Shown piece by piece: positions 1 through 33,109 of a stretch of 33,109 nt of DNA (its first letter is position 1; each line of letters starts with the position of its first letter). The stretch is from assembly GCA_016218495.1 (NCBI GenBank), contig JACRDU010000014.1:1-33109 (forward strand). Direction: 5' to 3'. Under the pieces are notes generated by a model. That model was not told the origin of the DNA. It was given only the letters and a program-made list of their open reading frames with translations, and searched no databases. The stretch is from Elusimicrobiota bacterium (GTDB taxonomy: Bacteria; Elusimicrobiota; Elusimicrobia; UBA1565). Position numbers and translations under genes: made by a program.

Positions 1-72
1 CGTCCGTGGAGCGTCATTGTTCTGGAATCTCAACGGACAACGGCAACAGAAACGGAGGCAAGACCCAGCAAA

Positions 73-1803
73 CTACGGCAACGGACCCTCAACGCTCTTC
101 AGGCTCATTCCCGGATTGGAAAATGCTGACCCATCCGCCCGGGGACCGCGCCGCAGGAAGCTCAGGCCGCGCGAGGTCGGCGACGCCGGCAGCAGGCCCG
201 GCGACAGGCGCTCCAGGACCAGCAGGTCTGCGTCGTCGCGCAGGACGCGGTGGGTGCCGCCCGGCCCGGCGAGGCGGTCGCGCAGCAGGGCGAGCTTGGG
301 CGCGGGGACGCGGCCGTCGGGGCCGACGAGGCTTTCCAGGAATCCCCGGACCTCGGAGGGGAGGCGGAAGTCCACCTTGCGCCATTCGAAGTCGGTGCCG
401 TCCTTGTCGATGAGGAGCAGGTCGGCCTGGTCGAAGTAGGCCGGGAACCACCAGAAGTCGGACCGCCCCGCGGTGTAGGCGGTGAGGTAGTCGTTGATGA
501 AGTAGGTCACCGAGCGTTCCGCGGGGATGGAGTCGACGAACTCGAGTACGCGCAGGTTGTGGGCTACCTTGGCCGAATGGTCGGGCGCCGGATAGCCCAG
601 CAACGGCGGTAGTACGACGCCCTTCACCAGGTATTTCACCGGCTTGTAGTACAGGCCGAAGGTGTTCAGGGCGAAATAGACGCCCAGCGCGGCGGCGGCG
701 GGGCGGGCTAGCCCGGAGGCCGTCGCGGGCAACGGCGCCGCGCCCGGCGCGCAGAGCAGGCGCAGGAGGATGTAGAACAGGCACAGGAAGACCGGCATCC
801 AATGGTGGCCGCCGCCGGCCATGATGGTGACCAGCCAGTGGACGGCCGGCGCCAGGAACAGCATCGGCAGGGCTTCCCGCAGCGTCTCCTTCAGGGTCCG
901 GCCGGCGCTGAGCGCGGCGAAGGCCAGGGCGGGGGCGAAGACCGCGACCGCGCGCAGGAGCTCCAGCAGGGAGCCCAGCCAGCGGCGGACGCCGTCGGCC
1001 GTGGTGGTCCGCATCAGGCGGTCGGCCATGTTCGTCTGGGCCGACAATTCCATCCCGACGCGGGCGGCCGGCTGGAGCCAGAGGACGGCCGCCGCGCTCC
1101 ACAGCGCGCCGGCCAGCCAGGTCGCCACGCCCCAGCGCCGGCGCTCGGGCCGCAACGCGGCCAGCGTGAAGCCGAAGCAGGAGAGGAACATGGCCGAGTC
1201 CTCGGAGACGAGCAGGGCCAGGACCAAGGACGCGGCGTAGACGACGGGGCGGTCGGCTTCCAGGGCATAGACCATGGCGGCGAAGAAGGGGGCCAGGTAC
1301 AGCGGGAACAGGCCGTTGAAGGTGGCCGTCCAGAACAGGCCTGCGGACAGCAGCAGCAGGGCGACGACGAGCCAGGCGCGCGCCTCGGCCTGAACGGCCG
1401 CGGCGCTGCGGGCCGCCAGCCAGAAGAAGAGCGCGAGCCCGCCGTACTGGGCCAGCAGCGACACCGCATAGTAGCCGGCCAGAGTGGGCCAGAGCGCGTA
1501 CAGCCAGCCGAAGAAGTAGGGGGTCAGGTTGACGTGGTTGCCGGTGTTGTTGGCGTAGGCCCAGGGATTGTGCACGACGCCGCCCAGGCTGTTGTGGCAG
1601 ACGGAGGACTCGAACAAGCGGCCATGGACGGCGTTATGGAGGAGCTGGCGGGCCCAGGTGACGTCGCCGCCGGAAACGTCGCTCAGGGTGGAGAGGACCT
1701 CCTGGCGGAAAAAGAAGGCGACGGCGCCGGCCAGCAGCGCCATCGAAAACCAGGCCGCCGGACGCGTCCAGGACGGCTCGGGGGGGGGCGGACGCGCGTC
1801 CAC
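73..1803 (-). CDS. DUF2079-like polytopic membrane protein
   Basis: A membrane protein of about 576 residues with many hydrophobic segments spread over most of its length. An N-terminal region reads GRLFESS...NHVNLTPYFFGWLYALWP, matching the general layout of DUF2079 / GT-C-type membrane proteins (a 'GR.f.s' loop, then a histidine/asparagine-rich loop and a short-helix 'PLY' motif). The C-terminal ~130 residues look soluble. Its role is unproven; GT-C-like proteins use polyprenyl-linked sugars, which would suit the adjacent sugar cluster. Start choice: GTG at 1803 lies 8 nt after an extended -10 (TGATACCAT on the minus strand). A TTG at 1821 would add six residues but falls on that promoter. 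It is transcribed divergently from the kinase gene at 1839. Family assignment is from motif memory, so moderate confidence. Confidence 0.72.
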   Translation of the reverse strand: MDARPPPPEPSWTRPAAWFSMALLAGAVAFFFRQEVLSTLSDVSGGDVTWARQLLHNAVHGRLFESSVCHNSLGGVVHNPWAYANNTGNHVNLTPYFFGWLYALWPTLAGYYAVSLLAQYGGLALFFWLAARSAAAVQAEARAWLVVALLLLSAGLFWTATFNGLFPLYLAPFFAAMVYALEADRPVVYAASLVLALLVSEDSAMFLSCFGFTLAALRPERRRWGVATWLAGALWSAAAVLWLQPAARVGMELSAQTNMADRLMRTTTADGVRRWLGSLLELLRAVAVFAPALAFAALSAGRTLKETLREALPMLFLAPAVHWLVTIMAGGGHHWMPVFLCLFYILLRLLCAPGAAPLPATASGLARPAAAALGVYFALNTFGLYYKPVKYLVKGVVLPPLLGYPAPDHSAKVAHNLRVLEFVDSIPAERSVTYFINDYLTAYTAGRSDFWWFPAYFDQADLLLIDKDGTDFEWRKVDFRLPSEVRGFLESLVGPDGRVPAPKLALLRDRLAGPGGTHRVLRDDADLLVLERLSPGLLPASPTSRGLSFLRRGPRADGSAFSNPGMSLKSVEGPLP

Positions 1804-1811
1804 GATGGGCG

Positions 1812-1831
1812 ATGGTATCAAATGATATACT
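1812..1831. promoter_or_regulatory. Back-to-back extended -10 elements (bidirectional promoter)
   Basis: On the plus strand TGATATACT (1823-1831) is an extended -10 placed 7 nt before the GTG at 1839. On the minus strand TGATACCAT (1820 down to 1812) is an extended -10 placed 8 nt before the GTG at 1803. The two share only a 2-nt spacer, forming an imperfect palindrome. No good -35 is seen for either, as expected for extended -10 promoters. Both predicted transcripts would be leaderless or nearly so. Confidence 0.5.
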
Positions 1832-1838
1832 CGTCTCA

Positions 1839-2900
1839 GTGATCATCAGCCGCACCCCCTTCAGGATCTCCTTCTTCGGCGGCGGGACCGACTACCCGGT
1901 CTGGTACCGCGAGCACGGCGGCTCCGTGCTCGCCACGACCATCGACAAGTACTGCTACATCTCCTGCCGCTACCTGCCGCCCTTCTTCGACCACAAGAGC
2001 CGGATCGTCTACTCGCGTGTCGAGAGCACGAACTCGCTCGAAGAGATCCAGCATCCCGCCGTCCGGGAGTGCCTGCGCCTGATGGACGTCCGGGAGGGCC
2101 TGGAGATCCATCACGACGGCGACCTGCCGGCGCGCACGGGCCTGGGTTCCAGCTCCTCCTTCACCGTCGGCCTGCTCCATACCCTGTATGCGCTCCAGCA
2201 GCGCATGCCGTCGAAGATGGACCTGGCGCGGGGCGCCATCAAGGTGGAGCAGGAGATGATCGGGGAGGCCGTGGGCTGCCAGGACCAGGTCTCGGCGTCC
2301 TTCGGCGGCTTCAACCGCGTCTCGTTCCATCCCGACGGGGAGATCTCGGTGGAGCCGGCGATCCTCCCGAGCGACAGGCTGGCGGCGCTCCAGGGGCGCC
2401 TGATGCTCTTCTTCACCGGGTTCGCCCGCCACGCCTCCGTCATCGCCGAGAAGCAGGTCCGGGCCACGCCGGACAAGAGGGCGGAGCTGGGCGCGATGCA
2501 CGCTATGGTCGACCAGGCCCTGTCCGTCCTGGCCGGGACGGGCGACCTCGACGACTTCGGACGCATGCTCCACGAGTCCTGGATGCTCAAGCGCAGCCTG
2601 ACCGACGCGGTGTCGACCGCGCAGATCGACGAGATCTACGAGGCGGCGCGCTCCGCCGGCGCGCTGGGCGGGAAGCTCCTGGGGGCGGGCGGCGGCGGCT
2701 TCGTGCTGATCTACGCCAGGCCCGAGGACCAGCCCCGCATCCACGAGCGCCTGAAGCGCCTGCTCTACGTCCCGTTCCGCTTCGAGCACGGCGGGTCCCA
2801 GATCATCTTCTACGACCACAGCAGCCGGCAGCGGGACCTCGGGCTCATCAACGACATGGCCGCGCGCGAGACCCTGCGGGCTTCCGCGGGCGGGCAATGA
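1839..2900 (+). CDS. hddA: GHMP kinase, D-glycero-D-manno-heptose 7-phosphate kinase type
   Basis: A 353-residue GHMP-superfamily sugar kinase, cytoplasmic. Visible motifs: N-terminal RTPFRISFFGGGTDYP, typical of HddA-type kinases; the ATP-binding loop PARTGLGSSSSF near residues 97-108; and the C-terminal motif GGKLLGAGGGGF near residue 277. HddA phosphorylates C1 of D-glycero-alpha-D-manno-heptose 7-phosphate in the GDP-heptose pathway. An in-frame ATG at 1812 exists, but family members begin right at '(M)IISRTPFRISF', so the GTG at 1839 is chosen; it also sits 7 nt after the -10. It overlaps the guanylyltransferase gene by ATGA. Related GHMP kinases act on fucose or other sugars, so the exact substrate is inferred from the neighbouring gene. 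Confidence 0.85.
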   Translation: MIISRTPFRISFFGGGTDYPVWYREHGGSVLATTIDKYCYISCRYLPPFFDHKSRIVYSRVESTNSLEEIQHPAVRECLRLMDVREGLEIHHDGDLPARTGLGSSSSFTVGLLHTLYALQQRMPSKMDLARGAIKVEQEMIGEAVGCQDQVSASFGGFNRVSFHPDGEISVEPAILPSDRLAALQGRLMLFFTGFARHASVIAEKQVRATPDKRAELGAMHAMVDQALSVLAGTGDLDDFGRMLHESWMLKRSLTDAVSTAQIDEIYEAARSAGALGGKLLGAGGGGFVLIYARPEDQPRIHERLKRLLYVPFRFEHGGSQIIFYDHSSRQRDLGLINDMAARETLRASAGGQ

Positions 2901-3598
2901 CCCCGAAGACCGCCCTGGTCCTCTGCGGCGGGCTGGGGACGCGCCTGCGCCCGTCGGTAGGAGATGTCCAGAAGACCCTGGTCGACGCGGGCGGCGAGCC
3001 GTTCCTCGAACGCCTGCTCTCCTGGGCGGCGCGGGCCGGGGTGCGCCGTGCGGTGCTCTGCGCCGGCTATAAGGGCGAGTCGGTCAGGGACTGGGCCTCC
3101 GGGAGGACCCCGCCCCCCGAAGTCGTCCTTTCTCTCGAACCGCGGCCGCTCGGCACCGGCGGGGCGCTCGGCTTCGCGGCGCCCCATGTCGACGCGTGGC
3201 CGGTCCTGGTGCTCAACGGGGACTCGTTCTGCCCGGTCGAGCTCTCGGCGCTGGCGGCGGTCCATCTGGCGCGCGGCGCCGCGGTGACTATGACGGCCGT
3301 CCCGGCCGGGGGGCGCAAAGACGCCGGGACCATTACGATGGACGCGTCCGGCAGGGTCTCGTCCTTCTGCGAGAAGAAGGACGGAATCGGCGGCTGGATC
3401 AACGCGGGCGTGTACATCTTCGGGCGCGAGGTCTTCTCCGCCATCCCTGCGGGAGCCAGCTCGCTCGAGCGCGACGTTCTCCCGGGCCTCCTCGAGCGCG
3501 GCGTCTTCGCGCTGCGCACGGAGCTGCCGCTCTGGGACATCGGGACGCCGGAGCGCCTGGCGGAATACCGGCGGACCGTCACGGGAGGCAGGCCATGA
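2897..3598 (+). CDS. hddC: Nucleotidyltransferase, heptose-1-phosphate guanylyltransferase type
   Basis: A 233-residue nucleotidyltransferase with the Rossmann-like NTP_transferase fold. The N-terminal signature LCGGLGTRLRP binds the nucleotide phosphate; LNGDSF supplies the metal-binding aspartate; LGTGGAL and the terminal LPLWDIGTPERL match the HddC/RfbA-like family. The usual 'PK' after the glycine loop is 'QK' here, so the lysine is kept. Next to hddA it should make GDP-D-glycero-alpha-D-manno-heptose from the 1-phosphate. Its ATG overlaps the hddA stop (ATGA), indicating translational coupling. GmhA (isomerase) and GmhB (phosphatase) are not in the window and would have to be elsewhere. 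Mannose-1-phosphate guanylyltransferase is the main alternative. Confidence 0.8.
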   Translation: MTPKTALVLCGGLGTRLRPSVGDVQKTLVDAGGEPFLERLLSWAARAGVRRAVLCAGYKGESVRDWASGRTPPPEVVLSLEPRPLGTGGALGFAAPHVDAWPVLVLNGDSFCPVELSALAAVHLARGAAVTMTAVPAGGRKDAGTITMDASGRVSSFCEKKDGIGGWINAGVYIFGREVFSAIPAGASSLERDVLPGLLERGVFALRTELPLWDIGTPERLAEYRRTVTGGRP

Positions 3599-3647
3599 CC
3601 GAGCATAGCGCAGGGAATGGTCGTCCGATTTTCGGTAGGGAGCGACC

Positions 3648-4628
3648 ATGAAGGGCAGGAAGGTTCTCGTCACCGGCGGGACGGGGATGATCGGGCGCTA
3701 TCTGGTGGAGCTCCTCATCGAGCGCGGGGCGTCCGTGCGCATCGCCTCGCTCGACGACCCGTCCCGGGCCCACCCCGGCGCGGAGTTCCGGCGGGTCAAT
3801 CTGACGGATATCCGGGAGTGCCTGTCGGCCTGCGCCGGCATGGACACGGTCTTCCATCTGGCCGGCGTCAAGGGCTCCCCGCTGATGACGAAGACCAAGC
3901 CGGCCAGCTTCTTCGTCCCCACCGTCTCGTTCAACACGAACATGATGGAGGCGGCCCGCCAGTCCGGCGTGGAGCGCTACCTCTTCACGAGCTCGGTCGG
4001 GGTTTACGCACCGGCCGAGGTCTTCCACGAAGACGACGTCTGGAAGACCTTCCCGTCCGAGAACGACCGCTTCGCGGGCTGGGCCAAGCGGATGGGCGAG
4101 CTCCAGGCGGAGGCTTACCGCATCGAATACGGCTGGGACAAGGTGGCCATCGTCCGGCCGGCCAACGTCTACGGCCGCTTCGACAATTTCGACCCCAAGA
4201 ACGCCATGGTCATCCCGTCGCTCATCCGCCGCGCCCTGGACGGGGAGGACCCCCTGGTGGTCTGGGGGGACGGCTCTCCCATCAGGGACTTCATCCATGC
4301 CCGGGACGTGGCCGAAGGGATGCTCGCCGCCATGGCGCACCCGGAGAAGACCCCCGTGAACCTGGGCTCCGGGACGGGCGTCACCATCCGCCGCATCGTC
4401 GACATCATCGTCGCGAACATGGACAAGAAGCCGCGGGTGGTCTGGGATTCCTCAAAGCCTTCGGGGGACGCCCGGCGCCTCATGGACGTCTCCCGCGCGC
4501 GGGCGATAGGCTGGACGCCGCGCACCTCGATCGAGGACGGCATCCGGGACGTGATGGAGTGGTTCCGGGCCAACCGTTCCGAAGTCGACAAGCGCCACAA
4601 CACCTTCACCGCCGACCGGCTGATGTGA
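3648..4628 (+). CDS. NAD(P)-dependent epimerase/reductase, extended SDR (GDP-sugar type)
   Basis: A 326-residue extended SDR. The cofactor motif VTGGTGMIGRYL is at residues 8-19, followed by FTSSVGVY (active-site serine strand) and the substrate loop VRPANVYG. The catalytic lysine is K147 in GWAKRMGE, but the position four residues before it, normally Tyr of YxxxK, is Ala143 (FAGWAK). A GWAKRMGE segment occurs, as I recall, in a subgroup of GDP-fucose-synthase-like SDRs, so the change may be a subfamily feature rather than damage. It is preceded by GGGAG about 5 nt before the ATG, after a 49-nt gap from hddC. Likely role: epimerisation or reduction of a GDP-4-keto sugar. The substrate cannot be read from sequence. 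Confidence 0.8.
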   Translation: MKGRKVLVTGGTGMIGRYLVELLIERGASVRIASLDDPSRAHPGAEFRRVNLTDIRECLSACAGMDTVFHLAGVKGSPLMTKTKPASFFVPTVSFNTNMMEAARQSGVERYLFTSSVGVYAPAEVFHEDDVWKTFPSENDRFAGWAKRMGELQAEAYRIEYGWDKVAIVRPANVYGRFDNFDPKNAMVIPSLIRRALDGEDPLVVWGDGSPIRDFIHARDVAEGMLAAMAHPEKTPVNLGSGTGVTIRRIVDIIVANMDKKPRVVWDSSKPSGDARRLMDVSRARAIGWTPRTSIEDGIRDVMEWFRANRSEVDKRHNTFTADRLM

Positions 4629-5317
4629 GCGGCGGCGTGCTCGTCACCGGAGCCGCGTCCGGGCTCGGGCGCTTCCTGCACGGCGCGCTGGGCGGGAAGG
4701 GGCTGCGGCGGGGCGACCCCCTCGACGGGCTCTCGCCCGAAGTCATCGTCCATTGCGCCGCCAACGCGCGGCGCGACGCCGGGCCGGAGGCGCTGAGGGC
4801 GGACAACATCGCCTATACGGAACGCCTCCTCGCCCTCCCCCACGGGCGGTTCGTCTTCCTTTCCTCGGTCGAGGCCGCCGCTCCGCGCTCGGACTACGCC
4901 CGGGCCAAGGCCGAGGCCGAGGGACTGGTCCTTACGCGGGGACGGCGCGCGCTTGTCGCGCGCTGCGGGGCGCTGCTGGGCCCCGGCATGAGGCCCAATG
5001 CCCTCGTCCGCCTCCTCTGGTCCAAGCCGGTCGGCCTGGCCTCCGGCTCGGTCTTCGACTGGGTGCTCTATGAGGACGTCCTGGACTTCCTCAGGGCCGG
5101 CTTGGAGAAGGGCCTCGAAGGTATCTACAATCTGGTGCCGAGCCGTCCGGCTACGTTGGGCGAAGCCGCGGCGGCGCTGGGACTCTCTGCCGAATGGGGC
5201 GCTTTTCGTTATGAATCCCCCCGGGCCGACGGTTCCGCCGCCGCCGCCGTCTGCCCCGGCCTGCGGCGGACGTCGTTGGAGAATGCGCTAATCCACGCGA
5301 AAGGACGGTCAAATTGA
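4625..5317 (+). CDS. Short NAD-dependent epimerase/dehydratase (SDR)
   Basis: A compact 230-residue SDR. The dinucleotide loop VTGAASGLG starts at residue 6; VHCAAN and FLSSVEA follow, and the catalytic pair is intact in DYARAKAE (YxxxK). It is shorter than ordinary extended SDRs (about 300-330 residues): the substrate-binding region is reduced and the C-terminus is divergent. The GTG start overlaps the preceding stop (GTGA); further in-frame upstream sequence would lie entirely inside the previous gene and is not used. Probably a sugar 4-ketoreductase or epimerase in the same pathway, with the specific reaction unknown. Confidence 0.75.
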   Translation: MSGGVLVTGAASGLGRFLHGALGGKGLRRGDPLDGLSPEVIVHCAANARRDAGPEALRADNIAYTERLLALPHGRFVFLSSVEAAAPRSDYARAKAEAEGLVLTRGRRALVARCGALLGPGMRPNALVRLLWSKPVGLASGSVFDWVLYEDVLDFLRAGLEKGLEGIYNLVPSRPATLGEAAAALGLSAEWGAFRYESPRADGSAAAAVCPGLRRTSLENALIHAKGRSN

Positions 5318-5982
5318 AAGTCTCCCTATTGCTGCCCACCCTCAACGAGATCGAGGGGATGAAGCTCATCATGCCCCGCGTCAAGAAGGAGTGGGTCGAC
5401 GAGATCGTGGTCATCGACGGAGGGTCCTGGGACGGGACCGTCGAGTACGCCGAGGCGCAGGGCTACAGGGTGGTCCGCCAGAAGTCGCGCGGCATCACCC
5501 GGGCGTACCAGGAGGCCCTGCCGCACCTCAAAGGGGACGTCGTGATCGCCTTCAGCCCCGACAACAACTCCGTGCCTGAGATCATCCCGGACCTCGTGGC
5601 CAAGATGAAGGAGGGCTACGACATGGTCATCGTCTCGCGCTACCTGGAAGGGGCCCTGAGCGAGGACGACGACGCGGTCACCGCCTTCGGCAACTGGATG
5701 TTCACCAAGATGATCAACATCCTCTTCGGCGGGAGCTACACGGATTCCCTGGTGATGTTCCGCGCCTGGCGGGTCGAGATAGAAAGGGAGCTCCCGACGC
5801 GCTTCCCCCGCGCGGGAATCGAGCCGTACCTGGCCATCCGCTGCGCGAAGCGCAAGCTCAAGGTGGCTGAGATCCCCGGCGACGAGCCTCCGCGCGTCGG
5901 TAGCGCGCGCAAGATGAACCCGTTGCTCAACGGGCTCGACATCCTCAGGCTCATCGCCACCGAGCTCTTCAGGAGGGATTGA
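5314..5982 (+). CDS. Family 2 glycosyltransferase
   Basis: A 222-residue GT-A-fold glycosyltransferase, soluble or peripheral on the membrane. It begins KVSLLLPTLNE (nucleotide-binding strand), then EIVVIDGGSWDGT (the conserved D-G-S-D-T loop), and FSPDNN in place of the DxD metal site of dolichol-phosphate-mannose-synthase-like enzymes. No transmembrane helices are seen. It would transfer one sugar, perhaps to a polyprenyl phosphate or a growing glycan, possibly the sugar made by the flanking genes. The TTG start overlaps the previous stop (TTGA), and AAAGGA at 5300-5305 serves as its SD site. Family assignment is firm; donor and acceptor are unknown. Confidence 0.83.
   Translation: MKVSLLLPTLNEIEGMKLIMPRVKKEWVDEIVVIDGGSWDGTVEYAEAQGYRVVRQKSRGITRAYQEALPHLKGDVVIAFSPDNNSVPEIIPDLVAKMKEGYDMVIVSRYLEGALSEDDDAVTAFGNWMFTKMINILFGGSYTDSLVMFRAWRVEIERELPTRFPRAGIEPYLAIRCAKRKLKVAEIPGDEPPRVGSARKMNPLLNGLDILRLIATELFRRD
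5971..5976 (+). promoter_or_regulatory. Strong Shine-Dalgarno site AGGAGG
   Basis: AGGAGG lies 6 nt before the GTG at 5983 and inside the end of the glycosyltransferase gene. It fixes the GTG as the start of the next SDR gene and shows that operon-internal genes here use anti-SD pairing. Confidence 0.75.
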
Positions 5983-6933
5983 GTGAAACGGGTCCTGCTC
6001 TGCGGCGCTTCCGGCTTCATAGGCAAGAACATCCTCGAGCGGCTGTTGGCGCGCGAGGACCTGCGGGTGAGGGCCGTGGTCCACAAGACCCCGCTGCATC
6101 CCGCCTCGGCGAAGCACCCCCGCCTGGAGGCGGTGACGGCGGACCTGACCCGGGCGGAGGACGTGGACCGCGTGCTGGAGGGGGTCGACCAGGTGGTGCA
6201 GGCGGCGGCGACGACCTCGGGGGCGAAGGACATCGTCAGCCGCCCCTATCACCATGTCACCGACAACGCCGTGATGAACTCCCTGCTGCTCAGGGCCTGC
6301 CATGAGAAGGGGACCAAGCACCTGCTGTTCTTCTCCTGCACGGTGATGTATCCCGAGCGCGCGGAGCCGGTGAAGGAGTCCGATTTCGACGGCAGGATCA
6401 CCGACCGCTACTTCGGCGTGGGCTGGACCAAGGTCTATATCGAGAAGATGTGCGAGTTCTACGCGCGCCTCGGCAAGACCCGCTTCACCGTCCTGCGCCA
6501 TTCCAACATCTACGGCCCCCACGACAAGTACGACCTCGAGCGCTCCCATGTGTTCGGGGCCACGGTGGCGAAGGTGATGACGGCCAAGGACGGGAAGGTG
6601 GTCGTCTGGGGCGAAGGGACCGAGGCCCGCGACATGCTCTACGTCTCGGACCTGGTTGACCTCGTCGAGGCGGCACTCGAGCGCCAGACCACCCCGTTCG
6701 AGCTGATGAACGCGGGTTCAGGAGACGCGGTCTCGGTGGCGGACCTGGTCAAGCGCATCATCGCCCGTTCCGGGCGGGCGCTGCGCATCGAATACGACAA
6801 GACCAAGCCCACCATCCCCTTCAGGCTGGCCGTCGAGCGTTCGCGGGCGCAGGCCCTGTTCGGCTGGAGCCCCAAGGTCCCGCTCGACGAGGGCATCGAC
6901 CGCAGCCTGGCCTGGTACAAGGAGAATTTGTGA
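5983..6933 (+). CDS. NAD-dependent epimerase/reductase, extended SDR
   Basis: A 316-residue extended SDR of the GDP-fucose-synthase/UDP-glucose-epimerase superfamily. The cofactor loop LLCGASGFIGKNIL is near residues 5-18; LFFSCTVMYP is the active-site strand, and LRHSNIYGPHDKYDLERSH is the substrate loop. K150 in GWTKVYIEK should be the catalytic lysine, but the residue four before it is Val146, not Tyr; Tyr143 lies seven before it. Like the gene at 3648, it has a 'GW(A/T)K' segment and no canonical YxxxK. It starts with GTG directly after the previous stop, with AGGAGG 6 nt upstream. A GDP-sugar epimerase/reductase role is inferred from context. Confidence 0.8.
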   Translation: MKRVLLCGASGFIGKNILERLLAREDLRVRAVVHKTPLHPASAKHPRLEAVTADLTRAEDVDRVLEGVDQVVQAAATTSGAKDIVSRPYHHVTDNAVMNSLLLRACHEKGTKHLLFFSCTVMYPERAEPVKESDFDGRITDRYFGVGWTKVYIEKMCEFYARLGKTRFTVLRHSNIYGPHDKYDLERSHVFGATVAKVMTAKDGKVVVWGEGTEARDMLYVSDLVDLVEAALERQTTPFELMNAGSGDAVSVADLVKRIIARSGRALRIEYDKTKPTIPFRLAVERSRAQALFGWSPKVPLDEGIDRSLAWYKENL

Positions 6934-7910
6934 AGGCGGGGCGCGTCCTCATCACCGGCATCACCGGCTCGGGCGGCAGCTATATGGCCGAACACGCCGT
7001 CGGGCAGGGCGCCGAGGTCCACGGCATCGCGCGCTGGCATTCGACCTCCACGCCCAAGAACCTGGAGGCGGTCGCCGACAAGGTGACGGTCCATGAGTGC
7101 GACCTCAACGACCTGTCCTCCGTGGTCAACACGCTCAAGGCCGTCAAGCCGGATGCCGTCTTCCATCTGGCCTCCCACGCCAACGTGCGGGCCTCCTTCA
7201 CCACCCCTCTGGCCGTGCTCCAGAACAACATCATGGGGACGGCGAACCTGCTCGAGGGCATCCGGCTGGCGGGGCTGGACCCCGTCGTCCAGCTCTGCTC
7301 GACCTCGGAGGTCTATGGGCAGGTCCTGCCGCACGAGGTGCCCATCAAGGAAGACAACCAGATGCGCCCCTCCAGCCCTTACGCCGTCTCCAAGGTGGCG
7401 CAGGACCTGCTCGGGCTGACCTATTTCCGGTCCTACGGGATGAAGGTGGTGCGCACGCGGATGTTCGCCTACCTCAACCCGCGGCGCACCGACCTTTTCG
7501 CCACCTCGTTCGCCCGGCAGGTGGCGCGCATCGAGGCGGGGCTCCAGAAGGAGCTGACCCACGGCAACCTGGATTCGGTGCGCACCATCATCGACGTGCG
7601 CGACGCGATGGATTCCTATTGGGTGGCCACCGAGAAGGGCCGTCCGGGCGAGGCTTACAATATCGGCGGCACGAAGGTCATCTCGGTGGGCGATTTCCTG
7701 GCGCTCTTGAAGAAGCTGGCGCGCAAGGACATCCCGACTCGCCAGGACCCCGCTCTGCTGCGCCCCTCCGACGTGACGCTCCAGGTCCCCGACACCTCGA
7801 AGTTCGAGCGCGAGACCGGCTGGAAGCCGAAGCACTCCTTCGCAGACAGCGTCGCCCACCTCCTCGACTACTGGAGAACACAGGTGTCAGACATTCGGAA
7901 CTTTCGGTAG
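6930..7910 (+). CDS. GDP-mannose 4,6-dehydratase-like SDR (GDP-hexose or GDP-heptose)
   Basis: A 326-residue extended SDR closest in motifs to GDP-mannose 4,6-dehydratase: cofactor loop LITGITGSGGSYMAEH, ASHANVRASF, dehydratase strand CSTSEVYG (Thr/Glu of the 4,6-dehydratase active site), and intact YAVSK. The product would be a GDP-4-keto-6-deoxy sugar. In this operon the substrate could be GDP-D-glycero-D-manno-heptose (DmhA-type reaction) rather than GDP-mannose. The GTG start overlaps the previous stop (GTGA) and has AAGGAG upstream. The last nine codons and the stop lie in the left arm and loop of an inverted repeat (7883-7937), so its C-terminal tail was probably set by that element. 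Confidence 0.82.
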   Translation: MKAGRVLITGITGSGGSYMAEHAVGQGAEVHGIARWHSTSTPKNLEAVADKVTVHECDLNDLSSVVNTLKAVKPDAVFHLASHANVRASFTTPLAVLQNNIMGTANLLEGIRLAGLDPVVQLCSTSEVYGQVLPHEVPIKEDNQMRPSSPYAVSKVAQDLLGLTYFRSYGMKVVRTRMFAYLNPRRTDLFATSFARQVARIEAGLQKELTHGNLDSVRTIIDVRDAMDSYWVATEKGRPGEAYNIGGTKVISVGDFLALLKKLARKDIPTRQDPALLRPSDVTLQVPDTSKFERETGWKPKHSFADSVAHLLDYWRTQVSDIRNFR

Positions 7911-7937
7911 TTTCCGAAGTTCCGAATGTCTGACACC
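7883..7937. repeat. Perfect 21-bp inverted repeat (hairpin element / bidirectional terminator)
   Basis: Positions 7883-7903 are the exact reverse complement of 7917-7937. A further CGG/CCG pair (7905-7907 with 7914-7916) extends the stem after a single bulged T, leaving a 6-nt loop. It sits between two convergent genes, encodes the last codons of the 4,6-dehydratase gene, and ends 2 nt before the stop of the minus-strand SDR. It can act as a terminator in both directions. The arms (GGTGTCAGACATTCGG...) are unlike the local GC-rich sequence, suggesting a mobile hairpin or REP-like insertion. No transposase is near. Confidence 0.8.
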
Positions 7938-7939
7938 GT

Positions 7940-8872
7940 TTAGACGTTGCCGAATTCTCGGCGCTTGACGATGCGGAAGGTCTTGATCAGCTCGCGGATG
8001 CCGCGGGCGAGGTCCCACTCCGGGCGGTAGCCGGTCTTGAGGATGCGCTTGTTGGAGACGATGTAGTCGCGCTTGTCGGGGTCCTCGCCGATGGGGGCTT
8101 CCAGGTAGACGAAGGACGGGACCTGCTTCTTGATCTCGGCGCAGAGCTCGAGCTTGGAGAGGTTGGCGTCCTCCAGCCCCACGTTGTAGGCCTTGTCCTT
8201 CATCGCCTCGAACTTCTTCATCGCGTGCAGGAAGGCCTTGGCCACGTCGCGCACATGGATGTAGTTGCGCTTGAAGTGGCCTTCGAAGACGACGACCGCA
8301 CGGTCGTTGACGGCGCGGTAGACGAAGTCGTTGACCAGGAGGTCCAGGCGCATCTTGGGGCTGGCGCCGAACACGGTGGCCAGGCGGAAGCTCAGCGAGT
8401 TCCCGCGCGCCAGCACCGCGGCCTCCGCGGCGACCTTGGTCTCGCCGTAGAGCGAGATGGGCTTGAGCGGGGAGTCCTCGGTGCAGAACTTGCCCTTCTC
8501 GCCGATGCCGTAGCCCGAGTTGGTGATGGGAAGGATGACGCGCTGGGACTTCGAGGCGGCCTTGAGCAGCAGTTTGACCGCGTCGAGGTTGGTTGTCGTG
8601 GCGCCCACGCGGTCCATGTCGCACAGCGGCGCGCCGACGAGGGCCGCCAGCGGGATGAGGAGGTCGGCCTTCTTGGCCAGCGGGGCGACGACGCGCTCGT
8701 CCCGGCAGTCCCCACGCACGAAGTCGAAGCGGTCGTCGTGGCAGACGTCCAGCAGGGTGGCCTGCTTGAACATCAGGTTGTCGAGCACCGTGACCGCATG
8801 CCCGGCCTTCAGGAGCTCGGGGACGAGTACCGAGCCGATGTATCCCGCGCCGCCGGTGACGAGTATCTTCAT
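7940..8872 (-). CDS. NAD-dependent epimerase/reductase, extended SDR
   Basis: A 310-residue extended SDR. The cofactor motif MKILVTGGAGYIGSVLVPEL starts at residue 1, ITNSGYGIG is the active-site strand, and LYGETK is an intact YxxxK. FRLATVFGASP and KRNYIHVRDVA are standard substrate-side motifs. The longer open frame upstream lies inside the E1-beta gene; the ATG at 8872, right before the conserved MKILVTGG, is the start and follows the E1-beta stop by 1 nt. It is the last gene of the minus-strand set, after the 3-dehydratase and the thiamine enzyme. It may reduce or epimerise the sugar they make (a YerF-like role is possible). This is inference from context. Confidence 0.82.
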   Translation of the reverse strand: MKILVTGGAGYIGSVLVPELLKAGHAVTVLDNLMFKQATLLDVCHDDRFDFVRGDCRDERVVAPLAKKADLLIPLAALVGAPLCDMDRVGATTTNLDAVKLLLKAASKSQRVILPITNSGYGIGEKGKFCTEDSPLKPISLYGETKVAAEAAVLARGNSLSFRLATVFGASPKMRLDLLVNDFVYRAVNDRAVVVFEGHFKRNYIHVRDVAKAFLHAMKKFEAMKDKAYNVGLEDANLSKLELCAEIKKQVPSFVYLEAPIGEDPDKRDYIVSNKRILKTGYRPEWDLARGIRELIKTFRIVKRREFGNV

Positions 8873-8873
8873 T

Positions 8874-9914
8874 CTAGAAGGGCCCCTTGAACTTCTTCTC
8901 CCAGGAATAGAACTCCGCGCCGGAAAGGTCGGTCGGCGGGAGGTCCAGCAGCTTCTCGGCCGCCCGGATGATCTCGGGGGCGGACGGATAGAATCGGTTC
9001 TCGAGCGGGCGCGTGGTCGGGCAGGGCACATGGGCGAAGCCGATGCGTTCGACGGGGGCCTTCAGGGAGCCCCAGCAGCCTTTGTGGATGAGGGCGGCCA
9101 GCTCCGCGGAGAAGCCGCAGAAGGCCCAGTCGTAGTCCGCGGCGATGACGCGGCCGGTTTTGGCCGCCGAGGCCAGGATGGCCGCCTCGTCGAGGGGCTG
9201 GATGGTCCGCACGTCGACCACCTCGAGGCTGACGCCGCGGGCCTGCAGGATGTCGGCGGCGTGCATGGCCTCGGCCACCATCCAGGAGGTGGCGATGACG
9301 CTGAGGTCCTTGCCCTCGCGGCGCACCAGGGCCTTGCCCAGCGGCACCGCCTTCGTCTCGTCGACCGGGCCGGCGACGTCGTAGAGCCAGCGGTGCTCGA
9401 GGAAGACGACGGGGTTGTCGTCGCGGATGGCGGCGCGCAGCAGGCTGTAGCCGTCCTGCGGGCTGGCCGGCATCACGACCTTGAGGCCGGGGATGTGGGC
9501 GAAGAGGCTCTGCATCGACTTCGAGTGCTGGGCGGACTGTCCCCAGCCGCGGCCGATGACGGCGCGCACGGTCAGCGGCACCTTGAGCCGCCCGCCCGAC
9601 ATGTAGCGGGCGTTGGAGGCGATGTTGAAGAGCTGGTTCACCGCCAGGAGGGCGAAGTCGACGCGGATGTGCACGTGGACGGGGCGCAGGCCCGAGAGGG
9701 CGGCCCCGATGGCCATCCCCGTCATCGCGTCCTCGGAGAGCGGGGTGCCGAAGACCCGGCCCGGTCCGAACTTCTCGAGCAGGCCCTTGGTCGAGCCGAA
9801 GATCTTCTTGTGGTCCGGGACGTCGAGGCCGAAGACGAAGACCGAAGGGTCGGCCGCCATCTCGGCGGCCTGCGCCCGGGCCAGCGCCTCGCGGAACTCG
9901 ATCGTGGGGCTCAT
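8874..9914 (-). CDS. Thiamine-diphosphate enzyme, pyruvate dehydrogenase E1 beta type
   Basis: A 346-residue E1-beta homologue (transketolase pyrimidine domain plus C-terminal domain). Motifs: GTPLSED with E61, the glutamate that activates the thiamine aminopyrimidine; GQSAQHSKSMQSLFAHIPGLKV, typical of E1-beta; NPVVFLEHRWLY; and C-terminal VVDVRTIQPLDEAAI. It pairs with the E1-alpha gene immediately upstream (ATGA overlap). No dihydrolipoyl acyltransferase (E2), lipoamide dehydrogenase (E3) or lipoyl-attachment domain occurs in the window, so a normal 2-oxo-acid dehydrogenase complex is unlikely. In avilamycin and everninomicin clusters such pairs (AviB1/B2 type) are thought to add a two-carbon unit to a keto-sugar; a similar job is inferred here. 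Confidence 0.85.
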   Translation of the reverse strand: MSPTIEFREALARAQAAEMAADPSVFVFGLDVPDHKKIFGSTKGLLEKFGPGRVFGTPLSEDAMTGMAIGAALSGLRPVHVHIRVDFALLAVNQLFNIASNARYMSGGRLKVPLTVRAVIGRGWGQSAQHSKSMQSLFAHIPGLKVVMPASPQDGYSLLRAAIRDDNPVVFLEHRWLYDVAGPVDETKAVPLGKALVRREGKDLSVIATSWMVAEAMHAADILQARGVSLEVVDVRTIQPLDEAAILASAAKTGRVIAADYDWAFCGFSAELAALIHKGCWGSLKAPVERIGFAHVPCPTTRPLENRFYPSAPEIIRAAEKLLDLPPTDLSGAEFYSWEKKFKGPF

Positions 9915-10882
9915 GCGTACACGTCCGTCCAGAGCTCCTCCGGGCCGGCGAAGGGGGCCTTGAGCATGGCCGAGGCGGCCTTCTCCACGGCGGCGCGCAC
10001 CTCGGCGCGCACGGCGTCGAGCTCCGCCTGGGCGACGCCCTCCGAAAGGAGGCGGGCCTCGAAACGGGCGATCGGGTCCCAGCGCCTCAGCTCGGCGTCG
10101 GAGGGACGGGGCCGGTAGCCGGCCTTCCAGTCCTCGTTGGGCCCGACATGCTCCAGGAACCGGACATAGGGGAGGTGGATGAGGGCGGGCCTGCCCTCGG
10201 CTTGCATGGCGGCGACCAAGGTGCGCGCCGTGCGGGCCACTTCGGCGGCGTCCACGCCCTCGCAGGATTCGGCCCGGATGCCCAGGGCGCGGGCCGCGTC
10301 CGGCAAAGAGCGGTAGCCCCGGCGGTCCTTGGCGGGGGTGTGGATGGCGAGGTCGTTGTCTTCGCAGACGAAGAGCACGCGCAGGCCTCTCAGGCGCGCG
10401 AAGTTCAGGCTCTCCCAGAACACCCCTTCCTCGGTGGCGCCGTCGCCGAAGAAGGTGGCGGAGACCCCGCCCGAGCCCCGGTACTGCTCGGCGAAGGCGG
10501 CCCCGAGCGCCAGCGGGATGGTCGTCCCGACCACCGCCGAGGTCAGCAGCAGGCCGTGCTCGGGCGAGGCCAGGTGCATGGAGCCGGATTTCCCCTTGCC
10601 GGGGCCGGGCAGGCGGCCGTAGAGCTCGGCGAAGAACTGCTCGAGGCTGCCGCCGCAGGCGAGGAAGAGCGAATGGTTGCGGTAGGTGCCGAAGACCTTC
10701 GAGCCCGGCGGCAGGGCCGCCATCACGCCGACCGGGATGGCCTCCCCGCCGATGCCCATGTGGACGGGGGTCTTCATCTCGTCTTTCATGTAGTCCCGGC
10801 AGACCAGCTCCTCGGCGATGCGCGCCAGGAGCAGGGTCCGCCAGAGGGCCAGGCCCTCGCCCAGGGGGACGGCCTGGCTCAG
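9911..10882 (-). CDS. Thiamine-diphosphate enzyme, pyruvate dehydrogenase E1 alpha type
   Basis: A protein of about 323 residues with the E1-alpha fold. The thiamine-diphosphate/Mg motif is GDGATEEG...EDN (about residues 146-176); MGIGGEAIPVG and RNHSLFLACG are the usual N-terminal E1-alpha segments. No ATG, GTG or TTG is available at the expected N-terminus: family members start just before ALWRTLLLARIAEE. The best-placed codon is CTG at 10882-10880, overlapping the stop of the DegT-fold gene as CTGA, like the ATGA/GTGA junctions elsewhere. The internal ATGs (MKDEMK) would remove a conserved helix. The stop overlaps the E1-beta start. See the E1-beta entry for function. Confidence 0.78.
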   Translation of the reverse strand: MSQAVPLGEGLALWRTLLLARIAEELVCRDYMKDEMKTPVHMGIGGEAIPVGVMAALPPGSKVFGTYRNHSLFLACGGSLEQFFAELYGRLPGPGKGKSGSMHLASPEHGLLLTSAVVGTTIPLALGAAFAEQYRGSGGVSATFFGDGATEEGVFWESLNFARLRGLRVLFVCEDNDLAIHTPAKDRRGYRSLPDAARALGIRAESCEGVDAAEVARTARTLVAAMQAEGRPALIHLPYVRFLEHVGPNEDWKAGYRPRPSDAELRRWDPIARFEARLLSEGVAQAELDAVRAEVRAAVEKAASAMLKAPFAGPEELWTDVYA

Positions 10883-12063
10883 AGGGCCCCCAGCACCACG
10901 TCGCTGATGAGGTCGACGTCCGCCGTCTTGAGGGACGGGTTGTTGGGCAGGAAGAAGCCGCAGTGGTGGATGCGGTCGGCCATCGGGAAGCTGGTCTTGC
11001 CGTAGCGCTCCATCCAAAACGGATGCAGGCCCAGGTTGCCCGCCGAGAAGACGCGCGTCTCGATGCCGTTCTCGGCCAGCGCGTCCACGATGCGCCGGCG
11101 CTGGGCGTTGTCCTTGGCCAGCGCGCCGAAGGAGATGGAGCAGGTCTCGGCGCCCTCCGGCACCTTCTGAAAATCCAGCTTGCCGCCCAGGCGGCGGGCG
11201 AACTGGGAGTGGTTCTCCCGGCGACGGCCGACCATCCAGTCGAGCTTCGCCACCTGCCCCAGCCCGATGACGGCCTGCAGGTCGGTGGCGCGCAGGTTGA
11301 AGCCCGCTTCGTAGAAGACGAAGGGCGTGTGGAAGTCGTCGATGCCGTGCTTCTTGACCAAGGCGTCGTGCTCGGTCTGGCCCAAATCCTTCGACCAGCC
11401 GTGCGAGCGGTGCATCAGGAGCAGGTCGTTCAAGCCCTTGTCGCTCGTCGAGACCAGGCCGCCCTCGATGGTGGAGAACTGGTGGCCGAAATAGGCCGAG
11501 AAGCTGGCCATGTCGCCGAAGGTGCCGACCTTGCGGCCCTTGTATGCGGCGCCGCCCGCCGCGCAGGCGTCCTCGAGCAGGAAGAAGCCGTATTTCTCCT
11601 TGAGCTTCATCAGCTCGTCCATCTTGTGCGGCACGCCCAGCACCTGCACCATCACCACCAGCGCGGGGTCGTGCTTCTTGACGAGCTTTTCCAGGTGGTC
11701 CAGGTCCAGGCCGTAGGTGTCCTTGTCGGCCTCGCACATCACCGGCTCGAAGCCCAGTTGCATCGCCGGCGCCACCGTGGTCACCCAGCCCACCGAGGGG
11801 ACGACGACCTTCTTGTTGCGCAGGCGTCCGGAGCGCAGCAGCGCGTAGTACATGAGCAGGTTGGCCGAGGACCCCGAGTTGCAGAACACGGAGTGCTTGG
11901 CGCCGAGCCACTTGCTCCAGGCCGCCTCGAACTCGAGGGTCTTGGGGCCCTTGGTCAGGCGCGGATAGGTCTTGAGCCAGGCGACCAGGGAGTCGATGTC
12001 CTTGTCGTCGATGGTGTCTTCGGCCAGATGGAAGCGGATCTTCTTGTCGGTGTGGGAAATCAT
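10879..12063 (-). CDS. DegT/DnrJ/EryC1-fold sugar 3-dehydratase (ColD-like, Lys replaced by His)
   Basis: A 394-residue PLP/PMP enzyme of the sugar aminotransferase fold. FCNSGSSANLL is the cofactor phosphate loop (residues 60-70), LLEDACAAGGA holds the pyridine-binding Asp, and SFSAYFGHQFSTIEGG is the cofactor-lysine segment. The lysine position is His194. In this family that change marks C3-dehydratases such as ColD (GDP-colitose) and E1 (CDP-3,6-dideoxyhexoses) rather than aminotransferases. So it should convert a nucleotide 4-keto-6-deoxy sugar to the 3,6-dideoxy-4-keto form. The ATG at 12063 is chosen over an in-frame ATG at 12126, which lies inside tlyA; GAGAAG is a weak SD. No E3-type reductase is seen, favouring the self-contained ColD mechanism. 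Confidence 0.85.
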   Translation of the reverse strand: MISHTDKKIRFHLAEDTIDDKDIDSLVAWLKTYPRLTKGPKTLEFEAAWSKWLGAKHSVFCNSGSSANLLMYYALLRSGRLRNKKVVVPSVGWVTTVAPAMQLGFEPVMCEADKDTYGLDLDHLEKLVKKHDPALVVMVQVLGVPHKMDELMKLKEKYGFFLLEDACAAGGAAYKGRKVGTFGDMASFSAYFGHQFSTIEGGLVSTSDKGLNDLLLMHRSHGWSKDLGQTEHDALVKKHGIDDFHTPFVFYEAGFNLRATDLQAVIGLGQVAKLDWMVGRRRENHSQFARRLGGKLDFQKVPEGAETCSISFGALAKDNAQRRRIVDALAENGIETRVFSAGNLGLHPFWMERYGKTSFPMADRIHHCGFFLPNNPSLKTADVDLISDVVLGAL

Positions 12064-12079
12064 GTTCTTCTCGGGCGAG

Positions 12080-12088
12080 ATGATATCA
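12080..12088 (-). promoter_or_regulatory. Extended -10 upstream of the 3-dehydratase operon
   Basis: The 35-nt gap between tlyA and the 3-dehydratase gene is AT-rich in a GC-rich background. On the minus strand it contains TGATATCAT, an extended -10, 16 nt before the ATG. The block ATTTGATAyCATC is shared with the minus-strand promoter before the membrane-protein gene at 1803. No clear -35 is seen. Confidence 0.45.
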
Positions 12089-12098
12089 AATTGAAAAT

Positions 12099-12827
12099 TC
12101 AGCGCAGGAGCCAGTAGACCAGCCACTCGCGGTTGCCCTTGGCCCCCGTGACCGGCGACTCCAGCATGCCGCGCTCTTCCAGGCCCAGGACCAGCGCCGC
12201 CGCGCGCACGCGCTCCAGGGCCTCCGCCCGGTGGACCGGGTCCCGCACGATGCCCTTAGGGGTCTTCTTGGGTTCCAGCTCGAACTGGGGCTTCACAAGG
12301 GCCACGATTTCGGCCGGGCCGTGCAGGCAGGACGCCAGCGGCGCCAGCACCGCGGTCAGGGAGATGAAGGAGACGTCGGCCACCGCCAGGTCGGGGGCGG
12401 GGTCGAAGCGGCGGCCCTGGAGGTCGCGGGCATGGGTCTTCTCCAGGCTCACCACTCGGGGGTCGTCCTGGAGCGTCTTGTCGAGCTGGCCGTGCCCGAC
12501 GTCGACGGCGTAGACCTTGGCCGCCCCGCGCTGGAGCAGGCAGTCCGTGAAGCCGCCGGTGGAAGCGCCCAGGTCCAGGCAGACCCGCCCTTCGACCCCG
12601 AGCCCGAAGGCCTGGAGCGCCGCCTCGAGCTTCAGGCCGCCGCGCGAGACGAAGGGGACGGCGTCCTTGAGCACCTCGACGGGCTGGTCGGGCGCGACCA
12701 TGTCGCCGGCCTTGGGCCTGTCCTTGCCGGGGACGCGGACCTTCCCCGCCATCAAGGCGGCTTGCGCTTTCGTGCGCGTGGCGAAGAGGCCCTTCTCGAC
12801 CAGCATCAGGTCCAGGCGGACCTTCAC
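12099..12827 (-). CDS. tlyA: TlyA-family rRNA 2'-O-methyltransferase / hemolysin A
   Basis: A 242-residue protein with an N-terminal S4 RNA-binding domain (VRLDLMLVEKGLFATRTKAQ, residues 3-22) and a C-terminal FtsJ-like methyltransferase. The SAM motif is CLDLGASTGGFTDCLL, followed by YAVDVGHGQLD and ALVKPQFE. TlyA proteins 2'-O-methylate ribosomal RNA cytidines. The GTG start at 12827 overlaps the pgl stop (GTGA); an ATG at 12860 lies inside pgl and adds residues not typical of the family. Length is normal. It is a housekeeping gene coupled to pgl, not part of the sugar pathway. Family certain; exact rRNA target not determinable. Confidence 0.92.
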   Translation of the reverse strand: MKVRLDLMLVEKGLFATRTKAQAALMAGKVRVPGKDRPKAGDMVAPDQPVEVLKDAVPFVSRGGLKLEAALQAFGLGVEGRVCLDLGASTGGFTDCLLQRGAAKVYAVDVGHGQLDKTLQDDPRVVSLEKTHARDLQGRRFDPAPDLAVADVSFISLTAVLAPLASCLHGPAEIVALVKPQFELEPKKTPKGIVRDPVHRAEALERVRAAALVLGLEERGMLESPVTGAKGNREWLVYWLLR

Positions 12828-13552
12828 AGACGCCCCGCAGCCTCGGCGTCGAGGACCCATAGGGGCGCGGCGCCAGAAGGCTTGACCAAGGCGGCCGGGG
12901 TGTCGCCGTCCACGAGGGTCCGCCGGACGGCTTCGGCCTTCGGCTCGCCTACGACGAGGAATACGGTCAGGCGCGCGCCCGACAGGGCGGGGGGGGTCAG
13001 GGTGAGCCGTACGCGGGGGCCTTCATGGAGGGCGGCGCCCGGCGCGCGGTCCCCGTCCGGGCGGACGACGGCCACCCAGCGCTGCGATTCCTCGAGCGCC
13101 GGAGTGCCTGGGAACAGGGAGGCGGTGTGTCCGTCGGCGCCAAGGCCAAGCAGCTGGAGGTCGAAAGCCGGGGCCGCCTCCTTGGGCCAGCGCGCCCGGA
13201 GCAGAGTCTCGTAACGCCGGGCGTCGGCGGCGGGGTCCTTGGCCGCGGTGGGCATGGGATGGACGGCGGCCGCCTTGGCCGCGGGGAGGAGGATGTCCCG
13301 GGCCGAGCGATAATTTGAATCCTTGTGGTCCTCCGGGACATAGCGCTCGTCGCCCCAATAGAGTTCCGCAGCCTCCCAGGGCAGGCCGCGGCGTTTGGCC
13401 AGCAGGAAAAAGACGGCCTTGGGCGTGGCCCCTCCTCCGAGGCAGAGGGTGTACTTCCTGCCCGCATTGGCGGCTGCGAGGAGGCCCTCCTCTATAAGGG
13501 AGGCGCAGGCGGCGGCGGCCTGGGCGGGGGTGGGGTGGACTTGGCGGGGCAT
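12824..13552 (-). CDS. pgl: 6-phosphogluconolactonase
   Basis: A 242-residue DevB/SOL-family protein, the second enzyme of the oxidative pentose phosphate pathway. Signature segments: LCLGGGATPKAVF (phosphate binding), YWGDERYVPEDHKDSNY, and LLGLGADGHTASLFPG (catalytic His region). The ATG at 13552 gives the normal family length. In-frame upstream ATGs would overlap the divergent lipoprotein gene. No SD is visible, but a good -10 (TACAAT) ends 5 nt before the ATG, suggesting a leaderless or nearly leaderless message. It overlaps tlyA by GTGA. Confidence 0.93.
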   Translation of the reverse strand: MPRQVHPTPAQAAAACASLIEEGLLAAANAGRKYTLCLGGGATPKAVFFLLAKRRGLPWEAAELYWGDERYVPEDHKDSNYRSARDILLPAAKAAAVHPMPTAAKDPAADARRYETLLRARWPKEAAPAFDLQLLGLGADGHTASLFPGTPALEESQRWVAVVRPDGDRAPGAALHEGPRVRLTLTPPALSGARLTVFLVVGEPKAEAVRRTLVDGDTPAALVKPSGAAPLWVLDAEAAGRL

Positions 13553-13557
13553 AGGCG

Positions 13558-13563
13558 ATTGTA
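13558..13563 (-). promoter_or_regulatory. -10 element of pgl-tlyA
   Basis: TACAAT on the minus strand matches the sigma-70 -10 at five of six positions and lies 5 nt before the pgl ATG. No matching -35 is seen at 16-18 nt. Confidence 0.4.
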
Positions 13564-13592
13564 CGAAGTGACGGGGGGTGACGGGGATGGGG

Positions 13593-13621
13593 TTGCGCGA
13601 CAAGGCCTTATCAGGAATACT
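13593..13621 (+). promoter_or_regulatory. Promoter of the small lipoprotein gene
   Basis: TTGCGC (13593-13598), a 17-nt spacer, then AATACT (13616-13621). The -10 ends 7 nt before the ATG at 13629, so transcription should begin at or next to the start codon. Confidence 0.45.
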
Positions 13622-13628
13622 TGGGGTC

Positions 13629-13820
13629 ATGAAACGGACTCTCTTGCTGGTGTCTTTCGCGGCGGTCTTGAGCGGTTGCGCGGCGTTGCGGGCCCGGGAG
13701 CCCAACCTGGCCATGCCCACCGACCCGATGTACATGTCCGAGCACTGCCGGGAGCTCATGGACGAGTGCATGGGAGATATCAACGACCAGGCGCAGTGCA
13801 AGAGATCGACGGGATGTTGA
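13629..13820 (+). CDS. Small predicted lipoprotein
   Basis: A 63-residue protein. The N-terminus MKRTLLLVSFAAVLSGC is a lipoprotein signal with lipobox LSGC, so Cys17 would be lipidated and the mature protein is only about 47 residues. The mature part contains four further cysteines (SEHCRELMDEC..., CKRSTGC), which suggests disulphides in the periplasm. A start at 13578 in the same frame would bury the signal sequence and is rejected. It is followed closely by the kinase promoter. Function unknown; no family recognised. Confidence 0.7.
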   Translation: MKRTLLLVSFAAVLSGCAALRAREPNLAMPTDPMYMSEHCRELMDECMGDINDQAQCKRSTGC

Positions 13821-13834
13821 GTCGTCGAGGTCCC

Positions 13835-13863
13835 TTGACACGTACAGGGGGGGTCTTTACACT
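13835..13863 (+). promoter_or_regulatory. Consensus-like sigma-70 promoter of the TPR-kinase gene
   Basis: A perfect -35 TTGACA (13835-13840), a 17-nt spacer and TACACT (13858-13863). The predicted start site near 13870 leaves a short leader with GGAG 6 nt before the ATG at 13883. This is the strongest promoter in the window. Confidence 0.75.
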
Positions 13864-13882
13864 CAAATTACCGGAGACTTCC

Positions 13883-16303
13883 ATGTCATTTCCTGCGGCG
13901 CTCCTCGCCGGCCTCTGCTTGTCCGCGGTCTTGCCCGCCCCCGGGATTGCGGGCGATTCCGGTTCCCAGGGTGTTTCGGCGCAGCAGGCCTCTCCGAACT
14001 ATCCCCCCGAACAGGCCCGGGCGGAGGCGAGACGCCGATTGGAGGAGCGCGCGAAATATGGCCGGGGAATGGACCAGAAGAAAATCGACGAACTATTCAA
14101 GGACCTTCCCGATTCGCCAGAGACCACCAAGTTCTTGAACGACTATATCGCCTTGATGGATACCCGAACGGACCTCTGGCAGTCCGGCTGGAGAGACTCC
14201 GAAGCCAGAGAGGACATGGCCAGGCTGATGAAGTCCATGCCCGGGTACGCGAGAGGATTGCCGGAGGTCTGGCAGAACCACATCGGCAGGATGGTCGAAC
14301 GCTACCAGGAGCACCAAGGGCGCTCCGGGCCCGGAGGTGAGAAGCCTCCCAGGCACACCTTGGACCCCGCGTCGGCCCGCGAATTCGGACGCGTGTTCGG
14401 CCACGACGACGGGGTCATGAGGGGCATCGGCGACTATTGGAAGTCGACGGGGGACAATGCCGAGGCGGCTCAGGCGTATCGCCGGGCCGTGCTGGTCAAC
14501 CCCAAGAATACCGAGGCCCTTAACGGGCTCGCTCAGTCCCAGCTCGCCATGGGAGACATCTCCGGCGCCGTCGAAACGGGGCTGCGCACCCTCGAGGTCA
14601 ATCCGGCCGACCCCCAGGCGCGCTCGCTGGTGAGCATGTACAAAGGCCGCGCGAACCCCTCCGACGCCGGCATCGCCGGCGGGGGAGCTCCCGCCCCTTC
14701 GCAGGGCGCGCCGCCGGCGAACTTCCGGCAGTTCTCCGACCCCGTCGACATCAAGCAGAACAAGGCGCAGCCCAATGTGACCGACGCCCAGCTCGCGGCG
14801 GCCGGCCTGGCGAACCAGGCCGAACGCTACATCAGCGTCCGCGACGCCGCGCGCGCCGAAGAGGCGGCGGCCAAGGCGATGGAGGCCGACCCGAAGAACA
14901 AGAAGGCCCTGCGCGCGCTGATGCGCTCCTTGTTCATGCAGCACAAGTTCGCCCAGGCCCTGAGCGTCGCCGACCGGGGGCTGGCGATGTATCCCGAGGA
15001 CCCCATGCTCTCGGTGATGAAGGCCAACTCCCTGAGCCTCCTGGGACGCTACCAGGACGCCCTCTCCGCCGCCGAGTTCGGGCTGGCGAAGAACCCGGGC
15101 AACGCCGACCTGTTGCTCAGCAAGGGCTTCGCTTTGAACCGGTTCGGGCGCTACGAGGAGGCGCGGGCCGCCCTGCGCGAGGCCGAGAACGACCCCGCCG
15201 CCGCGCGTTTCGCCAGGGCCGCCCTGGCGCAGAGCGACGAGGACATGGGGTCTTTCTTCACCTCCGCCCTGCTGGGCGAGCCCAGGGAGACGGCCAAGAA
15301 GCCCGGGCCGGGGCAGGATTCCCCTATCGGGCGCCGGGCGGCCATCGCCGCCGCCGTCGCCGCGGGGCTGGGGCTCATCTTCTTCGGGTTCTTGCGCAGC
15401 GGCGACTGGGCCGAGTCGATGCGGCGCAGCCTCGGCCGCCTGGGCTCCGCTTCCCCCTCGGTGCAGCCGATGGCGGCGCCTCCCGCGCCCGACGGCCTGA
15501 CGGCCAGCCGGATACGGATCGACAAGAAGATCGGCCAGGGCGGCATGGGCATCGTCTATCTCGGCACCGACATGAGCCTCGACCGCCCCGTGGCGATCAA
15601 GAAGATGCGCGAGGAGATCCGCAGCGACCCTCGGGAGAGGGAGCGCTTCCTGCGCGAGGCCAAGACCGTGGCCGCGATGCACCACCCCCACATCGTGGAG
15701 ATCTACTCCATCATCGAGGACGGCTCGGACGTCTATCTGGTCTTCGAATACGTGACCGGCAAGACCGTCCACGACCTCACCTACGAGCGGGGGACGCTGC
15801 CGTTCGCCTATGCGGTCGGCGTGGTCCGCGCGGTCGCTTCCGCCCTCGACTACGCCCACCGCCGCGGCGTCATCCACCGGGACCTCAAGCCCTCGAACAT
15901 CATGGTCGAGGACGAGGGGATGGTGAAGGTCATGGATTTCGGCGTGGCGCGCACGGCCAAGGACTCCCTGTCGCGCATGTCGATGACGAACACCGTCGTC
16001 GGCACCCCGCCCTACATGGCCCCGGAGCAGGAGCAGGGCATCGTCCGCAAGGAGTCCGACGTCTACGCGCTGGCCATCTGCCTCTACGAGATGGTGGTCG
16101 GGCAGCTCCCGTTCCAGGGGGTGGGGGCGGGGATGCTGATGGCCAAGCTCAACGGCACCTTCGTGCCGCCCTCGCGCCTCGTGCAGGGCCTGCCCGAGGG
16201 CTTCGACCGGGTCATGGCGGCGGCGCTGCACCCCGACCCGGAGAAGCGGCTCCAGACGGCGGGCGACCTGGTCAAGGCGCTCGACTCGCTACCCGTCGCA
16301 TAG
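13883..16303 (+). CDS. TPR-containing transmembrane Ser/Thr protein kinase, kinase domain C-terminal
   Basis: An 806-residue protein. Order: signal-peptide-like N-terminus (residues 1-24); TPR-like helical repeats at about 180-250 and 310-445; one transmembrane helix at about 486-504; and a Hanks-type kinase domain from about residue 545 to the end. Kinase motifs are complete: GQGGMG loop (551), VAIKK with K573, HRDLKPSN with D667, DFG with D685, and the APE motif in YMAPEQ. A cleaved signal plus one helix puts the TPRs in the periplasm and the kinase in the cytoplasm, the reverse order of PknB-type kinases. The ATG at 13883 has GGAG upstream; the longer open frame to 13325 is rejected because it bypasses the promoter and signal peptide. 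The 3' end overlaps the convergent CsgG-like gene by 15 nt. Confidence 0.88.
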   Translation: MSFPAALLAGLCLSAVLPAPGIAGDSGSQGVSAQQASPNYPPEQARAEARRRLEERAKYGRGMDQKKIDELFKDLPDSPETTKFLNDYIALMDTRTDLWQSGWRDSEAREDMARLMKSMPGYARGLPEVWQNHIGRMVERYQEHQGRSGPGGEKPPRHTLDPASAREFGRVFGHDDGVMRGIGDYWKSTGDNAEAAQAYRRAVLVNPKNTEALNGLAQSQLAMGDISGAVETGLRTLEVNPADPQARSLVSMYKGRANPSDAGIAGGGAPAPSQGAPPANFRQFSDPVDIKQNKAQPNVTDAQLAAAGLANQAERYISVRDAARAEEAAAKAMEADPKNKKALRALMRSLFMQHKFAQALSVADRGLAMYPEDPMLSVMKANSLSLLGRYQDALSAAEFGLAKNPGNADLLLSKGFALNRFGRYEEARAALREAENDPAAARFARAALAQSDEDMGSFFTSALLGEPRETAKKPGPGQDSPIGRRAAIAAAVAAGLGLIFFGFLRSGDWAESMRRSLGRLGSASPSVQPMAAPPAPDGLTASRIRIDKKIGQGGMGIVYLGTDMSLDRPVAIKKMREEIRSDPRERERFLREAKTVAAMHHPHIVEIYSIIEDGSDVYLVFEYVTGKTVHDLTYERGTLPFAYAVGVVRAVASALDYAHRRGVIHRDLKPSNIMVEDEGMVKVMDFGVARTAKDSLSRMSMTNTVVGTPPYMAPEQEQGIVRKESDVYALAICLYEMVVGQLPFQGVGAGMLMAKLNGTFVPPSRLVQGLPEGFDRVMAAALHPDPEKRLQTAGDLVKALDSLPVA

Positions 16304-17143
16304 CTCGACGAGGCCCTCGGCTTCGGACTCGGCGTTGGCCAGCGCGCGCATCTCGTCGGCGTTGAGCGGTTCCACCCCGTCCGCCACGGCCTGCCTGAGC
16401 TGCAGGTAGAACTCGGCCCGGGTCCGCAGCTCCCGGATCTCGGAGCCGGGGTTGCGCTTGAGGGTGCCCCGCTCCACCCCCTGCGCCAGCTGGGCGCCCC
16501 AGAAGCGGACCTTGAGCGGCAGGGCGTAGGACTGCAGGTCGCCCACGCGTCGTTCCCAGCCCTCGCAGCGCCTGTCTCGGGAGCGGGGCTTCCCCTCCCA
16601 CCACGGGGTGAAATCGCCGTCGAGGGTCGGGGGAGGGGGGACGGACAGGCCTCCGAACGCGCCGCCCACGAAGGCGGAGGGCTCGGGCCAGTCCGGCTTG
16701 ATCTCCGCCGACGAGGCTCCGAGGACTCGGGCGTCGGCGGCGTGGATGAGGCGCAGGTTGACCTCGACCTTCCGGGAGGACTTGCGCACAAGGCTGCCGG
16801 TGACGATGGCGTCGACCCCCATCAGCTTGCCGACGCTTCCGGCGTCGGCCGCGGCCACGGCCCCGGACTGGGCCAGGCGCTGCTCCTTCATGACACGGTC
16901 CAGCAGGCTGCGCTCGACGACCTGGATGCCCGGCTGGCGGGCCAGCTCGCCGACCAGCCTCTCGCCGACCACCGCCGCCCCCTCGGCGTCCGGCGCCCCG
17001 AGCGGCTCCACGCTCATGACGGCGATGCGGCGCACGCCCGCCTTCTGGGCGGCCCGGGCCAGCTCGGCCGCCATGCCCCGGTAGTCGTTCGCCGCCGCCT
17101 GGGAGGCGAAGAGGACGGCGGCGGCCAGCGCGGCGCTTCCCAT
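16289..17143 (-). CDS. CsgG/FlgO-like exported protein
   Basis: A 284-residue protein with a signal-peptide N-terminus (LAAAVLFASQAAA). The conserved core is RRIAVMSVEPLG, then VVGERLVGEL, VVERSLLDRVMKEQRLAQSG and LMGVDAIVTGSLV. This pattern is shared by CsgG, FlgO and related proteins that bind or assemble at the outer membrane. No lipobox is visible, so it is probably periplasmic. The C-terminal ~110 residues are not recognised and have three cysteines. The start at 17143 sits 6 nt after a promoter -10. It faces the kinase gene tail to tail with overlapping stops. Confidence 0.75.
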   Translation of the reverse strand: MGSAALAAAVLFASQAAANDYRGMAAELARAAQKAGVRRIAVMSVEPLGAPDAEGAAVVGERLVGELARQPGIQVVERSLLDRVMKEQRLAQSGAVAAADAGSVGKLMGVDAIVTGSLVRKSSRKVEVNLRLIHAADARVLGASSAEIKPDWPEPSAFVGGAFGGLSVPPPPTLDGDFTPWWEGKPRSRDRRCEGWERRVGDLQSYALPLKVRFWGAQLAQGVERGTLKRNPGSEIRELRTRAEFYLQLRQAVADGVEPLNADEMRALANAESEAEGLVELCDG

Positions 17144-17149
17144 GCCGAT

Positions 17150-17178
17150 GTGGTAGCCGGAAAGCCCGCGGAGTTCAA
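17150..17178 (-). promoter_or_regulatory. Promoter of the CsgG-like gene
   Basis: On the minus strand TTGAAC (17178-17173), a 17-nt spacer, then TACCAC (17155-17150), ending 6 nt before the ATG. The -35 is good and the -10 weak. The geometry gives a leaderless message. Confidence 0.4.
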
Positions 17179-17207
17179 TTCACAGGCCCTACAATCGCTG
17201 GAAACAC

Positions 17208-17231
17208 GGCCGGTTGCCGGCGGTAACGGCC
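17208..17231 (-). terminator. Possible terminator hairpin after the response regulator
   Basis: About 15 nt after the response-regulator stop, the minus strand can fold GGCCGTT with AACCGGCC (one bulge), followed by a short T-containing stretch (GTGTTT). The stem is GC-rich but the U-tract is poor. Confidence 0.3.
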
Positions 17232-17245
17232 GCTGTTACGGTCCT

Positions 17246-17938
17246 TCAGGCCCCGGAGGGGATGTAGGCGTAGCCGAAGCCCCGGACGGCCCGGATGCGC
17301 CGGCCCAGCTCGGCGGGGAGGGACTTGCGCAGGCGGTTGACCAGGATGTCGAGGGTCCGGGAGAGCGAGGGGTCCTCGCGGTTCTCGACCAGCATGAAGA
17401 GCTCGTCGCGGCCGACCGGGGCGGGGGAACGGTCGATGAGCATGATGAACAGCTCGTAGGTCTTCGGGGTGAGCTGGGCGGCCGGGTGCCCCTCCAGGAA
17501 GACCTCCCGGGTGTCGGGCCGGAAGGCCAGGTCGCCCCGGCGCCGGAGCTTGGCGTCGATGTCGCGCCGCCGGAACAGGGCCTCGAGGGTGGCGAGGAGC
17601 TCTTCCCCGTTCGGGGACTTCGCGATGAAGTAGTCGGCTCCTTTGCGCAGGCAGTTCGCCCGCTCGGCGCTGTAGCTCGTCATCATCAGGACGGGCACCT
17701 CGGCGGTGTCCGGCAGCGCGCGCAGCCGCTTGACCACGTCGGTCCCCTCCCCGTCCGAGAGCTGCAGGTCCAGCACGACGCAGTCGGGCGCCTTCGCCCG
17801 GGCCATCCGCAGCCCCTGCTTCGCGCCCGAGGCGAAGCGCACGTCCTTGTACCCCGCCGATTTGAGCCAGAGCCGGACGAGCTGCTGCCAGTCGTCGTCA
17901 TCCTCTATGACGAGGATGGAATTGCCGGCTCCGTGCAT
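17246..17938 (-). CDS. OmpR/PhoB-type response regulator
   Basis: A 230-residue two-domain regulator. The receiver domain (residues 5-120) has the acidic cluster IEDDDD, phospho-acceptor D57 in VVLDLQLSDG, T87 and K107. The C-terminal winged-helix domain (about 134-228) has LTPKTYELF, the recognition helix SRTLDILVNRLRKSL and the wing IRAVRGFGYAY. No histidine kinase gene is in the window, so it is an orphan here. The ATG is 6 nt downstream of an extended -10. The neighbouring Ser/Thr kinase and CsgG-like gene are possible but unproven partners. Confidence 0.9.
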   Translation of the reverse strand: MHGAGNSILVIEDDDDWQQLVRLWLKSAGYKDVRFASGAKQGLRMARAKAPDCVVLDLQLSDGEGTDVVKRLRALPDTAEVPVLMMTSYSAERANCLRKGADYFIAKSPNGEELLATLEALFRRRDIDAKLRRRGDLAFRPDTREVFLEGHPAAQLTPKTYELFIMLIDRSPAPVGRDELFMLVENREDPSLSRTLDILVNRLRKSLPAELGRRIRAVRGFGYAYIPSGA

Positions 17939-17944
17939 GGGGGG

Positions 17945-17953
17945 AGTCTAGCA
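17945..17953 (-). promoter_or_regulatory. Extended -10 of the response-regulator gene
   Basis: The minus strand reads TGCTAGACT (TGn plus TAGACT), ending 6 nt before the ATG at 17938. It lies just beyond the ssrA terminator, so the regulator has its own leaderless transcript. Confidence 0.45.
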
Positions 17954-17960
17954 AACCGAA

Positions 17961-17986
17961 GGCCCTCCCCCTTGCGGGGGAGGGCC
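17961..17986 (-). terminator. Intrinsic terminator of ssrA
   Basis: An 11-bp perfect stem, GGCCCTCCCCC paired with GGGGGAGGGCC around a 4-nt loop, starts 7 nt after the tmRNA 3' CCA. It is followed by a partly T-rich stretch (TTCGGTTTG). Position and stability fit the ssrA terminator. Confidence 0.7.
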
Positions 17987-17993
17987 GATCGAT

Positions 17994-18352
17994 TGGTGGA
18001 GGTGCCGGGGTGCCGCCCCCCGGGTCCAGGAGACATCCTTCGGGGCCACTACAGGCTTAGTCCGCTTTTTATCTCGCCTCGGGAAAACCGGCGGACGAGT
18101 GTCCCGAGGCCAGCTCCGTGTTGGTCTCGACAGGCCGCCGACGAAGCGCGCGGCGTCCCGTCCAGCCTGCTCTTGACGCCGGCAGCCCCCCAGCAGGCGT
18201 CGGGGACCGGCGTGAACTCACTGCGGGTTAGGCAGTGGCCCAGGCCAACGGAGTGTTGGCTTTTGTTTTTTGGTCAGATTTTATCCTGGCTCTGACCAAC
18301 CAGGGCCTGCGGCTTCCCTACAAACGTTCCCTGTCGAACCTATCTCACCCCC
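17994..18352 (-). ncRNA. ssrA: Transfer-messenger RNA (tmRNA)
   Basis: A 359-nt tmRNA. The 5' end GGGGGUGAGAUAGGUUCGACAGGG pattern (first 7 nt GGGGGUG) pairs with CACCUCC before the encoded ACCA 3' end (one G-U). The 3' part contains GGACUAAGCCUGUAGUGG, the conserved tmRNA segment. Pseudoknot PK1 is clear: CCUGG/CCAGG interleaved with UUGGUCAGA/UCUGACCAA. The reading frame for the tag starts at GCC (18260) and runs to UAA (18230-18228), encoding ANTPLAWATA; the stop lies in a hairpin loop (CACUGC/GCAGUG), the usual H5 layout. Oddity: the T-arm is a 6-bp CCGGGG/CCCCGG stem with loop GGCGGCA rather than UUCRANY. It rescues stalled ribosomes with SmpB. Confidence 0.93.
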
Positions 18353-18361
18353 GTCTCAGCC

Positions 18362-18390
18362 AGTATAACAGACACCCTCCGGGGGGGCAA
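18362..18390 (-). promoter_or_regulatory. ssrA promoter
   Basis: On the minus strand TTGCCC (18390-18385), a 17-nt spacer and TATACT (18367-18362). The mature 5' end is 9 nt beyond the -10, so one to three nucleotides would be trimmed, consistent with RNase P processing. Confidence 0.65.
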
Positions 18391-18395
18391 GGGGA

Positions 18396-18420
18396 GGATT
18401 TCATGGCATCATGGAAATCC
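18396..18420. promoter_or_regulatory. Imperfect palindrome between divergent promoters (possible operator)
   Basis: GGATTTCATG (18396-18405) and CATGGAAATCC (18410-18420) are inverted repeats differing by one base. The 25-bp element lies exactly between the -35 boxes of ssrA and the outer-membrane operon. It could be an operator; function not shown. Confidence 0.35.
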
Positions 18421-18427
18421 CCAAGGC

Positions 18428-18456
18428 TTGCAGCATTTGTGCTTTGTAGCTAGACT
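18428..18456 (+). promoter_or_regulatory. Candidate promoter of the secreted-protein operon
   Basis: TTGCAG (18428-18433), a 17-nt spacer, TAGACT (18451-18456). The first ATG (18466) follows 9 nt later, but opens an 11-codon frame (ending at TAA 18499) out of register with the barrel gene. The -35 is weak; the -10 fits the local TAnACT pattern. Confidence 0.4.
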
Positions 18457-18611
18457 GGCCTTGTCATGGAGCGCCATGATGAAAGCCGTTCACCAAAATA
18501 ACAGCTGTCATTCCTGAAGACCGGAAGAAGGGGGGGCCCGCGTTCGCGCGGGTCGCGGCGTTCGCCGTTGTCGCCGCTCTCGCCCCCGGCGACGCGCGGG
18601 CCCTGACCATC

Positions 18612-20762
18612 ATGTACCCGGGCGAGGGCCTCAAGACCGTCGTCTCCGCGACCGGCGCTGTCGTGAAGAAGACGCTCGACTCGGACTGCTGTCTGGCCCT
18701 CGGGGCCAAGGCGGCCCTCGGAGCCATCGACCCGGACCGCTGGGCGGCCCGTTTCGACAAGTTCGACATGAGCCTGGGCGGCTCGGTCTACCACAACGCC
18801 GTCAGCGGCGATCGGTCGCGCTCCTTCCTTAAGAAGGGGTGGCGGACCCAGGAGACGCTGACTTTGGCGGCGACCAAGCGCCTGACGGGCCTGGCGGGCG
18901 GCGAGTTCGACTTCCAGACCTCGATGCGCAACACCGACGACCGCCAGGTCGACAACGAGCGCCACATGCGCCTGCAGGGCTTCTCGATGGGGCTCAAGCG
19001 CCCCGACGACTTCGAGCTGCGGGCGGGCAACGTCAGCGGGAACTTCAGCTCGTACAGCCTCTCGGCCGGCGCGGAGCTGGGCCTTCAAGGAACGAAGAAA
19101 TTCGGAGCCGAGGGTAAGGCGGGCGAGGCGCTGTTCTACTACGGCGTCCCGACCCAGCACGTGGGCAACAAGCAGTTCGACCGCCATGTGATGGGCGCGC
19201 GCGTGGCGGGGCTTAAGGGCGGCGCCTTCTTCGACGGCGTGGGGCTGAGCCTGGTGCGTACGAAAGACGACGCCGCCAGCATCGACAACCCCGCGGTGCG
19301 CCCGGCCAACGCCGTGGACAGCCAGGTCGTGGCGGCTGACGGCAAGTTCAAGCTGGGGAAGGCCGCCACGCTCAACACCGAACTGGCTTTTTCCCGTACC
19401 GATGCCGACACCCAATCGGGCGCGGCCTCCTTCAAGCACGGCACGGCCTTCAAGGCCGACGGCTCCTACAAAGCGCCAGACGCCCTGGGACTTTCGGCGC
19501 CGAGCCTCACGGCCTCCTTCGAACAGGTCGCCCCGGATTACGTCTCGGCCAGCGGCGGCGGTTCGGCTGACGGTCGGCGGCTCGGGGGCGGGGTATCGAG
19601 CGCGTTGGGCCTGCCGGGCCGCGGGCCCAGGGTGACGCTCTCCTACAGCGGGAATACGAGCCGCAACAACCTCGAGGGGCGGCTGGCGCGGACCAACTCC
19701 TCGACGGTCCACAGCGCGAACGTCGGGGTGAAGCCCTTCGAAAAGGCCGTCGCGGGGGAGGGCTTCGCCGCCAGCCTCGCCAAGAACCTGAGCCTGGGGA
19801 CCGCGTTCGGCCACAACACGAGCGACACGAGCGACGACTCCTCGGGGAGCACCGTCCGCAGCCGGAACTTCACGCTGGGCACCTCGGCGGGGAAACAGAC
19901 CCTCTCGACCTTCGTCAACTACCAGAAGACCGAGGAGCGCACTGCGGCCACCGGCGACCGCGAGAGCCGCGGGCTCGGCGCGAACTACGTCCTCGCGGGC
20001 ATCCCCTGGGGCTTCCCGAAAGCCAAGCCCGTCAGCTCGGACCTCGCGGTCAACCTCACGCAGACGCGCGACCGGACTTTGGACGCGGCGGGCGGGTCGC
20101 TGCAGCGCGCGATGAAGATCGGGGCGCAGACCAAGGTCAACGACGACGAGACGCTGGCGCTCGACTACGAGCTGGCTTTCACCGGCAACGACACGGCCAA
20201 CAGCGACGTCCGCAACGAGAACTGGAAGGTGGCCTACGCCATCTCGAAGTTCATCAAGGAGGAGGGGACGTTCGCGGTCTCGTACACCTCCAAGCGCACG
20301 ATGGAGGCCGTCTCCACTCGGAACTACCGCGAGGAGGTCTGGCGCGGGGATCTGGCCCTTAAGTGGGGCGGGGGCAAGCCCTCCGCGCCCGGCGAAGCGC
20401 CGGTCACTACCGAGGAGGCCCGGGCGGCCGTCGTCCAAATCCTCGAGGCCTTCGACGGCGCCGAGCCCTCCAAGTTCCTGGCCTTCGTGAGCCCGGCCTT
20501 CAAAGACGACCGCGCGGCCTTCGAGCAGCAGGTCCGGGCCGAGTTCGACAAGGTCGACGCGGTCAAATACGAGACGGTGTCGGTCCTGAGTTTCATCGCC
20601 GACGGCGACATCCTCGAGGTCACCTTCGTCTGGCAGCGCCGCCGGCGCGTCTACGCCACCGGCGCCGAGGAGACCGTCACCGGCATCGCCGTCTTCCGCT
20701 TGGACAAGGTCGGCGGCAAACGGATGCTCCAGGAAATCCGGCGCACGAACCCCCTCTTCTGA
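18612..20762 (+). CDS. Beta-barrel outer-membrane protein candidate with C-terminal NTF2-like domain
   Basis: At least 716 residues. From about 50 to 590 the chain shows alternating polar/hydrophobic strands, many Gly/Ser/Asn turns and few long hydrophobic runs, as in outer-membrane barrels. The last ~115 residues (TTEEARAAVVQILEAFDG onward) look like a separate NTF2-like alpha+beta domain. The first canonical start is ATG 18612, but the frame stays open upstream to 18483 and there encodes a good signal peptide (FARVAAFAVVAALAPGDARA) with no ATG, GTG or TTG. The real start is therefore upstream: either a rare codon (ATT 18510), or entry from ATG 18466 by a -1 shift at AAAA (18495-18498). The next gene begins at the stop (TGATG). 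No porin family is recognised. Confidence 0.75.
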   Translation: MYPGEGLKTVVSATGAVVKKTLDSDCCLALGAKAALGAIDPDRWAARFDKFDMSLGGSVYHNAVSGDRSRSFLKKGWRTQETLTLAATKRLTGLAGGEFDFQTSMRNTDDRQVDNERHMRLQGFSMGLKRPDDFELRAGNVSGNFSSYSLSAGAELGLQGTKKFGAEGKAGEALFYYGVPTQHVGNKQFDRHVMGARVAGLKGGAFFDGVGLSLVRTKDDAASIDNPAVRPANAVDSQVVAADGKFKLGKAATLNTELAFSRTDADTQSGAASFKHGTAFKADGSYKAPDALGLSAPSLTASFEQVAPDYVSASGGGSADGRRLGGGVSSALGLPGRGPRVTLSYSGNTSRNNLEGRLARTNSSTVHSANVGVKPFEKAVAGEGFAASLAKNLSLGTAFGHNTSDTSDDSSGSTVRSRNFTLGTSAGKQTLSTFVNYQKTEERTAATGDRESRGLGANYVLAGIPWGFPKAKPVSSDLAVNLTQTRDRTLDAAGGSLQRAMKIGAQTKVNDDETLALDYELAFTGNDTANSDVRNENWKVAYAISKFIKEEGTFAVSYTSKRTMEAVSTRNYREEVWRGDLALKWGGGKPSAPGEAPVTTEEARAAVVQILEAFDGAEPSKFLAFVSPAFKDDRAAFEQQVRAEFDKVDAVKYETVSVLSFIADGDILEVTFVWQRRRRVYATGAEETVTGIAVFRLDKVGGKRMLQEIRRTNPLF

Positions 20763-23700
20763 TGAAGACCTTCCTTTATAAGAGCCTAGCCTCCCTCGTG
20801 GCCCTCTCGGCGGCCTTCCAGGCGCCCGCCGGCGTATTCGCGGCCGCCGTTTCGGACGAACGGCTGGTGAGCCTGTCGGACGGCTCGAAGGCCTTCATTT
20901 TTAAGCTGTCGGGATACGACGCGGCCAAAGACGGGGACATCTTTCTCGTCATGACGGACCGGGGCCGCAGGACCGTCTTCCGGCCCCAGGAAAATCCGTT
21001 GTCCGACGCCGAATGGCAAGGCTATAGCGGCGTCCGACTCCCTGTCCGCGCCCGCCCTACCAAGTTCCAGGTCGTCGCTCTCAATCCGGCCGCGGGGATC
21101 ATGGCCCCGGTCCAACCTCCCTCAACCCCGCGCGGCATCGTCATTCACAAAGCGCCTACGATGACCCTGAATCCGTACTCCGGTCTACGCCGGATTGTCG
21201 GAGAGCGGGCGTTCGGAATTCTCACGCTCAAGTTGGAGGCGAACGGGGACGCCAGAAACGGCTACGACCTCTATCCCACGGTCAAGGTCCAGGACATCGG
21301 AAGCGTGACCGGAAAGGGCCGGTGGGCTCCCGATTCTCCGGCGACCACCCTGAACTTCGAGGCCGCCAACATCTTTAAGGAGCGGATTTCCAAGGGCCTG
21401 GGGGCGGGGCTGGCCTCCGGATCGGTGACTCCCGGAGACAAGGTCTTCGTCACAGTGACTTTGCCCTCAGCATGGACGGAACGCCTGAAGTCTGGCGATT
21501 TCAGCTCCGCAGCTCAGGAGGCGATCGCCTCCGCTTCGGATGTGAAAGCCGAATTCAAGATTCCCTTAAAGCTCAAGCTCGACCCAAAGCGGGACCCCTT
21601 CGACATGACGGCCACTGTGGACCCGGTGGGGAGGACCGCGACCCTGATCGTGGATTCCGGGCAGTCGTGGCAGAAGCCGTACGGGCTCTTGCCAGTGACG
21701 TTTTCGGCCTTCGAGACGACGACTGGGCCGGACTTCAGCGGCTTCACTCTCAAGACATCCGGGGATTTCGACTTCATCCTCAAATCTCCCGTTTCGCTGG
21801 AAGTCACGAAGTCCGGGTCCTCGGCCAACGCCAAGATCGCCCTCAAGCCCTCCGCAGACTTCGCCGCCGAGGCGCTAAAACTCGCGGGCATCCCGACCGA
21901 CCTCAAAGACATCGTGACGCCGCTGCTCAAGTCCATCCGGATGGGGGAAGTCTCCATTCCCTCGTTATCGCTCGACGGTTCTCTCCCGGATGTCAACGTC
22001 AAGTTCCGCATCGACACGCCCAAGTGGGCCAAGGACTTCGACATCACGGTCCCCAAGGTCGATTTCAGCCTGCCCAGCGACTTCGGCGCGGCCATCGCCA
22101 AAGTGGTCTTCCCGGAATTGCGCGCGAACTTCGACGCCATCGCGCTGGGCCTCGCCTTGGGCGGCCTGAAAGGGCGCTGGACGTTGGTCGACCTTTCGGC
22201 GGATTGGGGCAGCCTCAAACTCGACGCGGAGGGCTCCGCCGACAAGGGCTACACCCTGGCCGGCGCCGCCGCGCTTAAGGACGCCGGAAGCTTCAAGATG
22301 GACGGCGCGTGGAGCGCCGCCAGCGCCGCCGCTCCCGCCGTCTTAAAGGTGGACAACGCCGCCGGCCCGGTCTTCGCCTCCCTCCTTGGGAATGCCTTCC
22401 CCAAAGACCTGTTGACGATGGACGACAAGATTACCGCCACGCTCGGCCTCGACCAGGCCTGGATAGACGCCCTCAAGCGCGGAGGGACCGCGTCAGGGAG
22501 GTCGGCACCGGCGAAGAGCTACAGCCTGGACTTCCTCGTCCCGTTCAAGGTCAAGCTCGACCCCAGACGGGAACCTTTCTCGATGACGGCCCGCGTAGAC
22601 GCCGTCGGCAAGACGGCCGGCGTCGCCTTCGACTCCGGGCAGACATGGAAACAGCCGTTCGGAGTGCTCCCGGCCGAGTTCTCCTCTTTCGACCTCACGA
22701 CCGGAGGAGGCTTCAAGGGCTTCACGCTCAAGACCTCCGGCTCGTTCGACTTCGTCGTGAAGTCTCCGGTGGACTTCGAGTACTCGCGATCGGCCGAGGG
22801 CGCCGCGAAGGCCGCGGTCAAACTCCGGCCCTCGAGCGACTTCGCGGCTGAGACTTTGAACCTCGCCGGCCTACCCGGCGAATTCCAGGATTTCCTGCGC
22901 CCGCTGCTGCGCTCGGTCAAGATGGGCGAGCTTTCGCTTTCTTCGTTCGCGCTCGACGGCTCCCTGCCCGACGTCCGGCTTAGCTTCCGCATCGACACGC
23001 CCCGCTGGGCCAAGGACTACGACATCACGGTGCCCAAGGTCGACCTAAAGGCGCCCCGGGCGTTCGCGGTGGAGGTGGGGAAGGTCGTCATCCCGGACCT
23101 GCGAGCCAACTTCGACGCCATCGCCCTGGGCCTGGCGCTGGGCGGGCTCAGCGGCCGCTGGACGCTCATCGACCTCGACACCGACTGGGGCGCCCTCCGG
23201 CTCGACGCCGAGGGATCGGCGGCGGCCGGCTACACGCTCGACGGCCGCGTGACTCTCGACGGCGTGGGGTCCTTCGCCGCCGACGGCGCCTGGAGCGCCG
23301 GCTCCGCCGACGCGCCGCTGGTCATGACGGTGGACAACGCGGCCAAGCCCCTCTTCGAGGCCTCGTTGGGGAAAGCCCTGCCCAAGGGCTGGGTGGGCCT
23401 CGGCGACAAGCTCACGCTGACCGTGGGCCTGGCCCCGGAGTGGATCGACGCGCTCAAGAAGGGCGCGGCGGCCCCGGCCGGGGCGGCTTCGCCGGGCCGC
23501 TACGACCTCGAAGTCTCGGTCCCGCTCACCCTCAAGATCGACCCGACGAAGGAGCCCTTCAAGCTCACCTCGCGCCTCAAGCCCACGGCGAACTCGACCT
23601 CGCTGACCCTGGACGCCGGCCAGCGCTGGGCCGAGCCCTTGGGCCTGCTGCCCGTCACCTTCCAGACGCTGGGGGTCTCCAGCGACCTCGCGCTCACGAC

Positions 23701-26700
23701 CTGGAAGGTCTCCGCGGCCGGAGACATGGACTTCTTCAAGCCCGTGCCGCTCTCGCTCGACGCCACCGTGGCCGACGGGAAGGTGAGCCTGCTCAAGCTC
23801 AACGCCTCGATCCCGGACGGTTTCTTGGACGCCGCGCTCGTCTCCGTGCCGCTGCCGGCCGCGGGGGCGGTCCCACTCGAGGAGCTCAAGTGGGCCCTCG
23901 GGGAATTCATCAAGAACGTCAAGCCCGGCTCCATCGACATCACGCTGCCCGGCTTCGACGCCAAGGCCGTGGACCTGGGCCTCAAGTTCAGCGTGGAGCT
24001 CCCAAACTGGCGCCACGACTTCGACGTGAGGATCCCGGGCGTGACCCTCAAGGACCTCGGCAAGATCTCGACGGCCCTCGGCGACGCCGTCATCCCGGTC
24101 CTCATCGCCAACATCGACAAAATCACCGCGGGCCTGATTTTCAAAGGAATCTCGGGCAAGTGGCGCCTGGGCAGCCTCGACCTCGGAGTCGCCTCCGCCG
24201 TCTTCGACGCGGAGGGGGACGCGCAGAAGGGGTACGCCTTGACCGGGAAGGTCACGGTCAAAGAGGCCGGCGACTTGACCGTCGACGGCTTCTGGAGCCC
24301 GTCGACCCCGCTCGAGCCCATCACATTCACGACCGACAACGTCTTCAAGACGGCGATGGAGAAATCCCTCGCCAGGCTCGTTCCCAAGGACTGGCTGAGC
24401 TTCGGCGACAAGATCACGGCGAAGGTCGGGCTCGCCCCATCCTGGGTCGAGCGTCTCAAGCGGGGCGGCCGGGCCGCCTCGCAATCGACGGAGTGGGGCG
24501 AGGAGAAAATCTCCCTCGAAGTGACGATGCCCCTTACCCTCAAATTCGACCCCACGAAGCCCGCCTTCAAGATGACGGCCAAGGCCGAGCCGCTCGACAG
24601 CCTGCTCTCCCTTACTTTCGATCCCGGCCAGACCTGGGACAAGCCGCTCGGGCTCATCCCCGCCAAGTTCGACCGGCTCTCCGTCGGCGCGGACCCCTCT
24701 TTCACCACGCTCTCCATCGCCGCCGAAGGAGACCTCGACTTCCTCGTCCCCTGCTCCGCCGCGCTCAAGGGCGAGGCGAAGGGAGGCAATCCCGCCGCAT
24801 TCAGCGCGGCCCTGCGCCCCAAGAACGGGAACATCGTCGAGGCCCTCCTAAAGGGCCGCGTGCCGGCCGCCATGCAGGCCCTCGTCAACGGCCTCCTGCC
24901 AGGCACGGTCGTCGAGGAGCTCTCCGTGCTGACGAACCCGGCGAAGTCCAAGCCGGACGTCCGGCTCAAGTTCACGATGGCGAAGGACTCGCTCTCGCAG
25001 AAGTTCGACATCCTCGTCACGGAGACCGACCTCTCCACCCCCGACGACTTCGCCGCGAAGGCCGCCCCGCAGGTCGTCGACCAGCTTTCGAGCGGCGCCA
25101 TCGGCGGCGCGGCCACGGACGTGCTCGACAAGCTGGGGCTCACCGGCGACTGGACCATCGTGAACGTCAACCTGGCCGACAAGCTCGTCTTGACGGCGCG
25201 CGCCAAGGGTTCGCCCAAGAAGGGCTACGACCTCTCGGCCGCCTTCAAGCCGCTGGTCTTCGACAAGACGACCCTCACCGGCCGCTGGGAGCCGGCCAAG
25301 CCGACCGACCCCGTCAAGCTCACCGCCGACAAGAACGTCTTCAAGCCGCTCTTCGAGAAGACCCTCGGCGCCCAGCTTCCTCCGGGCTGGATCACCCTCA
25401 AAGACGAGCTCTTCGTCACCGTCACCCTGCCGTCGAAGGCCGTGGACGCCTTGAAGAGCGGCGGCGCGGGCGCGGACTCGGGCGCGTCCGGCGCCGACGG
25501 CCTGCAGATCGAGCTGGGTTTCCCCGTCAAGCTCAAGATCGACCCCACGAAGAAGGCCTTCGACATGGTGGCGAGCGTCTTCCCGCTCCAGGGGCAGGCT
25601 CAATTGGCCCTCGACGCCGGCCAAACCTGGGAGAAGCCCTACGGCTTCATCCCCGCCACCTTCAACACTCTTTCGGCCGCCTCCGACCCCAGCTTCACCC
25701 AGGTCACCGTCCACGGGGAGGGAAGCTCGGATTTCCTCGAGGGCTCGAAGCTCGAGTTCGAAGTGGATGTCGTCACGGTCAAGGACCAGAGCCCGAAGCT
25801 AAACATCAAGACCAAACCCAGCCCCGACCTGGTCAAGGCAATCGTCAACAAGGTCAAGCTGCCGGCCACGCTGGCCGCGGTGCTGCCGGACATCAAGCTC
25901 GAGCGCTTCGAGATCAACCCCAATTTCGCCAGCCTCGCCTCGGGCGGCGGGGCGCCGGACGCCGAGCTCCGCTTGAGCCTCAACCACGAGCTGACCGGAA
26001 AGATCGAGCTCCAGGCCAAGATCCCCGCGGGCAATCTCAACGACCCCGCCAAGTTCGCCCAGCTCGCCGCCGAGCAAATCGCCTCCCAGATCCAGAAGGT
26101 GGCCGACCTCGGCCCGGGCCTCGTCAAAAACGCGGGCAAGAAGCTCACGGACGCCGCCCAAGACCCCGCCGGCACCGCCGAGGACAGTGTCAAGAAGGGC
26201 CTCAAGACGGCCGAAGAGCTCGGAGAGTCGGTCGAGGACTTCGCCAAGGACCCGTGGGGGAAGTCCAAGGACCTGGCTGAGGGCGCGGCCGACGCGGCGG
26301 CCTCGCTCGGGCAAGGCATCGCCGACGCCGTGGAGAGCCGGCTCTCCGCCGTGCTCAGCGACCCCGTCGGAGCCGCGGAGGAGGCCGCCAAGAAGGCGCT
26401 GGCGGCGGCCGAGGCGGTCCTCGAATCGGCCGCGGAGCTGCTCGAGGACGCCATCGAGTTCCTCGGGGACCTCGTCAGCGACGGCTGGGCCGTCTTGACC
26501 GGCGGCGAGACGAAGAAGGAGAAGGCCGAGCGCAAGAGGCGCGAGGCGGAAGAGGAGAAGGCCCGCGCCGAGAGGGAGGTGTGGGAGGCTCAGCGCAAGG
26601 TCCGTGAAGCCGGCAAGCTGGCGGGGCTGCGGACCCGTCTCAAGCAGGCCCGCTCCCTGGGCGATTGCGACTCCATCCTCGAGACGATGCGCGGCGACCG

Positions 26701-29700
26701 CGACCATTTCATCGCCAACATCTCGGGCCGGGACTTCTTCTGGTTCGCCTCCGCCGACTTCGCGAAGGCCGTGGCCGACGTCAAAGACGGCATCCAGAAG
26801 GCGCTCGACGCCAGCGCCGGCGCGAAAGGGCTCATTGCGGCCCGCATCGACCGGGCTTCGACGGCCGCCCAGCTCAAGGACCTGGCCAAGCTGCTGGCCG
26901 GCATCCCCGTCTCGGGCCTGCCCGACGCCTCGTCCCTCACCGACGACGACCGCGCGGCCCTCAAGGAGCAGCTCGACGGGCGCATTGCCGCGCGCTCGCG
27001 GGAGACCCGGGACTGGTACGATTCGCTCTTGAATCGGGCCGTGGAGCAGGAGGCCCTCTCCGCCATCGCCTCCTCCTGGAACGGGGACGCCGTCCCCGAC
27101 CACCCCGAGAAGGCCCTCCTCAACGAGAGCGACCGCAAGGCGCTCCAACCGGCCTACGACAAGAAGATGGCCGATCTGGCCGCGAAGGTCCTCAAGGGCA
27201 ACCTGTCCAGCCTCCAGCAGTTCATCACCACCTCCGAAGGCTTCCGGAAGGTGCGCCTCTACATCGAGGGCAAGGCCGACCTCGCCTCGGTGCGGCCATA
27301 TCCGTTCGGCGACATCCGCGTCCTCTCGGCGGCCCAGCTCAAGGAGCTCAAGGCCGGACTCGAGAAGTACGGCGGGAAGTACTTCCAGGCCGACCGCATC
27401 CGCGACTACATGAACCGGTCCGACGCCTCGGCGGACGAACTGTACAAGCTCAAAGACATGCTCAACGGCTACGGGACCGCCGGTCTCCCTGCGGAGCTCG
27501 GCAACCGCTCGACGATGTTCACGGAGCAGAGCACGGCCCTGTTGAGCGAGCTCAAGGACGTGATGATCCCGTTCACGGCGCTCGCGAACGCGCGTGCCTG
27601 GCTGGGCATGAACGACCCGATCAGGGCCCGCTGGGTCTTGGAGTGCGGCCGCCGAGAACCGGCCTGCACGATCTTGGATGTGCCCGTCGACAAGCTGCCG
27701 GCCGCGACGGCGGCGATCATAAAGTTGGAAGCCGAGGCCAAGCTGGCCGAGCTCGAGGAACTGCGCCCCAAGGTCCGCGAGAAGATCAAGGCCCTAGTGG
27801 CCGAGTCCCCTTCCTTGAAATCGCTCGACGCCTGGAGCCGCTATGTTTGCTCGACTCCTCAGGGCGAGAAGCCGACGGCGGACGCGCCATCGAAGGCGGT
27901 CCTGACTGACGAGGACACGAGCGACATCTGTTGGAAGGACATTTATCCGCGGCGCGACCAGGCGAAGGCGGTCGCCGACGCCCTCGCCGCGGCCCAAACC
28001 GACGACGAAGTCCGCGCCGTGGGCGAGAAGGTCAAGGCGGCGAAGCTCATGAATGCTTCGATCAAGGCCGATTATGAGGCGCAAATCGCGGCCCGACTCT
28101 ACGCGTCCGCCTACGGGCGTTTCTATGAATCCATCAAGGGCGCATGGACGGTCGCGGAGATGAAGGCTTTGCTGAAAAAGGTGGAGTCGACCGAGTTCAC
28201 CAAGGCGGACAAGGACAAGCTGGTCGCGACCATCGCCGACTTCCAGAGCGGCCTGGCCCGGCGGCACAAGGACAACTTCTCGACCAACACGTCCCTCGCC
28301 GTCCGGGACGAGGAGTTCAAGTCCGTCCTCAGCGGCATCGCGGACTCCGACGCGCTCAGCGAGGCCGACAAATCCGAGCTGCGCAAGGCGGTCGAAGCCC
28401 GCAAGGCCACCCTCAAAGTGGTGGGGTCGTTCGAGGCCATGAGGGAGGTCCGCGATCGGATCGAGGGGATCAAGGGGGACGTGCCTCCCTTCGGGCACAT
28501 GGACACGACTCTCACCGCATTCCTCGACAAAGGCGTCAGCGGCGGCTATGACCTCGGCGAGTATTCCATGCTTTCCGACGACGACAAGAAGGCCCTCCGC
28601 GCGGAGCTCAAGGCCGCGGTGGACGGCGGCAAGGAACGGCTCAAGGCCGCCGTCAAACGGGTCTCCGACATGATCGCCGGCGCGGCGAACGGGGCGGAGC
28701 TGGCCTGGGTCAAGAAGCGCGTCGATGACGGCACGTTCACCTACGGCTTTTCGGACGCCGACAAGAAGAGCCTCCTCGACGCCTGCGCCAAACGGGCGAA
28801 GGAATTTACCGGCCTGCAAGGCGACCCCGATGTCGCGGATTACATGATGCAGGTCAAGAGCGCGGTCCAAACGGCGACCCTTGACTACATCATCACGTCC
28901 GCCTCCTCCCGGAAACTCCGAGGCGACAGCGGGTACGACAAGGTCCTGACCGCCGCCCGTAACCGCTACCCGGAGGTCTTGAAGGCCGAGTCGATGGAAT
29001 GGGTCGCCGCCAAGCGCAAGACCTGGGCGGACGCCACCACAACGGATTCGCTCAAATACGATGCGACTCGAATCAAGAGCTACGCGAAGTCTCTCTATGG
29101 CGGGACTCGGTTCATTTCCGAGGCGGATGAAAAGCAACTCCTCAAGGAGCTTGATGCCCGGCTGGCCGAGCTCAAGGAACTCGAGGCGGCGGCCACGATT
29201 TCCCAGGCCGAGGGGACCGCGGAACTCGCCCGTCAAATCCTGGCCAAGAAGTTCCGGGCCTGGATCGTCGTTGAGACGGACCCAGCCCGCCTTAAGACCT
29301 GTTCCGACCTCCTTCTCAAAGCCGGGAAGTCGGTCGCCGCTCCCTCCGGAGCGGCCTGGATGAATGACGCGGCTCGAGACTTGCCCGAGGCGAAGAGAAA
29401 AGCCCTGGCCACCCTCGCGACCGAGCGGGCGTCGACGTTGGAGGCCGAGAAGAAGAGGGCGGACGCCGAGGCTCTCGTCAAGAAATTCAAGGACTGGATC
29501 GTCGCGGAATCTGGCATTTCCCGCCTCCAAGCCTGCACCGACCTCCTGACCTCCTACCCCAAGTCCGCGACTCCGCCAGACGGGGCGAGTTGGATGAAAG
29601 GCGCCGCCCTCGCCGACGTATCGGCCGCCGACCGCAAGGCGCTCGCCGTCCAGGCTTCGGAACGCAAGCAGGAGCTCCAAAGGACGGTTTTCACCAAATT

Positions 29701-30493
29701 CTGGGATTGGATCGCCAAAGAGAGCAACGTGGACAAGCTCAAGGCGTGCCAGGATGTCTTGGAGAAGTTTCCCAGGTACGCTTCCCCGCCGACGGGGGCC
29801 GACTGGATGAAGACCGGCGCCGGCGATATCGAGGCGGCCTCCCGGACGTCGCTGGCTTCCCAAGCAGCGGGTGAGATCAAGAGGATCGCCGCATACATGA
29901 AGAAGGCCGAGAGCGAGGGCGCCCTCAAGAAGTTCCGCGATTGGCTCGCCGCGGAGACGGACCCGGCCCGCGTCCAGACCGCCTCCAACCTCCTGAGCAA
30001 GTATCCGAGCTCCGTCACGCCGCCCTCGGGCGCCGACTGGATGAAGGACAGCGCGAAGATCCTCAACGACGCCGACCGCAAGACCGCGGCCGCTGAAGCG
30101 GCGGCGCGGGTCACCAAGGCGACCTTGGAGAAGGCCAAGAACACGATCGGGCCCATCTACACGATGGTGCTGGGGCGCGGGGCGGACGACGACGGGCTCA
30201 AGTGGTACTGGAGCCAGTGGGACTCTCTGGGCAAGGTCGGGGTCGCCAAGGAGCTCCTGGCGTCCGGGGAATTCAAAGGGAAAGGCCGGCGGGACAAGAT
30301 CAAGGCGATGTACCGCATCATCCTGGGGCGCTACGCGGATTCCGGAGGGGAGGACTGGTATTACAAGAAGTTGGACATGTGGGAGATTGAGGACGTCGCC
30401 AAGGACCTGGCCGGCAGCGACGAGTTCAACAGACGCCCATCGGCGGACCGGGACTTCGTGCAGGGGCTCATCGACGCGGGAGCGCTCAAGTGA
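20762..30493 (+). CDS. Giant secreted repeat protein with C-terminal DUF4214-like repeats
   Basis: 3243 residues with an N-terminal signal peptide (FLYKSLASLVALSAAFQAPAGVFA). Layout: a unique N-terminal segment to about 150; five beta-rich repeats of about 330 residues (about 150-1775), with anchor LKLDP.RDPF.MTA at residues 271, 597, 924, 1260 and 1591; Ala/Glu/Lys-rich amphipathic helices (about 1780-1910); a charged coiled coil (about 1915-1960); a long helical region; four helical repeats of about 71-78 residues near 2830-3120; and two DUF4214-like units at the end (IYTMVLGRGADDDGLKWY, MYRIILGRYADSGGEDWY). DUF4214 occurs in S-layer and adhesin proteins. The ATG overlaps the barrel stop (TGATG); the same frame open back to 20363 is rejected. 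Surface adhesion or envelope bridging is inferred. Confidence 0.85.
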   Translation: MKTFLYKSLASLVALSAAFQAPAGVFAAAVSDERLVSLSDGSKAFIFKLSGYDAAKDGDIFLVMTDRGRRTVFRPQENPLSDAEWQGYSGVRLPVRARPTKFQVVALNPAAGIMAPVQPPSTPRGIVIHKAPTMTLNPYSGLRRIVGERAFGILTLKLEANGDARNGYDLYPTVKVQDIGSVTGKGRWAPDSPATTLNFEAANIFKERISKGLGAGLASGSVTPGDKVFVTVTLPSAWTERLKSGDFSSAAQEAIASASDVKAEFKIPLKLKLDPKRDPFDMTATVDPVGRTATLIVDSGQSWQKPYGLLPVTFSAFETTTGPDFSGFTLKTSGDFDFILKSPVSLEVTKSGSSANAKIALKPSADFAAEALKLAGIPTDLKDIVTPLLKSIRMGEVSIPSLSLDGSLPDVNVKFRIDTPKWAKDFDITVPKVDFSLPSDFGAAIAKVVFPELRANFDAIALGLALGGLKGRWTLVDLSADWGSLKLDAEGSADKGYTLAGAAALKDAGSFKMDGAWSAASAAAPAVLKVDNAAGPVFASLLGNAFPKDLLTMDDKITATLGLDQAWIDALKRGGTASGRSAPAKSYSLDFLVPFKVKLDPRREPFSMTARVDAVGKTAGVAFDSGQTWKQPFGVLPAEFSSFDLTTGGGFKGFTLKTSGSFDFVVKSPVDFEYSRSAEGAAKAAVKLRPSSDFAAETLNLAGLPGEFQDFLRPLLRSVKMGELSLSSFALDGSLPDVRLSFRIDTPRWAKDYDITVPKVDLKAPRAFAVEVGKVVIPDLRANFDAIALGLALGGLSGRWTLIDLDTDWGALRLDAEGSAAAGYTLDGRVTLDGVGSFAADGAWSAGSADAPLVMTVDNAAKPLFEASLGKALPKGWVGLGDKLTLTVGLAPEWIDALKKGAAAPAGAASPGRYDLEVSVPLTLKIDPTKEPFKLTSRLKPTANSTSLTLDAGQRWAEPLGLLPVTFQTLGVSSDLALTTWKVSAAGDMDFFKPVPLSLDATVADGKVSLLKLNASIPDGFLDAALVSVPLPAAGAVPLEELKWALGEFIKNVKPGSIDITLPGFDAKAVDLGLKFSVELPNWRHDFDVRIPGVTLKDLGKISTALGDAVIPVLIANIDKITAGLIFKGISGKWRLGSLDLGVASAVFDAEGDAQKGYALTGKVTVKEAGDLTVDGFWSPSTPLEPITFTTDNVFKTAMEKSLARLVPKDWLSFGDKITAKVGLAPSWVERLKRGGRAASQSTEWGEEKISLEVTMPLTLKFDPTKPAFKMTAKAEPLDSLLSLTFDPGQTWDKPLGLIPAKFDRLSVGADPSFTTLSIAAEGDLDFLVPCSAALKGEAKGGNPAAFSAALRPKNGNIVEALLKGRVPAAMQALVNGLLPGTVVEELSVLTNPAKSKPDVRLKFTMAKDSLSQKFDILVTETDLSTPDDFAAKAAPQVVDQLSSGAIGGAATDVLDKLGLTGDWTIVNVNLADKLVLTARAKGSPKKGYDLSAAFKPLVFDKTTLTGRWEPAKPTDPVKLTADKNVFKPLFEKTLGAQLPPGWITLKDELFVTVTLPSKAVDALKSGGAGADSGASGADGLQIELGFPVKLKIDPTKKAFDMVASVFPLQGQAQLALDAGQTWEKPYGFIPATFNTLSAASDPSFTQVTVHGEGSSDFLEGSKLEFEVDVVTVKDQSPKLNIKTKPSPDLVKAIVNKVKLPATLAAVLPDIKLERFEINPNFASLASGGGAPDAELRLSLNHELTGKIELQAKIPAGNLNDPAKFAQLAAEQIASQIQKVADLGPGLVKNAGKKLTDAAQDPAGTAEDSVKKGLKTAEELGESVEDFAKDPWGKSKDLAEGAADAAASLGQGIADAVESRLSAVLSDPVGAAEEAAKKALAAAEAVLESAAELLEDAIEFLGDLVSDGWAVLTGGETKKEKAERKRREAEEEKARAEREVWEAQRKVREAGKLAGLRTRLKQARSLGDCDSILETMRGDRDHFIANISGRDFFWFASADFAKAVADVKDGIQKALDASAGAKGLIAARIDRASTAAQLKDLAKLLAGIPVSGLPDASSLTDDDRAALKEQLDGRIAARSRETRDWYDSLLNRAVEQEALSAIASSWNGDAVPDHPEKALLNESDRKALQPAYDKKMADLAAKVLKGNLSSLQQFITTSEGFRKVRLYIEGKADLASVRPYPFGDIRVLSAAQLKELKAGLEKYGGKYFQADRIRDYMNRSDASADELYKLKDMLNGYGTAGLPAELGNRSTMFTEQSTALLSELKDVMIPFTALANARAWLGMNDPIRARWVLECGRREPACTILDVPVDKLPAATAAIIKLEAEAKLAELEELRPKVREKIKALVAESPSLKSLDAWSRYVCSTPQGEKPTADAPSKAVLTDEDTSDICWKDIYPRRDQAKAVADALAAAQTDDEVRAVGEKVKAAKLMNASIKADYEAQIAARLYASAYGRFYESIKGAWTVAEMKALLKKVESTEFTKADKDKLVATIADFQSGLARRHKDNFSTNTSLAVRDEEFKSVLSGIADSDALSEADKSELRKAVEARKATLKVVGSFEAMREVRDRIEGIKGDVPPFGHMDTTLTAFLDKGVSGGYDLGEYSMLSDDDKKALRAELKAAVDGGKERLKAAVKRVSDMIAGAANGAELAWVKKRVDDGTFTYGFSDADKKSLLDACAKRAKEFTGLQGDPDVADYMMQVKSAVQTATLDYIITSASSRKLRGDSGYDKVLTAARNRYPEVLKAESMEWVAAKRKTWADATTTDSLKYDATRIKSYAKSLYGGTRFISEADEKQLLKELDARLAELKELEAAATISQAEGTAELARQILAKKFRAWIVVETDPARLKTCSDLLLKAGKSVAAPSGAAWMNDAARDLPEAKRKALATLATERASTLEAEKKRADAEALVKKFKDWIVAESGISRLQACTDLLTSYPKSATPPDGASWMKGAALADVSAADRKALAVQASERKQELQRTVFTKFWDWIAKESNVDKLKACQDVLEKFPRYASPPTGADWMKTGAGDIEAASRTSLASQAAGEIKRIAAYMKKAESEGALKKFRDWLAAETDPARVQTASNLLSKYPSSVTPPSGADWMKDSAKILNDADRKTAAAEAAARVTKATLEKAKNTIGPIYTMVLGRGADDDGLKWYWSQWDSLGKVGVAKELLASGEFKGKGRRDKIKAMYRIILGRYADSGGEDWYYKKLDMWEIEDVAKDLAGSDEFNRRPSADRDFVQGLIDAGALK
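21207..26090 (+). repeat. Five tandem ~980-bp coding repeats
   Basis: Diverged repeats with anchors at 21572, 22550, 23531, 24539 and 25532 (spacing 978, 981, 1008, 993 nt). Each unit has a GRWTL..LD..W..L.LDAEGS..GYTL half and a KLDP...PF.MTA half ending in FRIDTP.WAKDYDITVPKVD. Repeats 2 and 3 are most alike; the fifth is most diverged. All remain in frame, so copy number changes would preserve the protein. Confidence 0.85.
29252..30130 (+). repeat. Four tandem helical coding repeats (71-78 residues)
   Basis: Units begin F.(A/D)W at 29252, 29486, 29699 and 29933 (spacing 234, 213, 234 nt). Shared pattern: F.DWI..E....L..C.DLL..YP....PP.GA.WM, then an acidic helix ending D.KALA..A.ER. They directly precede the DUF4214-like units and may be a stalk. 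Confidence 0.75.
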
Positions 30494-31467
30494 TCCGGCC
30501 GGCCGCCCTCGCCTGTCTCTCCGCTCTCGCCTTCCCGGCGTCCGCTTCGGCGGCCGCCCCCGAGGCCATCCGGGCCGCCCAGGCCGACGCGGCGCAGGCG
30601 ACCGACGCGCTGGCCCGCGAGTTCGCCTTCTTCCTGCTGCGCGCCGACGCCGCGCTCACCGAGCAGGGCGTCAAGAAGCCGGCCCACCGCGAGGCCTTCC
30701 TCGTGCCGAAGGCCGACGCCCTCGGGGCCGACCTCATCCGCCGCTCCGAGGACGGCGCGCGGGCGGCGCTGGCTCTTTGGAAGTCCAAGGCGCCGGCGTT
30801 GTTCCCCACGATGGCCGAATTCTACCGCCTGGAGACGGACCGCCTGGCCGAATTCGTCCGGGCCGACCCGGACATCCTCCTCAATGAGATCCCGCTCGGC
30901 ATGGGACCCCAGGGGATCGAGAACCCCGCCTCCCTCATGGCCGCCGTCGCCGCCGCCACCGAGAAGGCCGACGCCGGGCCGGGTTTCGGCAAGCGTCTTC
31001 AGCGCGCGAAGGCCGCCGGAGACCTGGAGTTGGCGCGCGTGGCGGGCCGCCGCGTTTCGCTGGAAGCCCGCGCCGTCGGCGACGGCCTTGCCGACGCCTG
31101 GCTGGATTTTGCGGCGGCCGCCGGCGGCTCGCTCCAGGGCATCGACGACCTCGACACCCGCCGGGCCGTCTTGGGGCCGCAGGCGAGCAAGACCGGCGGC
31201 GAGTTCCTGGGGCGCTACGACCGGTTCGCCGCCGCCATGCGGACTTCATTCGCCAAGGCCGGACGCGCCGCCGCCGACGCGGCCGAGGCCGCGGTCGCGC
31301 TCGAGCGCGCTCGCCTCGAGCGCTTCTTCGCCGCCGACTTCGCCGCGCTCGAGACCGAGCGCCGGCGCGCGCTGAAGGCGGAGCTTCCGGCCGACGGCCG
31401 CTCCGTGCGCCGCTCGCTCGAGACGCGCGCGGCGATGGCCGTAGCCGGTGAGAAGGGGGGGCGATGA
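30490..31467 (+). CDS. Secreted helical protein of unknown function
   Basis: 325 residues with a signal peptide (RPAALACLSALAFPASASAA, cleavage near residue 23). The mature protein is Ala/Arg/Glu-rich and predicted almost fully helical; no cysteines remain after cleavage. Strongly charged helices near the C-terminus (ALERARLERFFAADF) could form a coiled coil. The GTG start overlaps the stop of the giant gene (GTGA), and its own stop overlaps the next start (ATGA), so it is made together with both. No family recognised. It may be a periplasmic chaperone or accessory factor for the large protein, which is inference. Confidence 0.75.
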   Translation: MIRPAALACLSALAFPASASAAAPEAIRAAQADAAQATDALAREFAFFLLRADAALTEQGVKKPAHREAFLVPKADALGADLIRRSEDGARAALALWKSKAPALFPTMAEFYRLETDRLAEFVRADPDILLNEIPLGMGPQGIENPASLMAAVAAATEKADAGPGFGKRLQRAKAAGDLELARVAGRRVSLEARAVGDGLADAWLDFAAAAGGSLQGIDDLDTRRAVLGPQASKTGGEFLGRYDRFAAAMRTSFAKAGRAAADAAEAAVALERARLERFFAADFAALETERRRALKAELPADGRSVRRSLETRAAMAVAGEKGGR

Positions 31468-33109
31468 TGCGCATCTTGGGAGCCGCGGGCCTCGCCGTTT
31501 TTGCTGCTGGAACCGCCTTCGCCGCCCCTACGCCCCCCGCGCGAGACAAAGCCGCGAAGGCCCTTGGCGCTTCCACCGACATCAAGAGCGGCGTTACCGT
31601 CGGCAAGGAGACCCGCCCCGCTCAGGTCCTCTCCGACAAGGATGCGGCCGCCTTACCGCCGCCCCTCGTTTCGGCGGCGGACTTCATCCGGGAAGGCCGA
31701 GCCGTACTTGCCAGCATGGCTGCCGGCCTGGCGGCGAAAGACGCGAGGGCGGCCTTCGCCCGCGTCGACCGGAATGCCGCTGTTTCGCTGGCCGGTAAGG
31801 CGGCCGGTTTGACCGACTTGAAACGTGAACTTGCCTCTTCTTTGACTTTGCTCGACAATCCGAGATGGACCTACGATCTCTTGTCGTCCTCCTACGATAA
31901 GGATACCGGCAAGGTCCGCCTCAAGGTGAAGTCTTCCTATTCAGCCGACCTCATGGAACCTTTGGGAGTCACCTCGGCTTCGATTCCGGTCCCGGAAGAG
32001 GTGAAGGCGTTTCAACGCTCGTTCAAGGAGTCCCTCAAGGCGTCCGGCGAGGAGACTTATGAATTGGCCGCGGGGTCGGGCAGGCTCCGGATCGTCTCGA
32101 TGACGTCGTATCTCCCCTTCGTCGGTAAGGGTCCCGTGGCGGAGCGCATCTCCCGCGTTTTGGCCGAGTGGAAGGTCAAGGTGGCCGTCTTCGCCCTCTT
32201 CGAGCGCGTCGAGAAGAACGACCCGACGGGCTTTGCGGCGCTCGTCGACGGGTCGTTCCTCAACGCCGACGACAACGGCTTCCGCCACTCACGTTCCGAC
32301 TTCCTCGAGTCGGCCAAGGCGGACCTCGACCACCTGACCTCCATCGACCACACCGTGCGCGTGCGGGACATCCGCCTGGATCCCGACCTCCGGACGGCCC
32401 GGGCGCCGCTCGATTGGGACCGGCGCGCGCGCATCGCCAATTCCCGCAAGGAATGGACCGTTTCGGGCCGGGTCACGACGCTGGGCTTCGAGAAGGACGG
32501 GGAGGCCTTCAGGCTCTCCCGCATCGAGGGGAACGCCCTTTTCGGGAACTCGAGCCGCTGGACCCGCAAGACGCTCACCGCCGCCGGCGAGCTCGACGGC
32601 ACGAAGGTGACGACCTACCAGTCCGTCGGCGACACGCGCGTCCTGGGGAACGCGGTCGCGGCCGACTACCCCGAGAACTCGAAGGCCCTGGCCGACAGCG
32701 CCAGCTCCGATGCGGCGGTCTCCTGTCCCGTCGGGAACTCTCAGACCTTCAACTTCACCGGCGCCGTCCAGCAGTTCGACGTTCCGACTGCCTGCCAGCT
32801 GACCATCAAGGTCTGGGGCGCGGGCGGCGGCGGGGGCGGCTGGGACGTGGGTCTGGGCGGCCACGGCGGCGGCGGCGCGTACTCGACGACGCAAGTCGCT
32901 CTGGCCAACGGGACGGCGCTCAAGGTCTATGTGGCCGGCGGCGGCGGGCTCGGCACCTCGTCGGCCAACAACACGGGCGGCGGCGCCGGCGGCTTCGGCT
33001 ACGGCGCGGGCGCGCGCGGGGGCCATGCCGGCGGCCAGGCCGCGACGACCTCGGGCGCGGGCGGCGGCGGCGGCGGGTCCTCCGCGGTGACGGACCAGGC
33101 CGGGACCAC
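31464..33109 (+). CDS. Secreted glycine-rich protein (3' end beyond window)
   Basis: Open frame of 548 codons running off the window. N-terminus MMRILGAAGLAVFAAGTAFA is a signal peptide. Residues ~70-330 contain one or two alpha+beta segments resembling NTF2-like folds (DPTGFAALVDGSFLNADDNG), similar in pattern to the C-terminus of the barrel gene. From about residue 420 a glycine-rich domain starts: QTFNFTGAVQQFDVP, then LTIKVWGAGGGGGGW with many GGGG runs and aromatic residues, like the Gly-rich (ALK/LTK-type) domains of secreted bacterial proteins. The ATG at 31464 overlaps the previous stop and has AGAAGGGGGG upstream. Probable surface protein of the same operon. Confidence 0.8.
   Translation, partial: MMRILGAAGLAVFAAGTAFAAPTPPARDKAAKALGASTDIKSGVTVGKETRPAQVLSDKDAAALPPPLVSAADFIREGRAVLASMAAGLAAKDARAAFARVDRNAAVSLAGKAAGLTDLKRELASSLTLLDNPRWTYDLLSSSYDKDTGKVRLKVKSSYSADLMEPLGVTSASIPVPEEVKAFQRSFKESLKASGEETYELAAGSGRLRIVSMTSYLPFVGKGPVAERISRVLAEWKVKVAVFALFERVEKNDPTGFAALVDGSFLNADDNGFRHSRSDFLESAKADLDHLTSIDHTVRVRDIRLDPDLRTARAPLDWDRRARIANSRKEWTVSGRVTTLGFEKDGEAFRLSRIEGNALFGNSSRWTRKTLTAAGELDGTKVTTYQSVGDTRVLGNAVAADYPENSKALADSASSDAAVSCPVGNSQTFNFTGAVQQFDVPTACQLTIKVWGAGGGGGGWDVGLGGHGGGGAYSTTQVALANGTALKVYVAGGGGLGTSSANNTGGGAGGFGYGAGARGGHAGGQAATTSGAGGGGGGSSAVTDQAGT

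Follow-up and report, generated by a model that had tools for sequence, protein, structure and literature searches.

A candidate outer-membrane display operon encoding a barrel–NTF2-like protein and a giant exported repeat protein in an Elusimicrobiota genome

The stretch of DNA analyzed here (hereafter, the window; 33,109 nucleotides) is the entire contig C20 of an Elusimicrobiota genome (G000; 4.15 Mb in 165 contigs). Reading of its open reading frames (ORFs) placed four consecutive plus-strand ORFs at 18612-33107 (Table 1). As the original prediction had held, neighboring genes overlap by 1, 4 and 4 nt, at the junctions TGATG, GTGA and ATGA, respectively. The operon may extend beyond four genes, since the contig end truncates gene 4.

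Signal peptides had been ascribed to all four products. They are clear in genes 2, 3 and 4 as read, and gene 1 has none when read from ATG 18612, so that its signal peptide requires a non-canonical start or else an indel. The gene 1 frame is open upstream to 18483, without an ATG, GTG or TTG in that stretch, and encodes ..PEDRKKGGPAFARVAAFAVVAALAPGDARA|LTIMYPGEG, a good signal peptide ending in ..PGDARA before LTIMYPGEG. The hydropathy of this upstream stretch is 2.73, versus 1.75 for the ATG 18612 start. LTIMYPGEG aligns with "(A)LSIMYPGEG", which stands just after the signal peptide in full-length copies from Candidatus Lindowbacteria, and because of this position in the homologues gene 1 probably starts at a non-canonical codon, either ATT 18510 or ATA 18498.

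Table 1. Coordinates of the operon genes and associated features in the window
Feature	Position	Strand	Remarks
Intrinsic-terminator-like hairpin, 5' of operon	18242..18262	+	Consensus scan, 3 found in region vs 1.2 expected; weak
Gene 1 signal-peptide-coding stretch before first ATG	18510..18602	+	Probable non-canonical start (ATT 18510 or ATA 18498)
Gene 1 (P1), predicted outer-membrane beta-barrel + C-terminal NTF2/SnoaL-like domain	18612..20762	+	716 aa counted from ATG
Gene 1 predicted barrel, ~24 antiparallel strands, aa 51-560	18762..20291	+	AlphaFold2 model; Foldseek
Gene 1 NTF2/SnoaL-like domain, aa 610-698	20439..20705	+	PF12680 match below cut-off; hhalign
Gene 2 (P2), giant exported repeat protein	20762..30493	+	3243 aa, signal peptide MKTFLYKSLASLVALSAAFQAPAGVFA
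Gene 2 five ~330-aa repeats, aa ~152-480, 481-808, 809-1141, 1142-1471, 1472-1785	21215..26116	+	No PDB fold match
Gene 2 helical region	26159..30181	+	Judged helical from composition
Gene 2 ~75-aa helical repeats, aa 2799-3127	29156-30142	+	Repeat analysis
Gene 2 DUF4214 domain	30245..30433	+	Only DUF4214 in genome G000
Gene 3 (P3), exported, helical as judged from sequence	30490..31467	+	325 aa, GTG start
Gene 4 (P4), exported	31464..33107	+	548 aa, open at contig end
Gene 4 Gly-rich region	32772..33089	+	Weak PF21722 match, 15.3 bits vs cut-off 24.3

Gene 1 had been put forward as a barrel candidate, and the AlphaFold2 model agrees in showing low-confidence helices at aa 8-47, followed by strands arranged as a 24-strand meander and an NTF2-like C-terminus. 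Ahead of the first predicted strand the model has just ~45 residues, which are helical. The model was built from five sequences and its confidence is low (pLDDT 60, pTM 0.43), with a pLDDT of ~78 in the NTF2-like part (aa 600-710). Foldseek returned 14 PDB matches at E<=1e-3, every one of them an outer-membrane barrel or usher; they include PapC, FimD, MtrB, OprD, OmpF, Wzi, maltoporin (LamB) and MOMP, and their TM-scores do not exceed 0.4. NTF2 folds, including limonene-epoxide-hydrolase, follow just above E=1e-3. The predicted barrel is thus well indicated, short of proof at these low TM-scores. Gene 1 is 40-50% identical to four Lindowbacteria copies. Its C-terminal domain, which the original prediction had overlooked, matched SnoaL_2 (PF12680) at E=1.1e-3, below the cut-off. 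In gene 4, conservation spans aa 75-405, a segment that includes one NTF2-like domain or more; a Gly-rich region comes next. The gene 4 relative at Lindowbacteria locus L032 matches SnoaL_2 above the cut-off. By profile and fold evidence, the gene 1 C-terminus and gene 4 belong to the NTF2/SnoaL-like superfamily.

The gene 2 product consists of a signal peptide, a beta domain of ~90 aa, five repeats of ~330 aa, a probably helical region and a terminal DUF4214. The latter was expected at the end of a 3243-residue secreted protein and was recovered as PF13946 (aa 3162-3224; 28.1 bits, cut-off 23.2). The first reading of the repeats is corrected here: the ~330-aa repeats occupy the N-terminal half of the protein, and the ~75-aa helical repeat is separate from them. 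The first two ~330-aa repeats were modelled with an overall pLDDT of 74, and the repeat had no match in the PDB by sequence or by fold. Outside DUF4214, no family match was obtained for gene 2, nor was one obtained for gene 3, whose product is Ala-rich and helical as judged from sequence.

The gene 2 repeat profile was run against 84,980 named genomes in a pattern scan, which can miss distant kin, and matched only two Candidatus Lindowbacteria genomes. The gene 1 barrel is present in all three Lindowbacteria genomes examined, mostly in multiple copies (11, 8 and 3 matches, some of which are fragments of a single copy that a contig end or stop codon interrupts). Locus L015 encodes a 3537-aa giant that is 46% identical to gene 2 across the repeats and carries two F5/8 type C domains C-terminal to its DUF4214 (match over cut-off); a gene 3 homologue follows it, as it follows the giant protein at L027. 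At L027, a giant with ~330-aa repeats and a B_lectin domain, gene 3, gene 4 and the barrel are consecutive. The gene 4 homologue precedes the barrel in all six readable Lindowbacteria loci (L027, L030, L032, L033, L038 and L077), with a gap of ~1.8 kb between the two at L033. The large proteins upstream of the barrel differ: the one at L032 has Ig repeats, the one at L033 has ubiquitin plus Ig repeats, and the L077 protein (1481 aa) has a ubiquitin-like N-terminus. At L078, a protein that starts with ubiquitin is fused to the gene 4 domain (49% identity). The L015 giant has no adjoining barrel and an MFS-like gene upstream instead, and the barrels at L034 and L076 adjoin unrelated genes. A PorV/PorQ-family gene adjoins one further barrel, at L026. 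Comparison by eye of the cargo C-termini revealed no obvious common export signal.

The families of the operon are therefore kept together elsewhere, as the original prediction anticipated, with the qualification that the genomes in question belong to another phylum. The prediction had also read the coupling of the genes as a sign of fixed stoichiometry in a surface machine. Gene overlap does not imply this, and because order, partners and the large protein vary from locus to locus, the arrangement looks like a constant core of barrel and gene-4 type protein whose large cargo is exchanged, rather than a fixed four-part machine. This exchange, together with the presence in related cargo of F5/8C, lectin and Ig domains, which are typical of extracellular proteins, bears on whether the four proteins might instead form a scaffold or sheath in the periplasm or outer membrane, with nothing secreted past the barrel. 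NTF2-like domains in several components could drive multimerization in such a complex, and both gene 3, Ala-rich and helical, and the latter half of gene 2 resemble scaffold proteins; given an exchange of cargo that is unlike a fixed scaffold, we regard a structural role of this kind as quite unlikely.

The same cargo domains can be read in terms of glycan or nutrient capture, in which the barrel would act as a transporter or a diffusion porin and the giant would be a surface-exposed binding partner that is not exported through it, following a SusCD-like logic. F5/8C and B_lectin are carbohydrate-binding-type domains, the porins OprD, OmpF and LamB are among the Foldseek matches, one distant gene 1 homologue has a weak Porin_2 match, and a nucleotide-sugar cluster lies in the left half of the window. 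However, no TonB plug/receptor family or SusD match was found, sugar genes lie outside the Lindowbacteria loci read, and the core remains constant while the cargo ranges over Ig repeats, ubiquitin and ~330-aa repeats. Capture of this type is accordingly considered unlikely.

More distant relatives of the barrel occur in the window's own phylum. A barrel-profile search identified 17 genomes (G158, G159, G160, G162, G164, G165, G174, G177, G182, G184, G186, G195, G202, G207, G213, G240 and G330) in which a distant barrel and a separate NTF2-domain match lie no more than ~2 kb apart. Most of the loci read continue with the NTF2 gene ("KWWIFGK" proteins) and then a third exported protein, 880-1360 aa long; in G240 and G329, the NTF2 domain is instead part of a ~1190-aa protein located upstream of a second ORF. 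In profile comparisons, this NTF2 gene family aligned with the gene 1 C-terminus (hhalign 97.7%, E=1.7e-12), with gene 4 (E=1.5e-4) and with the C-terminus of the third gene of these loci (E=1.1e-5), and no homology was detected between that third gene and gene 3. G000 itself has separate NTF2 genes on contigs C155 and C19. Thus, this phylum encodes barrel and NTF2 domain as separate neighbors, and the window and Lindowbacteria encode them in a single protein, a classic sign of interaction.

Several observations indicate that the operon is not native to its lineage, insofar as sequence comparison can tell. It is absent from all relatives, two genomes of the same genus included; full-length gene 1 occurs within the phylum in G000 only, and the gene 2 repeats had no match among 341 genomes of the phylum. 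In the barrel tree, the window and Lindowbacteria sequences form one clade (100/99), separate from the own-phylum barrels. Repeats 3-5 are positional orthologues of those of L015 (49, 59 and 54% identity versus ~30% off the diagonal), and most of the architecture therefore appears older than the transfer. No relatives were found in viral contigs, nor in plasmids for one repeat unit, and a phage or plasmid origin was set aside.

An operon missing from all relatives, with its kin in another phylum, might instead come from another organism, the right half of the contig having been misassembled or misbinned. The left half is native: its TlyA is 77-78% identical to that of two same-genus genomes, and five of its genes keep the order of a same-genus genome at 54-87% identity. 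This agreement stops at ~13.8 kb, short of the operon, a point in favor of a chimera. The operon's GC content (0.672 vs 0.687) and codon usage nevertheless fit those of the left half and of a further G000 locus and depart from those of Lindowbacteria (mean RSCU distance 0.064 vs 0.12). With both composition and left-half gene order in agreement with the host, a contig chimera is disfavored and misassembly or misbinning is judged improbable; an old horizontal transfer is the more likely origin.

Taken together, we favor an outer-membrane surface-display system in which a barrel–NTF2 platform serves interchangeable giant surface proteins, with a probability of roughly 0.5; surface display in general is held at even odds as well. 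All four products would cross the inner membrane via Sec, with signal peptides seen in three and presumed for gene 1. The latter is predicted to fold as a large outer-membrane barrel of ~24 strands bearing the NTF2-like domain. Gene 4, which combines one or more NTF2-like domains with a tail that is Gly-rich or beta-helical, may dock on the barrel by NTF2-NTF2 pairing and act as an adaptor that hands over or holds the cargo, as gene order and fusions would suggest. The putative cargo is gene 2, pictured as a very large rod that combines five beta-rich repeats with a helical stalk and a DUF4214 end; it would be displayed on the outside of the cell and probably serve attachment. Since gene 3 follows giants of the gene 2 kind, it could be a cargo-specific partner or chaperone. 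The set would derive from a donor resembling Lindowbacteria, through a transfer old enough for it to have acquired the base composition of its host. That the cargo passes through the gene 1 barrel itself is a tentative proposal, judged less likely than not.

The recurrence of the same parts in an unrelated phylum, in multiple copies and with interchangeable large proteins, suggests from sequence comparison an undescribed system by which very large proteins reach the cell surface. We searched the literature for a paper describing such a system and found none among open-licence papers. It is possible, and doubtful at present, that the whole represents an undescribed outer-membrane export system, in which a 24-strand barrel and NTF2-like adaptors secrete or display interchangeable giants in Lindowbacteria. 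On that view the window would carry one imported copy, and a related system of three genes, ancestor or cousin, would be widespread across the window's phylum. If the display reading is right, two poorly cultured bacterial groups would share a barrel/NTF2 outer-membrane platform that is unrelated in sequence to the described secretion routes compared here. A simple genomic rule, a barrel beside an NTF2 gene, would then locate its cargo, which would include secreted proteins starting with a near-eukaryotic ubiquitin domain.

Among known systems, two-partner secretion (TpsB/TpsA, e.g. FhaC/FHA; PMC5422565) had been named as a parallel. The likeness stands at the level of function, in that an outer-membrane barrel gene adjoins that of a very large exported repeat protein and the cargo is variable beside a constant barrel; it does not extend to the domains. 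As foreseen, no POTRA, FhaC-type (ShlB) or haemagglutinin match was found in the window even at E<=1: gene 1 did not match ShlB (PF03865, Omp85/TpsB superfamily) at that threshold, gene 2 had no match to the TPS (haemagglutination activity) domain, and ShlB was not found in six genomes, in a search whose control was equally silent. The significant Foldseek matches are ushers and porins, with no Omp85 among them, and the operon has instead a predicted barrel of ~24 strands with an NTF2-like domain and two more exported partners. A true type Vb system, with a diverged TpsB barrel and a TpsA giant, is therefore highly improbable. Membership in the two-partner, usher, autotransporter or type IX (T9SS) families was rejected, as no family matches were obtained.

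Chaperone-usher systems share with the operon the top Foldseek matches of the gene 1 model, PapC and FimD, ushers being 24-strand pores that move surface proteins; unlike them, the operon has no usher Pfam/NCBIfam match and no pilin or chaperone genes, and the TM-scores are only 0.2-0.4. Type IX secretion is similar in its large multi-domain surface proteins and in the PorV/PorQ-family gene beside the L026 barrel. No SprA_N match exceeded the cut-off in six genomes, including G000 and the three of Lindowbacteria, in a search whose controls were silent and which leaves a divergent SprA possible, and Pfam reported no T9SS C-terminal sorting domain in the operon proteins or related cargo. Gene 2 resembles DUF4214-ending proteins, its curated match over the cut-off being shared by the Lindowbacteria relative; DUF4214 is itself a domain of unknown function. 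Measured against these systems, the operon is classed here as a candidate variant of outer-membrane display operons, composed of undescribed families.

The left part of the window (1-13801) carries genes for nucleotide-sugar and polysaccharide biosynthesis, among them a GHMP kinase, epimerases, an E1/transketolase pair and a DegT aminotransferase, and five window genes (7940 to 13801) occur in the same order in a same-genus genome. Separating this syntenic block from the operon are genes (13325-17143) for a Ser/Thr protein kinase that contains TPRs and for a member of the CsgG/FlgO family; neither has a match on the same-genus contig. The genome that the window comes from also has a distant set of its own on contig C155 (L075:4886-12843), in which an 826-aa ORF is accompanied by one for an NTF2 protein (479 aa) and one for an exported protein (1357 aa); the C-terminus of the exported protein gives a weak SnoaL/DUF4440 match.

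Two of the Lindowbacteria barrel copies have other genes beside them. At L027:1503-6778, the copy is broken by in-frame TAA stops, as judged by profile; an ATPase-like gene comes next, and immediately downstream lies an intact set of giant, gene 3, gene 4 and barrel. At L026:1352-14586, two genes come after the barrel copy: one encodes a PorV/PorQ-family protein (NF033709 match over the cut-off), the other an S8 peptidase/PKD/VWA protein of 4115 aa; despite this PorV/PorQ-family gene, no match to SprA_N, a domain of the type IX translocon SprA, was found in that genome.

Large exported proteins in all three Lindowbacteria genomes carry a near-eukaryotic ubiquitin sequence directly after the signal peptide, reading MQIFVKT..GKTITLDVE.. 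(PF00240 match in L033, E=2.3e-24). A gene 4 homologue adjoins, or is fused to, three of the four genes.

Genes for ubiquitin-starting large exported proteins at Lindowbacteria loci
Locus	Coordinates	Strand
L033	309-6644	+
L040	3339-5714	+
L077	2678-7123	-
L078	9633-15812	+
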